Notes under the pieces: model-generated
Database searches by the model: none
The model's input: only the letters and a program-made list of their open reading frames with translations
Told to the model about the DNA's origin: nothing
Translations under genes and position numbers: made by a program
Shown: piece by piece, positions 1-58,726 of the stretch
Layout: each line of letters begins with the position of its first letter
Position numbering within the stretch: position 1 is the stretch's first letter
Source: Nitrospirota bacterium
Lineage (GTDB): Bacteria; JACPQY01
Length of the DNA: 58,726 nucleotides
Direction: 5' to 3'
Assembly: GCA_016190245.1 (NCBI GenBank)
Contig: JACPQY010000055.1
Span: forward strand, 1-58,726

Positions 1-119
1 ACAGGGAGCCCGCGTCCGAAGACGAAGACGCACCCGTGAAGGCCATGTTCCATGCGGCCCTTCCTGGGCCGCAACCTATCATGGCCCCATGCCATCCTCG
101 GCAAGGGGGTGCGGCTACC
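1..119 (+). repeat. Left arm of 119-bp inverted repeat (structured REP-like element)
   Basis: Bases 1-119 reappear as the reverse complement at 1466-1584 with only about three mismatches, all near position 27. The inner 80 bases fold as two hairpins: an outer GGCCATG/CATGGCC stem around a GCGGCCC/GGGCCGC stem, followed by a CCCC/GGGG hairpin and a GCGGCTACC tail. The arm starts at the window edge, so it may extend further left. Confidence 0.85.
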
Positions 120-134
120 TGGGATGAGACTGAG

Positions 135-160
135 CGCGCCCTAAAGGGCGCGGCTACTCC
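135..160 (+). repeat. Short hairpin repeat with GCGGCTAC tail
   Basis: A CGCGCCCT/AGGGCGCG stem is followed by GCGGCTAC. The hairpin overlaps the stop codon of the radical SAM gene. Other members lie at 1303-1327, 1350-1373, 1389-1412, 1421-1444, 4020-4043, 8221-8242 and 49290-49313. The tail is conserved and the stems vary with compensation. Confidence 0.7.
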
Positions 161-1263
161 GGCTCGACGGAGAAGCGTTGGACGGTGTTCTCGTCGGGCG
201 CAGCATCGCCTCGGACGCCTGCATCGTGGAGTTCGTGAAGAATTCCCGCCTCCATGCACGTCCACGCTTCGGGCCCCGTGTAGTCGCCCGTGTTGGAGTA
301 GACCGCCCCCGAGCTGCGACGGCAGAAGGCGCGGTCGGGACAGGGTTTGCAAACCGGGAAATCGTCCAGCTTCAGGCTTCGGATCCGATTCAGGACGGGG
401 GAATCCTTCCAGATCTCGGCAAAGCTCTTGTCGCGGAGGTTACCGGAAGGGACCGGCGCGCCGATGCAGGGATACACCTCGCCGAACGCTGTGATTCCGC
501 ACACGCTTCGGGCGCATGAACACTGTGGCGGCAGGTCGAGGCGATTCGAAGGTCCGCGCAGCATCTGGCGCAACGTGCTCTCGTACAGCCGGCGGAGTGA
601 AGGCCCGTCCAGCCTCAACTCCATCGAATCGCGTGTGCCGTCGTAGCGGGCGGTGACATGGGGGTCCATGGTGTAGTTGAGGCCGCGGGATCGCGCCAGT
701 TCCATCATCGCTTCCAACTCGTGGATGTTGGTCCGCATGAGGCCGAAGGACAGCCGCACCTTCATGCCCGCTTCCTTGGCGGCGTCAATGCCGCGCAGCG
801 TCTGTTCGAGAGCCCCGGGCACGCGGGTGAAGGCGTGGTAGGTCTCTTCCGTGGCCCCGTAGAGGGTGATGTCGGCGCTGTGGACGCCGGCTTCGACCAG
901 TTCTCGGGCCGCGGCCGGCGTGAGACGGATTCCGTTGGACTTGAGCCGCACGAGCATGTAGCGCCGGCGGGCCTGTCCCACGAAGTCCAGGAGGTTCGGG
1001 TGCATGAGGGCCTCGCCGCCGCTGAAGGCGAGGTAGAGGGTGCCCGCTTCCGCGAGCTGATCAATGATACTGAGGACCTCCTCTGGCGTCAGCTCTTCGC
1101 GACTGCGAGCGAGGGGTCGCGGCTCTGCCCGGTCGAAGTTGTAGCAGTGGTGGCAGCGGAGGTTGCAGCGGACCGTCACCTCGAACACGACCTGGATGGG
1201 AATGCATTTCTCGTAGGCCGCGCGCTGGATGCGATGGCGGATCTGGTTAGGTTCGGTGGCCAT
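154..1263 (-). CDS. Radical SAM/SPASM domain protein
   Basis: A 369-residue iron-sulfur enzyme. The radical SAM cluster motif is CNLRCHHC, with Cys33, Cys37 and Cys40 holding the 4Fe-4S cluster that cleaves S-adenosylmethionine. The C-terminal ~120 residues (from about 248) carry eight further Cys in SPASM-like spacing, ending FPVCKPCPDRAFC...WTC, for auxiliary clusters. Family members mature ribosomal peptides, cofactors or haem derivatives. No precursor peptide is visible beside it, so the substrate is unknown. hemB lies about 3 kb away but nothing else links them. I start at the ATG at 1263 because sequence before it is repeat-derived; an ATG at 1290 is an alternative. The gene sits exactly between the two arms of a 119-bp inverted repeat, which suggests it may have been moved or inverted as a unit. 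Confidence 0.85.
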   Translation of the reverse strand: MATEPNQIRHRIQRAAYEKCIPIQVVFEVTVRCNLRCHHCYNFDRAEPRPLARSREELTPEEVLSIIDQLAEAGTLYLAFSGGEALMHPNLLDFVGQARRRYMLVRLKSNGIRLTPAAARELVEAGVHSADITLYGATEETYHAFTRVPGALEQTLRGIDAAKEAGMKVRLSFGLMRTNIHELEAMMELARSRGLNYTMDPHVTARYDGTRDSMELRLDGPSLRRLYESTLRQMLRGPSNRLDLPPQCSCARSVCGITAFGEVYPCIGAPVPSGNLRDKSFAEIWKDSPVLNRIRSLKLDDFPVCKPCPDRAFCRRSSGAVYSNTGDYTGPEAWTCMEAGILHELHDAGVRGDAAPDENTVQRFSVEPE

Positions 1264-1302
1264 GGAGGGGCGCGTGGTTAAGTGTAGCATGAAATGCCAA
1301 GA

Positions 1303-1444
1303 GCGCGGCCCGAAGGCCGCGGCTACCCCGTACCCGGCAGCCATTCCCCGGTAGCCGCGCCCTCTGGGCAGCGTCCAGTCCGATCTCCGGTAGCCGCGCC
1401 CTTTAGGGCGCGTCACATACGCGGGCTCACAGCCCGCGGCTACC
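1303..1444. repeat. Cluster of four short hairpin repeats
   Basis: Four hairpins lie head to tail at 1303-1327, 1350-1373 (reverse orientation), 1389-1412 (reverse) and 1421-1444. Each has the GCGGCTACC tail (or GGTAGCCGC) beside a different stem: GCGGCC/GGCCGC, CGCCC with a weak partner, GCGCCCT/AGGGCGC and GCGGGCT/AGCCCGC. No gene is seen in this stretch. Confidence 0.75.
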
Positions 1445-1465
1445 AACCAACCAGAAGCACTCTCC

Positions 1466-1584
1466 GGTAGCCGCACCCCCTTGCCGAGGATGGCATGGGG
1501 CCATGATAGGTTGCGGCCCAGGAAGGGCCGCATGGAACATGGCCTTCACGGGTGCGGATTCGTCTTCGGACGCGGGCTCCCTGT
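1466..1584 (-). repeat. Right arm of 119-bp inverted repeat
   Basis: Reverse complement of bases 1-119, about 97% identical by eye. It contains the same two-hairpin structured core as 1-119 and lies just upstream of the quinone oxidoreductase promoter. Confidence 0.85.
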
Positions 1585-1634
1585 CCGCCCACCGGCGGAA
1601 AAGCCCGCGACTACCAATCTCCATACGGTTTCCG

Positions 1635-1640
1635 TACAAT
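1635..1640 (+). promoter_or_regulatory. -10 element, putative leaderless promoter of quinone oxidoreductase gene
   Basis: TACAAT ends 8 bases before the ATG at 1649. I see no good -35. The predicted transcript would start at or next to the start codon. Confidence 0.5.
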
Positions 1641-1648
1641 CGGCGCCC

Positions 1649-2617
1649 ATGAAAGCCATTCGCGTGAACAAACTTGGCGGGCCGGAGGTGTTGTCCTACG
1701 AGGACATCCCGATGCCGGAGCCCGGCCCGATACAGGTTCTCGTGCGTATCGAGGCGTGCGGTCTCAACTACATCGATACCTACTACCGGACGGGCTTCTA
1801 CAAGACGGACGTACCCTTCACGGCAGGGCAAGAAGCCGCGGGTACAGTCGAGAAAGTGGGGGCCGAAGTGACGGACCTGCGAGTGGGAGACCGCGTGGCG
1901 CACACGGGTATCCTGGGTTCCTACGCCGAGTATCAAGTGGTGAAGGCCGATCGGGTGGTGAAGCGCCCGGATGGTGTGGACGCGCGCACGGCGGCAGCGG
2001 TGATGCTTCAGGGGATGACGGCGCACTACCTCACGCACTCCACCTATGCGCTGAAGTCGGGGGAGTGGTGTCTCGTGCACGCGGCGGCGGGCGGGATGGG
2101 CTTGCTTTTGTGCCAGGTGGCGAAGTTGCTCGGCGCGAAGGTCATCGGCACCGTCTCCACCGAGGAAAAGGCCAAGCTCGCGCGAGAGGCGGGCGCCGAT
2201 CACGTCATCCTCTACACCAAGACCGATTTCGAGGAGGAGGTGAGGAGGATCACTGAGAAGAAGGGCGTGCACGTCGTGTACGACGGAGTGGGGAAGACGA
2301 CGTTTTCGAAGAGCATCTACTGCCTCAGACCGCGGGGGATGCTCGCGCTGTACGGTCAGGCCAGCGGGGCGGTCGAGTCCTTCGACCCGAGCATCTTGAG
2401 CATACGTGGGGCGCTGTTTCTGACACGACCAGGTCTGGGCTGGTACATCTCGAAGAGAGAGGAGTTGGTGGAGCGCTCGACGGCGGTGTTCGATTGGATC
2501 CGGAGTGGAAAGCTTGGAATCCGGATCAGCCGGGAGCTTCGGCTGCGCGAGGCCGCCGATGCGCATCGGGCGCTGGAGGGTCGGCAGACGACGGGGAAGG
2601 TGCTGCTGATTCCGTAG
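1649..2617 (+). CDS. Zinc-free NAD(P)H:quinone oxidoreductase, MDR superfamily
   Basis: A 322-residue cytoplasmic oxidoreductase of the quinone oxidoreductase (QorA-like) branch of medium-chain dehydrogenases. It starts MKAIRVNKLGGPEVL, the usual opening, and ends GRQTTGKVLLIP, the usual close. The nucleotide-binding motif AAAGGMGLLLCQ lies near residue 150. The Cys/His zinc ligands of alcohol dehydrogenases are absent, as expected. It probably reduces quinones or enones with NADPH. The ATG at 1649 is chosen because the preceding in-frame sequence is repeat DNA and a TACAAT -10 ends 8 bases before it. The next gene has its own promoter, so this is probably monocistronic. Confidence 0.9.
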   Translation: MKAIRVNKLGGPEVLSYEDIPMPEPGPIQVLVRIEACGLNYIDTYYRTGFYKTDVPFTAGQEAAGTVEKVGAEVTDLRVGDRVAHTGILGSYAEYQVVKADRVVKRPDGVDARTAAAVMLQGMTAHYLTHSTYALKSGEWCLVHAAAGGMGLLLCQVAKLLGAKVIGTVSTEEKAKLAREAGADHVILYTKTDFEEEVRRITEKKGVHVVYDGVGKTTFSKSIYCLRPRGMLALYGQASGAVESFDPSILSIRGALFLTRPGLGWYISKREELVERSTAVFDWIRSGKLGIRISRELRLREAADAHRALEGRQTTGKVLLIP

Positions 2618-2618
2618 G

Positions 2619-2646
2619 TTGACAGAGGGACCGCACGCGGTAAACT
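2619..2646 (+). promoter_or_regulatory. Sigma-70 promoter of acyl-CoA dehydrogenase gene, leaderless
   Basis: TTGACA (2619-2624), 16-base spacer, TAAACT (2641-2646), then only 7 bases to the ATG at 2654. The expected start of transcription coincides with the start codon. Confidence 0.75.
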
Positions 2647-2653
2647 CCGCCGC

Positions 2654-3802
2654 ATGATTGACTTTACCCTCACCCCGGAACAAGAAGCGCTGAGAAGCCT
2701 CGCCGCTGAATTCGCACAGAAGGAGGTCACGCCCCGAGCCAAGGAGGCGGATGAAACGGGCGTGTTCCCCATGGACGTGGCTCAGAAAGCCTGGGAACTC
2801 GGGCTGATCGGCTACCGGATTCCCAAGGAGTACGGCGGTCTCGGACTCGGTTCGATCGAGGACTGCCTCGTGGCGGAGGAGCTCTGTTCGGCCTGTATGG
2901 GGATCCACGCCACGCTCAACATCACCAACCTGGCCATGGAGCCGATCCTCGTGGCCGGGAGCGAGGACCAGAAAAAGAAATGGCTGGGGCCGCTCACGGA
3001 GAAACTGATGTTTGCGGCGTACTGCGTGACCGAGCCCGCCGCGGGTTCGGATGTCGCGGGAATCCAGACGACCGCCCGCAAGAAGGGGAACTCCTACGCG
3101 GTCAGCGGCACCAAACGGTTCATCACCGGCGGAAGTCTGGCGTCCTACTACGTGGTTTTTGCCTACACGGACAAGGCGCAGCGGCACAAGGGCATGACGG
3201 CGTTCATCATCCCTCGCGATTCGAAGGGTGTGACCGTCGGGAAGAAAGAGCCGATGATGGGTCAGCGCGCTTCGGACACACGCGAGATCACGTTCGAGGA
3301 AGTCGAAGTCCCGGCGGCCAACCGGCTCGGCGACGAGGGACAGGCATTCAAGATTGCAATGGCGGCGTTCGATCGAACGCGTCCCGGCGTTGCGGCGGGG
3401 GCGGTGGGGATTGCTCGCGCGGCGTTGGAGCACTCCACGCGCTACGCCAAGGAACGAAAGGCTTTCGGGCAGTCGATCGCGGAGTTCCAGGCGATCCAGT
3501 TCATGCTCGCCGATATGGCCATGCAGACCGAGGCGGCGCGACTGCTCACGTACAAGTCCGCTTGGCTGATCGATCACGGGCAGCGTAACTCCAAGCTGGC
3601 CTCGATGGCCAAGGCGTTCGCCAGCGATGTGGCGATGAAGGCCGCCGTGGATGCGGTCCAGATCCTCGGCGGAGTCGGTTACTCGCGCGAGTACCCTGTG
3701 GAAAAGCTCATGCGCGACGCGAAGGTGACGCAGATCTATGAAGGGACCTCGCAAATCCAGCGTTTGGTCATCGCCCGGCACGTGATTCAGGAGATCGGGT
3801 AG
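2654..3802 (+). CDS. Acyl-CoA dehydrogenase
   Basis: A 382-residue FAD flavoenzyme that introduces the alpha-beta double bond in acyl-CoA (beta-oxidation or branched-chain amino acid degradation) and passes electrons to ETF. The full family length is present: N-terminal helical domain (FTLTPEQEALRSLAAEFA), FAD-binding signature YCVTEPAAGSDVAG near residue 120, and the C-terminal IYEGTSQIQRLVIAR, whose Glu is the usual catalytic base of short/medium-chain members. Chain-length specificity cannot be read from sequence alone. No ETF or thiolase gene is adjacent. A near-consensus promoter lies directly before the ATG. Confidence 0.95.
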   Translation: MIDFTLTPEQEALRSLAAEFAQKEVTPRAKEADETGVFPMDVAQKAWELGLIGYRIPKEYGGLGLGSIEDCLVAEELCSACMGIHATLNITNLAMEPILVAGSEDQKKKWLGPLTEKLMFAAYCVTEPAAGSDVAGIQTTARKKGNSYAVSGTKRFITGGSLASYYVVFAYTDKAQRHKGMTAFIIPRDSKGVTVGKKEPMMGQRASDTREITFEEVEVPAANRLGDEGQAFKIAMAAFDRTRPGVAAGAVGIARAALEHSTRYAKERKAFGQSIAEFQAIQFMLADMAMQTEAARLLTYKSAWLIDHGQRNSKLASMAKAFASDVAMKAAVDAVQILGGVGYSREYPVEKLMRDAKVTQIYEGTSQIQRLVIARHVIQEIG

Positions 3803-3925
3803 CACGACCACGAGAATCCTGTGTGCCGCACGGTGGTAGCTAGCCGCGGGCTTACCGCCTGTCCAGTCCGCCACGGCGGACGGACTTCGGCGGGCAGGCA
3901 GCCCGCCTCCGGCTCGCAGCCTGAA

Positions 3926-4007
3926 GGCCATGTTTTATGTGGCCCATCCTGGGCCACAACTTATCATGGCCTCATACCCTCCTGGGCAAGGGGCTGCGGC
4001 TACCGGG
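3926..4007 (+). repeat. Third copy of the structured two-hairpin repeat
   Basis: About 80% identical to 41-119. The inner stem has changed from GCGGCCC/GGGCCGC to GTGGCCC/GGGCCAC, so both sides changed together and pairing is kept; the outer GGCCATG/CATGGCC stem is conserved. The ~270-bp gap from 3803 to 4069 holds this copy, a short hairpin repeat at 4020-4043 and no gene. Confidence 0.75.
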
Positions 4008-4069
4008 GTTTGGACCAGACGCACCCTCAAGGGTGCGACTACCACCTATCCCGGAGCTGCGAGGGAGAC

Positions 4070-5056
4070 ATGCCATTCCCGGCGACCAGATTGAGGCGGC
4101 TGCGGGGGACGGAGTCCATCCGCAGGCTGGTGCGGGAAACGCGCCTTGCGCCCGATGATTTCATCTATCCGATGTTCGTGCAGCCCGGCCGGGGCAAGAA
4201 GACACCCATCGCCGCGATGCCGGGCGTGCACCGGTACTCCGTGGACAGGCTCGCGCCTGTGGTTCGCGAGGTGGCGGAGGCGGGCGTGCCCGGTGTGCTC
4301 CTTTTCGGGCTTCCGCGCCGGAAGGACGAGCGCGGGAGCGAGGCCTTCGCGCGCGACGGGGCGGTCCAAGCCGCCGTGCGCGAGGTCAAGAGTCGTGCGC
4401 CGGGGCTGCTGGTGATCACCGACGTTTGCCTCTGCGCGTACACCTCTCACGGCCACTGCGGAATCGTGCGACGGAGCGGTCGCAGCTTCGAGGTGGCCAA
4501 CGATCCGACGCTGGAGCTGCTGGCCCGCGTGGCGGAGTCGCATGCCGAGGCCGGTGCCGACTTCGTGGCACCGTCCGACATGATGGACGGTCGGGTGCGC
4601 GCGATCCGGCGGGCGCTCGACGGAACGGGCCACGAGAACGTGGGGATTCTGAGCTACGCGGCGAAGTACGCTTCCGCGTTCTACGGTCCGTTCCGCGAGG
4701 CTGCTGACTCCGCTCCACATTTCGGGGATCGCAGCTCATACCAGATGGACCCCGCAAACGCGCGCGAGGCACTGCGGGAGATGGCGCTCGACGCAGAGGA
4801 GGGAGCGGACATCCTGATGGTGAAGCCTGCGCTGGCGTATCTCGATGTGATCCACGCCGCGCGAAAGCGATTCGATCTCCCGATCGCCGCCTACAACGTG
4901 AGCGGGGAGTACGCCATGGTGGAGGCGGCGGCCCAGCGCGGCTGGGTGGATGGCGAGCGCACGATGCTCGAGATCCTCACGGCCATCAAGCGCGCGGGAG
5001 CTGACATCATTCTGACCTATTTCGCGGTGCGTGCCGCGCGAGCCTTGGAGATGTAG
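4070..5056 (+). CDS. hemB: Delta-aminolevulinic acid dehydratase (porphobilinogen synthase)
   Basis: A 328-residue cytosolic enzyme that condenses two 5-aminolevulinate molecules to porphobilinogen in tetrapyrrole synthesis. It has the zinc-type Cys cluster ([15 protein letters not shown]), the first substrate Lys in the [14 protein letters not shown] segment, and the Schiff-base Lys in [12 protein letters not shown]. The ATG at 4070 follows a GAGGGAG ribosome site; upstream in-frame sequence is repeat DNA. truA starts 9 bases after the stop and murI overlaps truA, so the three are probably cotranscribed. Confidence 0.95.
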
Positions 5057-5065
5057 CGGCATGCC

Positions 5066-5806
5066 ATGCGCCGGTTGGCTCTCACGCTCAAGTTCGACGG
5101 CTCCGCGTTCGCGGGCTGGCAGCGGCAGCCGGAAAAGAGGACCGTGCAGGGCGTGGTGGAGTCCGCGCTGTCGCGCATCTGCGGACAGGGAGTCACGGTC
5201 GTCGGCTGCAGCCGTCTCGATGCCGGGGCTCACGCCCGCCGGCACGTGAGCCACTTCGACACGTCCAGCGGCCTGCCCGTGGCGGAGATGTTCCGGGCCC
5301 TTGGAGCGGTGCTCCCCCAAGACGTAGTGCCGCTGGATCTTCGGGAGGTTTCCGCCGTCTTCCATGCTCGGAAGGACGCGTCGCTCAAGACGTACGAGTA
5401 CGTGCTCTCGACAGCGAGCGCTCGCCCCCTCTGGAATCGAGCGTATTGCTGGCACGTGCCCGCCAAGCTGGACCTGCCGGCGATGCGTCGCGCGGCCCGG
5501 CGGCTCGTGGGGGAACACGACTTCGCCTCGTTCCAGAACGCGGGGAGCTCCGTCAAGACGACGGTACGAAAGATCGAGAGTGCGCGGGTGATCCGGTCCG
5601 GCGAGAAGGTGCGCATCCGTCTGAGTGGGAGCGGCTTCCTCAAGCAGATGGTGCGCGCCATCGTGGGGACACTCGTGGATGTCGGGCACCGGCGAATACC
5701 AGCCGAGGAACTCGGACGGATCCTCGAGCGGCGCCGGCGGGCGGCGGCGGGACGGACGGCTCCGGCCCGAGGGCTCTTCCTCGTCGATGTTCACTACGCG
5801 CACTAA
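5066..5806 (+). CDS. truA: tRNA pseudouridine(38-40) synthase TruA
   Basis: A 246-residue enzyme that isomerises uridines 38-40 of tRNA anticodon arms. It opens LALTLKFDGSAFAGWQRQP, and the catalytic Asp lies in SRLDAGAHA (family GRTDAGVHA) about 55 residues in. C-terminal KQMVRAIVGTLVDVG and GLFLVDVHY motifs are present and the length is normal. Ser-Arg-Leu instead of Gly-Arg-Thr before the catalytic Asp is a mild deviation. An ATG at 5061 is out of frame. The 3' end overlaps murI by 20 bases. Confidence 0.93.
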   Translation: MRRLALTLKFDGSAFAGWQRQPEKRTVQGVVESALSRICGQGVTVVGCSRLDAGAHARRHVSHFDTSSGLPVAEMFRALGAVLPQDVVPLDLREVSAVFHARKDASLKTYEYVLSTASARPLWNRAYCWHVPAKLDLPAMRRAARRLVGEHDFASFQNAGSSVKTTVRKIESARVIRSGEKVRIRLSGSGFLKQMVRAIVGTLVDVGHRRIPAEELGRILERRRRAAAGRTAPARGLFLVDVHYAH

Positions 5807-6632
5807 GCGGGTCCGATCGAGCACATCGGAGCGGCACGACCCGCGGCCGATCGGGGTTTTCGATTCGGGCGTGGGCGGGCTGACCGTCCTGCGCGCCATG
5901 AGACGTCGCTTCCCCCGCGAGCGCCTCATCTATCTGGGCGACACGGCCCGCGTGCCGTACGGGAACAAGTCGAGGGACACGATCATTCGCTATGCCCTCG
6001 AGACGACGATTTTCCTCACCTCGAAGAACATCAAGGTGCTCGTCATCGCCTGCAACACCTCCAGTGCCTACAGCCTCGAGCGCCTGCGCGCCACGTTCTC
6101 CGTGCCCGTGGTCGGCGTGATCGAGCCCGGTGTGCGGGAAGCCCTCTCTGCCACGCGGAAGGGGAGGGTCGGCGTCATCGGGACGGCCGGCACGATCAAC
6201 AGCGGGGCCTACCAGAACCTGCTCACGCGCGCCCGACGGGGTCTGAAAGTGGCGGCGCGCGCGTGCCCCTTGTTCGTATCGCTGGCCGAGGAAGGTTGGA
6301 CGCGAGGGGCCGTGGCATACGCGGTCGCCCGCACGTATCTCGCGCCCATCCGCAGCCAGGGGATCGACACCCTGATCCTGGGATGCACGCACTACCCTTT
6401 GCTGAAAGGCCCCATCGGACGTGCGATGGGCCGCGGCGTCACGCTGATCGATTCGGCGGAAGCCGTGGCACGTTCCGTGGAGGATCTGTTGCTGAAACAT
6501 GGCTTGACGGCAGCCCCCGCCTCGCGAGGAGGCATGGAGATCCTCAGTACCGATATCGGCGGATCCTTCGGGGCCGTGGCGAGACGCTTCTTGGGGAGTC
6601 CGCTTCCGCCGGTAAGGCGCGTCCTCCTCTGA
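5787..6632 (+). CDS. murI: Glutamate racemase
   Basis: A 281-residue cofactor-independent racemase that makes D-glutamate for peptidoglycan. Both catalytic Cys are present, in ACNTSSA and LGCTHYP, together with PIGVFDSGVGGLTVLR and GDTARVPYGNKS. The ATG at 5787 lies inside the end of truA (20-base overlap), which implies translational coupling. A GC hairpin at 6641-6669 follows the stop and may end the hemB-truA-murI transcript. Confidence 0.95.
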   Translation: MFTTRTKRVRSSTSERHDPRPIGVFDSGVGGLTVLRAMRRRFPRERLIYLGDTARVPYGNKSRDTIIRYALETTIFLTSKNIKVLVIACNTSSAYSLERLRATFSVPVVGVIEPGVREALSATRKGRVGVIGTAGTINSGAYQNLLTRARRGLKVAARACPLFVSLAEEGWTRGAVAYAVARTYLAPIRSQGIDTLILGCTHYPLLKGPIGRAMGRGVTLIDSAEAVARSVEDLLLKHGLTAAPASRGGMEILSTDIGGSFGAVARRFLGSPLPPVRRVLL

Positions 6633-6640
6633 GTCGGTCG

Positions 6641-6669
6641 CGCGCGCTGGCAACAATCGCCGGCGCGCG
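6641..6669 (+). terminator. GC-rich hairpin after murI
   Basis: An 11-base stem (CGCGCGCTGGC / GCCGGCGCGCG, one T:G wobble) with a 7-base loop. There is no T tract, so it is a weak candidate for intrinsic termination. It occupies the spacer of the next gene's promoter. Confidence 0.4.
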
Positions 6670-6676
6670 GTAAAAT
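6647..6676 (+). promoter_or_regulatory. Promoter of MopE-repeat lipoprotein gene, near leaderless
   Basis: CTGGCA (6647-6652), 18-base spacer, TAAAAT (6671-6676), then 9 bases to the GTG at 6686. The hairpin at 6641-6669 overlaps the -35 and spacer. Confidence 0.5.
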
Positions 6677-6685
6677 AGGCTGGAG

Positions 6686-8020
6686 GTGTCCGTCATTGTT
6701 GCCGTCCCCCGTTCTCGCCCGTTGGTGATCTGGTGCACCGCGGCGTGGATGACGGCGCTGGTGGGGTTGTCCTGCGACGGTCGCGGCGGAAAGATCGGGT
6801 TGGGTGCGGGTTCCTCGGGGGGCCTGGAAGTCGAGTTGGCGATTCCGCTTCAGCCCGAGCAGGCCGGTCTGGTCGCCGGCGCGCGTGAGGACTCCAAGAA
6901 AACGGGCGGCGAGGAGGGAGTGCGGGTTCTCTCCACTGATATCTTCGTCAACGATCAGCCCACCGCACAGGGTTTGTCCGGCGGGGTAAGGTCGGATGTC
7001 AAGGCCGGGATCCGTGGCGTGTCCACGGGCGCCAAGTCGCCCGAACGCGCCACCACGACATCGGGCTCCCAGACTTCGGGAGCCACGTCCCTCGTGTACC
7101 ACACCAGGTTCACGCTGAGCCCGGAGGGATTGACGGGGACGACGGCAGAGATTCGCGCCGAGGTCAGGATGAGTCGCCGCGCCGAGATCGGGCTTCTCGA
7201 GATCAAGGCAAAGCCCAAGCTGGCTCTCGCCGGGGGGGGGGTCGAGGTGGTCGGCCTCGAAGAAGCGAGCCTGAGCTTCCAGGACGTCGCTCTGCCGGAC
7301 GAGGACGGTGATGGTGTCGCCAGCCTCGTGGAAACGGCCGTCAAGGGGGCCGATGTAGCGGCCGACAAGTCGGCCACGGTGACCCTGGATGAGCTCAAGA
7401 AGCGGCTCCCGGAGCTGGAGACCGCTTTGCGCAGGGAGTTGAGCAGCTCGGGGACGCAAGCCGATCCGCCGAAATTCGGGGAGGTGATGCTCGATCCTCC
7501 CACGCTCACGCTCGCCGCGACAACGGACGGGGCCGACCTCGCGGCGGGCTCCGAGGTGGCGGCCGGGAAGAGCATCGCCTTCACCTTCACGTGCAGTGTC
7601 CCCTCGTGTACCTTCCAGTGTTCGGCAGATGGTGGGTCCCTTTCCGCCTGCCAGAGCCCCCACGAGGTGGTCGCTTCGACCGAAGGGAGCCACAAACTCC
7701 GAGTGCTCGCCGCCGGTGTGCTCGGGAACCGCACGGAGCAGACCTTTGAGTTTGCAGCGAAGGGGGCGTGTCCATCCTCCACGGAACTGTGCGACGGGAA
7801 GGATAACGATTGCGACGGTCAGGTCGACGAGGATTTTGAGCTCGGCAAGGTGTGTGCCGTGGGGAACGGCGCCTGCGAGAGGACGAGCGGCCGCGTGTGC
7901 AAAGCCGACCAGTCCGGGTGGGAGTGCGGAACGAAGGCGGGCGAACCGACCACCGAGGTGTGCGGCGACAAGATCGACAACGACTGCAACGGCAAGGCAG
8001 ACGACGCGCCGGGGTGCTAG
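6686..8020 (+). CDS. Lipoprotein with C-terminal MopE-type Cys repeats
   Basis: A 444-residue secreted protein. The N-terminus is a signal peptide ending in lipobox LVGLSC. Residues ~250-360 form an Ig-like module with a Cys pair (TCSVPSCTFQCSADGG), the same type found in the giant proteins at 39-49 kb. The C-terminus holds two MopE-type repeats, CDGKDNDCDGQVDEDF and CGDKIDNDCNGKADD, a putative metal-binding motif common in Myxococcota and methanotroph surface proteins. A G10 tract (7232-7241) lies mid-gene, so slippage would truncate the protein before the Cys repeats. GTG at 6686 is chosen from the promoter position and signal peptide. Function unknown. Confidence 0.8.
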   Translation: MSVIVAVPRSRPLVIWCTAAWMTALVGLSCDGRGGKIGLGAGSSGGLEVELAIPLQPEQAGLVAGAREDSKKTGGEEGVRVLSTDIFVNDQPTAQGLSGGVRSDVKAGIRGVSTGAKSPERATTTSGSQTSGATSLVYHTRFTLSPEGLTGTTAEIRAEVRMSRRAEIGLLEIKAKPKLALAGGGVEVVGLEEASLSFQDVALPDEDGDGVASLVETAVKGADVAADKSATVTLDELKKRLPELETALRRELSSSGTQADPPKFGEVMLDPPTLTLAATTDGADLAAGSEVAAGKSIAFTFTCSVPSCTFQCSADGGSLSACQSPHEVVASTEGSHKLRVLAAGVLGNRTEQTFEFAAKGACPSSTELCDGKDNDCDGQVDEDFELGKVCAVGNGACERTSGRVCKADQSGWECGTKAGEPTTEVCGDKIDNDCNGKADDAPGC

Positions 8021-8107
8021 CCCCCTTTATTCATGAACTCTGCGAGGCCAAGGAGGCGGGGGCCAGCCCCGCCCCCACGCTTCCTGCGTTGGGGCGGCCC
8101 CTTGGGG

Positions 8108-8195
8108 CGAATAATTCATGCACTTCATCAGAGGAGACGGTACGACCATGAAAATACACTCTGCAGGTCTCCGCTCCTCGTGCATGAATTATTCG
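8108..8195. repeat. 16-bp perfect inverted repeat in intergenic region
   Basis: CGAATAATTCATGCAC (8108-8123) and its exact reverse complement (8180-8195) flank 56 bases. The arms are AT-rich in a GC-rich region and stand out. The 348-bp gap from 8021 to 8368 holds this element, a short hairpin repeat (8221-8242) and no convincing gene. Confidence 0.7.
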
Positions 8196-8220
8196 GGCTA
8201 GGATCTCTCGCCCCATGACA

Positions 8221-8242
8221 CGGGCTAAGGCCCGCGGCTACC
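8221..8242 (+). repeat. Short hairpin repeat with GCGGCTACC tail
   Basis: CGGGC/GCCCG stem followed by GCGGCTACC. Same family as at 135-160. Confidence 0.6.
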
Positions 8243-8368
8243 ACCCAGCCGTGAGGCCGAGGTAGGCACACCCGTGGAACGGGGCACAGCAGGCTTTGAG
8301 CCTGCGGGCATTTCGGGCTGGGGGGTCATCCTTCTCGGAACCTCAAGCCCCGGCTGGCGGGCGGCGGC

Positions 8369-9208
8369 TCACTCGATGACCACAACCTGGATCGGGTTGG
8401 GCGTGAAGGTCAGCCCGAGCAGCAGGAGGCTGACCACTGCGACGGCCCGGGTTCGGCCATCGATCGGCGTCACATTGTCGATCGGCGGGGGATGGCGCAA
8501 ACCGATCACGAAGAGCAGGACGGATCCCCAGATGAACCATCCGAGCCATAGCCAAGCAAGGGCGTAGAGAACGACCACGGTGGCCGCCCCCACATAGGGG
8601 GACCTCCGACCCAATACCGAGTACGCGATGTGGCCCCCGTCGAGTTGGCCCACAGGAATGAGGTTCAGGCAGGTGACGAACAGCCCCACCCACGCCGCGA
8701 ACGCGACGGGGTGGAGCGAGAGAAAATACCCATCCGGGAGATCCCCCACGACCATTCGGCTCACGAATGAGAAGATCAAATTGTCGCCGAGTTGGTAGGT
8801 CAGACCGGGTTCGCGTACGGCTACGGGCCGCACCTCGGAAAGGTGCAGCCCCACGTAAAGAGCAGGGATGGCCACGAGGAGGCCGGCGAGGGGTCCCGCA
8901 GCGCCGATGTGGACGAGGGACTTCCGGTTCAGAACAGGCGACCGCATCCGGATGAAGGCCCCGAAGGTTCCGATGGGGGGCGGCCCGGGGATGAAGTGGG
9001 GAAGACTCGCATCGACATGGTGATAGCGGGCCGTGAAGTAGTGGCCCAATTCGTGCGTGAGCAGGATCATCATCAAGGTGACGGAGAATGGCCAGTAGGC
9101 GAACAGGCTCGCGTCGGACTGCCCGCTCACCTTGCGGCTGGCGTACAGCGTCGTCACGACCGTGAGGGCCAATAGGAGGAGTGGGAGACGGTAGTCCCTC
9201 CGCCGCAT
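8369..9208 (-). CDS. Site-2-type membrane metalloprotease (M50 family)
   Basis: A 279-residue polytopic membrane protease. The zinc site HELGH (in LLTHELGHYFTARYHH) lies within a transmembrane segment near residue 51, and the second motif with the Asp ligand is LNLIPVGQLDGGHIAYS. Roughly six hydrophobic segments are visible. The PDZ domain of RseP-type enzymes is missing, so this belongs with the shorter group related to plant EGY proteins. It probably cleaves membrane proteins within the bilayer. The ATG at 9208 is preferred over GTG 9211 because a TAGAAT -10 lies 6 bases upstream. Divergent from rdgB. Confidence 0.88.
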   Translation of the reverse strand: MRRRDYRLPLLLLALTVVTTLYASRKVSGQSDASLFAYWPFSVTLMMILLTHELGHYFTARYHHVDASLPHFIPGPPPIGTFGAFIRMRSPVLNRKSLVHIGAAGPLAGLLVAIPALYVGLHLSEVRPVAVREPGLTYQLGDNLIFSFVSRMVVGDLPDGYFLSLHPVAFAAWVGLFVTCLNLIPVGQLDGGHIAYSVLGRRSPYVGAATVVVLYALAWLWLGWFIWGSVLLFVIGLRHPPPIDNVTPIDGRTRAVAVVSLLLLGLTFTPNPIQVVVIE

Positions 9209-9214
9209 CACCGG

Positions 9215-9220
9215 ATTCTA
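9215..9220 (-). promoter_or_regulatory. -10 of site-2 protease gene, leaderless
   Basis: TAGAAT on the minus strand, 6 bases before the ATG at 9208. The -35 region is weak (GTGAAT, 17 bases upstream). Confidence 0.5.
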
Positions 9221-9342
9221 GCGCGATTTGCTCGTGAATTCACGGCGGACGCCGCCGCCTTGCGGTCGGCCCTGTGAGATGGGCGCAGGAATAACGCTTG
9301 CGCCGCTCATGGGCGGTCGCCGACAGGCCGGTACGTGCCGCG

Positions 9343-9370
9343 TTGATTTTTGGGGGCAAATCTGAATAAT
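9343..9370 (+). promoter_or_regulatory. Promoter of rdgB operon, leaderless
   Basis: TTGATT (9343-9348), 16-base spacer, AATAAT (9365-9370), 8 bases to the ATG at 9379. Confidence 0.6.
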
Positions 9371-9378
9371 GAAGTCGC

Positions 9379-9987
9379 ATGGTCCAAGAGGCAGCGCTTC
9401 TGATTGCCACTCGAAACGATGGTAAATTCAATGAATTCAAGGAGTTGTTCTCAGATCTCCCTTTCAAGCTCCTCAGTCTAGGGGGTCAGGAAGGAGGCTT
9501 GGACGTGCCCGAGGACGGGTCCACCTACGAGGCTCACGCCCAATCCAAGGCATTGGCCGGGACCCAAAAGTTCCAGGTACCGTGCCTCGGGGAGGACTCT
9601 GGATTGGAGGTGGAGGCGCTCGACAGCCGTCCTGGCGTCTATTCGGCGCGCTATGCCGGGCCGAACGCCACCGACAGGGCGAACAACCTCAAGGTCCTTA
9701 GGGAACTGGGGCGAAAGCGGCTCCCACTGCCCAAGCGCCGTGCGAAGTTCGTCAGTGCCCTTTGCCTCGCCCTGCCGGATGGGCGCGTATTTTCCTCCAT
9801 CGGGGCCGTGACGGGCCTCATCACACTGCGCGGCCGTGGGAAAAATGGGTTCGGCTACGACCCCATTTTCTACCTGCCCGAGTTCAAACGGACATTCGCG
9901 GAGATCACACTTGCGGAGAAAAATCGCCTGAGCCATCGCGCCAAGGCTTTCGACGGATTGCGCAAGTACCTCAAGAAACTGTTGTAG
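9379..9987 (+). CDS. rdgB: XTP/dITP diphosphatase (non-canonical purine NTP pyrophosphatase)
   Basis: A 202-residue cytosolic house-cleaning enzyme that hydrolyses XTP, ITP and dITP to monophosphates. Family signatures: LLIATRNDGKFNEFKEL at the N-terminus, EDSGLEVEALDSRPGVYSARYAG with the metal and base residues, GFGYDPIF, and LSHRAKAF near the end. First gene of the operon; glmM starts 2 bases after its stop. Confidence 0.95.
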   Translation: MVQEAALLIATRNDGKFNEFKELFSDLPFKLLSLGGQEGGLDVPEDGSTYEAHAQSKALAGTQKFQVPCLGEDSGLEVEALDSRPGVYSARYAGPNATDRANNLKVLRELGRKRLPLPKRRAKFVSALCLALPDGRVFSSIGAVTGLITLRGRGKNGFGYDPIFYLPEFKRTFAEITLAEKNRLSHRAKAFDGLRKYLKKLL

Positions 9988-9989
9988 GC

Positions 9990-11345
9990 GTGGGCAAGCT
10001 TTTCGGGACTGACGGCATACGGGGCGTCGCGAACGAGTACCCGATGACCCCCGAACTGGCCCTCCAGCTCGGCATGGCGACAGGATACCGCTTCGGGACG
10101 CGGAATCGCCGGGGTCGGATCATCATCGGGAAAGACACGCGTCTCTCTTGCTATATGTTTGAGAATGCCCTGGCGGCGGGCATCTGTGCGCTGGGATCGG
10201 ACGTCATGCTTTGCGGCCCCGTTCCCACGCCCGCCGTGGCGTATCTTACCGCCAGCATGCGCGCCGACGCGGGCGTGGTGATCTCGGCTTCGCACAACCC
10301 CTACCAGGACAACGGGATCAAGTTCATCGGGCCGGACGGCTTCAAACTTAACGACCAGATCGAGAGCGAGATCGAGGAACTGGTGCTTTCGGAGAAACCG
10401 GATCGGGAACGTGTTCGAGCGTCAAGGATTGGTCAAGCACGTCGAATCTCCGATGCAACAGGGCGTTACATTGTATTCTTAAAGAATTACTTCCCAAAGG
10501 ACCTGTCCCTGGAGGGGCTCAAGATCGTGGTCGATTGCGCGAACGGCGCCTGCTACCGGGTGGCTCCGCAGGTCTTTTCCGAGTTGGGGGCGGAGGTGAC
10601 GGCCCTCGCCATCTCGCCCAACGGTCGGAATATCAATGATGGGTGTGGCGCCACGTCCCCTCAGAACCTCGCAAGCCGGGTATGCGAGGAGGAGGCGGAC
10701 TTCGGCGTGGCGCTCGATGGAGATGGTGATCGGGCGATCCTAGTCGATCACGCCGGGGAGATCGTGGACGGTGACGAGATCATGGGGTTATGCGCCATTG
10801 AGTTTCACAAGTCGAAGAGGCTGGCGAACGACACGCTGGTGGCGAGTGTCATGAGTAACTACGGTCTCGAGATCGCGCTTCGGGAAAGGGGGATCCGGGT
10901 CGTTCGCGCGCCGGTTGGCGACCGGTACGTGGTCGAGGAAATGCAGAAGGGGGGTCATGTTCTGGGTGGGGAGCAGTCGGGCCACGTCGTCTTCCTGGAC
11001 CGGCACACCACCGGCGACGGCATTCTCACCGCCATCGAGGTTCTGTCGATCTGCGCGAGGAGCGGCCGCCGCCTCGCGGAACACAAACGCTTCATGGATC
11101 GCGTGCCGCAGGTCCTGCTCCGGATCCAGGTCCGGGAGAAGCGACCTCTGGAGGAGATGGCCTCTGTGGCAGGGGCGATCCGTGGCGTGGAGGGAGAGCT
11201 GAATGGGGGTGGGCGGGTCTACGTCCGATACTCCGGAACGGAGCCGGTGGCCCGCGTGCTGGTGGAGGGGCGCGACGAGGCGTTGATCCGCGCCTACGCC
11301 CAGAAAATCGCGCGAGAGATCGAGAAGGAAGTTGGGGCCGGCTGA
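9990..11345 (+). CDS. glmM: Phosphoglucosamine mutase
   Basis: A 451-residue enzyme that converts glucosamine-6-phosphate to glucosamine-1-phosphate for UDP-GlcNAc, feeding peptidoglycan and LPS. Start is GTG at 9990, giving the canonical [13 protein letters not shown] opening. The phosphoserine loop is [15 protein letters not shown], the Mg loop is DGDGDRAI, and the sugar-binding loop is [10 protein letters not shown]; the phosphate-binding end [17 protein letters not shown] is intact. A 2-base gap to rdgB implies coupling. Confidence 0.96.
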
Positions 11346-11380
11346 GGGGCCGACCGCCGAGCGAAACCGCGGTTTTACCG

Positions 11381-12121
11381 ATGCGACGCCGACTTTTCGT
11401 CAACGTGGACCATGTGGCGACCGTTCGCCAGGCGCGGCGCGGGCGCTACCCGGACCCCGTGGCGGCGGCCGTGCTGGCGGAACTCGCCGGGGCGGACGGG
11501 ATCATCGTGCACCTGCGGGAGGATCGGCGCCACATCCAGGATCGCGACCTTCGGGTCCTGATGGAAACGATTCAGACGGAGGTGCATCTGGAGATGGCAG
11601 CGGTGGACCAGATGGCAGGCGTGGCGCTCGAGGCCCGGCCCCGTGTGTGCGTGCTGGTTCCGGAGCGCCGGGAGGAATTGACAACGGAGGGTGGCCTCGA
11701 TGTCTTCCATCATCCCGCAGAGATCCGGCGCGTGGTGGGCAGGCTCAGCCAAGCGGCGCTACAAGTGAGTCTCTTCGTGGATCCGGATGAGGGCCAGATT
11801 CGTGCCTCGAGAGAAGTCGGGGCGGACATGGTCGAACTCCACACGGGCGAGTATTGCAACGCGCGGCCGGGCGAGGAGCAGTCGCGCCAGCTCGAACGCC
11901 TGCGGCAAGGGGCACAGGTCGCGCGTGCCGCCGGACTGCGCGTGGCTGCGGGGCACGGACTGGACTACGTCAATCTTCCCTCCGTGCGCGCCATTCCCGA
12001 GATCGAGGAGTTCAACATCGGTTTCAGCATCGTGGCGAGGGCGGTGCTGGTGGGTTTCGAGAGGGCGGTGCGGGAGATGGTGGGTCTTCTCCGACCGTCC
12101 GACAGCCCGGCAGGAGCGTAG
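11381..12121 (+). CDS. pdxJ: Pyridoxine 5'-phosphate synthase
   Basis: A 246-residue TIM-barrel enzyme that condenses 1-deoxy-D-xylulose-5-phosphate with 3-amino-1-hydroxyacetone-1-phosphate to pyridoxine phosphate (DXP-dependent vitamin B6 route). Motifs: [14 protein letters not shown] at the start, [17 protein letters not shown], the [10 protein letters not shown] segment, and AGHGLDYVN. Thirty-five bases separate it from glmM and five from acpS. The glmM-pdxJ-acpS-nnr order is a familiar bacterial arrangement, including many deltaproteobacteria. Confidence 0.95.
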
Positions 12122-12126
12122 GGACG

Positions 12127-12510
12127 GTGCCGGTGTACGGTGTGGGTGTGGATCTGGTCGAGGTGGGGCGTGTGGACCGCCTCCTCAAGCGCTACAAGGA
12201 ACGGTTTCTTCAGCGTGTGTTCACCACAGGGGAGAGACAGTACGCCGCGCGCAAGGCCCACACGGCGGAACATCTGGCCGGGCGATTCGCCGCCAAGGAG
12301 GCCTTCGTCAAGGCGCTGGGGACGGGACTGAGGCAAGGCATCGTCTGGACGGACGTGGAGGTCGTTCGCGAGAAGGGGGGGCGTCCTTCGCTCCAGCTCC
12401 ACGGTCGCGCGAAGGAGTTGGCAGCGAAGGCCGGTGTCGTTCGGATGGCCCTCTCGATTTCTCACACTTCGGCGCTTGCGATGGCGCAGGTGATCCTGGA
12501 AACAGCGTAG
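12127..12510 (+). CDS. acpS: Holo-[acyl-carrier-protein] synthase
   Basis: A 127-residue phosphopantetheinyl transferase that activates acyl carrier protein with coenzyme A. The Mg ligands are the Asp in GVGVDLVEVGRV and the Glu in GRFAAKEAFVKALGTG. The C-terminal ALSISHTSALAMAQVI is typical. Start taken as GTG 12127, five bases after pdxJ; GTG 12133 is possible. nnr begins 7 bases after the stop. Confidence 0.93.
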   Translation: MPVYGVGVDLVEVGRVDRLLKRYKERFLQRVFTTGERQYAARKAHTAEHLAGRFAAKEAFVKALGTGLRQGIVWTDVEVVREKGGRPSLQLHGRAKELAAKAGVVRMALSISHTSALAMAQVILETA

Positions 12511-12517
12511 TGGCACG

Positions 12518-14068
12518 ATGAAGATCGTTCGCGCGGAGCAGATGCGCCGGATCGACGAGCACGCGATCGGGCGCATGGGCATCCCTTCGCTCTCGCTGAT
12601 GGAAAGGGCAGGAGCCGGCGTGGTCGCGGTGATGGCTCGACGGTTCGGACCACTCAAGAATCGACGGATCGCGGTGGTGTGTGGGAAGGGCAATAACGGG
12701 GGCGATGGGTTTGTCGTCGCCCGGCTGACCGCCGGGGCCGGGGCTCGCGCCGCAGTAGTTCTGATCCCGCCGGCCGGCGAAATCAGCGGGGACGCACGCA
12801 CCAACCTGCGGCGGTGGAAATCGGCTCGGGGCCGCGTCCTGCCTCTGGGCTCAGCAGCGCGCAGGGAAATAGAGGGATCGGATCTCGTGGTGGACGCGGT
12901 GTTTGGGACGGGACTCTCCCAGCCTGTCAGGGGTGACTACGGCACGGCGATCGAATGGATCAATGCGAGTGGGAAGCCGGTGGTGAGCGTGGACATCCCA
13001 TCGGGCGTCAATGGCTCGACCGGGGAAATCATGGGAGACGGCGTGCGCGCGTCTATCACGGTTGCACTCGGGCTCCCCAAGCGTGGTCACGTCGTCGGGC
13101 CGGGGGCATCGCGGACGGGTCGGCTGGAGGTGGTGGACATAGGACTCCCTCCGGCGTCCCTCGCGCAGGAATCCTCGGATGAAGAGCTGATCACGTGGGA
13201 TGAGGTGCGGCAACTCCTCCCGTCTCGCCGGTTCGAAAGCCACAAGGGCGACTTTGGGCACCTGCTCCTGGTCGGCGGGTCGCGTTCGAAAGTGGGGGCG
13301 ATCGTGTTGGCGGCTCGTGCTGCCTTGAGATCGGGTGCAGGCCTCGTCACGGCCGCCGTCCCTGGGGCGGCCGATACGTCGTTTCACGCCGCCGTAGCCG
13401 AGGCCATGTCGATTGGACTGGCCGAGAAGGACGGCTGCGTGTCCCGGGAGGCGGCCGATACGGTCATTCGCTCGGCGGGGGAAAGGTCGGCGGTTGCCCT
13501 GGGCCCGGGCCTGGGTTGGAACGAGGAAACGGAGGCGTTCGTCGCTGCCGTCGTCCCGCGGATCGAGGCACCTTGTGTGATTGATGCGGACGGTCTCAAC
13601 GCGATCGCGCGAAGGCTCGACCTCGTGAAATCGCGCAAGGGAGAGACCGTGCTTACGCCGCATCCGGGGGAGATGTCGCGTCTCCTTGGACGTCCGGTGG
13701 CTGAGGTGCAGGGTGACCGTGTGGGTACGGCGCGGGCTCTTGCAAGCGAGAGCGGTGCGGTTTCCGTCCTCAAGGGGGCCCGGACGGTGGTGGTCGCGCC
13801 ACAGGGCCGGAGTTTCTTCAATCCGACGGGGAATCCCGGGATGGCCACGGGCGGGACAGGCGACGTGCTCACGGGGATGATTGGCGCTCTTCTCGCGCAG
13901 GGTCTGAACGCTGTGGACGCGGCGCGTGCGGGTGTCTACCTGCACGGCTTGGCAGGCGACACGGTGGTTGTCGCCTGCGGCCAGACGGCCCTGATCGCCT
14001 CCGACATGATCGACGTTCTTCCCGAAGTGTTCCTTGCGCTGGAGAGGGGGTTTCCACCTCCCGCTTGA
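12518..14068 (+). CDS. nnr: Bifunctional NAD(P)H-hydrate repair enzyme (epimerase/dehydratase)
   Basis: A 516-residue fusion. The N-terminal ~215 residues are the YjeF_N epimerase (IPSLSLMERAG, GKGNNGGDGFVVARLT, VSVDIPSGVNGSTGE). The C-terminal part is the ADP-dependent (S)-NAD(P)H-hydrate dehydratase, a ribokinase-fold protein (GDFGHLLLVGGSRSKVGAI, TPHPGEMSRLLG, GNPGMATGGTGDVLTG). Together they repair damaged NADH and NADPH. Last gene of the rdgB operon. Confidence 0.95.
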   Translation: MKIVRAEQMRRIDEHAIGRMGIPSLSLMERAGAGVVAVMARRFGPLKNRRIAVVCGKGNNGGDGFVVARLTAGAGARAAVVLIPPAGEISGDARTNLRRWKSARGRVLPLGSAARREIEGSDLVVDAVFGTGLSQPVRGDYGTAIEWINASGKPVVSVDIPSGVNGSTGEIMGDGVRASITVALGLPKRGHVVGPGASRTGRLEVVDIGLPPASLAQESSDEELITWDEVRQLLPSRRFESHKGDFGHLLLVGGSRSKVGAIVLAARAALRSGAGLVTAAVPGAADTSFHAAVAEAMSIGLAEKDGCVSREAADTVIRSAGERSAVALGPGLGWNEETEAFVAAVVPRIEAPCVIDADGLNAIARRLDLVKSRKGETVLTPHPGEMSRLLGRPVAEVQGDRVGTARALASESGAVSVLKGARTVVVAPQGRSFFNPTGNPGMATGGTGDVLTGMIGALLAQGLNAVDAARAGVYLHGLAGDTVVVACGQTALIASDMIDVLPEVFLALERGFPPPA

Positions 14069-14074
14069 GGGCGG

Positions 14075-14104
14075 GCCGGGCGAGGTGCTGTCTCTCTGCC
14101 CGGC
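14075..14104 (+). terminator. Possible terminator hairpin after nnr
   Basis: GCCGGGC and GCCCGGC pair around a 16-base loop 7 bases after the nnr stop. There is no T tract, so support is weak. Confidence 0.3.
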
Positions 14105-14112
14105 GGTGATGC

Positions 14113-14146
14113 TACTGTACAATGGACGGCCGTCTATTGTACAGTA
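14113..14146. repeat. 34-bp palindrome, copy 1
   Basis: TACTGTACA and TGTACAGTA arms flank a central GACGGCCGTC palindrome; the whole 34 bases are self-complementary except one position pair. A second copy of the same design lies at 51550-51583. It lies between convergent genes (nnr and the PA0069-type radical SAM gene). Confidence 0.8.
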
Positions 14147-14184
14147 CACGGTCTGTCCGGGGGCTTGACCGGTGAAGGACACGC

Positions 14185-15306
14185 TCAACCGAAGAGGCTG
14201 AGCTGCGGAGGGGGCACGCGACGGGGGCGGAACTGCGTGACGTCCAGCGGGGGGGCGTCGCGAGGGATGCCGAGTCGGCGGGTGGCAAGTTCGAAGCGGC
14301 GGCGGATCAATTGGGCAAAGGGGTCGGTTCCCGCCTGGCGCCGGTGGAAGGCGGCGTCATTGCGGCGGCCGTGGTGCGTTTGACGGATGAGGCGCAGAAC
14401 CCGCCGGGACCGGAGCGCTTCCTCGGCCTCCAGCCACTCCTCGAAAAGCGTATCCACACCCTTGGGCAGGCGAAGGAGGGCGTAGTCTGCCCATCGGGCG
14501 TCGGCGTGCGCGGCGGCGGCGAGAATGGCTTCGATCTCGACATCGGTGAGGCCCGGAATGACCGGCGCGATAAGCACGCCGGCGGGAACTCCGGCCGCGA
14601 CAAGCTTCTGAACCGTTTGAAGGCGGCGAACAGGGGCGCACGCGCGGGGTTCCATGCGGCGCGCCAGCCTCCGGTCCAGCGTGGTGACCGAGAGAGTGAC
14701 GTGCGCGAGGCTCGCTCCCGCCATCGGAACGAGTATGTCAAGGTCGCGTTCCACGAGAGCGCTCTTGGTGACGATGGTCACCGGATGTCGGTATTCGAGG
14801 AGGACCTCGAGAATCCCCCGCGTGACGCGGCGCTCACGTTCGACCGGCTGGTAGGGATCAGTATTCGTCCCCATCGCGATCGGCTTGCAGACGTATCGCG
14901 GACGTCCCAGTTCCCTACGCAGGAGCGTCGGCGCGTCCGGCTTCGCGAAGAGACGGCTCTCGAAGTCGAGTCCGGCCGACATGCCGAGGTAGGCGTGGGA
15001 TGCGCGGGCAAAGCAGTAAATGCAGCCGTGTTCGCAGCCACGGTATGGATTGATGGAACGATCGAAGGGGATGTCCGGGGAGTTGTTTCGGGTGAGCACG
15101 GAGCGGGCGTGGTCGTCGGTGACGGTGGTTCTCAAGGGGGGTGGCTCAGGATTGGTTGGTTCCCAGCCGTCATCGAACGGCTCGTGGCGGTGCGGTTCGA
15201 AGCAGCCCGTGGGGTTGCTCATCGCTCCGCGCCCGCGGTGTGACCTTGCCCTCGGAGTGGCCTCGGATCTGGGCCGGTCGCTGCCGGGGGATGGAGTGCG
15301 GCGCAC
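14185..15306 (-). CDS. PA0069-family radical SAM protein
   Basis: A 373-residue radical SAM protein. The cluster motif is CEHGCIYC (in NPYRGCEHGCIYCFARASH), preceded by NNSPDIPFDRSINPYRG, the PA0069/Rv2578c signature. The N-terminal SHRGRGAMSNPTGCFEPH matches the family's usual RGRGA-SNP-GRFE start, so I keep the GTG at 15306. Members resemble spore photoproduct lyase; their substrates are not established. The GTG shares one base with the stop of the thioesterase gene (TAGTG), so the two are coupled. Confidence 0.9.
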   Translation of the reverse strand: MRRTPSPGSDRPRSEATPRARSHRGRGAMSNPTGCFEPHRHEPFDDGWEPTNPEPPPLRTTVTDDHARSVLTRNNSPDIPFDRSINPYRGCEHGCIYCFARASHAYLGMSAGLDFESRLFAKPDAPTLLRRELGRPRYVCKPIAMGTNTDPYQPVERERRVTRGILEVLLEYRHPVTIVTKSALVERDLDILVPMAGASLAHVTLSVTTLDRRLARRMEPRACAPVRRLQTVQKLVAAGVPAGVLIAPVIPGLTDVEIEAILAAAAHADARWADYALLRLPKGVDTLFEEWLEAEEALRSRRVLRLIRQTHHGRRNDAAFHRRQAGTDPFAQLIRRRFELATRRLGIPRDAPPLDVTQFRPRRVPPPQLSLFG

Positions 15307-15815
15307 TACCTGGCGGCGTGCGCTTTGGGGGGGGGCGTGACGGGAGGTGTGGGAAGCTGATCGGAGGGTGTCGGCACGACGAGGTCGGCGAGGAATGAAG
15401 GGTCCGTCACTCGGCCGTTCTTGAGGATCAGGAGGCGGGCGAGGGCACTTGTGTGAAGGGTCTCACCTACAAACACGTCCTGGCGGACGTGGACCACCTT
15501 GCCGTTTAGGCCATCGAAGCGCGTTTGGAGCTGGAAGCGCGTGCCTGGTCTGAGTTCGCGGCGGTAGGTGACGTCCACACCGCCGAGCATAGGTCTGCAT
15601 CGTTCGCGAACAAGCCGGGCCGCCGCGCCCGACCGGAGGATGAGGTCCATCCGGCCGGCATCGAAGTACAGGAGATACACGGCATTGTTCATGTGTCGGT
15701 TCAGGTCGCAGTCGCGGATCTTGACGCGCCAAGTTGTGATGCTGGCGGGTTGCCGCGTGGGGCGGAAGCGGTACTTGAGATAGATCCACAGGAGTCGGAG
15801 GTGGTAACGGATCAC
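15306..15815 (-). CDS. Thioesterase-superfamily (hotdog) protein
   Basis: A 169-residue single-domain hotdog protein of the acyl-CoA thioesterase/THEM6-like type. The motif RDCDLNRHMNNAVYLLYFDAGRMDLILRSG carries the Asp and the N-x-H-M-N-N-x-x-Y core. The N-terminus MIRYHLRLLWIYLKYRF may be a short membrane anchor or amphipathic helix. It probably hydrolyses acyl-CoA. A C9 tract (15327-15335) lies near the 3' end and could shift the last ~10 codons into the coupled radical SAM gene. Middle gene of a three-gene minus-strand operon. Confidence 0.82.
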   Translation of the reverse strand: MIRYHLRLLWIYLKYRFRPTRQPASITTWRVKIRDCDLNRHMNNAVYLLYFDAGRMDLILRSGAAARLVRERCRPMLGGVDVTYRRELRPGTRFQLQTRFDGLNGKVVHVRQDVFVGETLHTSALARLLILKNGRVTDPSFLADLVVPTPSDQLPTPPVTPPPKAHAAR

Positions 15816-15827
15816 GGTGAGGATTTG

Positions 15828-16661
15828 TCAGTCGTTTCCGAGGCGCATGGCCCGACGAGTGCCCCACTCGAAGAGCGATTGGGGCAGGGCGCTTTTGAGG
15901 AGGGGGAGTAGGCGGGCATCAGGTCCCAGGCGGTACCGGAGGCGCGGCCGAGGGTTGGAGAGGACTTTCAGGATCGCGCGCGCGAGGGTGGCGGGTTCCA
16001 CTCCGTTCTGCTGAGAGCGGGCCATATAGCCGAGAGCGCCCTCGCGGGCCGAATCGTACTCGGAGATCCGGCGGGTGGTGCGCCTCGTGGCCTCCGTCAT
16101 TCCCGATCGAAAGAACCCCGGCTCCAAGAGGACCACCCGGATGCCGAGCGGCCTGAGCTCGTGGCGGAGAGATTCCGCGAGGCCCTCAAGGGCGAACTTG
16201 CTGGCGGCATAGAAGCCGGCAAAGGGGACCGAGACGAGACCCGCCATGGACCCCACGATCAGGATTTGGCCACACCGGCGGGAGCGCATGTGGGGCAGGA
16301 CGGCCTGGATCATCCGGACGACGCCGAAAAAGTTGGTGTCGAATTGGTCACGGGCCTCGGCGATGGAGGTTTCTTCCAACGCCCCGCCCAGGAAGTAGCC
16401 GGCGTTGTTGATGAGGATGTCCAGACGGCCTTCGGTTTGGAGAACCTCGTTCACGCAGCGGCGGGCGGACGCGTCGTCTTGCACATCGAGTTTGAGCAGG
16501 GTGGGGGCTCCTCGGTCGCGTGCAGTGGCTGCCGATCCTCGGCGGGTTGTCCCGTACACTCGGTAGCCGTTCGCCGCCAGGAGCGTCGCCGTGGCCAGGC
16601 CGAGTCCACTGGAGGCACCCGTGACGAGGACGACGGGCCGGTTCGGGCGGCTGTCAGGCAT
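15828..16661 (-). CDS. Short-chain dehydrogenase/reductase
   Basis: A 277-residue classical SDR. NAD(P) loop is VTGASSGLGLATA, the structural motif is INNAGYF, and the catalytic YAASK is followed by FALEGLAESL. The Arg pair after the glycine loop (GTTRRG) suggests NADPH preference. It resembles lipid- or retinol-type short-chain reductases, but the substrate is unknown. It heads the SDR-thioesterase-radical SAM operon; the thioesterase starts 12 bases after its stop. Confidence 0.9.
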   Translation of the reverse strand: MPDSRPNRPVVLVTGASSGLGLATATLLAANGYRVYGTTRRGSAATARDRGAPTLLKLDVQDDASARRCVNEVLQTEGRLDILINNAGYFLGGALEETSIAEARDQFDTNFFGVVRMIQAVLPHMRSRRCGQILIVGSMAGLVSVPFAGFYAASKFALEGLAESLRHELRPLGIRVVLLEPGFFRSGMTEATRRTTRRISEYDSAREGALGYMARSQQNGVEPATLARAILKVLSNPRPRLRYRLGPDARLLPLLKSALPQSLFEWGTRRAMRLGND

Positions 16662-16670
16662 AGACTGGGG

Positions 16671-16698
16671 ATTCTATCGGGGTTGGCGCGTCGTTCAA
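16671..16698 (-). promoter_or_regulatory. Promoter of SDR-thioesterase-radical SAM operon
   Basis: On the minus strand: TTGAAC (16693-16698), 16-base spacer, TAGAAT (16671-16676), then 9 bases to the ATG at 16661. Nearly leaderless. Confidence 0.65.
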
Positions 16699-16720
16699 GC
16701 GGGAGGTAGAGCGGTGGAGT

Positions 16721-16753
16721 TTGGTGGAAGAGCGCGGCGGATTATTGTATACC
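16721..16753 (+). promoter_or_regulatory. Possible promoter of universal stress protein gene
   Basis: TTGGTG (16721-16726) with either TTGTAT (16745-16750, 18-base spacer) or TATACC (16748-16753). The ATG follows at 16761. Weaker than the others. Confidence 0.35.
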
Positions 16754-16760
16754 ATCGCGC

Positions 16761-17210
16761 ATGTCGAGACCCGGTTTGCACGTCCGCAGGATCCTGGTGC
16801 CGGTGGACTTCTCCGACCACGCGCTCAACGCCGTTCGCGTATCGGAAGAGATCGCGCGACGGTACAGGGCGAAGATCTTCCTGCTTCACGTTCTCGTCCC
16901 GCTGCAATTCGGGGTGTACATGCCCCATCCCAGATCCGACGAGGAGATTCTGAGGCAGGCCTCGCAGGAGGCCGAGCGGCAGATGCGGGCGTTCCTGAAG
17001 AAGATCCGCGAGTCGGGCCGGAGGTGGACCATCCTCTACGAGTCCGGTCCAGCCTCGGTGCGGATCCTGGAAGTGGCGGAAAAGCGGAAGATGGACCTGA
17101 TCGTGATCGGATCTCTGGGGCGGACCAATCTGGTTGACTACCTGATGGGGAGCACGGCGGAGAACGTGGTGCGCCGCTCGAAGGTCTCGGTACTAGTTGT
17201 TCGGCCCTAG
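16761..17210 (+). CDS. Universal stress protein (UspA family)
   Basis: A 149-residue single-domain protein. It opens VRRILVPVDFSDHALNAVRV and carries the ATP-binding signature GSLGRTNLVDYLMGSTAENVV near the C-terminus, so it is probably of the ATP-binding class. The stop codon lies inside the left terminal repeat of a MITE-like insertion; before insertion the gene may have ended slightly differently. Confidence 0.93.
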   Translation: MSRPGLHVRRILVPVDFSDHALNAVRVSEEIARRYRAKIFLLHVLVPLQFGVYMPHPRSDEEILRQASQEAERQMRAFLKKIRESGRRWTILYESGPASVRILEVAEKRKMDLIVIGSLGRTNLVDYLMGSTAENVVRRSKVSVLVVRP

Positions 17211-17435
17211 GCTCTGTTTGAGAACGCATCGCGGACCCCCGTGCCACGGAGGGTACGGGGCCATGATATGTCGCCGCGCCCAGGATGGCGCGGCATGGAA
17301 CATGGCCTAAAGGGCCCGCTACGGAGAGTTGCTTTTCCCTCTGTAGCGGGGCCTTCCGGCCTGTCCGCCACGGCGGACGGGCAGGCAGGCTCCGCGGATC
17401 GTTCCGGTGTCACCGCGTTTTCGAACAGAGCCTAG
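17207..17435. mobile_element. MITE-like 229-bp element with terminal inverted repeats
   Basis: Left end 17207-17227 and right end 17415-17435 are 21-base inverted repeats with two mismatches, beginning CTAGGCTCTGTT. CTAG at both ends may be the target duplication. There is no transposase; inside lies an inverted copy (17244-17307) of the structured repeat seen at 41-119. It supplies the last codon and stop of the usp gene. The 251-bp gap between usp and the next gene is otherwise empty. Confidence 0.65.
17244..17307 (-). repeat. Fourth copy of structured two-hairpin repeat
   Basis: Reverse complement of the 41-119 family. The inner stem here is GCCGCGCC/GGCGCGGC instead of GCGGCCC/GGGCCGC, again with both strands changed, and the second hairpin is CCCCGT/ACGGGG. 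Confidence 0.65.
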
Positions 17436-17461
17436 CCGGCCGCGGCGGATCCGACCCGAAC

Positions 17462-17989
17462 TCAGTCCGCCGCGAACTCGGCCTTTTCGCCGAAACGCGC
17501 CGCGAGGTGCGTCAGGTAGTCATCCAAGCCGGCCTTGTAGCCCATGATGAACCGGGCCACGAACCGGAAGATCGCCGAATCCACGAAGCCCTGCTCGGTG
17601 ATACGCACGCTGCAGCCAGCCGGTGTGGATTCGATATCCAGTGTCCAGGTGCCCCCGAAGGGCGCCTCGGGATCGGCCACTCGCGTGATGAGCCGCGACG
17701 GGGGATCGGAAGCCACGATCTCGAGGGTGAGCGCATCGCCGTTCGTGTAGTGCTCGCGCCAGCGCGGCCGACCTGACTCGGATTCGAGGGACTCAATCTG
17801 CCCCACGTTCGGCCGCCACTGCGCCGAAGCGAGGGGGTCGGAAACCACGGTCCATACGGCGTCCGGCGGTTGATGGAGGGAGATTTCACGGGCCGCGATG
17901 TGTTCCCGCGGGAGAGAGGTTCCAACCCCGAAGGCCACGGCCAGGATCACAGCGAGGCCGACGCCCAGCCAGACGAGGATTGTCTTCAT
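17462..17989 (-). CDS. Membrane-anchored SRPBCC (polyketide cyclase/START-like) protein
   Basis: A 175-residue protein with one N-terminal hydrophobic segment (MKTILVWLGVGLAVILAVAFGVG) followed by an SRPBCC fold (EISLHQPPDAVWTVVSDPLASAQWRP...GGTWTLDIESTPAGCSVRITEQGFV). Such proteins bind hydrophobic ligands. An ATG at 18022 is in frame but lies before the predicted transcription start, so I use 17989. No partner gene suggests the ligand. Confidence 0.82.
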   Translation of the reverse strand: MKTILVWLGVGLAVILAVAFGVGTSLPREHIAAREISLHQPPDAVWTVVSDPLASAQWRPNVGQIESLESESGRPRWREHYTNGDALTLEIVASDPPSRLITRVADPEAPFGGTWTLDIESTPAGCSVRITEQGFVDSAIFRFVARFIMGYKAGLDDYLTHLAARFGEKAEFAAD

Positions 17990-18024
17990 GCTCGCGGGAC
18001 TTGGGGCGAGGCGAACACTCATGC

Positions 18025-18053
18025 TGTCTACCTCGCCGAGGCGGAACTGTCAA
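18025..18053 (-). promoter_or_regulatory. Strong sigma-70 promoter of SRPBCC gene
   Basis: On the minus strand: TTGACA (18048-18053), 17-base spacer, TAGACA (18025-18030). The -35 overlaps the stop codon of the upstream DUF2723 gene. Predicted transcription start is near 18018, downstream of the ATG at 18022, which decides the start of the next gene. Confidence 0.65.
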
Positions 18054-19948
18054 CCGGGAGATTTGAGATCTCTGAGGGCGCGTTGGAGAAGGAGCTGCAC
18101 GCGCCTGTCCGAGGGATTGGCGGCGAGCGCATCGCGGAGGGCCTCCACGTAGCTTTGCTGGTCTCCTTTGTCCGAGTGGAGGAGGGCAAGGTCGAGATAG
18201 AACCACTGCCACAGCTTGAGGGCGTGCCCGTCAACGACGCCGCTTGTGTCCGGTCGCGGTGGGCGATCGTGGTCTTGCGAAGCTGTGGACCGGGCGACTT
18301 GAAAGGCGGTTCCCAAGGGAATGAGATCGAGTTGTTTGAGGTGGGGGTCTTTCGCGGAGTAGTACCCACGGCTTCCCGGGGCAGGGGTGTGCCACCCGAT
18401 CCGTGTGAGCAGAACAGGCCGATCATTCCAGAAATGTTCGAGGAAGGATTTCGGCTGAGCTGCGGGGCTGACTTGGGCCTGCCCCTGCAGCCGACCGAGT
18501 TCCGGCGGGACCGGTCCAAGTGGGAGTAGGGTCTGGTTCACCACAAGCATATCCGGCCGCTGGTTCTCAACCACGAGAAGGGGGAGGAAGAGGAAATGCT
18601 CCGGAACATCGCGGACCACCAGCAACGCCGCCTCGGGCGCTCTCGAGAGGGCCTCCTGGGCGAAGCGCCTTCCGGCAAGGTCCAGTCTCGCGCTGTGGGT
18701 GGTGTGCGTCAGCGCCCAGACGGCGGCCATGGCCACAGCCGCTGCAGAAGGCTTGTGCAACTTCGCGAGCAGGCGGACCAGGCGTGTCGGCCATCGGGCT
18801 CCGGACGGGGGCGCCGGGCCGGCGGGATGATTGGCGTGCTTCGAGCCGGCCAAGGATGCGGCCAAGACGGGGAGGCTGTTGAGGCCCCAGCACGCGGCGA
18901 GGGCGACAATGAGATGCAGCGGGAGGGACTGGGTATCGGCCTCGCTGCCGGGGCTGTACATCCGCTGCACTGCCGAACCGCAAGCCACGAGGGCCAGGAA
19001 TGCCACGGGGAGCCAAGCCCGGCGGAGGGCTCGAACAGCGCCGAGCAGGGCGAGCAAGAGCACGATCCAGAGCAGGGGATCGGGAAAGCTCCGTCGCAAA
19101 TATTCCAGGGTATTGAGGTCGGCGGACAGGAAGGCGCGCACCAGGTCCGACGCGCGGGAGTCCGAGTTGAGGGGGAAGGGCGAGCTCAGATACTGCTTCC
19201 AGACGCCTGCAAAGGGGAACAGAACGGTAAGGCGAGGCCCACCGATGGCGGGCGCTTGGGCGGCCCTGATCGCGGTGGCGATGAGGGGAAGTAGGACGAT
19301 GCCGGATGCCGAGAGGAGCGCAAGGCCCCACGTGGCTTTTCGTCGGACCATGAATAAGAGGCAGCACAGGAGAAGAACCACACCCGGAAATGCCGCCGGG
19401 AAGTAGGACGTGGCTAGGGCGAGGAGGGCGATCGAGCGCAGAAGGCGTGGGCCTGAGGGCGAGTTGGCGCGCTCTCGGATGCCAGGGAAGAGCTGCGCAC
19501 ATGCCAGAATGACGAGAAGATGGAAAAGCATGGAGTTTTCGGCATGCGTGGCCTCGGCCAGCGGAATCTGACGAGTCGAGAGCCAGAGGATGCCTCCGCC
19601 CAGCGCCACGTAGCTCCAGGGTGTCGATCCGATGGCTTCCCCCGTGCCGGGGAGGCCCCAGGCTGCCGTGCGGCTGAGAATGGCCATGACCGCAGCGCCC
19701 GTCACGGCGTTCAGGACGACGATCCGGAAGGAGATGTTCCCCAATGGGATCAGTTCGATGAGTTTTCCCGCCAGCACGTACAGGTGGTACCCCATCCCGT
19801 GCAGCGTACCGAAGACGTGGGTGCCGGCGATGAGTTCGCCGCTATCCATGGATGTGACGTCGGGGGTAGCGTTGACGAGGTAGTGGGTGAGAGCACCCGC
19901 ATAGACCGCGAGTGCGAGCCATGTTGTCGGCGAGCGAAACCTCACCAT
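18050..19948 (-). CDS. DUF2723-type polytopic membrane protein (GT-C-like)
   Basis: A 632-residue protein with about ten hydrophobic segments. The N-terminal signature VTSMDSGELIAGTHVFG...GYHLY matches the DUF2723 family, in which the acidic loop resembles the catalytic Asp of GT-C mannosyltransferases. It probably transfers a sugar from a lipid carrier to an exported protein or glycan. The C-terminal ~200 residues are extracytoplasmic with a helical end (YVEALRDALAANPSDRRVQLLLQRALRDL), possibly TPR-like. The start is the ATG at 19948, 7 bases after a -10. Confidence 0.8.
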   Translation of the reverse strand: MVRFRSPTTWLALAVYAGALTHYLVNATPDVTSMDSGELIAGTHVFGTLHGMGYHLYVLAGKLIELIPLGNISFRIVVLNAVTGAAVMAILSRTAAWGLPGTGEAIGSTPWSYVALGGGILWLSTRQIPLAEATHAENSMLFHLLVILACAQLFPGIRERANSPSGPRLLRSIALLALATSYFPAAFPGVVLLLCCLLFMVRRKATWGLALLSASGIVLLPLIATAIRAAQAPAIGGPRLTVLFPFAGVWKQYLSSPFPLNSDSRASDLVRAFLSADLNTLEYLRRSFPDPLLWIVLLLALLGAVRALRRAWLPVAFLALVACGSAVQRMYSPGSEADTQSLPLHLIVALAACWGLNSLPVLAASLAGSKHANHPAGPAPPSGARWPTRLVRLLAKLHKPSAAAVAMAAVWALTHTTHSARLDLAGRRFAQEALSRAPEAALLVVRDVPEHFLFLPLLVVENQRPDMLVVNQTLLPLGPVPPELGRLQGQAQVSPAAQPKSFLEHFWNDRPVLLTRIGWHTPAPGSRGYYSAKDPHLKQLDLIPLGTAFQVARSTASQDHDRPPRPDTSGVVDGHALKLWQWFYLDLALLHSDKGDQQSYVEALRDALAANPSDRRVQLLLQRALRDLKSPG

Positions 19949-19955
19949 GGGGCCC

Positions 19956-19984
19956 ATTCTGGGGCGTGCAGCGAGGGAGGGCAA
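19956..19984 (-). promoter_or_regulatory. Promoter of DUF2723 gene, leaderless
   Basis: On the minus strand: TTGCCC (19979-19984), 17-base spacer, CAGAAT (19956-19961), 7 bases to the ATG at 19948. Confidence 0.5.
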
Positions 19985-20085
19985 GTATCCCCGGCCGTTG
20001 GGCCACTACGCCAGGGTGTTTGGTTTGGCGCTGCGGTCCCCGCCGTGCGGAGACCATGAGTGGAATCCGAGTGTTGGGTGACGGC

Positions 20086-23000
20086 CTAGGGCACCTGCAC
20101 GCAGCCGAAGAAACCGGAGCCACCACCCGATTCATCGGCCGTCGGTCGGATCTTTAGGGTCCGGACGACGCGGGATTCCTGACCCGACGGGTCGATGGCG
20201 TGGACACTGAGCATGTGAGACTTCCCGGCATCGAGGCGGGAAAGATCGACGCGTGTCTCGGACGCGGTGATAGGAGTCTGGGGCGAGCCGTCCAGCCAAT
20301 AGAAGGCTTGGAGATCCTTGAACTCGTTCTGATAGTCCGAGACCTGCACGAGGACCGAAGTCGGATCGGCCTCGAAGACCATCGTCCCGTCGGCGGCGAT
20401 GCCCTTCGGGGTCACGCCATGGATGCGGATCTTGGGCGGAACGGAGTCGACGGTGAATTTCATCCGGGCCGGCGTCGGGTCCGGCAGGCCCGTTTCATCA
20501 ACCGCCTGAACCTCCAACAGGTGGGTTCCTTCAAGGAGGAAAGGCAGCTCGAGGTAGGGCTCCTTCGAAGCGCGATAGAGTCCGTTATCTAGGCGATAGG
20601 TGTAGGTCGATTTCCCGGAACCGACGGCCTCGACCCCCACGCGGCTATTCAAGGGAAGGAGTCGCGCGTCGCGGGCCTCGACCGCGTTCAGCTGGAGCTG
20701 CGTCACAGCCTTTCCAGAGCGCGGGTGAATAATGTAGGTTTCGGGTCCGCCGGCCGGTGGCGGGCGTCGGGCGGCCGCCATTTTCTCTTCGGCCGCTCGC
20801 GAGGCCATCATTCTGGCCGCGGCTTTCAGGTTCTCGATCGCGCAGGGATCCTCGGTCGAGGAGCTCGACAACGAATCGAGGAGCAGCGCCAAGTCGAAGG
20901 TTCCGGTGAAATTCCCGGCGCAGGTGAGGAAGTCCCCCTTAGAATTCCCATCCAGATCGGGCGCATATCGGTCGGGGCCGGCGAAGAAAGCGTTGATCCC
21001 GAGTCCCGCCAGGGTGATCTGCGTCTCGACCCATAGGTTGATCGCGCCGCCCACGAGGTTGATCAAGACATCCGGGAGTGCCTCGGCCATGAGGGCGTTG
21101 TCGAGCCTGTAGCAGTCCGGGTCGAGGGGGTCGAAAACGGGGCATGAGCCGACGGGGAAATTGAAATAGACGAAGTCATTGATTTTCAGATCGATAGGGT
21201 CGAGCGTCAGCTTCAGGCAGCCGTTCGATCCGGCGAGCGGATTGCATCCTGCGGCCAGGAACGCGGCCTTTGAGCCGAAGTTGCGGTCAGGTTCCAATGC
21301 CGTCTTGAACTCGAGGTCAACGGCGCCTCCGACGTCGCCCCGGATCCCGAATGCCTTCTCCATCTGGCCGCCTTCTTCAATGAAGAAGTCGGTATAGATG
21401 TTGCGGAACGAATAGTTGATATCCGTCGCCCCAGTGGCGATAAGTGCCGAGCACCCCTTCTCCTGGAACTCGGGACCCGGCTCGGCGCCGATGGCGGCAC
21501 AGATTTCAGAGGTTGCGGGGTTGTCGTCCCCGTAGGGGCGCCATCGGATGGTCACGTAAGTGCCGGGGTCGGCAAAGTCGTCGATGGGCGGTACGAGACC
21601 GGCGAAGCTTTCCACCTTGAGCAATGCCTGCATGTCGATAGGAAGGGGCAGGGGGAGGGGGAAGCCGGAAGAGAAGCCATTCTCGTTGATCTCGCACGAG
21701 ATGAGGCCTGACTGGACGATGGCGCTGGCGATCTGGTTTCCCGCATCCTGGCCGATGGAGCAGGAGAACATGTTGTTGTCAGGAATCGAGTCGTTATTGT
21801 AGTCGGGGCTTCCCGGGGGCGTGGGCCGGCAAGATCCGGCGGCGGGGCAGCAGGGCGTATTGCCGGGAGGATTACCAACGCAGGTGGCGCAGCCGCCCTC
21901 CCCGCAGCAGCACAATTTGGCCTGGGCGTTGATGCGGCCGGGCACGATGTCGGGCGCCGGGGTATCCACATCGCACGCGAAGTCCGTATTCATGGTCATG
22001 CGATCGCTGGGGCTCCCTTCGCCTGTCGTGACGATCGATAGGTGGGGGTAGGCGCCGATGTCAATGAGCGCTTCTCCGCACGAGAGTGTGCCGTAGGTCG
22101 TAGGGGGGGTCTCTCCCAAGTTGGCCTTGTAGGCGGGTTCGTAGAGGTCGGTGGGGCCGGCGATCATGCCATCGAGGTCGCAATCGTTGCAGTACCCGAA
22201 GCCGTCCAGCATCGGGTCGGTCTGCACGCCGCACTTGCACCAGGGGTTGTTGTCCGTGCCGGAGTAGGTGGGACAACTGTAGGCCGGCTCGGAGGCGAAC
22301 ATCCCGTTGAGATCCATGGGGAGGAGGCCCCGCACCTGGGACTGAATGGTCGAGGCGAGGATGGGCTCGAGCATGGGTTCGATGAGAGGCGCCACGCAGC
22401 CCCAGTCCAGAGTCAGGCCGCACGCCACGATGGTTCCCGTGGGAGTGATGTCAACCGTTGGGACGTCGATGGAGATGACGGGATCGTCAGCCCTGGAGCC
22501 CACATTGTTGACGTCGATTTTCTGGGGATCGATGACGAGACGCAGCGGGAACGTGTCCAGCTTGGCGATGGTTGCGGAGTTGCAGAGAGAGCAGCACCCC
22601 GTGTCGCCTTGATTGCAGCAGCCGAGGAGACACAACGTGCTGAAGGTTTTCACGCGGAGTTCCATCACGACGTCATAGAGCGTGACGTAGGCGTCGATGT
22701 GGGGTTCATTGGGGTGGCCGAGGCCACCATGGTCGCCCGTGTATACCCAGAGGACGGCGGTCGGGGCCTTGTTGTTGTAATTGTTCTGGCGGCCGTAGGG
22801 TTCGGTTGCGACGGTGTCGTAGTAGAGGACCTTTCCGTCAATGGGCGTTCCGTCCACGCCGTCTTCCGCCGTGACGATCACGTGCTGGCCGGAGGTACAC
22901 GTATCGGAAAGGGGGTCCAGGCCCAGGATCGCATCGGCGAGGTATTGATACATGTCCGGTGTGTCGAGGCTGGGGCCGAGGATATTGCCGAGGTAGTCGA

Positions 23001-23217
23001 GCCCTTCGCGCCGGACGGTGAAGACCATGCCATCCTTGTTGATCATGTTGGAGGTGAAGGGGATGTACCGCTCGGGGACTGAGACGGCAAAGTTCGGCCG
23101 GTAGCCCACGGAGAAGCCGAGAATAGCCAAGACGGTGGCCGAGGCCGCGGCGGCACCCCGGTACTTGTTTAAGAATCGGCCCAGGGCGCTGAGCTTGTTG
23201 AGCGTGCGCCAAATCAT
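20086..23217 (-). CDS. Large exported protein with C-terminal Ig-like domains
   Basis: A 1043-residue secreted protein. Residues ~15-45 are hydrophobic (AAAASATVLAILGFSVGY), a signal peptide or anchor. The central part is Cys-rich and Asp/Asn-rich (CNDCDLDGMIAGPTD, PDLDGNSKGDF), suggesting calcium-stabilised loops. The C-terminal ~230 residues hold two Ig-like modules of the form YRLDNGLYR...LLEGTHLLEVQAVD and a Pro-rich repeat. It ends GGGSGFFGCVQVP without a hydrophobic tail. The C-terminal modules resemble those of the protein at 24700-28275, so the two are related surface proteins. No catalytic motif was recognised. SD-like GGAG precedes the ATG; a possible -10 TACAAT lies at 23269-23274. 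Confidence 0.8.
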   Translation of the reverse strand: MIWRTLNKLSALGRFLNKYRGAAAASATVLAILGFSVGYRPNFAVSVPERYIPFTSNMINKDGMVFTVRREGLDYLGNILGPSLDTPDMYQYLADAILGLDPLSDTCTSGQHVIVTAEDGVDGTPIDGKVLYYDTVATEPYGRQNNYNNKAPTAVLWVYTGDHGGLGHPNEPHIDAYVTLYDVVMELRVKTFSTLCLLGCCNQGDTGCCSLCNSATIAKLDTFPLRLVIDPQKIDVNNVGSRADDPVISIDVPTVDITPTGTIVACGLTLDWGCVAPLIEPMLEPILASTIQSQVRGLLPMDLNGMFASEPAYSCPTYSGTDNNPWCKCGVQTDPMLDGFGYCNDCDLDGMIAGPTDLYEPAYKANLGETPPTTYGTLSCGEALIDIGAYPHLSIVTTGEGSPSDRMTMNTDFACDVDTPAPDIVPGRINAQAKLCCCGEGGCATCVGNPPGNTPCCPAAGSCRPTPPGSPDYNNDSIPDNNMFSCSIGQDAGNQIASAIVQSGLISCEINENGFSSGFPLPLPLPIDMQALLKVESFAGLVPPIDDFADPGTYVTIRWRPYGDDNPATSEICAAIGAEPGPEFQEKGCSALIATGATDINYSFRNIYTDFFIEEGGQMEKAFGIRGDVGGAVDLEFKTALEPDRNFGSKAAFLAAGCNPLAGSNGCLKLTLDPIDLKINDFVYFNFPVGSCPVFDPLDPDCYRLDNALMAEALPDVLINLVGGAINLWVETQITLAGLGINAFFAGPDRYAPDLDGNSKGDFLTCAGNFTGTFDLALLLDSLSSSSTEDPCAIENLKAAARMMASRAAEEKMAAARRPPPAGGPETYIIHPRSGKAVTQLQLNAVEARDARLLPLNSRVGVEAVGSGKSTYTYRLDNGLYRASKEPYLELPFLLEGTHLLEVQAVDETGLPDPTPARMKFTVDSVPPKIRIHGVTPKGIAADGTMVFEADPTSVLVQVSDYQNEFKDLQAFYWLDGSPQTPITASETRVDLSRLDAGKSHMLSVHAIDPSGQESRVVRTLKIRPTADESGGGSGFFGCVQVP

Positions 23218-23274
23218 GGACGGGTCTCCGCGCGCGATGGACGAGTCACAGGTGCCCTCCCAGTTTCCATTGTA

Positions 23275-24690
23275 CTACGGAACGGGGAAGAACTGGAAGT
23301 TGAGAATGCCCTTGTTCCCCTGGATGAGTTTGACGGAGGCGATGGCCAGGGTGATCTCTTTTTCCGTGCGGGCGATCGCAATGGTGGGGGCGGTACCGGC
23401 ATTCCCCGAGGTGGTGACGCTGTAGGTCTCCCACTTGTCCTTTGCGACGTCCTTGACGGCTACGCGGAGGTCGCCACCCGTTTGGTCCTTGAAGGCGATG
23501 ATCGGCGCGACCTGGACCTGTCCCTTCACCGTTTTCTCGGCGAGCGCCAGGCCGACACCGGACCCGACGGGGAACTTCTCTCCCTCGACGATCTGGTACT
23601 GCCAGCAGCTCGGATCCACGCAGGGCGCACCGGGGCCGAAGAAGGCGTACTTGAGAAGCTGGTTGCTGTCGTCCGCGTACGCCAGGTGGAGACGGCTGGA
23701 TTGCTGGGGATCGATCTGGAGGGACACATGCTGGCCCAGGCTGCGGCTGGCGGGGACGTCATCCGCCGGGTTCTCGTTGTCGAGGTTGAGCCCTTTGCCC
23801 GTATCCACGAAGGATAGGCACCAGCCGGTGGAGGTCTTGGTCTGACAGAGGACGGGATCGGAGAGCGCGGGCTTGTCGGGTTCCGTCTGCTTGGCCACGA
23901 GGAGGAGTTCTCCGCCGTTGGCGGTGGAGGCGAAGTAGGCGATGTAGACGACGCCATCCTTGACTTTCATGTCGAGGTACATGGGGGAGGTGGAGATGCC
24001 GCCCCCGACGCTCTGAGGCGGCTCGACGTATTCCGGGCAGGTTCCTGCGCCCGTGCATTGCCCCTGCACCGCGTAGTACTTCACGCGGCCGAAATCCTTG
24101 TCCACGTACGCGAGGTGAACCCGGGTCACGCGTCCGCTGCTTTCCTCGATGGCGATGCGCGCCCATTCGCCGACGGCGCCCTGAACGTCGAGGTTGGACG
24201 TGATGAACCAAGCGCCGGTGGCCTCTTTCTTCGCGTATCGGATGTCACCGTTGGTGCGATCGAGGTAGGCGATGTGGGGTTGGCCGGACGAGTCGATGGC
24301 GAGCGAGGGGTAGTCGCCCGCGTCAATGTCCGGGGTCTGGCCATCCACGGTTTCACTGACCCAGCTCGATGAGGATGCACCGGCGGAGGTTGTGCTCGAC
24401 GAGCATTTCCCGCCGGTCTCCGGAAGGTAGGCGAAGCGGAGGTCGCGGTTTTCGGCATCGTAATAGGCGAGGTAGGGCATCCCATTAAAGAAAGTGAGGG
24501 CGAGTCGTTCGGTGCCTACTCGCACCTTTTCCTCGACGGTGTCACCACACAGCGGGGGCAGGAGGGGAGGCTGCCCGGCGAGGGGGTCCGAGTGACTGCA
24601 GGCTGCGAGGGCGGAGGCCACGGCCCACGCCGCGACCGGCCGCCACCCGGGCAGGTTGGGGTTCGGGCGCCCCCGGACGGGGAAGCGCAC
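23275..24690 (-). CDS. Lipoprotein with repeated beta-propeller-like motifs
   Basis: A 471-residue lipoprotein: signal peptide ending ALAAC, then at least five repeats of the form PYLAYYDAENRDLRFAYL, PHIAYLDRTNGDIRYAKK, VHLAYVDKDFGRVKYYAV, LHLAYADDSNQLLKYAFF. Such blades usually build a beta-propeller that binds ligands or partners. Function unknown. The GTG start is 9 bases after the stop of the upstream gene, and those bases are a G8 tract plus C (24692-24699 on the plus strand as C8), so the G tract is also the ribosome site. Length change there would alter translation. Confidence 0.8.
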   Translation of the reverse strand: MRFPVRGRPNPNLPGWRPVAAWAVASALAACSHSDPLAGQPPLLPPLCGDTVEEKVRVGTERLALTFFNGMPYLAYYDAENRDLRFAYLPETGGKCSSSTTSAGASSSSWVSETVDGQTPDIDAGDYPSLAIDSSGQPHIAYLDRTNGDIRYAKKEATGAWFITSNLDVQGAVGEWARIAIEESSGRVTRVHLAYVDKDFGRVKYYAVQGQCTGAGTCPEYVEPPQSVGGGISTSPMYLDMKVKDGVVYIAYFASTANGGELLLVAKQTEPDKPALSDPVLCQTKTSTGWCLSFVDTGKGLNLDNENPADDVPASRSLGQHVSLQIDPQQSSRLHLAYADDSNQLLKYAFFGPGAPCVDPSCWQYQIVEGEKFPVGSGVGLALAEKTVKGQVQVAPIIAFKDQTGGDLRVAVKDVAKDKWETYSVTTSGNAGTAPTIAIARTEKEITLAIASVKLIQGNKGILNFQFFPVP

Positions 24691-24699
24691 GCCCCCCCC

Positions 24700-27600
24700 T
24701 TACCGCGACCGCCGCCGGAGCGCGATCAGAGCCAGACCCAAAGCGGCCAGGTAGACGGCGGAGCCGTTCGACCCGTGCCCGACCACGGTTTCGCAACCGC
24801 CTTCAGACGCCTTTTCCTCGGGCGTTGCGACTTCGAAGCGGAGCTCCTCCGCGCGGCCGTTGCCCGCCGGATCCGACGCGCGCACTTCGAGGAGGTGTTC
24901 GCCTTCCGCGAGGCCCTCGAACTGGAGGGTCGTCTCGGCAGGAATGATCTGCCAATCCGCCCCGTCCAGCCGGTAGGAAACATAGAGGTCCGTCGGGCCG
25001 GCCACGAAGTCCGCGACCTGCACATTGAAGGCGGGGCTGTGCGTCAGAACAGTTCGGTCGCCCTGGAGACCGTTCACGCGGATGATGGGCGCCACGTGGT
25101 CCATCCAGAAGCGGACGACCGCCGGTGAGGAGTCCACGACGCCCAAGCGGTTGCGCGACATCACCTCGACCGAGTGGAGGCCTTCCAAGAGGGGCGGAAG
25201 CGTGATTTCGCTCTCGGCCCGGAAGTGGCTCCATGCCCCGCCATCCACGCGGTGGCTGTACACCATCTCTGAGGGATGGCTGTACCGGTCTTCGTACCCG
25301 ACGGAGATGACACTCCCGCCATGGGGGTCGAGGCCGTACGCATCCGCCGACTGGTAGCCGTTCAGCAGATCCACGTCCGCTCCGCGCAGATCCCCGCCTA
25401 GGTCCACGACCGTTTGAGGGGCGAGGTGGGTGAAATCGGTTCCCGCGGTCTGGAAGCGCGCCGGGGCGAGTTGGAGGCCGCACGTGGACGGCAGGGACAC
25501 CGTGCAGTTGTCCGGGTCGTTTCCGATCGCCGGGCAGTGGTTGGCGCCGGCGCACATCTGGCAGATGAGCTCGGCGGTATCGGCTTGCTCCGGATCGGAG
25601 GCCATCGAGTCGTAGATCATGTCCCCGCAGACGAGGTTCCAGACGTCGTTGGGGTTGAGGTAGTTCTCGCTTTCGCACGCGTCCACCGTGCCGTTGGCCA
25701 GCTCGGGGGGCGTGCAGTCGCCATCGAGGTCTTCGACGATGCTCATGAACATGCCGAAGGTATCCCCCGAGGTGTTGGTGGTCTCGGGGTCAGCGCCCCC
25801 ACCGGGGGAATCGGCTCCCGTGCCGCCCACGAAGCCTGTGGTGAGCGTGATCCCGCGCGGCGGGTTGGCCCTGGGATCGCCGATCCCGAAGGGCTCGCTG
25901 ATCTCGATGCGCGGCAGAATATCCGCCTGCAAGACGCCCGAGAGGACGAGGGGCAAGAGGTTGGAGAGGACGCCTTCGACCTCGGCATACTGCTGGCCGG
26001 GGTCGCCGGGGTCATAGCCCGCGCCCACGAGAACGACGGCCTCGTCATACCACAGGAAGGAATCCACTTCGGGATCCGCCTCGAGCGTGATGCGGGGCCG
26101 CATGGTGGTGGAGAAGCAGCCGGTGCAGGACGTGTCGCGATCGATCCCGACGCCCATGCTCAGGCCGGTGGAGAGATCGAGGCCGAAGACGCGTTGCCAC
26201 GTCCCGGTCTGACCGGCCGAGGTGTCCACCTGGAAGTCCAAGGTGAGGTGGACCATCTCCATGGAGATCCCCGGGCTCACATCGCCGTAGGGGTTGGCGG
26301 CCGGCAGGTCGATGTTCGGCCCGCCCGCGAGGATGTAGGGAGTGTCTTCCGCGGCCGTGTACTGGCCGTCGAGAGGATCCTTGAATGAGGGCCGGAGCAC
26401 GAAGCGCATCGCCTTTCCGGCGAGGTTGCCGTAGCTCGGATCCACCAGTTTGGGCATAAGGAGGCCGAAGGTGTCGGTGGAGAAGAGATCGATGGGCAGG
26501 GTGGAAGAGTCGAGCCCCATAGCCTCGAGGGTGGCCGTATCGATCGTCATGCAGAGGATGCCGGACTTGATCATGTTGTAGATAATAGAAGAGAGGGCGT
26601 TTTCGTGCATGCCGGCGCCGATCATGTAGGGGTTGGCGCTCGGGTCGTTGGGGCCGAGGGTGGCCAATGCAGTGCCCCACGAGAGCGCGTTCGTCCCGTT
26701 GGCATCCACGCAGTTGGTGCCGTCCCACGCCAGGTCAAGGCCCATGCCGCCTCGAAGGAGGATGGCATCGCCCACGTCGTCGGCGTTGTCGTCGGCCGTT
26801 GTCATGCCGAAGTTGAGGCCGAGGCCCATGGCGATGTTGGTGCCCGGCACGAGCGGATGCTCGAACGAACCGCCGAGAGTGTCGTTGAGATCCATGAGGG
26901 GAAGGCCTTCATAGAGGAAGAAGTCCAGCCCCGAGTCGTACCCTTCGGTGAAGTAGCGAAGCGTGGCGATCTCGATGTAGGGCAGCATGGTGGAGAGGAG
27001 GTGGGAGAGGTCGGAATCGTCCGGCGTTTCAGGCTTGAGGACGAGGGTGAGGTTCGTATCCAAGTCGAGGGGATCGAGCTCGATCCCGAGCTCGGTACCC
27101 GGGTTGACGGCGGCGTTGCCGGACGCGAAATCGCCGGCGATGACGCCGATGCCCATGGTGACCGAGAGCGAAGGAATGGTCGCGTTGCCCGCGAGACCCA
27201 TGTAGTTGATGAACTTGTCGGGTTCATCGTCCTCTTCATTGGGGACGCCGCACAGGGTGTCCTCGCCGCAGCCGTCTGCCAAGGGGTTGGGCTTTGCGAC
27301 GAGATCGATGCCGAAGTTAGCGAGCGTGAGCGTGATGTCCAGCCGGTCGTCCACCGTGCCGTTCTGAATGTCCGTGAGAGTGTCGGGATCGAGGTCAGCG
27401 CCCAGAGAGGGGGCGATGGAGACGGTCGGCGTGAAATCGATGGACACGCCATCGCCGGCGTTGTTAATGCCGAGGCGACCGGCATCCCCCGCGTCGTTGC
27501 AGGGATCTTGGTCGGAATTCAGATCCACGCCCGCATCGCGGTCGAAGAAGAGTTGGGCGAGGGTGCAGTACGAGGCGGGAATGCCGCGGCCGGCTTGACC

Positions 27601-28275
27601 GTTGCCGTCGTCGCCGTTCCCGCAGGTCCCGTCCGGCCCGCAATCGATCACGTAGTGGGCGAAGGCGCAGGTGTCAGTGTCCGCTCCCGTGTCGGTGCAG
27701 CCACCCCAAGCCGCATCGGGAAGGCCGTTCCCGTCATTGTCGTCGCAGGCGATGAAGGTTTCGCCTGGGTCGAAGTACTTGTTGGCGGTGCCGGGGTTGG
27801 AGTCGTGGTCGTAGCCGGTGCCGTTGGCGTCAACCCAGCCTTCTCCCTTGCCCCAGAGGAAGTCGCCGTTGGTATCCGTGAAGGACTCGTTCCCGGTGCA
27901 CCCGTTGTTGGCGTTGCGGTCGGTGCCGAAATCGCCGTCGTTGTCTTCGATGAAAAGGGCTACACAGGCGTTGCCGATGAGAGGAACGGAGAGGCACATA
28001 TCTGTGAGGGCATCACTGGAGGAAAGAAGGCTACGGATGGCGTTCTTCGTGTCCGCGTTGTTCAGGAACTGCTGGAGGATGTACTCGGCATAGTTGAGCG
28101 TTCGGTCGTTGATGCGCACCCCCAAGGTGTTCGCCACGGCCGAGGGGGCCGGTGGAGTGGGTGAGGTGCCGCAAGAGGATGTCTGGCTGTCGCCGCTGCT
28201 ACACGCGAAAGCGTAGAACATGACGCCGCCACACATGGCCGCGCGGATGAAAGAGAACCGTAGCCGTTTTGTCAT
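24700..28275 (-). CDS. Giant lipoprotein with calcium-loop repeats, Ig-like domains and MYXO-CTERM-like tail
   Basis: A 1191-residue surface protein. N-terminal lipobox: MTKRLRFSFIRAAMCGGVMFYAFAC. Residues ~110-260 are rich in thrombospondin-3/dockerin-like Asp loops (EDNDGDFGTD, CDDNDGNGLPD, NSDQDPCND). Near the C-terminus two Ig-like domains appear (SHRVDGGAWSHFRAESE..., VSYRLDGADWQIIPAETT...). It ends with Cys, a hydrophobic stretch (AVYLAALGLALIAL) and RRRSR, like MYXO-CTERM sorting signals, so it may be anchored at both ends. Start ATG 28275 follows GGGAGG with ideal spacing. It heads a minus-strand group with the two preceding genes. Confidence 0.82.
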   Translation of the reverse strand: MTKRLRFSFIRAAMCGGVMFYAFACSSGDSQTSSCGTSPTPPAPSAVANTLGVRINDRTLNYAEYILQQFLNNADTKNAIRSLLSSSDALTDMCLSVPLIGNACVALFIEDNDGDFGTDRNANNGCTGNESFTDTNGDFLWGKGEGWVDANGTGYDHDSNPGTANKYFDPGETFIACDDNDGNGLPDAAWGGCTDTGADTDTCAFAHYVIDCGPDGTCGNGDDGNGQAGRGIPASYCTLAQLFFDRDAGVDLNSDQDPCNDAGDAGRLGINNAGDGVSIDFTPTVSIAPSLGADLDPDTLTDIQNGTVDDRLDITLTLANFGIDLVAKPNPLADGCGEDTLCGVPNEEDDEPDKFINYMGLAGNATIPSLSVTMGIGVIAGDFASGNAAVNPGTELGIELDPLDLDTNLTLVLKPETPDDSDLSHLLSTMLPYIEIATLRYFTEGYDSGLDFFLYEGLPLMDLNDTLGGSFEHPLVPGTNIAMGLGLNFGMTTADDNADDVGDAILLRGGMGLDLAWDGTNCVDANGTNALSWGTALATLGPNDPSANPYMIGAGMHENALSSIIYNMIKSGILCMTIDTATLEAMGLDSSTLPIDLFSTDTFGLLMPKLVDPSYGNLAGKAMRFVLRPSFKDPLDGQYTAAEDTPYILAGGPNIDLPAANPYGDVSPGISMEMVHLTLDFQVDTSAGQTGTWQRVFGLDLSTGLSMGVGIDRDTSCTGCFSTTMRPRITLEADPEVDSFLWYDEAVVLVGAGYDPGDPGQQYAEVEGVLSNLLPLVLSGVLQADILPRIEISEPFGIGDPRANPPRGITLTTGFVGGTGADSPGGGADPETTNTSGDTFGMFMSIVEDLDGDCTPPELANGTVDACESENYLNPNDVWNLVCGDMIYDSMASDPEQADTAELICQMCAGANHCPAIGNDPDNCTVSLPSTCGLQLAPARFQTAGTDFTHLAPQTVVDLGGDLRGADVDLLNGYQSADAYGLDPHGGSVISVGYEDRYSHPSEMVYSHRVDGGAWSHFRAESEITLPPLLEGLHSVEVMSRNRLGVVDSSPAVVRFWMDHVAPIIRVNGLQGDRTVLTHSPAFNVQVADFVAGPTDLYVSYRLDGADWQIIPAETTLQFEGLAEGEHLLEVRASDPAGNGRAEELRFEVATPEEKASEGGCETVVGHGSNGSAVYLAALGLALIALRRRSR

Positions 28276-28330
28276 GGTGCCTCCCAAAATATTCATCAGC
28301 TTCACGCTGTGAATTTGCCCTTTGGCCTCT

Positions 28331-28359
28331 ATATTACTGAAGCTCACAGCCCTTGTCAA
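28331..28359 (-). promoter_or_regulatory. Consensus sigma-70 promoter of the 20-28 kb surface-protein operon
   Basis: On the minus strand: TTGACA (28354-28359), 17-base spacer, TAATAT (28331-28336). The leader of about 50 bases carries a strong GGGAGG ribosome site. Unlike most promoters here it is not leaderless. Confidence 0.8.
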
Positions 28360-28418
28360 GTGGAATAGGAGCAATTACCGAACCAGACGGCGATAGCGTG
28401 CCATAGGGTGTGTGGTGT

Positions 28419-28454
28419 ATATATTGTAATATCAATATATTGGATTTGTCCAAT
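28419..28454. promoter_or_regulatory. Overlapping AT-rich palindromes, candidate operator
   Basis: ATATATTG-N6-CAATATAT (28419-28440) overlaps ATTGGA-N4-TCCAAT (28439-28454). A further inverted pair, ACCTGAAAA (28502-28510) and TTTTCAGGT (28532-28540), follows. The ~460-bp gap 28276-28737 holds these, the promoter at 28331-28359 and no convincing gene. Confidence 0.45.
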
Positions 28455-28737
28455 CGGCCAGTTAGTGATTCATCTTTCGCGCAGTCTGTTGGAACTCGAA
28501 AACCTGAAAAAACTTCAAGGAACGCGAAAACTTTTCAGGTCGAGCCATCCACGTTTCCCGGGGGCTTGGATACCAGCTCTCCTCAAAAAAAGAGGCGTCC
28601 AGACCTGGCGTTTCCGCAGTGCTCGAAACGTCAGAGTTTGACCTTGTGAGGCTGCGGAAGTCTATTCTCGCATGCCCGGGCGTTTGCCCTCCCCGAACTT
28701 GATGTGCTGATGGTTGGAGCCGGAAGGAGGTCTCGTA

Positions 28738-28929
28738 GTGCATCGTGTGGTCCTGGGGTTCGGCGCCGGTTCGGCCTCGCGCGGCGGAGAGGGGGACACT
28801 TGGAATTCATCCACCCTGTGGCGCCTCTTGGTGAAGGCCTCGCGTGTGGCGACGCGCGTGACAGCGATCATCCCCGCCACAGTGATCGAGAGCTCTTCCG
28901 GTCGGGAACAGCGACGGTTTTTCGTGTGA
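28738..28929 (+). CDS. Candidate small protein (63 aa)
   Basis: Not a recognised family. GTG at 28738 is preceded by GGAAGGAGG with 7-base spacing, the strongest ribosome site in this region. The protein is basic (TLWRLLVKASRVATRVTAIIPATVIE...REQRRFF) with one amphipathic or weakly hydrophobic stretch. It lies 28 bases before the GT-C/toroid gene on the same strand. It could be chance, but the ribosome site argues for translation. Confidence 0.35.
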   Translation: MHRVVLGFGAGSASRGGEGDTWNSSTLWRLLVKASRVATRVTAIIPATVIESSSGREQRRFFV

Positions 28930-28945
28930 CCGCGCTTTCGGGGTG

Positions 28946-28951
28946 TACAAT
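28946..28951 (+). promoter_or_regulatory. -10 of GT-C/toroid gene, leaderless
   Basis: TACAAT ends 6 bases before the GTG at 28958. An upstream TGTGAC (28925-28930, 15-base spacer) is a poor -35. Confidence 0.45.
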
Positions 28952-28957
28952 CGCGGC

Positions 28958-31636
28958 GTGAGCGGGTTCGCGGTAGTCCAGCGTGCGTCTGGGTTCGGCG
29001 GGGCCAGAAACCGCCGGATGTCGGCTGCACTGTGGCTCGTTGTTGTCGCGTTGGCGATTCGGCTCCCGGGCTGGCTGGCCGAACTGGGATTTGACGAGGT
29101 GAACCGGTGGAGATCGGGAGACTTGGCTTGGCGGGAACTGTGGGGGGGCTCCGCCCGGCTTCTGGGCGGCAATGTTCTGTTCGCCCTGCTCGTGAAGGGC
29201 TTGCGAGGCGCGTTCGGCTCCGAGGTGTTGTTGAAGGTCCTCTTGGGCGGTGTTTCGTTGGGGGCTGGACTGCTGATGTGGTCGGAACTCAAGCGACGCG
29301 GGTGGGCTCGGCGGGCAGACGCCGTGCTGGCGATCACGATGCTGGCTCCTTTTCAGGTCATGCTTTCGACACAGTTGAGGGAGTATGCACTGGTGCAGGC
29401 GCTCGCCATTGTGGGCTGGGTGTGGATGGAGCGCAGGGGCGGCGACCGCATCGCAGGGCCGGCCGGCTTGGCCGCGCTGGGCGCGATTTCGACGTTGGTC
29501 TATCTGCCGTCGGTCACGTTCTGGATCGTCCTGGCACTTCACCGGTGGCGGGGAGAGCGGGCGAGAGCGCGAGAACTGCTCGCGCCGATGCCGGCCGCTG
29601 TTGCTGCCGCGTTGACGGTGGCCTCCTGGCCGGAAGCCTATCGGGGAGGATTGCAGGCATTCGAATCGCATCTGATCAACGACCCGTTCAAGCTTGCGGC
29701 CGACTTGGTGTTCTATGTTCAGACGTGGGTCTGGGTGCCGGAGGGGTCGGCGGCGGATGGGTTGCATCGTTTCCGGCTGGCAGGGGGGATTGACGGGTAT
29801 TGGGTGTACCGAGCGGGTTCCACGGTCGTCCCTTTCATCTTGGGCGGCTTGGTGCTTGGGCTGGCCATTTTGGGGGTGCGAGGACTGGGCGCCGTGGCGC
29901 TGGAACTGGTGCTGCTTGGGGCGGGACCGATCGCGCTAACCTTCGTTGCGGGCTGGCTGGCCACGGGAAGACCGGCGCTTCATTTCGCGGCGGCCCACGC
30001 CCCCTCAGCGCCGTTCCTCTATGCGTTGGTGGCACAGGGGCTGGCGGGAACGGGAAAGCCGGCGCGGGCGGCGATGGTGTGCCCGATGGTCGTGGTCTCG
30101 GCGATCACGCTGGGCCTGTACTCAATGGGTCTCCACCCCGAAACGTGTCATGGGCTTCCCGAGGTGCTTGCGCAGATCGAGCGATCGACGCCCTTGGGAG
30201 CGCCCGTTCTTGTGTCCCCCGGTCTGGTCTTGCCGTTTGTTCGCCATCAGGCCCCGGTGGGATTGGCGCAGAGGATGATTCCGGTGGGGCTGGACGCCAT
30301 GGAGGATCCGGACGGTTGGGCTTCGCTGTATCGGCCTCTCGGGGCTGGGGAGGTGGATGCCGCGGTCGCCCGCTTCTCTACGGCCGGCCGGGGGGTGCTT
30401 CTGGAAGTCCCGTGGGCAGCGCGGCGGAAAGATCCTGAGCGGCGGCTTTCGCGCGCGGTGGGGGGGGGGGACGCATCCACCACGCAGCCGCATCGGTGCC
30501 TTGAGGTGACCCGGTGGGTGAGGCCCGAGCCGCGGGCCGGGCACTGCCGGCGGGTGCGCGAGGCCATACGCTCCGGCGTGGCTTTTCTTCGGGACCGCTA
30601 CGGTCGGCTTGGGGTTCCGAACACGACGGTGTGGGACGTCAGAGACGCCTCCCGAACCATCAGCGTGATGGGGCTGTACGACCCGGCATGGATCTATCTT
30701 GCCCTTGAAGGTGTGGCGGACGGGGGCGAGCTCGCGGACCTTCGCCAGGGCTTGCTGCGTTTCATGAGTCAGCAGGTCGAGGCGAGCCAGTTGGTTCGTT
30801 TTCACGGGGCGGATTCGTCAACCTACGCGGCCCTGCGCTACGGCGATCTTCCGCGTCCGTTCGAGTTCCGCGGCCACCCTCCCGACATCGGCACAACCGG
30901 CTTGGTGCTACTCGCTCTCGAGAGCGGCGGGCAAGGGAGTTTTGAGAAGGCGGCGGAGACGATCAGAACGAACACGCAGCCGGGGGGGGGGGCGTTGGCG
31001 ACGTGGATTCCCGAAGGGGGCCCGATGACCGGGCACGACACCACGACGCCGGACGTGGCGATGAACGCGAACGCGCTCGAATTTCTCGCGCACCGCGGCC
31101 AAACTAGTCCGGAGGCCTGTGCCATGATATCGCGGACCCTCGCAAGAAACAGCCTTGAAGCCAGCGTGTACTATCCCTCGCCCGAGCTTGTGGGCTACTT
31201 CATCCACCGCGCATTGCGCGCCGGCGCGAGTTGCCCGGCCGATATCCTCCAGGAGAGGCTTGAGGCTTCGCTGCTTCCCATGGTGAGGGAGTCCCACACG
31301 GGCGGCGTGAACGACTCCGCGCTCTTGCTGGTGGCTTCAGCGTCGGACACGTTCGACCTCGATTCTCTGGCGCGGGCCGTGGTTGATGCTCAGCAATCCG
31401 ATGGCTCGTGGCCGATCGAGGCCGTGTATCGCACCGCGGTGGAGTACGAGCTGCCGGAGTCCGTTCGGTGGCTCCTGTTCGACCTTCCCCTCGAACGCGG
31501 CTGGGTGGGAGTACTCCGGAAGATGCCCCTTCCGCTGCTGCGCTACGGCTCGGCGGAGCTTTCGACCACGCTCGCGATCGAGGGCTTGACCGCCCACGAG
31601 CGGAGCGTGTGCGCACAGGATCCTCCTAATGAGTAG
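28958..31636 (+). CDS. GT-C glycosyltransferase fused to terpenoid-cyclase-like alpha/alpha toroid
   Basis: An 892-residue membrane protein. The N-terminal ~385 residues carry about ten transmembrane segments; the first periplasmic loop has FDEVNRW, the acidic pair expected of PMT/ArnT-like GT-C enzymes that use polyprenyl-phosphate sugars. The last ~350 residues look like a prenyltransferase/squalene-oxidase repeat toroid: DVAMNANALEFLA, repeated helical pairs, and the QW-type AQQSDGSWPIEAVY. Whether the toroid is catalytic or a binding platform is unclear. Two G11 tracts (30460-30470, 30982-30992) could switch the C-terminal half off by slippage. The 3' end overlaps the UbiA gene by 8 bases, so the two probably act together. 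GTG 28958 is chosen from the -10; GTG 28943 is the longer alternative. Confidence 0.75.
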   Translation: MSGFAVVQRASGFGGARNRRMSAALWLVVVALAIRLPGWLAELGFDEVNRWRSGDLAWRELWGGSARLLGGNVLFALLVKGLRGAFGSEVLLKVLLGGVSLGAGLLMWSELKRRGWARRADAVLAITMLAPFQVMLSTQLREYALVQALAIVGWVWMERRGGDRIAGPAGLAALGAISTLVYLPSVTFWIVLALHRWRGERARARELLAPMPAAVAAALTVASWPEAYRGGLQAFESHLINDPFKLAADLVFYVQTWVWVPEGSAADGLHRFRLAGGIDGYWVYRAGSTVVPFILGGLVLGLAILGVRGLGAVALELVLLGAGPIALTFVAGWLATGRPALHFAAAHAPSAPFLYALVAQGLAGTGKPARAAMVCPMVVVSAITLGLYSMGLHPETCHGLPEVLAQIERSTPLGAPVLVSPGLVLPFVRHQAPVGLAQRMIPVGLDAMEDPDGWASLYRPLGAGEVDAAVARFSTAGRGVLLEVPWAARRKDPERRLSRAVGGGDASTTQPHRCLEVTRWVRPEPRAGHCRRVREAIRSGVAFLRDRYGRLGVPNTTVWDVRDASRTISVMGLYDPAWIYLALEGVADGGELADLRQGLLRFMSQQVEASQLVRFHGADSSTYAALRYGDLPRPFEFRGHPPDIGTTGLVLLALESGGQGSFEKAAETIRTNTQPGGGALATWIPEGGPMTGHDTTTPDVAMNANALEFLAHRGQTSPEACAMISRTLARNSLEASVYYPSPELVGYFIHRALRAGASCPADILQERLEASLLPMVRESHTGGVNDSALLLVASASDTFDLDSLARAVVDAQQSDGSWPIEAVYRTAVEYELPESVRWLLFDLPLERGWVGVLRKMPLPLLRYGSAELSTTLAIEGLTAHERSVCAQDPPNE

Positions 31637-32477
31637 TCGCGGGTGGGCGCAGAGTCCGGTCGGTCGGGTTCCGGATGCTGTTTGGCTCACGGGGCTCCCT
31701 CTCATGGGGCTGTTGGCGTCGGCGGGTTGGACGGCCAACATTTGGACCGCGACCCAGGTGGGCCTTGCAGCGTTTCTGCTCGCCGCGCACGCGTTCTGGT
31801 TGAACGACCGGTCGGATGCGCGATTCGAGCGGCAGGGAGCGGGCCCGACCAGAGCCGCTCCGCCGGCTGCGATCGTGTGGGGCTCGGCGGCCTGCGCCGT
31901 GGGCGTCTTGCTGTCGATGAGGCGATCCACGATGGGATATGGGGTCTTCGTCCTGGTTTCCGCCTGGCTGTATTCGCACCCCAAGATCTACTGGAAAGGC
32001 ATCCCTGTCGTGTCCAACCTTCTGCACGCGCTCAGCGGCGCCGCCTTTTTCGCGCTGGGTTTCGTATCGGGGCCGGGCCGGGGGATGGAGGGACTTGGGC
32101 TGGCCGTCTACTTCGGACTACTCTTTGCGGGTGGTCATCTCTTCAATGAGATACGCGATCGCGAAGCCGACTGTGTGGCCGGCGTCCGGACGAATTGCGT
32201 TCGGTTTGGAATCGAGGCGGCGGGCAGGTGGGCGCTCGTCGAGATCGTGATGGGGACGTTGGGTCTGGCCTTGATGTCGGTTGGAGGCCGGGTGCCCGGG
32301 GTGTGGGGGGGGGCGGGCGTGGTGGCCGCAGCAGTTGTGGTGGTGGCGTACCGTGCCGCGAGTCGGGCGGAGTTTCGCCCCGACCCGGTGAGGCGGTTCC
32401 AGCGGCTCTACCGTGCGGCCTACGCGGGGATGGCCGGAGTCTGGTTCGTCGCGCCCCCGACTCTCCCTATGAATTGA
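31629..32477 (+). CDS. UbiA-family prenyltransferase
   Basis: A 282-residue polytopic membrane protein with both Asp-rich motifs of the superfamily, LNDRSDARFE and NEIRDREAD, which bind Mg-diphosphate of an isoprenoid donor. About eight hydrophobic segments. Members attach prenyl chains to quinone, chlorophyll, haem or sugar-phosphate acceptors. The overlap with the GT-C/toroid gene suggests it may supply or modify the lipid carrier that enzyme uses (inference). A G9 tract lies at 32305-32313. The stop is 89 bases from the convergent glycosyltransferase gene. Confidence 0.85.
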   Translation: MSSRGWAQSPVGRVPDAVWLTGLPLMGLLASAGWTANIWTATQVGLAAFLLAAHAFWLNDRSDARFERQGAGPTRAAPPAAIVWGSAACAVGVLLSMRRSTMGYGVFVLVSAWLYSHPKIYWKGIPVVSNLLHALSGAAFFALGFVSGPGRGMEGLGLAVYFGLLFAGGHLFNEIRDREADCVAGVRTNCVRFGIEAAGRWALVEIVMGTLGLALMSVGGRVPGVWGGAGVVAAAVVVVAYRAASRAEFRPDPVRRFQRLYRAAYAGMAGVWFVAPPTLPMN

Positions 32478-32566
32478 GCCGGTTCGTACCGGCTTGGGAC
32501 GCGAGGTCCGGCGGGGAAAGGGGATCCCGGCTTTGCGGGCCGGGTCGCCGGGCGGTGCACGGGTCT

Positions 32567-33712
32567 TCAGGCTGCGAGCCGGAGCGGGTTCTCCGCGGCG
32601 CTACAGAGCAGGCCTTCGTACCGGAGGGCGACATCGTCCCAGTTGTAGCGGCAGCGGAACTTGCGGAGCTCGGCGGAGGAAGGGGACCGGTCGTGGGCGG
32701 CGGCCATCAGGGCGCGCGCCAAGTCGGAGGGATCCTTCTTGAAGTAAGCGGCGCGCGGTCCGGCGACCTCGCGATTGAAGCACGTGTCGAGCACCGCCAC
32801 GCGGCATCCGGCGGCGAAGGCCTGCACGAGACCCGGGCTGGTACCACCGACCTCGTGCGCGTGGATGTACGCGGCGCAGTATCGCCGCAGCGTGGAGAGC
32901 GTGTCGGCCTCGTAGATCGGACCGAGGAAGCGCACGTGCGGCGGAAGCGTGTCGCGGATGGAACGGACGTAGCGGCTCCGGTACGCGACGCCCCCGACCA
33001 CCACGAGTTCCGAGGGGGTCTGCGCGAGGCGGAAGGCCTCCACGGCCAGGCGGATGTTGTTCTCCGGTTCGAGCCGGGCGATCATGAGAGCGTAGTCGAG
33101 CGGCTGCAGGTCGAATCGGGCCAAGTGAGAAGGAGGTCCCGGCCGTTCCCGAACCACACCATACGGGACATAGACGGAATCGCGGCCGAAGCGCGCAGAA
33201 TAGAAGCGGCGGATCTCGTGGGAGTCGGCGATGAGAGTCGTGGCGACTCGGGCCGTCCATGCGGCTGCGTGGCGATAGTAGGCCTTGACCACGGGCCCCC
33301 ACTTGGCTCGTTCCCACTCGAGCCCGTCCACGTTGACCACGACCGGGAAGCCCAGGCGTCGCAGCGCCGCCACGAGAGGTGCGTGTCCCACATTAAAGAG
33401 GAGGACCACGTCCGGGTTTTTCCGGACGACATCCGCCACGGCCAGCGCCGTTTGAGAGAAGATGTGGAAAGCCTTGGTCGGAAGTTCCGGCATGTAGGCG
33501 AGGTGCACCCCAGAGAGCCGGGCAGGGCGTGAGGGGTACAGGGAGCGATTGCAATAGACCGTCACCTCGTGGCCCCTTGCGGCGAGGCGCGTGGAGACCT
33601 CCTGCGCGCAGGTCTCGGGTCCGCCGTAGCGGCACGGGATACCCTTGGTGCCGAGGACGGAGATGCGGAGGGGGCGGGGCGGGGCGTGGGAGGAGTGTGC
33701 GGCTCGTTGCAA
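32567..33712 (-). CDS. GT4-type glycosyltransferase with DUF1972-like N-terminus
   Basis: A 381-residue cytosolic glycosyltransferase of GT-B fold. The N-terminus ISVLGTKGIPCRYGGPETCAQEVSTRLAARGHEVTVYCN matches the DUF1972/GT4 rhamnosyl- or mannosyltransferase group. The C-terminal donor site has IARLEPENNIRLAVEAF, YIHAHEVGGTSPGLVQAFAAGCRVAV (E-x7-E region) and LDTCFNREVAG. It probably builds exopolysaccharide or O-antigen. An ATG at 33820 is in frame but would run into the divergent gene; I prefer TTG 33712, 11 bases after a -10. Confidence 0.85.
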   Translation of the reverse strand: MQRAAHSSHAPPRPLRISVLGTKGIPCRYGGPETCAQEVSTRLAARGHEVTVYCNRSLYPSRPARLSGVHLAYMPELPTKAFHIFSQTALAVADVVRKNPDVVLLFNVGHAPLVAALRRLGFPVVVNVDGLEWERAKWGPVVKAYYRHAAAWTARVATTLIADSHEIRRFYSARFGRDSVYVPYGVVRERPGPPSHLARFDLQPLDYALMIARLEPENNIRLAVEAFRLAQTPSELVVVGGVAYRSRYVRSIRDTLPPHVRFLGPIYEADTLSTLRRYCAAYIHAHEVGGTSPGLVQAFAAGCRVAVLDTCFNREVAGPRAAYFKKDPSDLARALMAAAHDRSPSSAELRKFRCRYNWDDVALRYEGLLCSAAENPLRLAA

Positions 33713-33723
33713 GGTCTTCGTTG

Positions 33724-33753
33724 ATCGTAGCAGAGGGGTTGAGGGGAGCGCAA
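33724..33753 (-). promoter_or_regulatory. Promoter of GT4 gene
   Basis: On the minus strand: TTGCGC (33748-33753), 18-base spacer, TACGAT (33724-33729). Divergent from the promoter at 33770-33798. Confidence 0.45.
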
Positions 33754-33769
33754 AGAGTCCACGGGCGCG

Positions 33770-33798
33770 TTGCGGGGGTGCGGGCCGTCTGTTAGGAT
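33770..33798 (+). promoter_or_regulatory. Promoter of propeller lipoprotein gene
   Basis: TTGCGG (33770-33775), 17-base spacer, TAGGAT (33793-33798), 12 bases to the GTG at 33811. Confidence 0.55.
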
Positions 33799-33810
33799 GG
33801 TGAGGGTGGT

Positions 33811-36732
33811 GTGGCGCCACGAGTCATGGCTTGGGGCAAACATTCGATCCTTTTCATCGCGATAGGGCTCGCCTCTCTGGCGGGCTCGTGTGGTGACATC
33901 CGCAAGGGCGCGGCGGCCAAGGCGGACCTTCAGGGTACCGTGATGGACTCCGCCACGAAGGCCCCGGTGCAGGGCGCGAAGGTGACCGTGTGGTCGGTTG
34001 ACAAGCCGGAAGATCCGCCCGTGGTCGAGGCCGTGACCGACCAGAAGGGGGCCTTCGCGTTTCCGGTGCTGAGGGAGGGGCAATACAAGGTCGTTGTCGA
34101 ATCGTCGTCCCACGTGCGGTACGAGACAACCGTCGCCATTGTGGACACGACCGGTGGGGAGGCCGCGGGGGTCGATCTCAAGATCCTTCTGAATGCCAAG
34201 GGCGACATGTATCCGGAGTGGGCGACCTACGTTTCGAGGGGCGCGGTTCGGGCCGTGGCCCGCGCCAAAACGGGAGATCTGTGGGTGGGGTCGGATGGAG
34301 GACTGGTGAGGATCCGTCCCGATGGTGGGCAGGTGGGGTACACGAGCTCCGAAGGTCTCCCCGCCAATCGTGTGTATGCGCTTCTCGCCACGGACGTCCA
34401 TCTCTGGGTGGGGACGGAGGGCGGCCTGGCGCGGCTGGCTTGGGACTCCGAGGAGTGGGCGCTTTTCAGCTCGGAGAAGGACGGCTTGGCCGGGGACAAG
34501 ATCTATGCGGTGGATCGAGGGCCGGACGGCTCGATCTGGCTGGGGACCGACGGCGGTGTGAGCCGGCTTCAAGGCTACTATTGGACGAGCCACCGCAAGG
34601 GAACGGGCACGGTGAAGAACGCGTGCGGGGCGGTGGAGTTGCCGGATCCTGAGGTGCTTGCCCTGGCTTTCGATCCCGAGGGCCGCACTTGGTTCGGCAC
34701 CGCGAACGGCCTGGCGAGCCTCGGGAACAACGCGTGGTGCTGGTATCTCTCCACGTGGCCGAACGTGGGTCTGGCGGACAATCGGATCGAGCGGGTGAGG
34801 ATCCTCCCGGGCGCGTCGATCGAGCGCAGCGTGAAGTGGCTGGCGACCGGGTTGGGGGTTTCCTCGTTCGACGGTTGCCGGTGGACCTCGTACGGGCCTG
34901 ACCTTGTCACGGAGGAGTATCCACCCGTCTCGGAGAGTCGATGCTCAGAGGCGGCGTTCACGTGCGATCCGACAAACACGAATTTGACGTGCACGGTGGA
35001 CGGGGCGGCCTGCGGGTCGGACCCCACGGCGTGCGTGGCCAAAGGGGGCGAGTGCAAAGGCATCTGCACGCTCCTGAAACCGACGTGCGACCTCGGGCGG
35101 GCGACCTGCGTGACGCCATCCGCCACCTGCACGCTGCCTGCGAAGGGGTGTACGGCCGACGGGAGCGTCTGCACGGACGAAACGGCGTGCCAGCAGAAAG
35201 GGGGACAGTGCATTCAGCTCAAGATGCGCTGCGAGGGACAGGTGGCCAACTGCGTCCTACCGGCGCTCGTGTGCCCCGGCCCGGGCTGCGATCAGGCGGA
35301 GGCGAAGTGCGAGACCGCAGGAGCCGTGTGCACCTTGCCGCAGCGCGCCTGTGTGCTCGCCGCCAACTCGTGTGAGGGGCAGGGGGTGTGCGCCCTGCCC
35401 GCTCGGCAGTGCGTTTTCCCGCAGGAGCGGCCCTGTCCGCTGGTATCCATCAAGGTGTCGGCGGACCAGATGCCGGATGGTCGGTTCTTCACGGTCTGGG
35501 CGGACACGGACGGCACGGTGTGGGCCGGCACGCGCAGCGGGCTGCTGCGTTTTTCAAACAATCAATGGAGCTGGCTCAAGAGCGAGGTTCCGCAGGTGCC
35601 TGTTTCCATGATCACACGCGAGGGCAACGATCTGTGGGTTGGGATCGATGGGGGTTTGAAGAAATACGACGGCTCGAATTGGACCGACCAGGCCCTTCCG
35701 CCGGGCCCCATCGGTCCGGACATCCGCGATCTCGTTCACACGGACGCGGGGACGTGGCTGGCCACGGATCGCGGCGTCAGTTTCTTCAAGACCGACGGGA
35801 CGTGGACCCACTACACGACTGCGCAGGGACTTCCCTCGGACAACGTGCGGGCGATCGAGCGGACCCCCGGAGGCGAGGTCTGGGCGGGCACGCCTACCGG
35901 GCTGGCGAAGCTGGTGAACGACAAGTTTGAGGCGCTCTGCGCCGCGGAGAAGTCCGCGCGGGATACCTGCATCACGAACTGCCAGGCGGGAGATCCCAGC
36001 AAGGTCTGCACGGGAACATGCAGCACTCAGGAGACGGCCTACCAAACCTGCTCGGCCCCTTATCAGGACGTCCGCGCGCTCGAGCCCGGGTCGGGGAACG
36101 CGCTCTGGATCGGGACTTCCAAGGGCCTGCTCCTCAGGGATGGGAGCAACGTCACCAGCTACACGGGCTCAACCGGGTTGCGCGGTAACCTGGTGACCGC
36201 TCTCTATGTGGAATCGGACGGGGCCTTGTGGGTGGCGACGGCCGTAAGCCGCGACCCCACCAGTACCGCGTGCCCAAAGCCGGATCCAAAGACGGGATGC
36301 CAGTTTACCGGCGGGCTGAACCGCATCAAGGGTTCGGAGATTCTCTCCTACACGGGATCGAACGGTCCGCTGGGCAAGATCGTGTATGCGATCGCCCGCG
36401 GCCCCAAGGGGCGACTTTGGGTGGGAACGGATCAAGGCCTGAGCATCTACGATGGAAACGCCTGGTCGCATTACGGCCAGAACACGACCAAGCCGGCGGA
36501 GGGGCCGGGCGGGAAGCGCGTGTATGCGATTGCCGTGACCGACAGGGAGGAGGTGTGGTTGGGGACGGACGCCGGCGCCAGTCGCGGGACGGAGCCGGGT
36601 GGCCCGTGGGAGCACCTGACGAGCACGAAGGGGTTGGCCGACAACAAGGTCGTCGTTGCGAGGACGCGCTCGGGGAACGAAATCTGGTTGGGTACGCCGA
36701 AGGGGGTCAGCGTCTACCAGCCGCGGCAATGA
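33811..36732 (+). CDS. Lipoprotein with two-component-regulator-type propeller and Cys-rich insertion
   Basis: A 973-residue lipoprotein (lipobox SLAGSC; ATG 33826 is a possible start). Residues ~30-120 form a carboxypeptidase-regulatory-like beta-sandwich. The rest is a beta-propeller of Reg_prop repeats (LWVGSDGGLVRI, LWVGTEGGLARL, IWLGTDGGVSRL, VWAGTRSGLLRF, LWVGTDQGLSIY and others, at least ten), the sensor blade type of hybrid two-component kinases, here without any kinase. The propeller is interrupted at 34943-35445 by ~165 residues with more than 25 Cys (CTVDGAACGSDPTAC and similar), and again by a short Cys-rich loop near 35935-36055. Probably extracellular ligand sensing or adhesion. 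First of four consecutive surface genes. Confidence 0.82.
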   Translation: MAPRVMAWGKHSILFIAIGLASLAGSCGDIRKGAAAKADLQGTVMDSATKAPVQGAKVTVWSVDKPEDPPVVEAVTDQKGAFAFPVLREGQYKVVVESSSHVRYETTVAIVDTTGGEAAGVDLKILLNAKGDMYPEWATYVSRGAVRAVARAKTGDLWVGSDGGLVRIRPDGGQVGYTSSEGLPANRVYALLATDVHLWVGTEGGLARLAWDSEEWALFSSEKDGLAGDKIYAVDRGPDGSIWLGTDGGVSRLQGYYWTSHRKGTGTVKNACGAVELPDPEVLALAFDPEGRTWFGTANGLASLGNNAWCWYLSTWPNVGLADNRIERVRILPGASIERSVKWLATGLGVSSFDGCRWTSYGPDLVTEEYPPVSESRCSEAAFTCDPTNTNLTCTVDGAACGSDPTACVAKGGECKGICTLLKPTCDLGRATCVTPSATCTLPAKGCTADGSVCTDETACQQKGGQCIQLKMRCEGQVANCVLPALVCPGPGCDQAEAKCETAGAVCTLPQRACVLAANSCEGQGVCALPARQCVFPQERPCPLVSIKVSADQMPDGRFFTVWADTDGTVWAGTRSGLLRFSNNQWSWLKSEVPQVPVSMITREGNDLWVGIDGGLKKYDGSNWTDQALPPGPIGPDIRDLVHTDAGTWLATDRGVSFFKTDGTWTHYTTAQGLPSDNVRAIERTPGGEVWAGTPTGLAKLVNDKFEALCAAEKSARDTCITNCQAGDPSKVCTGTCSTQETAYQTCSAPYQDVRALEPGSGNALWIGTSKGLLLRDGSNVTSYTGSTGLRGNLVTALYVESDGALWVATAVSRDPTSTACPKPDPKTGCQFTGGLNRIKGSEILSYTGSNGPLGKIVYAIARGPKGRLWVGTDQGLSIYDGNAWSHYGQNTTKPAEGPGGKRVYAIAVTDREEVWLGTDAGASRGTEPGGPWEHLTSTKGLADNKVVVARTRSGNEIWLGTPKGVSVYQPRQ

Positions 36733-36739
36733 GAAGCGG

Positions 36740-36895
36740 GGCCGATCGGTGGGCCGCGAGAAGGGGGCGTTCGGAAGCAACCCTCACCCGATATTTCCGC
36801 CGGCAGGCGGACAAGCTGACCACCCTCCCCGCCTGTCCGCCCAACGGTGGATCGGCGGGCAGGTCCCGCGTGCAGGAGAGGGGAGGGTGAGGGTG
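36740..36895. other. Intergenic stretch with CCCTCACCC/GGGTGAGGG inverted ends
   Basis: CCCTCACCC near 36781 pairs with GGGTGAGGG near 36885. Between them are CGGCGGGCAGG-type repeats. The right arm contains GGGAGG, which could serve as ribosome site for a GTG at 36893. Confidence 0.45.
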
Positions 36896-36919
36896 TCCGC
36901 TCGCAGATTGCCCGGGGGA

Positions 36920-39160
36920 ATGACCACCCGGACAGGGTTGGCGGGGCGCTTGCGGGCCGGACTGCTTGCGATGGCCGTTGCCGCCCTTTGCGTGCGCGCC
37001 CCTCGCGCCATCGCCGCTGCCCCTGGCGAGGAAGCCGACCTAACCCGGCGCTCCGCGGCGTTCACGGGGCTCTCGGGCTTGGCGCGCGTGTACACGGCGT
37101 GGAAGATCCCGCGCGCAACGTTGGTCAACAAGCTCAGTGGACTTTACTTCACGCGGGAGCCGTTTCTTCTCGCCACGCAGGCCCACGAGCGGTTTGGGGG
37201 ATACATGTCCTTCACGCTCTCCCCCGCCATCGTGGAGACCAAGCCGCGCCCCGGGGGCAAGGGCCCGCCCGGCGCTGCGCCGATGTGGGAGTCCTTCGAA
37301 GTGGCATTCGCGTACGGCGCGGCCTCGCACGTGAGCCGGGACGTGGAGACCGAGGTCCGGCTGACCACCGAGTCGGCGGGTGACGTTGATGCGGCCCTCA
37401 AGTATGCCCTGCCTTGGCCCCTCTTCGGCAACGTGCTTCACCTGGGCGCGAACACCGGTTTTCACATGCTGAGCCGGATGGCCGATGTCGGGCCGGATCT
37501 GGCCACCATCAGCCCCTGGGCCCGATTTCTCGTGAGCGCGGACTTCAGGCGCTTCTTCCCACTCCAGGCGCACCTGAACGTCGGCTATCTCCAGGACAAT
37601 ACGCTCGACCTCTTCGATGAGAACCAGCCCGTTCCACCGCGCTGGCGTCGATACTCCCAGGGGGCGTGGTACGAGGACAGCTTCCTTCTCGGTTTCGCGC
37701 TCGATGCGCCGGTCTGGCGCTTCATCCCGTACCTGGAAGCCACCGCTTGGATCGACACCGACGGTGACGCGCTCAACGACGCGGGGCAGAAGGTGGGCAT
37801 CCAGAACGTCCGCCAGAATCCCATCTTGATCACGCCCGGCCTGCGCGCCTTCGTCACGCAGCACGTCGCGTTCGAGGCAGGGGCGGACCTGGGCTACCTG
37901 AGCGACGACTTTCCCGGAGCCACCGACGAAGGGCAGAAAGCCATCGTGCCGCCGTGGCAACTGTTCGGCTCTGTCAGCTATGCATTCGTTCCCAAGCTGC
38001 CGGTGCTGCTGAAGGTCAGGCGCGCGGAGGGACGCCTCACCGGAAAAGTCACCGACGCGCAATCTCATCAGCCCCTCGGGCGGGTCGTGATCGACCTGGA
38101 AGGTCCTGAAAAGAACCTCCCCCAGCTTGCCTCGGAGGAACCCTCCGGCGAGTTCGTGCTCGATCGCCTCGCGCCGGGGGCTTACGTCCTTGTCGCCACG
38201 CTGGAGGGCTACGCGCCGCTCAGGCGGGAGTTCGAGATCAAGAAGAAAGAGGTAACCACGATCGACGTTCCGCTTGCGCCGTTGAGGATGACCGGGACGA
38301 TCGCGGGCGGCATCACGATGAAGGACGGCAAGGCGCTCGGTGGTTTGGTCTTTGTCCAGCGAAAGGGCGACGCCACGCCGAAGATCATGAGCACGGATGC
38401 CGCCACGGGCGCTTTCTCCGCCACGCTTGACACGGGTGAATACGACGTGCGCGCCGTGGCCCCAGGCTTCCTGGAGAGCAAGCTGGAGTCGGTTCGGGTC
38501 TCGGCGAACTCCGAGACGCGGCTCGCCTTCGTGCTCGACCCGCGTCCGGAACCAAAACTGATCCGAATCACCGAGGAGAAGATCGAGATCCTCGAGACGA
38601 TCCATTTCGAAACGGGCCGGGCGATCATCAAACCGGTGTCGTATCCCGTTTTGGACGAGATCGCGGGGACGCTGCTCGAGAATCTCGACGTCAACGTGCG
38701 CGTGGAGGGTCACACGGACGACCGCGGCAAGCTCGAAGTCAATGTGGGACTTTCTCAGGACCGCGCGGAGTCGGTGGTGGACTACCTTGTGAACAAAGGG
38801 ATCGAGCGCTCGCGCTTGACGGCGGTCGGCCTCGGGCCGCAGCGGCCCATCGCGGACAATGCCACCGCAGAGGGGCGGGCGAAGAACAGGCGCGTCGAAT
38901 TCATTATCGTCGGCGGCCAGTTCAGGGAGCATGTGAGCCAGGTGACAGCGCCGCCGGGAGGGGCGGAGATCAAGTGGGCGGTCGTGGCCACTGACCCGCA
39001 CGCGATCGTTTATGAAGCGCGCGACGGGAAGGCGATCGGCCGCGCCCGTAGCGGCCAGCGCCTGGCCTACGTGGCCACGGAGGAGGGGTGGGTTTCGGTT
39101 CGGCTCAAGACGGGCAAGGTTGTCTGGATCAAGGCGGGAGACGTCACGCTGCTGCCCTGA
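36920..39160 (+). CDS. OmpA-family outer-membrane protein with regulatory-like and SH3-like domains
   Basis: A 746-residue protein. Signal peptide: MTTRTGLAGRLRAGLLAMAVAALCVRAPRAIAAAP. Residues ~60-350 have alternating aromatic strands (GYMSFTLSPAI, FVSADFRRFFPLQAHLNVGYLQD) fitting an outer-membrane beta-barrel. Two carboxypeptidase-regulatory-like domains follow (~370-540), then an OmpA domain with peptidoglycan-binding residues (VEGHTDDRGKLEVNVGLSQDRAESVVDYL...GRAKNRRVEF) and an SH3-like end (AIVYEARDGKAIGRARSGQRLAYVATEEGWVSVRL). The OmpA plus SH3 pair suggests cell-wall anchorage of the surface assembly encoded around it. GTG 36893 with GGGAGG is an alternative start, but that site lies in repeat DNA. 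Confidence 0.88.
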   Translation: MTTRTGLAGRLRAGLLAMAVAALCVRAPRAIAAAPGEEADLTRRSAAFTGLSGLARVYTAWKIPRATLVNKLSGLYFTREPFLLATQAHERFGGYMSFTLSPAIVETKPRPGGKGPPGAAPMWESFEVAFAYGAASHVSRDVETEVRLTTESAGDVDAALKYALPWPLFGNVLHLGANTGFHMLSRMADVGPDLATISPWARFLVSADFRRFFPLQAHLNVGYLQDNTLDLFDENQPVPPRWRRYSQGAWYEDSFLLGFALDAPVWRFIPYLEATAWIDTDGDALNDAGQKVGIQNVRQNPILITPGLRAFVTQHVAFEAGADLGYLSDDFPGATDEGQKAIVPPWQLFGSVSYAFVPKLPVLLKVRRAEGRLTGKVTDAQSHQPLGRVVIDLEGPEKNLPQLASEEPSGEFVLDRLAPGAYVLVATLEGYAPLRREFEIKKKEVTTIDVPLAPLRMTGTIAGGITMKDGKALGGLVFVQRKGDATPKIMSTDAATGAFSATLDTGEYDVRAVAPGFLESKLESVRVSANSETRLAFVLDPRPEPKLIRITEEKIEILETIHFETGRAIIKPVSYPVLDEIAGTLLENLDVNVRVEGHTDDRGKLEVNVGLSQDRAESVVDYLVNKGIERSRLTAVGLGPQRPIADNATAEGRAKNRRVEFIIVGGQFREHVSQVTAPPGGAEIKWAVVATDPHAIVYEARDGKAIGRARSGQRLAYVATEEGWVSVRLKTGKVVWIKAGDVTLLP

Positions 39161-39358
39161 GCGCCCGGACAGCCCCACAGGTGTCGCCGGCGGCAGGCGG
39201 AGCGGTTGAGGTGGGGCGGAATTCGCGAGTCGTTGGGTCGGGAGTCCAGGGTGGCGTGAGATACGTCACAGACAAGGATGAGACGTTAGGCTATGTTGGT
39301 TGAATCCTAAAGTGCGCCGCGGGGCCTGCCGAACATCCGGCGAAAAGGGGGATTTCAG

Positions 39359-39387
39359 TTGCAAGTCATGGGCGGATTCCTTATGCT
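39359..39387 (+). promoter_or_regulatory. Promoter of giant kelch/RCC1 lipoprotein gene
   Basis: TTGCAA (39359-39364), 17-base spacer, TATGCT (39382-39387). Transcription would begin near 39394, so the start is GTG 39402 or ATG 39405 with an 8-11 base leader. Confidence 0.6.
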
Positions 39388-39404
39388 TTCCTGCGGGCTT
39401 GGTG

Positions 39405-42400
39405 ATGAGTGTGTGGGGCGCGCGCCACGGTTCTGATGTAGCTTGGGCGTGGCCCAGCCTCGCCCGCCGATCGGGCGCGCGGTTCCCGCTCCTTCTCGCT
39501 GTCTTCTCTCTCGCCATCAACACCTGCGGGGGGGGGAGCTGTCTGCTCCTACCCGAGGATGAGGAGAAGGCCGGGCTGGCAGACTACGTTGCACCCGCTC
39601 GCCAGACGGTGAGCGGGGTCGTTCGAGACGATCTCGCGGGAGGCGGCGTGGTGGGGGCCCATGTGACTCTCGCCGTGTGGGCTCCGACCAGCGGCAAAGC
39701 GGCGGTCGCCCGGGGCGGTGGCCGCACGCGGCCCGTCGTGAAGAGCTACGAGGCCGTCACCGGAGCGCGCGGGGAGTTCGCCATCCGCGACGTGCAGGTG
39801 CTCCAAGGCTCCTCGGCGCAGCTTACGATCAAGCGAGACGGCTATTCGGAGACGTTCAAGAGTCTCGCGTACGAGGAGCTCATCGGCGGCGAGATTCACG
39901 CCAGCGACATCGCGCTCAGGCCGGTCATGTACTCCCGGGCGCTGGACAGCCGGAGGTCCGTGCAGACTCCCGACGGCTCCGTCCAGATCCGTCTCTCTGA
40001 AAAACTTCAGTGCGATCCCGCGTGCACGCATCCGGACGACCCGGTGCTGGCGGCCGGACCGACCACTGTGGTGGCGGATGTCTCGGTGATCGATCCCACC
40101 ACGGATGCGGACGCTTTTCCCGTGGGTTTCGAGGGAACGTACACGACCGATGAGAAGGGCAACGTCACCCTGTGCCATGCCCCGCCGGGCAACTCCGAAG
40201 CCGCCAAGACTCTGAGTGTGAACGCCTCGGCCGTGTCGGGCCACTTGGCGCACGGCGACACGATCGGCGCCTGCGCCGGCGATGCGGCGGCGGCGAAGGA
40301 AGCCGAGGCGGACGAGGAGGCGGTCCAAATACCGGTCCAACTCGAGCCCGTCGCGGCGGCTCACTTCGACCTTCGCACGAAGTCGGGGCACATGATCGAC
40401 GCCCTGGTCAAACCGGACACGCCGGCCGAGGTGACCATCGAGGTTCCGCCGACGCTCCAGGAGAAAGTTCTCGATGCCTACGACAAGGGCGAAAGGACCA
40501 TGCCCGCGTTTCATTTCGACGGTGGGGCCGGCACATGGGTGAGGGACGGTGAGGCGCGGCTCGTGGTGGTCGAGGAACAAGCCGTGCGGACCAAGATCGA
40601 CGAGGACGGTGAGACCACAGAGGTGAAGGAGCGCGTGCGAAAAGTTCTGGCCGAGGCCGAGGTGACCAAGACGTGCTGGGTGGTCGTGGCCCAAGAGAAG
40701 CAGGGCGTCTGCATTGAAGGCAAGGTGATCGGGCCGGACAAGGCGGCGGCCAAGGGAGTTTGGGTGCGCGGTGACGGTCTCCGGGGACACGCGAGGGCGT
40801 ATGCGCGGACCCGTCCGGACGGAAAGTATCGCTTGTTTGTGGCGCGGGGCGAAACGGTGCGGATCAGCGTTCACCGGAGGAAGGAGGAGAGCGACACGGA
40901 GGAAGGCGAGGGGCTCCTGGTGGACGCGGGCGCCGAGCCATCCAGCGAAGGATGCATAGAAGCCGCCGATCTCGCGCTGCCAGACCACGGGACGATCACG
41001 GGTCGGCTCCTGGACCGCTCCGGCCAGCCGGTTCAGGGGACCGTGGTCACCTCCCAGGGTGAGGCCGCGGACATCGGCGCGGATGGCGCGTTCTCCGTGG
41101 ATGCCGACGCGGACACCGAGTCGTTGCGCGTGGTGGGCTTGGCGGGTGGTCAGCCGGTGTCTCTGGAGGTCCCGGTGGGAGCCGTGGCCGAGGGCGCGAC
41201 GGTGGATGTCGGCACGGTGACCGTCGCTGCTCCCGTCGCGATCACGGGCGAAGTTAGGGAAGAAGACGGCACCCCCATCGTCGAAGCGGTGGTGGAAGCG
41301 GCGGGGGCCGTGACCGAGACGGACTCGTCCGGAAAATACACGATCAGCGTACCCGCCACCGACAAGCCGGTCGAGATCACGATCTCGGGCATGACGCAGG
41401 AGGGCGAGCCGCTGGCCGCGACCATCGAGGTTTCCACCGCCGGCGCCGCTCAGGTGAAGGCGCCGGAAGTGAAGATCGATCTCGATCCCATGTGCGTAGC
41501 CGGCCGCGTGGTGGATCATCGAGGCCGCGGGCTGCGGGGATCCACCGTGCGCGTGGGTTCGTCCCAAGTGGTTCTGACGGATGACGAAGGACTCTTTCGC
41601 GCCACCGTGCTCGCGGATGGCGACGTGGCCGTGAGCGCGCGGCACCGCGAGGGGGCCATAGATGAAACTTTGGAACGGATCGTGCGCCCGGTAAAGGGTG
41701 GAGCGTGCGAGGAGGTCGAGTTGCGCCTTGATACCCGGCCCGCGTGGGTCTCCGGGCGGGTGACGCGCGGCTCCGGCGGGCGCGGCATCGTGGCGCGTGT
41801 TCGCAGGGCCATTTCACGAGGCGACCCCCTGGAAGGCGTTCAGGTGGTTTCCTCGAACGGCGCCGTTACCACGACGGAGTTCGACGGCCACTACAGGATC
41901 CCCGTGGAGCGCGACGCCTCGGTGACGCTCGTGTTCACACTCGGCGAGGCGCGGGAGGAAGAAGCCGTGACCACGCGCGAGCGCGGCTCCGTGACGTTCC
42001 TGGACGTGGAGATGGACATCGAGGACGCGCCCCCGGTCGTGCGCGAGGTCGAAACCAGTTCGGAGGCAACACGGCCGGGCGGCACGGTCGAGATCGAGGT
42101 GACCGTGGCGGACGAGGGGGCCATTAAATATGAAGTGGCGTCTCCAACGGGAGGCACGGTGGACACGACGGGCGGAACCGCGCCGGCCACGGAGGAAGGC
42201 ACCACCGTGACGGTCACGTGGAGCGCGCCGCAGGAGCCGGGCGTCTACGATGTGCCCGTCACGATCACGGATGCGGGCGGTCAAACGACCACGGCAACGG
42301 TCACGATCGAGGTGCACACGGAGAATGAAGCGCCCAGCGTGGTGGATGTGGCGGCGACCACCGAAGCGCCCGTGCCCGGGGAGAAGGTGACGGTCACGGC

Positions 42401-45260
42401 CGCGGCGGACGATTCCGAAGGCGATGCGCTCACCTACGACTGGGCCCTGACGGGCTCGGACGGCACGGACCTGAGCTCCCTGCTCAGCGAGCCCACCGAG
42501 GGTGCCGTCGCTTTCGTAACGCCCATCGTGCCCGAGGGCACCGAACTGACGCTTTCGGTCGAGGTGACGGACGCCCTCGGGGCCACCACCACGAGCACCA
42601 CGGAGATCGAGGTGTCCGACGGGTCCCTCCGGCCGGAGGCTGAGACCGCGGTTCCTGAGACGACCGTGGCGACAAAGCCGCCCGACGTCTCGACGGCGAC
42701 CACTCAGACGGTCACGTTCTCGAGCGACGTGGCGGGCACGAAGTATCAATGCAGTCTGGACGGAGCGGAGCCGAAGCTCTACGAGGCCTCGGCCACGTTC
42801 GAGGGGCTGTCGGACGGCACGCACACCTTGGTGGTGCAGGCGCTGGCGCCCGACGGCAGCGTGGACCCCGTGCCCGAGGTGATCACATGGGTTGTGGACA
42901 CGAACGCGCCCGTCACGAAAATCACGCAGAAGCCGGACGCGGTCACGAAATCCACCACGGCGACATTCGCCATCGAGGCCGGCGAGAAGGGGGCGACCTA
43001 CGAGTGCCGGTTGGACAGCACGGCGCTCGCGACCTGCGTAGGGCGCACGTGCACGCCGCCGGCGGGCGACCTTTGGACGAAGCGGGCGCCGATGCCCACG
43101 CCGCGCAACTGGCCCGCAGCGGCGGTGGTGGGCGGCAAGATTTACGTGATGGGCGGTTGGGGCGGCACGTCGCCGACCCAGTACGCCCTGAGCGTCGTGG
43201 AAGTATATGACCCTGTGTCGGACAGTTGGTCCAGCGCGAAACCGCTTCCCGCGCCGCGCAGCCGCGCGGGAGCGGCGGTGATCGGCGGCAAGGTCTACGT
43301 GGCGGGCGGCATCAACAAGGCAGGCGGCCTGAAAACGTTGGAGGTCTACGATCCAGCCACGGATCAATGGACCACGAAGGCCCCCGCGTTGACGACACGG
43401 TGGGAGAGCGCGGTGGCGGTGGTGGGAGAGCACCTCTACGTCGTCGGGGGAGGCTCGAACGCCGCCGAGGAATATGACCCCGCGACCGACAAATGGACCT
43501 CGAAGGCCCCGCTCTCCTCAAACCGGTGGGATGTGGGCGTGGCCGCCGTCGGCGGAAAGCTCTACGTGATGGGCGGGATCGCCAGTGGCAGCACGCTGGC
43601 CGTCGCGTCGCTGGACGAGTTCGACCCCTCATCGAACACGTGGACAACGAAGGCATCCATTCCGACGGCGCGGAGGTTCGTGGCGGCCGCGGAGGTGAAC
43701 GGCAAGATCTACGCCCTCGGCGGAACGCCCAAAGGGGCAGGCTCCTTCGGCGTTGTGGAGGAGTTCGACCCGGCCACCAACACGTGGACCGCGCGGGCCG
43801 CGCTCCCCACGCCGCGCAACGGCGTGGCGGCCGTCGCGCTCGGCGGGAAGCTCTTCGCCGTGGGCGGCTTCGCGGTCGGCACCCAGGCGGCAACGAACGT
43901 CCTCGAGGAGTACACGCCGCCACCGACTTCCGCCGCGTGTTTGCAACCGCTGGTGACCGTATCCTATAGCGGCCTCGCCGAAGGTTCGCACACGTTCGAG
44001 GCCGTGGCGATTGATAGCACCGCCAAACGCGATCTCACGCCGGAGACCTTCACGTGGACCGTGGACCTGACGCCACCGACCTTCGCCGGCGCGACGGCGG
44101 TCAGCGCGGCAGGGGCGGGCAAGGCCACGCTCACGTGGTCCGCAGGCTCCGACACCGTGACGCCGGCTGCGTCGCTCGCGTACGACGTGTGCGTGAGCAC
44201 AAAATCCGGTGGGTGCTGCGGAGATTCTTTCACCGCGGCCCACGCTTCAACGGCAGGTTCAACTTCATTCACAGTCGAGGGTATGTCGGGAGGACTCGTC
44301 CACTACTTCGTCGTGAAGGCGAGGGACGCCGCAGGCAATCGAGATACGAACCAGGTGGAGCGTTCCGTCACGGTCCCTGCCGCGGCGCCCGCGCGGCTCC
44401 CGGGACTCGGCTCCTATATCGCACCGGTCCGAAACTCCAAGGCCGGCGCCCAGCACGCCTGTTCAGTCGATCCCTCCGGGGTGGTTGCATGCTGGGGCCT
44501 GAACGCCTTGGGGCAGCTCGGGACCGGAAACTGGCTCGATGCTCTCGTGCCGTCGCCCGTGATCGGTCTCGGGCCGGCCTCGTCGGTCGCCGCCGGCGGG
44601 TATCACACCTGCGCGCTCGAGGCGGGCGGCACGGTGAGTTGCTGGGGATCGAACGCCTTCGGGCAGCTTGGAAACGGCTCGTGGTCGGATGCGGAAACGC
44701 CGGTGAGGGTTCCCGATCTGGACGGGGTGACGGGGCTGAGCGCCGGCGAGCGCCACGCGTGCGCGTTGCTGGGCGATGGCCGCGTGAAGTGCTGGGGCTG
44801 GAACGCCTATGGACAGGCGGGGGACGGGACGAGCACTGATGCCCGTGTTCCCGTTGAGGTGAAGGGCGTGGAGGCGGCCGCGGATATTTCGGCCGGCGGT
44901 GGCCACACCTGCGCCGTTCTCTCCGACGGGCGCGTCACGTGCTGGGGCCACAACGGCTACGGCCAGTTGGGAAACGGGACGCTCGGCGACTCGCGGTTAC
45001 CCGTCGAAGTGGTGGGGATCCGGGACGCCGTGGACGTGGAGCTGGGGGCCTTCCACAGTTGCGCCACGGTCCGATCCGGAGCCGTGAAGTGCTGGGGCCA
45101 CAACGGCTACGGCCAACTTGGGACGGGAACACTGGAGGATGCGGCGATTCCTGTGGATGCGCCGGATCTGTCCGGCGCGCGGGAGCTCACGGTGAAGGAC
45201 TTCTTCACGTGCGCGACGAAGACCGGCGAGCGGACTTGCGTTGGCTATGGAGCGAAGTGA
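39405..45260 (+). CDS. Giant multidomain lipoprotein with inserted kelch propeller and terminal RCC1 propeller
   Basis: A 1951-residue lipoprotein, the largest gene here. A G9 tract (39528-39536) encodes the Gly residues right after lipobox Cys (INTCGGGSC). Domains: repeated carboxypeptidase-regulatory-like sandwiches (~60-870), two PKD/cadherin-like domains (~875-1075), an Ig-like domain (~1100-1165), a second Ig-like domain split by a six-repeat kelch propeller (~1215-1510; repeats PRNWPAAAVVGGKIYVMGG, VYDPATDQWTTKAP and so on), a fibronectin-III-like module (LTPPTFAGATAVS...), and five RCC1-type repeats (~1680-1951; HTCALEAGGTVSCWGSNAFG, KCWGHNGYGQLG). The next gene is a paralog lacking both propellers. 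Probably a surface adhesin or receptor. The next gene starts one base after the stop. Confidence 0.85.
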   Translation: MSVWGARHGSDVAWAWPSLARRSGARFPLLLAVFSLAINTCGGGSCLLLPEDEEKAGLADYVAPARQTVSGVVRDDLAGGGVVGAHVTLAVWAPTSGKAAVARGGGRTRPVVKSYEAVTGARGEFAIRDVQVLQGSSAQLTIKRDGYSETFKSLAYEELIGGEIHASDIALRPVMYSRALDSRRSVQTPDGSVQIRLSEKLQCDPACTHPDDPVLAAGPTTVVADVSVIDPTTDADAFPVGFEGTYTTDEKGNVTLCHAPPGNSEAAKTLSVNASAVSGHLAHGDTIGACAGDAAAAKEAEADEEAVQIPVQLEPVAAAHFDLRTKSGHMIDALVKPDTPAEVTIEVPPTLQEKVLDAYDKGERTMPAFHFDGGAGTWVRDGEARLVVVEEQAVRTKIDEDGETTEVKERVRKVLAEAEVTKTCWVVVAQEKQGVCIEGKVIGPDKAAAKGVWVRGDGLRGHARAYARTRPDGKYRLFVARGETVRISVHRRKEESDTEEGEGLLVDAGAEPSSEGCIEAADLALPDHGTITGRLLDRSGQPVQGTVVTSQGEAADIGADGAFSVDADADTESLRVVGLAGGQPVSLEVPVGAVAEGATVDVGTVTVAAPVAITGEVREEDGTPIVEAVVEAAGAVTETDSSGKYTISVPATDKPVEITISGMTQEGEPLAATIEVSTAGAAQVKAPEVKIDLDPMCVAGRVVDHRGRGLRGSTVRVGSSQVVLTDDEGLFRATVLADGDVAVSARHREGAIDETLERIVRPVKGGACEEVELRLDTRPAWVSGRVTRGSGGRGIVARVRRAISRGDPLEGVQVVSSNGAVTTTEFDGHYRIPVERDASVTLVFTLGEAREEEAVTTRERGSVTFLDVEMDIEDAPPVVREVETSSEATRPGGTVEIEVTVADEGAIKYEVASPTGGTVDTTGGTAPATEEGTTVTVTWSAPQEPGVYDVPVTITDAGGQTTTATVTIEVHTENEAPSVVDVAATTEAPVPGEKVTVTAAADDSEGDALTYDWALTGSDGTDLSSLLSEPTEGAVAFVTPIVPEGTELTLSVEVTDALGATTTSTTEIEVSDGSLRPEAETAVPETTVATKPPDVSTATTQTVTFSSDVAGTKYQCSLDGAEPKLYEASATFEGLSDGTHTLVVQALAPDGSVDPVPEVITWVVDTNAPVTKITQKPDAVTKSTTATFAIEAGEKGATYECRLDSTALATCVGRTCTPPAGDLWTKRAPMPTPRNWPAAAVVGGKIYVMGGWGGTSPTQYALSVVEVYDPVSDSWSSAKPLPAPRSRAGAAVIGGKVYVAGGINKAGGLKTLEVYDPATDQWTTKAPALTTRWESAVAVVGEHLYVVGGGSNAAEEYDPATDKWTSKAPLSSNRWDVGVAAVGGKLYVMGGIASGSTLAVASLDEFDPSSNTWTTKASIPTARRFVAAAEVNGKIYALGGTPKGAGSFGVVEEFDPATNTWTARAALPTPRNGVAAVALGGKLFAVGGFAVGTQAATNVLEEYTPPPTSAACLQPLVTVSYSGLAEGSHTFEAVAIDSTAKRDLTPETFTWTVDLTPPTFAGATAVSAAGAGKATLTWSAGSDTVTPAASLAYDVCVSTKSGGCCGDSFTAAHASTAGSTSFTVEGMSGGLVHYFVVKARDAAGNRDTNQVERSVTVPAAAPARLPGLGSYIAPVRNSKAGAQHACSVDPSGVVACWGLNALGQLGTGNWLDALVPSPVIGLGPASSVAAGGYHTCALEAGGTVSCWGSNAFGQLGNGSWSDAETPVRVPDLDGVTGLSAGERHACALLGDGRVKCWGWNAYGQAGDGTSTDARVPVEVKGVEAAADISAGGGHTCAVLSDGRVTCWGHNGYGQLGNGTLGDSRLPVEVVGIRDAVDVELGAFHSCATVRSGAVKCWGHNGYGQLGTGTLEDAAIPVDAPDLSGARELTVKDFFTCATKTGERTCVGYGAK

Positions 45261-45261
45261 G

Positions 45262-48200
45262 ATGAAACAGCCATCCGGCATCGTGTTGCGACTCGGGTCG
45301 GCCATCGCCCTCGTGACAGCGCTTGGCGTCTCCTGCGACGGGGGTCTGGACCTAGGCCTGGACTTGGATCTGGGCAAGGGTAAGAGTCGCGAAGTTCTCG
45401 GTTTCACCCTCAGCGGCGTGGTGCTGGACAACCTTTCGGGCGATCCCGTCGTGGGCGCGGAGGTCCTACTCACCTTCACGGAAGGCTCCACCGTCTCGGG
45501 CGCGCCGGCGCGGGGGGTGGCTCGTCGGGCGACCTCGCGAGAGGCCAAAACGCTGAGCGGTCCCTCGGGAGAATATCTCATCAAGGACATTCTTCTCCCC
45601 GACAAGGGGGACCTTCAGCTCGTGGCGAGGGCCTCGGGGTACGCGCCGGCCTACCAGATCCTGGCGCTGGAGGACATGGCGGAGGACCCGTCGCTCGCCG
45701 TCGCGCTCCGCCTGCAGCCGGTGATGTACTCCCTCGCCTTGGGCGAGAACGGTGATGCGTCGTCGCCGGATGGAGCCATCCACCTGCGCCTGAGCGGCGA
45801 TATCGTGAAAAAGGCCCGCGTGAGGGGCGCGGGGAAAGAGGGCGGATCGAAGAAAGAATCGAAAGTGAAAGCCCAGGTCTCGGTAGGGGATCCCACGGTC
45901 GATCAAGACCTCTTCCCGGGCGGGTTCGAAGTGAAACCGGAGCCCCGGGAGAAGCAGGGCACGAAGTCGGGCGGAACGACCGCCAAGGAGCCGCAGGCTG
46001 CCTCCGGTGGACAGAAGGCGGCCGACCCCGAGTTGGATGAGAAGCAAACGCTGGAGCCGGTGAGCTTCTTCCAAGTTTCGGTGACGGACGAGAAGGGTCG
46101 CAGTGTGAGCGGAGCCGTCAGCGCCGCGTCGCCCGCGAGCGTGACCGTCAAGATCCCGCCGGGGCTCCAAGACAAGCATCTGAAAAAGTTCGATCGAGGC
46201 AAGCGGCACGTCGGACTGTTCTGCTATGACGCGGCGGACGGGAAGTGGGTCCGCGCGGGAAACGCTCGCCTCCTCACCGCGGAAAGGAAGAGACGCGCCG
46301 GAGAGAAGACCGAGAAGGGAGACGGGAAGAAGAAGGCCCACCGTCGCGCGGGAGCGGCGGAGGGGAAGGTGCGGGAGTTGTTCGCCGAGGTCACCCTGAA
46401 GGACGCGTGCTGGGCCGCCTTGGGCGATGTCGAAGACCGAGTTTGCATCGAGGGTCGGGTGGTCAACGCGAGTAGTCAGCCTGTCGAGCGGATGTGGATT
46501 CGGGCCGAGGGGCTGAGGTCTCACTTCGAGAAGGACAAGAAGGTGAGGAAGAGGACGGGCGAGTACCGAATCCGCGTGCCGGCAGGCGAGATCGCCAAAC
46601 TCTCCGCGAACCTCGTGGCCCATCCGAAACGCAAGGAAAAGAAGTTCAAGAAACACCGACCCACGGCGGGAGCTTCGATCGTGGTGGACACAAGGCCCCA
46701 CGTGCTGGCCGGTCGCCGGGGCGAGTGCCTGGCTGCGCCGGATATCGTGGTGGCCGAGCCGGTCAAGCTGCGTGGCCGCGTGCAAAGCAAGAAGGGCAAG
46801 GCGCTGAAAGCGCATGTCATCACGTCGGAGGGCACGGCGACGCCCGTCTCCGGAGACGGAACATTCGAGGTTCCGGCCGAGACGGCCTCCGTTGACCTCA
46901 CCGTGCAAACGGAGCAGGCGGGCGTGGAGGTGGCCACGGTGGTGGAGGTCAAGGCGAGCGACGATGAGGAAACGGTGGATGTGGGAACGGTCGAGGTGGC
47001 GGAGCCCGCCGTTCTCGTCGGTACGATCACCGAGGGCCCGGAGAAGACCCCTGTGGAGGGGGCCGTCGTCAGCGTGGACGGCAACCAGGCCGTCACCGAT
47101 GCGGAAGGGGAGTACACCCTGGCTGTCCCCGCGTCGGGCGAGGTGGTCGAGTTCATCGTGGCCTCGACGGACGAGGAGGGGGAGCGGCTCGTCACAGAGG
47201 AGAAGGCGAAAATCACTGAAGCGGCTCAGATTGCCGTCCCGCCCGTCGCGCTCTCGATCGAAACCGCCTGCGTCGTGGGCCAGGTCGTTGACGCGGATGG
47301 GAACGGGATCGCGGGGGCGACCGTCCGAACGGAGACCTCACCGGTGTTCGTCACCGATGGCGAGGGGCGGTTCGGGGGGGAAGTCCCGCGGATGGACACG
47401 CTTGTGCTCACCGCCGGCGTCCGTATCGGTGCGATTGACGAGGAACGAACCGCGACGGTGGCCGTCGCGCCGGCCGCACAGGGACAGTGCGCGGATGTCA
47501 CACTCGCGATCGACGATCGGCCCGCGCTCATCACCGGCGAACTCAAGGGATCCTCCGGGCAGCCTCTTGAGGGCGTGGAGGTCGTCTCTTCCTTCGGGGC
47601 ATCGGATGAAACCGACGAAAACGGCGTGTATGAAATCGAGGCCCCACCCGAGGCAGAGGTGACACTTTCCTGCTCGCTCGGGGAAGTACATCAGGAGGTG
47701 ACCGTCACCGCTGGGGACGTCAGCGCGGATCGCGACGTGGACATCCCGTTGCCCACCACCGACGCTCCTCCGCAGGTTGAGGTGGTGGAGATGACGCCGG
47801 AGGCCGCCACGCCCGGAGGCACCGTCACGATCGCGTTGGAGATCAGCGACGAGGGGGGAACCGTCCGCTACGAAGTGCCGGAGCTGCAAGCCGGCGCGGT
47901 GGCGCAGCCGAGCGGGGATGTGGCGGTCAAGGAGGGGGAGGGTACGTTCAGCCTGACCTTCACAGCGCCCACCAGCCCGGACTGGTACCCGGTTCCCGTG
48001 ACACTCACGGACGCGGAAGGCCACACGGGGCTAACCACCATCTCCGTGGACGTGCGAGGCACGAACGCGCCTCCGACCGTGGTGGAGGCCGTGCCGAGCA
48101 CGCAGGCTCCGGTGGCGGGCGAGCTCGTCACCGTCGAAGTGCCCGTGGATGATGCGGATGGGGACAGCCTGGACTTCGGGTGGGAATTAACCGCCGAGGA

Positions 48201-49260
48201 CGGGACGGACCTCTCCTCCCTGATCAAGACGGACGGTGGTCCGACAGCCTCGTTCGTCTGCCCGAAGGGGCAGGAAGGCAGGGCGCTGGAGGTAGAGGTG
48301 ACCGTTCGGGATTGCGAGGAGGGCACCTCCGGAGCGTCGTGTCGCACGACGGGAGCGGCCACTGAGCACGAAAAGACCGTGACGATCGAGGTCGTGGTGG
48401 GAACAGGAGAGGGGCGGCCTTCGCTCGAGGAAGTGATCCCAGACACGCTGTTGGTCACCGGGCCCGGCGCGACGTCCACGTCCACGCAGCAGGCCTTCGA
48501 ATTCGCGAGTACGGTGGATGCCGCGACCTTCACATGCTCGCTCGACGGCGCCGCAGCCGCCGCCTGCCCATCGAAGACGAGCTATTCGAGCCTGGCCGCG
48601 GGCTCTCACACCCTCACGGTGCAGGCCGTGTCCCCCGCGGGAGGGGCGGACCCCACGCCGCTCCAGATCGCGTGGACTCTGGATCCCGTGGTGCCGGAGA
48701 CGGCGATCGACAGCGGCCCCGCGAGCGCGACCGCCCAGAAGGAAGCGACGTTCAAGTTCAGCAGCCCGGACACGACGGCCACCTTCGAGTGCGAGCTCAA
48801 CAGCGGGGGGTACCGCTCGTGCGTTTCCCCGCTTGTGCTGGCCGATCTGCCCGAGGGCGCGAACACGTTCAAAGTCCGGGCCAAGGACGCTGTCGGGAAT
48901 GTGGATGCCACCCCGGCCACCAAGACCTGGAACGTGGATCTGACTCCTCCAACCTTCCTTGGCCTAACCTCGATCAAAGTCGTTTCCTCGACTCAGGTGG
49001 ACCTGTCGTGGTCGGCAGCCACGGACAATGTGACGGACGCCTCCACGATCCTCTACGATGCCTGCCGCAGCACCACGGCGGGCGGATGTTGCTATTGCGG
49101 CGGCACGTTCACCCCCCTGTACACGTCGGCTGCGGGGGCCACAAGCCTGTCAGCCACCGGGCTTTCTCCCGCCACAACGTACTACTTCACTGTCCGGGCG
49201 CGCGACGCCGCCGGCCTGCGCGATACCAACCAGGTCACGCTCTCCGTCACCACGCCATAG
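45262..49260 (+). CDS. Giant multidomain lipoprotein, paralog of the preceding gene
   Basis: A 1332-residue lipoprotein: signal peptide ending LGVSC, then the same plan as its neighbour. Shared landmarks are DNLSGDPVVGAEV (neighbour DDLAGGGVVGAHV), LRLQPVMYSLAL (LRPVMYSRAL), PDGAIHLRLS (PDGSVQIRLS), serial carboxypeptidase-regulatory-like domains, PPQVEVVEMTPEAATPGGTV, two PKD-like domains, Ig-like SYSSLAAGSHTLTVQAVSPAG and ECELNSGGYRSC domains, and a final fibronectin-III-like module. A Lys/Glu-rich segment (ERKRRAGEKTEKGDGKKK) near residue 340 is unique to this copy. ATG 45262 follows GGAG and is one base after the preceding stop, so the pair is cotranscribed. Function unknown; a tandem duplicate is certain from the shared landmarks. 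Confidence 0.85.
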   Translation: MKQPSGIVLRLGSAIALVTALGVSCDGGLDLGLDLDLGKGKSREVLGFTLSGVVLDNLSGDPVVGAEVLLTFTEGSTVSGAPARGVARRATSREAKTLSGPSGEYLIKDILLPDKGDLQLVARASGYAPAYQILALEDMAEDPSLAVALRLQPVMYSLALGENGDASSPDGAIHLRLSGDIVKKARVRGAGKEGGSKKESKVKAQVSVGDPTVDQDLFPGGFEVKPEPREKQGTKSGGTTAKEPQAASGGQKAADPELDEKQTLEPVSFFQVSVTDEKGRSVSGAVSAASPASVTVKIPPGLQDKHLKKFDRGKRHVGLFCYDAADGKWVRAGNARLLTAERKRRAGEKTEKGDGKKKAHRRAGAAEGKVRELFAEVTLKDACWAALGDVEDRVCIEGRVVNASSQPVERMWIRAEGLRSHFEKDKKVRKRTGEYRIRVPAGEIAKLSANLVAHPKRKEKKFKKHRPTAGASIVVDTRPHVLAGRRGECLAAPDIVVAEPVKLRGRVQSKKGKALKAHVITSEGTATPVSGDGTFEVPAETASVDLTVQTEQAGVEVATVVEVKASDDEETVDVGTVEVAEPAVLVGTITEGPEKTPVEGAVVSVDGNQAVTDAEGEYTLAVPASGEVVEFIVASTDEEGERLVTEEKAKITEAAQIAVPPVALSIETACVVGQVVDADGNGIAGATVRTETSPVFVTDGEGRFGGEVPRMDTLVLTAGVRIGAIDEERTATVAVAPAAQGQCADVTLAIDDRPALITGELKGSSGQPLEGVEVVSSFGASDETDENGVYEIEAPPEAEVTLSCSLGEVHQEVTVTAGDVSADRDVDIPLPTTDAPPQVEVVEMTPEAATPGGTVTIALEISDEGGTVRYEVPELQAGAVAQPSGDVAVKEGEGTFSLTFTAPTSPDWYPVPVTLTDAEGHTGLTTISVDVRGTNAPPTVVEAVPSTQAPVAGELVTVEVPVDDADGDSLDFGWELTAEDGTDLSSLIKTDGGPTASFVCPKGQEGRALEVEVTVRDCEEGTSGASCRTTGAATEHEKTVTIEVVVGTGEGRPSLEEVIPDTLLVTGPGATSTSTQQAFEFASTVDAATFTCSLDGAAAAACPSKTSYSSLAAGSHTLTVQAVSPAGGADPTPLQIAWTLDPVVPETAIDSGPASATAQKEATFKFSSPDTTATFECELNSGGYRSCVSPLVLADLPEGANTFKVRAKDAVGNVDATPATKTWNVDLTPPTFLGLTSIKVVSSTQVDLSWSAATDNVTDASTILYDACRSTTAGGCCYCGGTFTPLYTSAAGATSLSATGLSPATTYYFTVRARDAAGLRDTNQVTLSVTTP

Positions 49261-49289
49261 TTCGCCCGACGGCAGGTTCCCTCAGTGAG

Positions 49290-49313
49290 GGTAGCCGCGG
49301 CCTTCAGGCCGCG
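49290..49313 (-). repeat. Short hairpin repeat with GGTAGCCGC head
   Basis: GGTAGCCGC followed by GGCCTTCAGGCC hairpin; reverse-orientation member of the 135-160 family, placed after the giant lipoprotein pair where a terminator would be expected. Confidence 0.65.
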
Positions 49314-49345
49314 ATGTCCCCCTAAAGCCGTGCCCGGCCCAGCCG

Positions 49346-49370
49346 ATTATCGATAATGGTGTGGTATAAA
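49346..49370 (+). promoter_or_regulatory. -10 and perfect 12-bp palindrome before the hydrolase gene
   Basis: ATTATCGATAAT (49346-49357) is a perfect palindrome 7 bases upstream of TATAAA (49365-49370). The ATG follows at 49388. The palindrome sits between -35 and -10 and could be an operator. Confidence 0.5.
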
Positions 49371-49387
49371 CGACAGCACATCGAAGA

Positions 49388-50545
49388 ATGGTTTCACCGG
49401 GCTCGCTGCGAACTTCGCTGATGATCGGGCTGCTGTCTGTGGCCTCTGCCGCTTGTGGCGGCTCGGACGGCTGGCGGGCGTTCGAATCGGCGGGGCCGTA
49501 CCCCGTGGGAAACACGCGGTTCCGGCTCACCGATGAGGCGCGGGCGCGAACGCTGTGGATCGAAGTCTGGTACCCGGCCGCCGAGAGCGCACGCCCCGAG
49601 GCGGAGAAGGGGCGCCCCGTCGAAGATTTTCTGTCGGACGCGACCGATCGCGCGACCTACGCGAATCTCCTGGCCGCGGCGCCTCAGCCGGGACCGAGTG
49701 TTGAGCACCACTCTGCGCAGGATGGCGCCCCGGACCCGGCGCGAGCCCCCTGGCCGCTCGCGCTCTTCTCTCACTGCATGAGCTGCACGCGCTTTTCCTC
49801 GTTTTCACTGGCCGAGCGCCTCGCCAGCCACGGGATCGTCGTGGCCGCGCCCGACCACACGGGTGGGACCCTCTTCGACAGCCTTCGCGGCGAGGCCGCG
49901 TTTCTCACCCCGGATTTCCTCGACACGAGGGAGCAGGACATGCACGTCCTCCTCGATACCCTTTTGACACCGGCTTCTGCCCAGGTACCTGAGACGCTCC
50001 GCGGGCGATTCGATGCACGTAGAGTCGGGATCTACGGCCACAGCTTCGGCGGGGCCACGACCGGGCTCGCCCTCACGAGGGACTCGCGTTACCGTGCCGG
50101 TCTCGCGATCGCCGTGCCCATGGAGAGCCCCCTTCTGCCCGGGCCGCTGCTGGAGGAGATCCACGTGCCGGTCTTCTTTCTCCTGGCGGTCGAGGACAAC
50201 ATGATTTTCGAGATTGGCAACACCTACATCCGAAAGAACTTCGAGGCTGCTCACCCGCCGGCTTGGAAGGTTGAGGTGACCGACGCCGGCCACATGTCAT
50301 TCTCCGACTTTTGCAAGATCACCGAGAACTACACGGCCGGGTGCGGGGAGGGTATGCGTCAGACGCGCCAGGGCGAGGCGTTCCAGTATCTCGACATTCA
50401 AACAGGCCGGGCGATCGGCCAGGCCTACGTGGCAGCCTTTTTTGCGGCGCACCTCAAGGACGATGCGGACGGTCGCGCCTACCTCGATCAAGCCCATCCC
50501 GAGGGATTGGTGGCGATCGCCTCCAAGGCGCAGGACGGGCCGTGA
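49388..50545 (+). CDS. Secreted alpha/beta-hydrolase lipoprotein (PAF-acetylhydrolase-like)
   Basis: A 385-residue lipoprotein (lipobox ASAAC). Alpha/beta-hydrolase features in order: RTLWIEVWYPA at the first strands, PLALFSHCMSCTRFS with oxyanion position, IVVAAPDHTGGTL, nucleophile elbow RVGIYGHSFGGATTG (Ser near 219), acid in LLAVEDNMIF, and His in DAGHMSF near 303. The overall pattern is that of platelet-activating-factor acetylhydrolase/dienelactone hydrolase-like carboxylesterases; the natural ester is unknown. The following small gene starts 10 bases after the stop. Confidence 0.85.
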   Translation: MVSPGSLRTSLMIGLLSVASAACGGSDGWRAFESAGPYPVGNTRFRLTDEARARTLWIEVWYPAAESARPEAEKGRPVEDFLSDATDRATYANLLAAAPQPGPSVEHHSAQDGAPDPARAPWPLALFSHCMSCTRFSSFSLAERLASHGIVVAAPDHTGGTLFDSLRGEAAFLTPDFLDTREQDMHVLLDTLLTPASAQVPETLRGRFDARRVGIYGHSFGGATTGLALTRDSRYRAGLAIAVPMESPLLPGPLLEEIHVPVFFLLAVEDNMIFEIGNTYIRKNFEAAHPPAWKVEVTDAGHMSFSDFCKITENYTAGCGEGMRQTRQGEAFQYLDIQTGRAIGQAYVAAFFAAHLKDDADGRAYLDQAHPEGLVAIASKAQDGP

Positions 50546-50555
50546 GGGCGTAGCC

Positions 50556-50936
50556 GTGGGCATCGCAGATTACAACCAGGAGCTCTACCGTGGAGTGGAC
50601 TGGGAGGAGATCCGCGCGGGGAACCCCATCGCTGTGGCACGGCTGGAAGGGAATGCGCGCCGCATCGTGGCGGACCGAGTAGACATGATCGAGAAAAGCA
50701 AAGCCGAGGGGCAAGCGCTCTCCGATGAGCACTTCCGCTCGCTGTGCTTCGACAAACTGGCCGCGGAGATCTCGCTGAGCATGATCGAGAGTTGGAAACG
50801 GGGGATGCGAGGTGAGGACATCGGGCCCAGTCCGGAGGTGAAGGCCGAGATCCTGAAGCTGGCCGCCGAGTTGGGCTTCCCGATGACCGGCCTCCCTGGT
50901 TTTCTCCAGAAGGCGGCCAACAAACTGATGGCGTAG
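50556..50936 (+). CDS. Unrecognised 126-residue helical protein
   Basis: GTG at 50556, 10 bases after the hydrolase gene, probably cotranscribed. The protein is mostly charged helix (YNQELYRGVDWEEIRAGN, RRIVADRVDMIEKSKAEG, HFRSLCFDKLAAEISLSMIESWKRG) with no signal peptide, Cys cluster or known motif. I do not recognise the family. Its TAG stop supplies the first G of a G15 tract (50936-50950), the longest homopolymer in the window. Confidence 0.6.
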   Translation: MGIADYNQELYRGVDWEEIRAGNPIAVARLEGNARRIVADRVDMIEKSKAEGQALSDEHFRSLCFDKLAAEISLSMIESWKRGMRGEDIGPSPEVKAEILKLAAELGFPMTGLPGFLQKAANKLMA

Positions 50937-50950
50937 GGGGGGGGGGGGGG
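50936..50950 (+). repeat. G15 homopolymer
   Basis: Fifteen G in a row begin with the last base of the preceding stop codon. GGCGCA/TGCGCC then forms a small hairpin at 50949-50967. Length could be inaccurate in the assembly. Confidence 0.7.
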
Positions 50951-51021
50951 CGCAAACTGATGCGCCCGGGCGGAACAGCCTCGCCTCCACCATGTGCTCG
51001 GTCACTCAGACGTTCGTGGTG

Positions 51022-51027
51022 TACAAT
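51022..51027 (+). promoter_or_regulatory. -10 of tRNA-Leu gene
   Basis: TACAAT ends 9 bases before the tRNA. The -35 is poor (CGGTCA). Confidence 0.45.
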
Positions 51028-51036
51028 CCTCACAGT

Positions 51037-51123
51037 GCCGGAGTGGCGGAATGGCAGACGCACAGGACTTAAAATCCTGAGGCTCTTCAATGGGCCGTGC
51101 CGGTTCGAGTCCGGCCTCCGGCA
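51037..51123 (+). tRNA. tRNA-Leu (anticodon UAA)
   Basis: A class II tRNA of 87 bases. Acceptor GCCGGAG/CTCCGGC plus discriminator A, anticodon stem CAGGA/TCCTG with loop CTTAAAA (anticodon TAA), long variable arm (AGGCTCTTCAATGGGCCGT) typical of leucine, and T arm CCGGTTCGAGTCCGG. The 3' CCA is not encoded. It reads UUA and UUG. An accessory region of relics and a toxin-antitoxin pair begins just downstream, as is common next to tRNA genes. Confidence 0.95.
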
Positions 51124-51171
51124 TCAGTCCGGACGTTCTCTCGCGGCGTGTCGCCGCGCCGGTGTGGAGGT

Positions 51172-51330
51172 GACAAGAAGACCATTAGCGCGCGAGAGTT
51201 GCAATAGAGGGTCAAGACCACGCCGGACTTGTCCCAGAAAGACCGTGTGGTGGTCACCCGAAGGGGCATGCCGGCGGCCGTGCTCATCGGCGTTGAAGGC
51301 AACGATGTCGACACCCTTTCTGGATCAGTC
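51172..51330 (+). pseudogene. Relic of a Phd/YefM-type antitoxin gene
   Basis: Reading in one frame gives KKTISARELQ, a TAG stop at 51205-51207, then RVKTTPDLSQKDRVVVTRRGMPAAVLIGVEGNDVDTL. This matches the Phd pattern (ISAREL ... VVITRRGKPVAVL) with residues missing in between. No start codon lies in frame before it and no toxin gene follows. The reading frame stays open to 51711 but becomes low-complexity, so the gene is dead. Confidence 0.6.
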
Positions 51331-51380
51331 GCCAACCTCGGCTCTGCGGCTGGAAAGGGTGCCGGGCTTTGCGTGGCTGG

Positions 51381-51461
51381 TCGCAAACGTGGCCAGTTCG
51401 GATTTGCAGACGGGGAAGGCCCAGACGCCGGAGGCGTTTGGGGAGAAGGTGAAAAAGACGG
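51381..51461 (+). repeat. 80-bp repeat, copy A (shared with 55486-55565)
   Basis: About 70% identical by eye to 55486-55565, with an exact TGCAGACGGGGAAG core. On the minus strand both encode PNAS-x3-FPVC-x-SELATFA, but neither is in an intact gene. The ~560-bp stretch from 51124 to 51691 holds only the antitoxin relic, this repeat, the 34-bp palindrome and a hairpin at 51601-51621. Confidence 0.55.
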
Positions 51462-51549
51462 CGGTGTCGCAGGTCTGGGCATGCGGGACGAGGGTGTGGC
51501 CTTTGCCTGTGGAGCCCCGAGTCAAGGTCTGACCCTCGGGGGGTGGCGT

Positions 51550-51583
51550 TACTGTACACTAGACGGCCGTCGTGTGTACAGTA
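51550..51583. repeat. 34-bp palindrome, copy 2
   Basis: TACTGTACA and TGTACAGTA arms with GACGGCCGTC centre. Same size, arms and centre as 14113-14146. Confidence 0.8.
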
Positions 51584-51600
51584 TCGAAAGAGGGGACTGG

Positions 51601-51621
51601 ATTCCGTGTCGGGCACGGAAT
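51601..51621. repeat. dRS3-like hairpin
   Basis: ATTCCGTG-N5-CACGGAAT, an 8-base stem in the style of the ATTCCC-N8-GGGAAT (dRS3-type) repeats of Neisseria. Similar GGATTCC...GGAAT hairpins are scattered through many proteobacterial genomes. Confidence 0.5.
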
Positions 51622-51691
51622 GACGGACTTCGGCGCCTGACGCGTCAGCTTCCACAACCGTTCCGCCTTGCCGTTCACGGTTCACCGTTCG

Positions 51692-52687
51692 CTAGTTCGA
51701 GATGGCTGTAGCTCCGGAACAGCCTTGGGGCCCACCGGCAATGCAAATTCCTGTGTTTGCATACTTGGCGGAGAAGGAGATGCTGATCTGGTCGTCGGTG
51801 ATGAAGATCGGGGCCACGTTGATGAACTCGCTGGATGAGAGGCCGATGCAGCACTCCCCTTCGGATGGCGATCCTTCGTAGCGCTTGCCACAGGACTTTG
51901 GAAAGGTACCCTCGATGCGAAGGTCGTTGCTATGTACGATCCAGTTGAGTCCATCGACGGAAAAGGCGAGGCCGAAAGTGGTGGACAGCCCGAGCGCGGT
52001 ATCGCGGGTCACCTTGAGGGCACGGTTGTCCCACGTCATGGCGTAGACCCCCAGGTCGTTCCTAGCCACGTTGGGGGCGGAGGGAGAGAGATCCGAGGGC
52101 CGTGAACCATCAGCCGAGGTGAATTCTATGTTGCCGACATCAGAGTCGTAGAAGTCCGTAAAGTTGTCTTTCTTGGAGATGATCGTGTCGGTCTCGCCTT
52201 TGTTCTGGAGGTATAGGCGGACGTGGTGGCCACCCGGCGTGAGCGCGGCGGTGAGGGACCAAGGCGCGTCATCGGAGATCTTTGTGGGGTTTGCGAATGG
52301 ACGTTCATCAGTAACCAGTCCGGCCCAGAGCTTCAGGGGATCTCCTTTGTCAGGGCAGGGCGACAGATCACCTTTCTCGCGGGCCAGGGCGCACAGTCCC
52401 TGTTGATTCGTGATGCGAAACGCGATCACAGTGCCATCTTGGAGCCGGACGTCAGCGTGGTCCTTCCCCGAGCCACCACATGCAATGCTTGCCTGACGAC
52501 TCGGCGCCTTCGCGGTGGATGCGGGAGGAACACTGAAGAACCAAGCCTTGTTGAGCAGCCTCGCAAGAGCCTCATGACTGGTAGGATCAATGGCTATCTC
52601 CGTGTCTATGTGGGAATTGTCTTCACAGGCGGATACCTCCAGCAGCCACAACGCGCAGACGCCGAGGATCGGTCTTGCCAGGTTCAT
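51692..52687 (-). CDS. Lipoprotein of unknown family (paralog at window end)
   Basis: A 331-residue lipoprotein: signal peptide ending LEVSAC. Cys-poor beta-rich body with no catalytic motif recognised. Its last ~48 residues, INVAPIFITDDQISISF...ATAISN, match the partial protein at 58559-58726 (HVVPIFITNDQIRLYF...ATAMSNY). It starts 9 bases after the glycoside-hydrolase-like gene and probably shares its transcript. GGGGG precedes the ATG. Confidence 0.75.
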   Translation of the reverse strand: MNLARPILGVCALWLLEVSACEDNSHIDTEIAIDPTSHEALARLLNKAWFFSVPPASTAKAPSRQASIACGGSGKDHADVRLQDGTVIAFRITNQQGLCALAREKGDLSPCPDKGDPLKLWAGLVTDERPFANPTKISDDAPWSLTAALTPGGHHVRLYLQNKGETDTIISKKDNFTDFYDSDVGNIEFTSADGSRPSDLSPSAPNVARNDLGVYAMTWDNRALKVTRDTALGLSTTFGLAFSVDGLNWIVHSNDLRIEGTFPKSCGKRYEGSPSEGECCIGLSSSEFINVAPIFITDDQISISFSAKYANTGICIAGGPQGCSGATAISN

Positions 52688-52696
52688 AGGTACCCC

Positions 52697-54178
52697 CTAT
52701 CGGTGGTCGGTGACACGCCTCGATGCGGTTACGGGCCCCTCGACAATGTCCAGACGGACAATACCCTCCGCATAGGCGCCCTCGGCGAACGTGAGAACGG
52801 CCTCACGTTCCTCCTGTGGCCGAAGGACAGGTGGGGCGTTTTGTGGGTCGGGGGCGATGCAATCGGGTTCAAAGAGCGTCAAGGCGTTTGGCCCGCTCAT
52901 TGTTTCGGGATCGCAGAGGTTCTCTGGATCTTGGTCAAGCAGAACAGCGCCCGTCTCCCCCCCCGTCGGGACGTACGGGGGGTCACGTGCCGGGACGAGG
53001 GCGAAGGAGTAGGAGGCGGTGGGGGAGACGGCGAAGGTGAAGTCGTATTCGGCTTCGAGGGAGGTTTCGGGGGGGCCGATGACGGTGGTCCACACCCCGG
53101 CGGGGAGGAGGACGGTGTGCCACTCGGGATACAACGATGTCCCGAAGAGCGCGTCCACCGGGCTCATGGCGGTGATGAAGAACTTGAGGTTCGGGTTGAC
53201 CTGGATGTTGCCGAGGTTGGTGTTCTCGTCCACCACTCTCCCGGCCTTGACGGTGAGCACGTAGGACTTCGCGTCTTCGAGCCTGGCCGTGAAATACGCC
53301 CTTGGCGCGAGGTCGCTGCGCTGGGTGCCGGTGTGGAATTGCTGGTCGCGGCCCAACAGGACCGGGAGGGTCTTGGCCGGGGCCATGGCGTGGAAGGCGG
53401 GCACTTCCAAGGGAGGGTAGGTCTTGAAGGAGAAGAGGCCGCGCCCCCCGTAGGTGCCGTCCGTCCGCTCGAGGCGGGGCTTGTACCAGAACAGTTTGCG
53501 CAGACCGCTCACGGCGGTGGGGGGGAGGGCGATGTCGGGGCAATCGCAGTACGTCAGACACTCCCCGCTCTGCTCGTCGAAGGTGCAGCACGGGCACGGG
53601 AACTCCGTGATGCTCGGGCAGGTGAGGTTCCCCGGGTCCCACCCCAGGCCGTTGAACTTCAGGAGACCACCCGGGGGCTCGTAGGCGTAGGTCGCCATCC
53701 CTACCAGGCCCCCGGCCAGGGCCATCGGGCTGGGGACGGCAGCCCAGTTCGGATCGCAGTCCGCTTCCACACTGGGCCACACCTCCAGCGCCGTTTCCTG
53801 ATCGCACCAGCCGCCCTCGGTGCTCCAGATCGGTTTGTTGGGGAACAGGCACGAGAGGTTCACGATGTCCTCGAAGGCCCTCTGGCGATTGCCCCCTGCG
53901 TTCGCCTCCGGATTGGGACCCTCCTGCTGGTACGCGTGGAAGCCCACCACGGCGTTGGGCAGGTCGTCGAACGAATAGCCGGCCACCGAGGCGTCCTTGA
54001 GGACCTGATACAGATGCTCCGTGCTGATGGCCGCCCCCAAGGGACACCGCTCGGCCAGGTCGAAGATGTCGATCACGTTGTCCTTGCTGTTGTAGTTGCA
54101 CTCCGCGCTCGTCTCGCGCGTCCTGACCGGCCCGGGACCGTGGATCTTGTGATCGGGCACGCCGTAGAAGATCAGCAT
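52697..54178 (-). pseudogene. C-terminal part of split glycoside-hydrolase-like gene
   Basis: A 493-residue open stretch from the first ATG after an in-frame TGA at 54305-54307. Translation through the TGA is continuous: GITH-stop-EFGNEFENPTWFATIRR...IAHDMLIFYG. It contains a second acidic motif, KPIWSTEGGWCD, which fits the catalytic nucleophile of clan GH-A enzymes, while the acid/base NE motif lies directly after the TGA (EFGNE). The C-terminal ~250 residues form a beta-rich domain. If started at 54178, this piece lacks the acid/base Glu and should be inactive. The next gene follows after 9 bases. Confidence 0.75.
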
Positions 54179-54304
54179 GTCGTGGGCGATCCCGAAGATC
54201 TCCTTGTACTCCCGGTAGGCCCCGTAGACCCGATCCTGATTGGTGTACTCATTGCGCCGGATCGTGGCGAACCAAGTTGGGTTCTCGAACTCGTTGCCGA
54301 ACTC

Positions 54305-55477
54305 TCAGTGCGTGATCCCGTAGGGATCGTTGTCGGGCCAGTCGGGGTCCTCCAGCGCCAGACCCCCGCCGGGCTTGTAGCGGCTCAGGACCTCCACAAA
54401 GAACTGCGCGAACTTGCCGTAGCACCAGAACTCGTCGGGGCCGGGACCCGAATCGGGCCGGGGGGCGCACTGGTTGAAGGTGATGCCGTAGCCCTTCTCC
54501 TGCAAGTCGGCGTTGCACTGGTCGGCGCTCCACCCCTCGGTGCAGCACGAGGAGATCCAGTAGGGCTGCCTGTCGGAGAGGGGGAACCCCAAGACGTCGA
54601 TCCCGTACTTGCGGGCCATCCTGACGTAGACGTCCAGGTCGTACCCGGCGTCGTTGAAATGGAACCTCGGTTCTTCATCGCCCTCGGGCGGCCAGATGAC
54701 GTCCTGGGGCTCGATCGCGTTCCACGGCATGTCGGGCTTGACCCACTCGATGCCGGCCTTCTTCATCAGCATGAAGTCCGACTGGAGGACGCTGGGGTGG
54801 CAATCGAGAGGTTGGTAGGCGGTGTAGTGCGAGCGCCAGTGGGTCTGTCCCTCAGCCGGTGGACACCCTTGGTTGACGCGCCCGTAGCAGTGCGGGCCCT
54901 GGCCTTCGCCGACGTCATCGCACGCGTTCGGGGGGGGATTCAGATTGGCACCAAAGACCTGCGCGTAGGTCCCGGCCTCCTCGATCACCTGAACACTCAC
55001 GTCCCGGGTGGCCTCGGGGCTCACGAGGTAGCAGAAGCCGGTCGCCTGTTTGCGCGTGTAGGCGCGCAGCCCGATCGTGCCGGGCTCCTGCGCGGAGACG
55101 GTGACGGTGTAGCCCACCACGCGGAAGGGATCCGTCGTGGCTACCTGGTTGGTGCCGGTGAGCGTCTGCTCGCGCGCGAACGTGTAGTCCACCTCCTGGG
55201 AGGGGTTGACGGGGTCGGGGACCTTCATGGCGGCGGAGAGCGTCACCGGCGTGGAGGCGTTGGTGAGCTCCGTGGTGTTGCGGTCCACGTTGAAGGCGGG
55301 GAAATCGAACTCGACGGCATTGAGGGCCGCGGGCGGGCCGCCGTCTTCCGGCGATGGGAACCCGGGTTGGGGAGGCTTCTGGCCGTTGACGTCGCAGACG
55401 CCCACATCTATCACCGGGGCCGGCTGATTCTCAAAGCCGGTGAACTGACCCACAACCTCTTGCGTCTGCTCGTGCAC
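54305..55477 (-). pseudogene. N-terminal part of split glycoside-hydrolase-like gene, 5' end lost
   Basis: It carries the first half of a TIM-barrel-like domain (MLMKKAGIEWVKPDMPWNAIEP, YVRMARKYGIDVLGFPLSD, YGKFAQFFVEVLSRYKP) and stops at TGA exactly where family members have Trp in the W-E-x-x-N-E motif. Upstream it has a beta-sandwich region (TPVTLSAAMKVPDPVN) but no signal peptide, no ribosome site and no good start. The frame stays open upstream only through the 80-bp repeat and the antisense of the toxin-antitoxin genes. The start given (GTG 55477) is arbitrary; GTG 55552 is equally possible. The gene looks broken at both its 5' end and the TGA. Confidence 0.7.
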
Positions 55478-55485
55478 GATGTCGA

Positions 55486-55565
55486 TCGCAAAGGTGGCAA
55501 GCTCGCTCGTGCAGACGGGGAAGTCCCCAATACGGGAGGCATTGGGGGCCACCGTGTGGAGGAAA
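55486..55565 (+). repeat. 80-bp repeat, copy B
   Basis: Homologous to 51381-51461. Lies at the ragged 5' end of the glycoside-hydrolase-like gene. Confidence 0.55.
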
Positions 55566-55568
55566 TCG

Positions 55569-55610
55569 CCTGAACAGTTCAGGGGGTGTGGAACGGCGTG
55601 ATCCACGCCG
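55569..55610. promoter_or_regulatory. Two perfect palindromes upstream of the toxin-antitoxin genes
   Basis: CCTGAAC-A-GTTCAGG (55569-55583) and CGGCGTG-ATC-CACGCCG (55594-55610). The second ends 3 bases before the -35 at 55614. They could be antitoxin operators or remnants of an insertion. Confidence 0.5.
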
Positions 55611-55613
55611 GGA

Positions 55614-55642
55614 TTATCAGGGTGGTTCACTTGTGTTACACT
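55614..55642 (+). promoter_or_regulatory. Promoter of toxin-antitoxin operon, leaderless
   Basis: TTATCA (55614-55619), 17-base spacer, TACACT (55637-55642), 6 bases to the ATG at 55649. Confidence 0.65.
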
Positions 55643-55648
55643 TCTCGA

Positions 55649-55891
55649 ATGCCCACCACGGCGCCTCGCATTAACACGGTGCTCGAACCCCCGGTGTTCC
55701 ATGCGGTCTCGCGGCTGGCCCGAGCCCATGGGGTCTCGCTCTCGCAGGTCGTACGCGATCTGGTCGTGCAAGCCCTGGAGTTGGTCGAGGATGAGGGGCT
55801 TGACCGACTGGTCGAGGGTCGGCGCCGCGCCAAGCGTGGGATTCGCTGGGTTTCTCACAATGAGTTGAAGCGCCGGTTGCGGCTGGCCTAG
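55649..55891 (+). CDS. Antitoxin, ribbon-helix-helix type
   Basis: An 80-residue protein. The N-terminal RINTVLEPPVFHAVSRLARAHGVSLSQVVRDLVVQALELV has the strand-helix-helix pattern of MetJ/Arc/CopG DNA-binding domains. The C-terminal basic tail (RRRAKRGIRWVSHNELKRRLRL) probably wraps the toxin. It should repress its own promoter and neutralise the product of the next gene, which starts 8 bases downstream. The adjacent palindromes are candidate operators. Confidence 0.8.
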   Translation: MPTTAPRINTVLEPPVFHAVSRLARAHGVSLSQVVRDLVVQALELVEDEGLDRLVEGRRRAKRGIRWVSHNELKRRLRLA

Positions 55892-55899
55892 CGGCTTCA

Positions 55900-56208
55900 T
55901 TGGTGGAGGGGCCGTACCAAGTCGTCTACCGGTCCGAGGTCTTGGCTCGCGACTTGCCTCGACTCCCGCGAAACCTTCAGGCCCGTATCGTACGCGCGAT
56001 CGAACGGCGCCTGATGGCGGCGCCAACCCGCTACGGATCGCGACTGCGCCGATCTCTTGCCGGGCTATGGAAACTGAGGGTGGGGGACTACCGAGTCGTC
56101 TATGCCGTGGAAGGCTCGATGGTAAGAGTCTGGCTGATCGCGCATCGCAAGGAGGCCTACGAGGAGATGGATCGGCGGTGGTCACGGCGGGACATTCGTG
56201 AATCGTGA
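55900..56208 (+). CDS. RelE/ParE-family toxin
   Basis: A 102-residue basic protein: YQVVYRSEVLARDLPRLPRNLQARIVRAIERRL, then GSRLRRSLAGLWKLRVGDYRVVYAVEG and VWLIAHRKEAYEEM, the core pattern of the RelE/ParE fold and the Arg/Tyr set of mRNA interferases. The LWKLRVGDYRVVY...HRKEAY pattern favours a RelE-type ribosome-dependent nuclease. Start is TTG 55900 or GTG 55903. Confidence 0.85.
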   Translation: MVEGPYQVVYRSEVLARDLPRLPRNLQARIVRAIERRLMAAPTRYGSRLRRSLAGLWKLRVGDYRVVYAVEGSMVRVWLIAHRKEAYEEMDRRWSRRDIRES

Positions 56209-56306
56209 AGTGCGAAGGGTGGACGGTGCGAGAGCGGATGGCGGAGATCGGAAAACGCCGGCCGCAGTCCTGTGGGATCAGTTGGCAATTCACCCTTCAC
56301 TCGTCA

Positions 56307-57563
56307 TTAGTTCGAGCTCGCGGTGGCGGGACGATCAGGTGAGCACACGTCGAGGCCGGTTCCGCAGTAGCCGCTCGGTTCGCAGACTCCGCTCTGGCAT
56401 TGAGACGAAGCATGGCAGGGCGTTCCGTTCGGCTGCGGTTCGACGCACGTTACGTCCACGCTGCAGACGAAGGGTGGGCGGCAGACGGAATCATCCTTGC
56501 AGCCGGCGCCTGGTCCGGGCAGTTCCTTGCAAGCTCGTTCCGCCGATGCCTCGTCGACCTTCTCGCACGCGAGATGTTCGGGCGGGTGGCAACCAGTCGA
56601 GACGGAACAGGCTTCTCCGGGCTGCCGAGGCAGCGGCTTACATTTCGTGCTCACGCAGCTCAGCCCTTCCGCGCATTCGATCGGCGGACTCGACACAGGA
56701 CCGCAGGGCTGGCCGGCTGCGGCCGTCTGAGCACAGGTGAGCTTGAGACTTGAGCACGAAGCAGGTGTCAAGCCCGTGTTGCACACGCCGGTGGCCTGGG
56801 CCTTGCAGGCACCGGCGGACAGCTGCGAGCTGCAGCAGTTGCCAGGGGCGCAGATCTCGTAGGTGACGGAGGTACCGCACGCTTCACCATCCCTGGCCCC
56901 TCCGGACGGGCGCGGGCGACAGTTCTTGGCCGTTTCCGACGTGCCCTCTCCCGCGTCCTGACACGTGAGGCCGGCGAGGCAGTGGCTGTCCGACGTGCAG
57001 GGCGCTCCATCTCCCGAAGGCGCCACGCACTTCTTGTCGCGACAAACCAAGCCCCATAGGCAATCACCGGGCCTCGTGCAGGGCTCGCGTTCCTGTCGAA
57101 CCCGTTCACACACGCCGGCGCAGTCGTTGATCGCACGGCATCGATGCCCGAGCATACACTCTCCGTCGTGTGTGCAAGGCTCGCCGGGCCGGCGCGGTCC
57201 CTGCAAGAGCGTCCGGCAATCCTCACTGATCTCCATCACGCGGCTCAAGTCATCGCATGGCGCCGATCGGAGCGCCGACAGACACCCCTCGCCCCTTGAG
57301 GGGACGTAGGAAGAGCGCCGCGTGCGGACAAGCCAGTATTCGGCCGATTCTCGGCAGATCCCCGCCCGCGTCTCCTCCGCCCAGCCCGTCGTTACCTGTT
57401 GGCAGCCCTGTTCGAGATCCGCCACCGCGCCCATGAACGCGCACAGGTCGGCCGTTCCCGCCGGTGCCTCCATCAGACTCAACACCGTCGGTTCAGCTTC
57501 CGCACATGACAGGAGCAGGACGCTTCCAAGGGCGGCGATCATGGGGCGCAAGAGCCGCCGCAC
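56307..57563 (-). CDS. Cys-rich lipoprotein
   Basis: A 418-residue lipoprotein (lipobox LLLSC). From residue ~120 it carries serial Cys modules of the form GEPCTHDGECMLGHRC, EPCTRPGDCLWGLVC, APCTSDSHCLAGLTC, GTPCHASSQCQSGVC, spaced like Dickkopf/EGF-type disulfide knots common in myxobacterial surface proteins. No enzymatic motif. The start is GTG 57563, overlapping the upstream stop by one base (TAGTG) with GGAGG six bases before it; ATG 57569 has no room for a ribosome site. It ends ATASSN, like two other proteins here. Confidence 0.8.
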   Translation of the reverse strand: MRRLLRPMIAALGSVLLLSCAEAEPTVLSLMEAPAGTADLCAFMGAVADLEQGCQQVTTGWAEETRAGICRESAEYWLVRTRRSSYVPSRGEGCLSALRSAPCDDLSRVMEISEDCRTLLQGPRRPGEPCTHDGECMLGHRCRAINDCAGVCERVRQEREPCTRPGDCLWGLVCRDKKCVAPSGDGAPCTSDSHCLAGLTCQDAGEGTSETAKNCRPRPSGGARDGEACGTSVTYEICAPGNCCSSQLSAGACKAQATGVCNTGLTPASCSSLKLTCAQTAAAGQPCGPVSSPPIECAEGLSCVSTKCKPLPRQPGEACSVSTGCHPPEHLACEKVDEASAERACKELPGPGAGCKDDSVCRPPFVCSVDVTCVEPQPNGTPCHASSQCQSGVCEPSGYCGTGLDVCSPDRPATASSN

Positions 57564-58474
57564 TACCATCCTCCGCTGCGACGTCGTCCGAACCTGAGCC
57601 CTCCTTTTGGCTTCCACGCAACGGAGCCACCGATTCCCATGAGCCACACCGGCCGCGTGCGGGCTTCCACCTCAACCCCGTCGTCCAGCTTGAACACCCC
57701 GGATGCGGCGTACCTGGAGAGGTAACCCGTCGAACCCTCCAGCGAGAGAGCGAGCGTGGACCCCAGGGAGACTTCGATGCCCAACAGAGCCCTCCCTGAC
57801 GGACCGACGGTTGTTCCGGCGGAGCTGGAGTAGGTCACAACACCACCCTGCGCGGAGATCAGGACACGAATCGGAGTCTGCTCCGGCATGCGGATCGCGG
57901 GTCCCACGTGCAATCCCAGTACGTGGAGTGGCTCAGAGGTTTCCTCCTCTCCCAACGTGAGCCGGACCTCGCCCGGTGCATACGATGCACCGGCCAGTGC
58001 CGCTAGGTGGAGACCGGGTTGCCATCCAAGGCGGAATTCGATCCGTGGCATGGCCATCAGATGCTCGGCACCGCCCGCTGCGAATCCATTGGGAGCCTCC
58101 ATGGCGACCGTCTGCTCGCGGAGTGGCCAGTCGACACCGCCGGCCAGCCCGAACATCCAAGCCCGCCGTGATCGGCCCCCAGTGCCTCTCGCATCGGATG
58201 GGTCCACCCGAACCACCTTGGCGCGTTGGACGCAGTACTCTTTACCCTTGCCCTTGGGAATCAAACAGATCCGTTCGTCGGTTTGGCGGGTGATCGCGCC
58301 TTCCACCACCGTCCCACTCTTGAGAGTAATCGAGTCCGCTAATGCCGGCGGCGTAAATGCCAGCCAGAGCGCGACGGCATGCGCACTCGCGATGGACGCA
58401 ATCGTGTGCGGAAAAGGGAGCCCGCAGGCCCGTGGGAGAGGATTTCGAGGACTGTCCGGCCGACTACTGTTCAC
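57563..58474 (-). CDS. Exported beta-rich protein, probable outer-membrane barrel
   Basis: A 303-residue protein: signal peptide ending ALADS, then an N-terminal segment SITLKSGTVVEGAITRQTDERICL (a small SH3-like strand set seen in several exported proteins), and from ~115 alternating strands rich in Gly and aromatic residues (MFGLAGGVDWPL, RIEFRLGWQPGLHLAALAGASY, ALLGIEVSLGSTLALSLEGSTGYL) that fit an outer-membrane beta-barrel. It does not end in the usual aromatic residue followed by stop, except Trp at the last position. GTG 58474 is the start. Cotranscribed with the Cys-rich lipoprotein. Confidence 0.7.
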   Translation of the reverse strand: MNSSRPDSPRNPLPRACGLPFPHTIASIASAHAVALWLAFTPPALADSITLKSGTVVEGAITRQTDERICLIPKGKGKEYCVQRAKVVRVDPSDARGTGGRSRRAWMFGLAGGVDWPLREQTVAMEAPNGFAAGGAEHLMAMPRIEFRLGWQPGLHLAALAGASYAPGEVRLTLGEEETSEPLHVLGLHVGPAIRMPEQTPIRVLISAQGGVVTYSSSAGTTVGPSGRALLGIEVSLGSTLALSLEGSTGYLSRYAASGVFKLDDGVEVEARTRPVWLMGIGGSVAWKPKGGLRFGRRRSGGW

Positions 58475-58558
58475 GTCTCACCGTTCATCAGGTTCGGGAA
58501 CCGCCTCACCTTCTAAGGACTCGCCCGGAACCAGCAGGACCGCACCGTCCATGGCTGG

Positions 58559-58726
58559 TTAGTAGTTCGACATGGCGGTAGCGGTGGTGCAGCCGGAGCG
58601 AGTTGCGGGATCGGCAGACAAGGCGGTTGTCGTGGTCGTGAAGTAGAGGCGGATCTGGTCGTTCGTGATGAAAATGGGGACGACGTGGCGGACGGGGAGG
58701 GAGGAGTGGCCGGGAAGGGCGGGGAT
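58559..58726 (-). CDS. Partial gene, paralog of the lipoprotein at 51692-52687
   Basis: The last 55 codons of a minus-strand gene that continues beyond the window. RHVVPIFITNDQIRLYFTTT...ATAMSNY aligns with NVAPIFITDDQISISFSAKY...ATAISN of the protein at 51692-52687. It lies 84 bases upstream of the barrel gene on the same strand and may be the head of that operon. The 5' part is missing. Confidence 0.75.
   Translation of the reverse strand: MPALPGHSSLPVRHVVPIFITNDQIRLYFTTTTTALSADPATRSGCTTATAMSNY

Follow-up and report, generated by a model that had tools for sequence, protein, structure and literature searches.

The C-terminal domain of membrane glycosyltransferases of the GT-C type is usually located outside the cytoplasm. 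In the three-component systems of pentofuranosylation, UbiA-type enzymes put a pentose on polyprenyl phosphate, which is then used by GT-Cs, and some of these GT-Cs carry extracytoplasmic carbohydrate-binding domains (PMC11127046). With respect to the class II terpene cyclases, the drimenol synthase AsDMS has been dissected residue by residue: the mutants D331A/N, D333N and Y427F are inactive (PMC12365925; PMC9128629; D333N in PMC9128629), and the diphosphate is contacted by Y373, R378, R380, R425, Y426 and R513, activity being lost in Y373A, Y426A and R378A and retained in R380A, R425A and R513A (PMC12365925; PMC9128629). A literature search on fusions of a GT-C with a terpene cyclase returned nothing relevant, and the literature yielded no description of a GT-C with such a toroid as its accessory domain.

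The locus considered here lies in a window of 58,726 nucleotides (the whole stretch of DNA that was analysed) from a Nitrospirota bacterium, and is centred on an open frame at 28943/28958-31636 of the forward strand, which encodes 892-897 aa, with a GT-C half fused to one formed by an alpha/alpha toroid. The features discussed below are the following:

28958-30496, forward strand: GT-C (PMT_2/ArnT-like) membrane glycosyltransferase half, about aa 1-513, homologous to the GT-Cs of genome G001, with an FDEVNR loop (aa 45-50) and an LREY motif
30554-31633, forward strand: alpha/alpha toroid half, about aa 533-892, of the class II terpene cyclase beta-domain family, from profile matches and bacterial relatives
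30884-30898, forward strand: DIGTT (aa 643-647, codons GAC ATC GGC ACA ACC) at the position of DxDTT, with the general-acid Asp replaced by Gly, from alignment with AsDMS and 11 relatives
31046-31075, forward strand: TPDVAMNANA (aa 697-706), corresponding to the family signature DxVVNANV, of which D205, N209, A210 and N211 are invariant in alignment A3
31391-31411, forward strand: QW-type motif QQSDGSW (aa 812-818), from the sequence and the toroid alignment
31629-32477, forward strand: UbiA-family prenyltransferase of 282 aa with NDRSD and DREAD motifs (Pfam UbiA, E 9e-19)
32567-33820, reverse strand: convergent GT4 glycosyltransferase (Cps2T-like), whose ortholog in G001 (50% identity) has the same position
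18050-19984, reverse strand: TMEM260-like O-mannosyltransferase, which is the window's second GT-C and also has a counterpart at the locus of G001

The fusion of 892 residues put forward by the original prediction is borne out by the open frame, by the homologies of both halves and by a GC3 that is uniform along the fused gene (0.72-0.83, close to the 0.78 of the UbiA gene) and shows no break at the joint, the position of which agrees with the ends of both the GT-C and the toroid families in the alignments. The first ATG occurs at 29018 (aa 21), about where the GT-C homology begins, and is a possible true start, in which case the protein comprises 872 aa. The fused protein gives no match in Pfam or NCBIfam and contains no HAD domain, its N-terminal half being the GT-C. 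Genome searches, which are samples with much mutual overlap, reveal the fusion in the window genome only (an assembly 85% complete, in 86 contigs), so that the survey proposed for the fused gene beside UbiA yields this single case; a separate search for relatives produced a lone chance match of 39 residues among genome contigs (L010), and none among viral contigs or plasmids.

On the basis of its sister proteins, since the window sequence is too diverged to be assigned alone, the N-terminal half is a GT-C of the PMT/ArnT kind. Residues ~20-512 are homologous to six tandem GT-Cs of G001, the sole other genome in the family of the window genome, with 22-31% identity and E-values down to 5e-32, and these GT-Cs stop around aa 512 of the window protein, i.e., at the start of the toroid. 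The FDEV loop noted earlier is found at aa 45-48, and D46, E47 and R50 (window-protein numbering) are invariant among the seven members of the GT-C alignment A2, in which a [KR]EY-type motif is nearly invariant too. The window half taken by itself matches no Pfam family, and its identity as a GT-C follows from three of the seven aligned members, which reach Pfam PMT_2 (best E 1.5e-6); a search of the PDB with the GT-C profile gave no meaningful match. Matches to this profile occur in 87 of 386 genomes, the toroid being attached in the window protein exclusively.

By profile homology, the C-terminal half is a class II terpene cyclase beta toroid. The profile, built from eight members including the window protein, the others being remote, stand-alone relatives, retrieves among solved structures AsDMS (9mhs, E 3e-23), AstC (5e-18) and squalene-hopene cyclase (1e-11), followed by the weaker MstE (1e-5) and copalyl diphosphate synthase (1e-4); a single-sequence AlphaFold model of the toroid has a pLDDT of 36. 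The predicted toroid with a QW-type motif (QQSDGSWP from aa 812) is thus recovered, the suggested comparison with squalene-hopene cyclase gives homology, and that with protein prenyltransferases gives none: no beta subunit of these enzymes appears among the 34 PDB matches of the profile, and that reading is discarded. A TPR or other fold, named at the outset as the outcome that would overturn the assignment, is ruled out by the cyclase profile matches.

The catalytic residues tell a different story from the fold. At the position of AsDMS D333, where Asp is kept in 11 of 11 aligned relatives, the window protein alone has Gly (aa 645), encoded by GGC, one base away from GAC, a loss of the acid Asp that the DxDD-type motif check discloses and that had gone unnoticed in the original prediction. 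The six diphosphate-contacting residues Y373, R378, R380, R425, Y426 and R513 correspond to W, G, T, V, Y and V, so that one of six is kept. Because the D333 equivalent is Gly and the diphosphate-binding arginines are absent, the window toroid is probably not a working cyclase and, since the AsDMS mutants are inactive, it cannot cyclize by the known mechanism; it might bind something instead. Among the 11 relatives, Y373, R378, R380 and R425 are kept in none, and R513 in that of G288 alone, from which it appears that the bacterial toroid family as a whole has probably left the diphosphate substrate, the window protein having lost the acid besides. The equivalents of D331 (D643) and Y427 and several aromatic pocket positions are nevertheless retained in the alignment, which indicates that the pocket may not be fully relaxed.

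Depending on the lineage, the toroid relatives in other genomes occur in distinct settings. In the phylum of G278, where they are found in 10 of 68 genomes, they are apparently exported and lipoprotein-like, with DADxT and DxDLVVNANV motifs (L035, L036, L038-L043). The toroids of G150, G288 and G386 begin with a signal-like sequence and that of G094 with an anchor; at the level of the loci, a lipobox or signal peptide is apparent in L038, L041 and L028, and an N-terminal anchor in L014. These exported-looking relatives fit a toroid located outside the cytoplasm. A short second toroid-like fragment, possibly a remnant, lies in G094 (L014:4576-5058, E 1e-5), separated by about 4 kb from the gene of the full-length toroid. 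In the G113 genus, the toroid possesses an N-terminal nitrile-hydratase-type leader-like region (Pfam NHase_alpha, E 8e-5), and its neighbours, judged by eye, comprise a YcaO-type protein, a halogenase-like protein and peptidase-ABC transporters. Such leader-fused toroids, with intact DLDST (L013:7570-8889, also L024, L025, L026, L050 and L056), are present in 12 of the 16 genomes of their phylum, all of one genus, in a setting that resembles a YcaO/peptidase-ABC-transporter/halogenase RiPP cluster. At the 17 other toroid loci examined, neither a GT-C of the window family nor a relative of the window UbiA was found nearby, which rules out linkage of toroid and UbiA as a general rule; the UbiA genes lie away from the toroid in eight toroid-bearing genomes, and those of G001 are located elsewhere as well.

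The UbiA gene starts with an ATG at 31629 and overlaps the stop codon of the fused gene (TAG, 31634-31636) by 8 bases, exactly as first described, and the two genes may be translationally coupled. In a scan of the window genome, its product is the third UbiA and the one that diverges most; a search at the protein level gave no relative in G001. For each of its three closest relatives (33, 26 and 30% identity), the gene immediately upstream on that strand codes for a YfhO-type or PMT_2-type protein. Close members of the subfamily occur in six of the seven genomes of the G315 phylum, and in all six a GT-C gene directly precedes the UbiA gene, the GT-C of G467 being split over two frames; a 4-base overlap is common in these pairs, and in several of the genomes the gene of a geranylgeranyl-reductase-like FAD protein stands next to the pair. 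The order GT-C, UbiA, geranylgeranyl-reductase-like gene recurs in L121:4385-8341, L122:3521-6342 and L162-L165. More distant UbiA relatives are mostly devoid of a GT-C neighbour. As to the UbiA neighbour, whose lack of conservation was to refute the original prediction, GT-Cs stand next to members of this subfamily in other lineages too, and the other toroid loci examined give no sign of it. The UbiA subfamily fits no named equivalog. Its profile recognizes AfUbiA (4tq3, 1e-13) and DGGGPS (6m31, 2e-9) far above the Rv3806c-type 8j8j (0.005), and the window UbiA matches neither of the NCBIfam phosphoribosyltransferase models NF008976 and NF008977, to which one A4 member is weakly matched. Since AfUbiA and DGGGPS are matched better than the decaprenyl-phosphate phosphoribosyltransferase, a donor-making role of UbiA is not indicated by its sequence.

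The GT4 ortholog at the same place makes the window and G001 loci syntenic and, together with the TMEM260-like GT-C common to both, leads to reading them as two versions of one glycosylation locus. Between the GT-Cs and the GT4 gene, G001 has a GT2 and the window has the UbiA. The GT2 family includes enzymes that charge polyprenyl phosphate. In G001 (L011:10066-20000 and L012:1-4420), the six tandem GT-C genes are broken by two radical-SAM/B12-type genes before the GT2. Radical SAM proteins are encoded in the window as well, at 154-1533 and 14185-15306 on the reverse strand, and one of the two has a SPASM domain; the window further encodes a protein of 1986 aa with Kelch and RCC1 propeller repeats (39300-45260, Pfam E down to 1e-61) flanked by carboxypeptidase-regulatory-like domains. 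The scan of 25 window proteins identified no phosphatase, HAD type included, and no flippase.

Taking into account that UbiA and GT-C are a known functional pair, the window is read as encoding a GT-C for surface glycosylation to which a decayed cyclase toroid was added as an accessory domain outside the cytoplasm, beside a UbiA acting on the lipid side, a proposal to which an even chance may be given. The GT-C, presumably facing the periplasm, would take its sugar from a polyprenyl-phosphate carrier. The toroid, a descendant of a class II terpene cyclase gained at what is predicted to be the extracytoplasmic C terminus of the GT-C, has most likely ceased to cyclize anything, given the loss of the acid Asp and of the phosphate-binding residues, and would serve as a non-cyclizing domain binding the acceptor or the lipid, by analogy with the carbohydrate-binding domains of other GT-Cs. 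The UbiA would supply or modify the prenyl lipid, either a lipid-linked donor or a prenylated acceptor. A bolder and rather unlikely version sees in the toroid an extracytoplasmic, non-cyclizing cyclase descendant that grips or chemically tailors the lipid carrier or prenylated acceptor built by UbiA, the whole being a new lipid-handling glycosylation module.

The toroid might on the contrary have remained a prenyl-lipid enzyme, cyclase-like, isomerase or hydrolase, using another acid, within a single dedicated lipid-carrier pathway of UbiA, toroid and GT-C. The retained D331 and Y427 equivalents and aromatic pocket positions, the overlap of the UbiA gene and the geranylgeranyl-reductase-like gene following the UbiA-GT-C operons of another phylum, which renders prenyl-lipid chemistry plausible at such loci, would all agree with it, but the Gly peculiar to the window protein, the missing head-group arginines and a toroid family living elsewhere without UbiA or GT-C make it quite improbable. 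In this respect, the dedicated isoprenoid pathway of the original prediction is weakened by a toroid that is probably not a working cyclase: its UbiA and GT-C part may hold, whereas its middle member, supposed to handle isoprenoids as a cyclase, appears catalytically disabled.

Another way of accounting for the pairing of UbiA with a GT-C bearing an extra extracytoplasmic domain (PMC11127046) is to consider UbiA as a polyprenyl-phosphate phosphoribosyltransferase, in a three-component pentofuranose-adding locus like those of Rv3806c/AftB or Citrobacter ORF15/ORF12, with the toroid replacing the carbohydrate-binding domain. The weak profile match to 8j8j and that of the A4 member to the NCBIfam models point in this direction; the much stronger matches to AfUbiA and DGGGPS, the failure of the window UbiA to match those models and the lack of a recognised HAD phosphatase or flippase among the window proteins scanned render it distinctly doubtful. 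Finally, the fusion could be accidental and without selected function, a GT-C gene having recently become joined in frame to a cyclase-like gene in decay, or could come from an assembly error, as its occurrence in a single genome, the acid codon one base away from GAC and the incomplete, fragmented assembly might suggest. A toroid half open over 360 codons with uniform GC3, its family-invariant residues kept, and a joint fitting the ends of both families argue against such an origin, which is accordingly considered unlikely.

If the toroid of the preferred reading binds the lipid carrier or the acceptor, it would show a cyclase fold turned into a non-catalytic part for lipid or glycan recognition. 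A family of cyclase-related toroids that have intact DxD motifs and are apparently exported has also come to light, and the recurrent UbiA-GT-C gene pair is a candidate source of new lipid-linked sugar donors.

Compared to the known systems, the window GT-C half resembles the PMT_2/ArnT enzymes by its acidic FDE loop right after TM1, its multiple transmembrane segments, its [KR]EY-type motif and the tandem paralogs of the sister genome, but differs at the C terminus, where a toroid stands in for the small periplasmic or carbohydrate-binding domain. The toroid is homologous to AsDMS and AstC over ~300 residues and shares with them the first Asp of DxDTT, the catalytic Tyr and the QW-type and GSxxxSTAxxxEAL motifs, whereas its proton-donor Asp is changed to Gly, its phosphate-binding Tyr373 to Trp, the Arg ligands are absent and a GT-C takes the place of any HAD domain. 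Of the novelty originally claimed for the combination, the toroid as an extra domain is the element for which the literature searched gave no precedent, while UbiA enzymes with GT-Cs bearing extracytoplasmic domains have been described, e.g., Rv3806c with the GT-C arabinosyltransferases and Citrobacter ORF15/ORF12 (PMC11127046); the window shares this pairing, with a UbiA not close to the phosphoribosyltransferase models, no recognised phosphatase or flippase, and a toroid as accessory domain. The GT-C/UbiA/geranylgeranyl-reductase-like operon of the G315 phylum differs from the window by a GT-C of another PMT_2 family without toroid and, in several genomes, by the reductase-like gene that comes next, and resembles it in that a UbiA of this subfamily immediately follows a GT-C, there often with overlapping genes.

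Follow-up and report, generated by a model that had tools for sequence, protein, structure and literature searches.

Several described systems resemble parts of the locus analyzed here. Sensor domains of Bacteroidetes hybrid two-component systems (HTCS) bind oligosaccharides and are predicted to contain two seven-bladed propellers and a YYY domain (PMC3243724). PorE carries a propeller, a carboxypeptidase-regulatory domain, and an OmpA domain in one protein, and roles in peptidoglycan binding are assigned to the Asp, Asn, and Arg of OmpA domains (PMC7192894). SusC/SusD-type loci share with this cluster the combination of CarboxypepD_reg domains and surface lipoproteins, but the cluster is without a receptor, SusD, or enzymes. 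Large modular bacterial surface lipoproteins (Ig, PKD, fn3, Kelch, or RCC1) have the same modules, lipobox, and stalk-and-head layout as the two giant proteins of the locus, which differ in being retained as an ancient tandem pair and in having a Kelch propeller nested inside an Ig-like domain.

The window, meaning the whole stretch of 58,726 nucleotides analyzed, is contig C44 (JACPQY010000055.1) of a 3.29 Mb draft genome (G000). Four consecutive plus-strand genes occupy 33.8–49.3 kb, and third-codon-position GC of 82%–83%, with a mirrored pattern in antisense ORFs, indicates that they are coding. Their features are as follows, with the evidence in brackets.

33811..36732, + strand: gene 1, a propeller lipoprotein (Pfam, codon bias, lipobox, PDB sequence match)
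33928-34179, + strand: N-terminal CarboxypepD_reg domain of gene 1 (Pfam)
34942..35436, + strand: 165-residue Cys insert in gene 1 (Cys count, ortholog alignment)
36920..39160, + strand: gene 2, a barrel-OmpA-SH3 protein (Pfam, start choice, ortholog 44% identical)
about 37037-38020, + strand: predicted beta-barrel of gene 2 (sequence character, without a Pfam match)
38036-38530, + strand: two CarboxypepD_reg domains of gene 2 (Pfam)
38606-38890, + strand: OmpA peptidoglycan-binding domain of gene 2 (Pfam, 75.7 bits against a cut-off of 27.2)
38993-39148, + strand: SH3-like end of gene 2 (weak SH3_3 match, 18.5 bits)
39405..45260, + strand: gene 3, a giant lipoprotein with Ig-like and fn3 domains and two propellers (Pfam, alignment, topology test)
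39597-42644, + strand: core of gene 3 in common with gene 4 (alignment)
42933-43052 and 43935-44114, + strand: halves of the host Ig-like domain around the Kelch propeller of gene 3 (alignment)
43053..43934, + strand: six-bladed Kelch propeller, nested in the Ig-like domain of gene 3 (alignment, model)
44373..45239, + strand: C-terminal propeller of RCC1 repeats in gene 3 (Pfam, alignment; neither gene 4 nor the two relatives of the pair have it)
45247..49260, + strand: gene 4, a giant lipoprotein without propellers (identity to gene 3, topology test, lipobox LGVSC)
45388-48420, + strand: core of gene 4 (alignment with gene 3)
48676-49257, + strand: Ig/fn3 end of gene 4

Likely starts lie later than those of the longest ORFs for gene 2 (ATG at 36920), gene 3 (ATG at 39405), and gene 4 (ATG at 45247 or 45262). 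Genes 1 and 2 are separated by 187 bp and genes 2 and 3 by 244 bp, while genes 3 and 4 either overlap or almost abut. Scans for promoters and terminators found no more than in shuffled sequence. The sequence-only reading had described a propeller lipoprotein, an OmpA/SH3 protein, and two giant lipoproteins on one strand, a description with which Pfam, codon composition, and lipobox patterns agree. It had also placed CarboxypepD_reg domains in all four proteins, and each exceeds the curated Pfam cut-off of 32.3 bits (45.0, 68.8, 63.6, and 81.7 bits for genes 1 to 4). Their supposed surface nature is supported by signal peptides or lipoboxes, an OmpA domain that retains Asp, Asn, and Arg, and beta-domains throughout. 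Lipid anchoring of genes 1, 3, and 4 is predicted from a lipobox match after a hydrophobic segment; the pattern is clear in gene 1 (LAGSC) and gene 4 (LGVSC) and weak in gene 3, which has only GGGSC. The signal peptide of gene 2 is plain, as judged by eye.

Gene neighborhoods were compared with those of exactly one other genome of the phylum, G001, which belongs to the same family. Orthologs of the four genes are found there on three contigs, with gene 1 on C13, gene 2 on C16, and genes 3 and 4 side by side in the same order on C3, the sole pair of the four that is still adjacent. The gene 1 ortholog neighbors a glucose/sorbosone dehydrogenase, a 711-residue protein without a family, and a weak FadL-type match; the gene 2 ortholog neighbors a carbon-starvation-type transporter (identified by reading the sequence) and a large repetitive protein. 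Other proteins of the window have no common neighbors in these ortholog stretches except for one weak match near the giant pair. Seven barrel-OmpA loci occur in G001, none with another CarboxypepD_reg gene nearby. In five unrelated genomes, at least one CarboxypepD_reg ORF lies 8 kb from an OmpA homolog among the matches listed. The sequence-only reading had proposed a four-gene surface system, to be abandoned if homologs were never neighbors in other genomes; in G001, genes 1 and 2 are separate from all the others, and genes 3 and 4 adjoin. A four-gene operon is thus not supported as a conserved unit by this comparison, and the conserved unit is the pair of twin giants. Separation in the sole relative could be a secondary loss of linkage, and the gene set may cooperate in the lineage of G000 only.

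We therefore favor, with reasonable confidence, a reading in which the locus holds three units that use a common beta-module and in which the giant pair forms lipid-anchored rods with exchangeable heads, rather than a four-gene machine. The first unit would be a stand-alone double-propeller lipoprotein with a cysteine-heptad insert, the second an outer-membrane protein of barrel, OmpA, and SH3 parts that links this membrane to peptidoglycan, and the third a two-gene operon of giant lipoproteins that arose by an old tandem duplication and was retained as a pair. Four consecutive CarboxypepD_reg genes, all on the same strand, are unlikely under random placement, which counts against this reading, as do the weak lipobox of gene 3 and the lack of a reliable fold for the core beyond its first domain. 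Across G000, 22 ORFs carry CarboxypepD_reg, and seven of them fall in two clusters (four on C44 and three on C46); the adjacency of genes 3 and 4, at least, stems from duplication. With these results the candidate four-gene system is removed, and testable parts stand in its place.

A genus-specific four-part surface complex, with the OmpA protein as its peptidoglycan anchor, the propeller lipoprotein as a sensor or cap, and the giants as ligand binders, is unlikely. The same domain does occur in four consecutive genes on one strand, and C46 of G000 has a similar arrangement, in which twin giants come after a gene for an outer-membrane barrel. Yet all four orthologs exist in G001 without being adjacent, no giant lies near any of its seven barrel-OmpA loci, and genes 1, 2, and 3 are separated by gaps of 187 and 244 bp. 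In the C46 locus (L009, 441-12149), a TonB-dependent receptor directly precedes two giant lipoproteins, in which LamG, glycosidase-like, FGE, and Kelch domains occur. This three-gene order is kept on C14 of G001 (L158, 2419-13001), with identities of 65%, 55%, and 50%. Unlike the four-gene cluster, the C46/C14 locus retains its neighborhood in the relative, and it is a better candidate for a real surface system.

Genes 3 and 4 are tandem duplicates (34% identity over 1,190 aa) built of stacked transthyretin-like, PKD, and Ig-like domains. On the core common to both, the closest partner of gene 3 is the first gene of the G001 pair, and that of gene 4 is the second; each of the two alternative topologies falls 65 log units short and is rejected (AU P < 1e-4). 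Duplication is therefore older than the divergence of the two genera, and each genome still has both copies in the same order. Gene 3 also has a Kelch propeller (196 bits) and an RCC1 propeller (139 bits). In a multiple alignment, the Ig-like domain that the Kelch propeller splits in gene 3 is intact in gene 4 and in both G001 relatives. The Kelch model has pLDDT above 90 over most of the propeller and matches Kelch structures with TM scores of 0.8–0.9 by target length; the halves of the host Ig-like domain were modeled without confidence, so the apparent nesting of the propeller within that domain rests on the alignment. As a case of a propeller set into an Ig-like domain, gene 3 is a clean one. 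The model of the N-terminal core was built from two sequences and is reliable only for the first domain, with a mean pLDDT of 40 beyond it. A motif of the type CHxPPGN...HLxHGDTxGAC, without a Pfam annotation, was seen at about 40150-40290 in gene 3 and in both G001 giants (three of the four giants, at differing positions).

More distant relatives of the core were identified in a second small phylum (G341 and G386) and nowhere else at the same threshold among the 386 genomes searched. When named genomes were searched with gene 3, all matches were Kelch and RCC1 proteins, spread over many phyla, and the core was not found. The G341 protein (P0014; L163, 6133-11799) is a lone lipoprotein that combines MopE motifs with an fn3 domain and an RCC1 propeller; its hydrophobic/basic C-terminal tail resembles a sorting signal. 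A further tandem giant pair with MopE and RCC1 occurs in G001 (L159, 210-12444). Tandem giants are a recurring theme in the family of G000 and G001. Because the core persists in distant relatives while the heads on it differ (MopE, RCC1), we propose a stalk with an exchangeable head. The giants would form a hetero-pair of lipid-anchored rods (transthyretin-like, PKD, and Ig-like) that hold binding heads off the membrane, exposed at the surface and available to ligands. Heads would be swapped by insertion and terminal fusion, with Kelch and RCC1 here, none in the G001 pair, and MopE and RCC1 farther out; the first giant, gene 3, would have gained its Kelch propeller inside the Ig-like domain and its RCC1 propeller at the end. 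In the two genomes of the phylum, the giant pair has been kept through deep divergence while the propeller heads change. A neighboring pair of CarboxypepD_reg giants, one with NHL repeats, was also seen in G001 (L160, 407-10197).

Gene 1 matches Reg_prop with 115 bits (Pfam), and its ortholog on C13 has 40% identity. Among solved structures, it is closest to the sensor domains found in hybrid two-component systems of Bacteroidetes (PDB 4a2l, E 4e-22; 3v9f). Like the periplasmic sensors 4a2l, 3v9f, and 3ott, it has Reg_prop repeats, and its 14 blade-like motifs of the W-x-G-T type (five before the insert and nine after, counted by eye; a script pattern catches most) fit two seven-bladed propellers. 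Unlike them, it has a predicted lipid anchor, an N-terminal CarboxypepD_reg domain, and a 25-Cys insert after the fifth blade motif. Y_Y_Y and kinase domains have no Pfam match in gene 1, which terminates with its last blade and has no transmembrane sensor part. Resemblance to sensor domains of Bacteroidetes glycan regulators (PMC3243724) would favor a SusC/SusD-like locus for glycan capture, composed of an outer-membrane protein, surface lipoproteins, and a propeller of the glycan-sensor type, as would the C46/C14 locus, where a TonB-dependent receptor is paired with lipoproteins that have LamG and glycosidase-like domains. We consider this improbable, as no TonB receptor, SusD, or glycoside hydrolase was found in the four proteins or the scanned neighbors, and weak SusC matches reach 29 bits, where the cut-off is 368, and are confined to the common domain.

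The insert in gene 1 is the most novel part of the locus and the part most worth following. It has 25 Cys in 165 residues, and 18 of the 24 intervals between them are exactly seven, whereas random placement of Cys gave 1.4 heptad intervals on average and at most 7 (20,000 trials). The G001 insert has 44% identity, and all 25 Cys fall in identical alignment columns (25/25 conserved), with 20 intervals of seven. The insert matched no Pfam family and nothing in the PDB below E 0.01, and no credible match was found outside the phylum in the 386 genomes searched. One weak match in G181 (E 2.6e-4) was judged to be due to chance; read by eye, the opposite strand at that place resembles a portion of a sigma-54 regulator gene. 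A reading of the insert sequence showed no CxxCH motif, the signature of c-type cytochromes. Rusticalin repeats have a Cx6Cx6-7Cx8Cx7CC pattern (PMC6339383); their spacing is similar, but they form no extended heptad array. A literature search gave nothing on point for heptad cysteine repeats or for this domain combination. The heptad-cysteine insert is a conserved domain without a known family, and both a disulfide ladder and a metal-binding repeat are possible. That it represents a novel type of repeat domain, bound by disulfides or metal, is a tentative suggestion that we hold with considerable doubt; set among the blades of a sensor-type double propeller at the cell surface, it would perhaps be what makes a surface receptor of the phylum responsive to redox state or metal.

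Gene 2, the putative link between outer membrane and peptidoglycan in the three-unit reading, begins with a barrel-like stretch of ~330 residues. Its ortholog on C16 of G001 has 44% identity, and the peptidoglycan-binding residues are kept and invariant between the two (D600, N608, and R615; alignment positions). It resembles OmpA-family peptidoglycan-anchored proteins and the C-terminal part of PorE in having an OmpA domain with Asp, Asn, and Arg and CarboxypepD_reg ahead of it, but differs in its predicted barrel at the start, its SH3-like end, and a chain with neither TPR nor propeller. Likeness to PorE and to PorZ, which has propellers, might suggest a part in type IX-like secretion, but this is very improbable: PorE does have the same kinds of domains (PMC7192894) and the NCBIfam PorZ and PorE models match partially, but both are far under their cut-offs (53.9 of 260 and 80.3 of 600 bits), a match to SprA_N (PF14349) is absent in G000 and G001 in a search run without a positive control, and the domains are divided over two proteins that are unlinked in G001. 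The outer-membrane exchange proteins TraA/TraB were also considered and rejected, as the TraB model reached 103 of 700 bits and matched only the OmpA part.

Ig modules of the cluster had also been reported in a MopE lipoprotein and in the proteins encoded at 20–28 kb of the window. This sharing holds weakly, with short Ig-like matches (best E 2e-5 to 4e-5), and does not extend to CarboxypepD_reg, which is absent from them. Two large minus-strand proteins (20086-23217 and 24700-28374), without Pfam families, have a common C-terminal Ig-like stretch (33% over 164 aa). The protein at 24700-28374 ends in a hydrophobic segment and RRRSR, resembling a C-terminal sorting signal.
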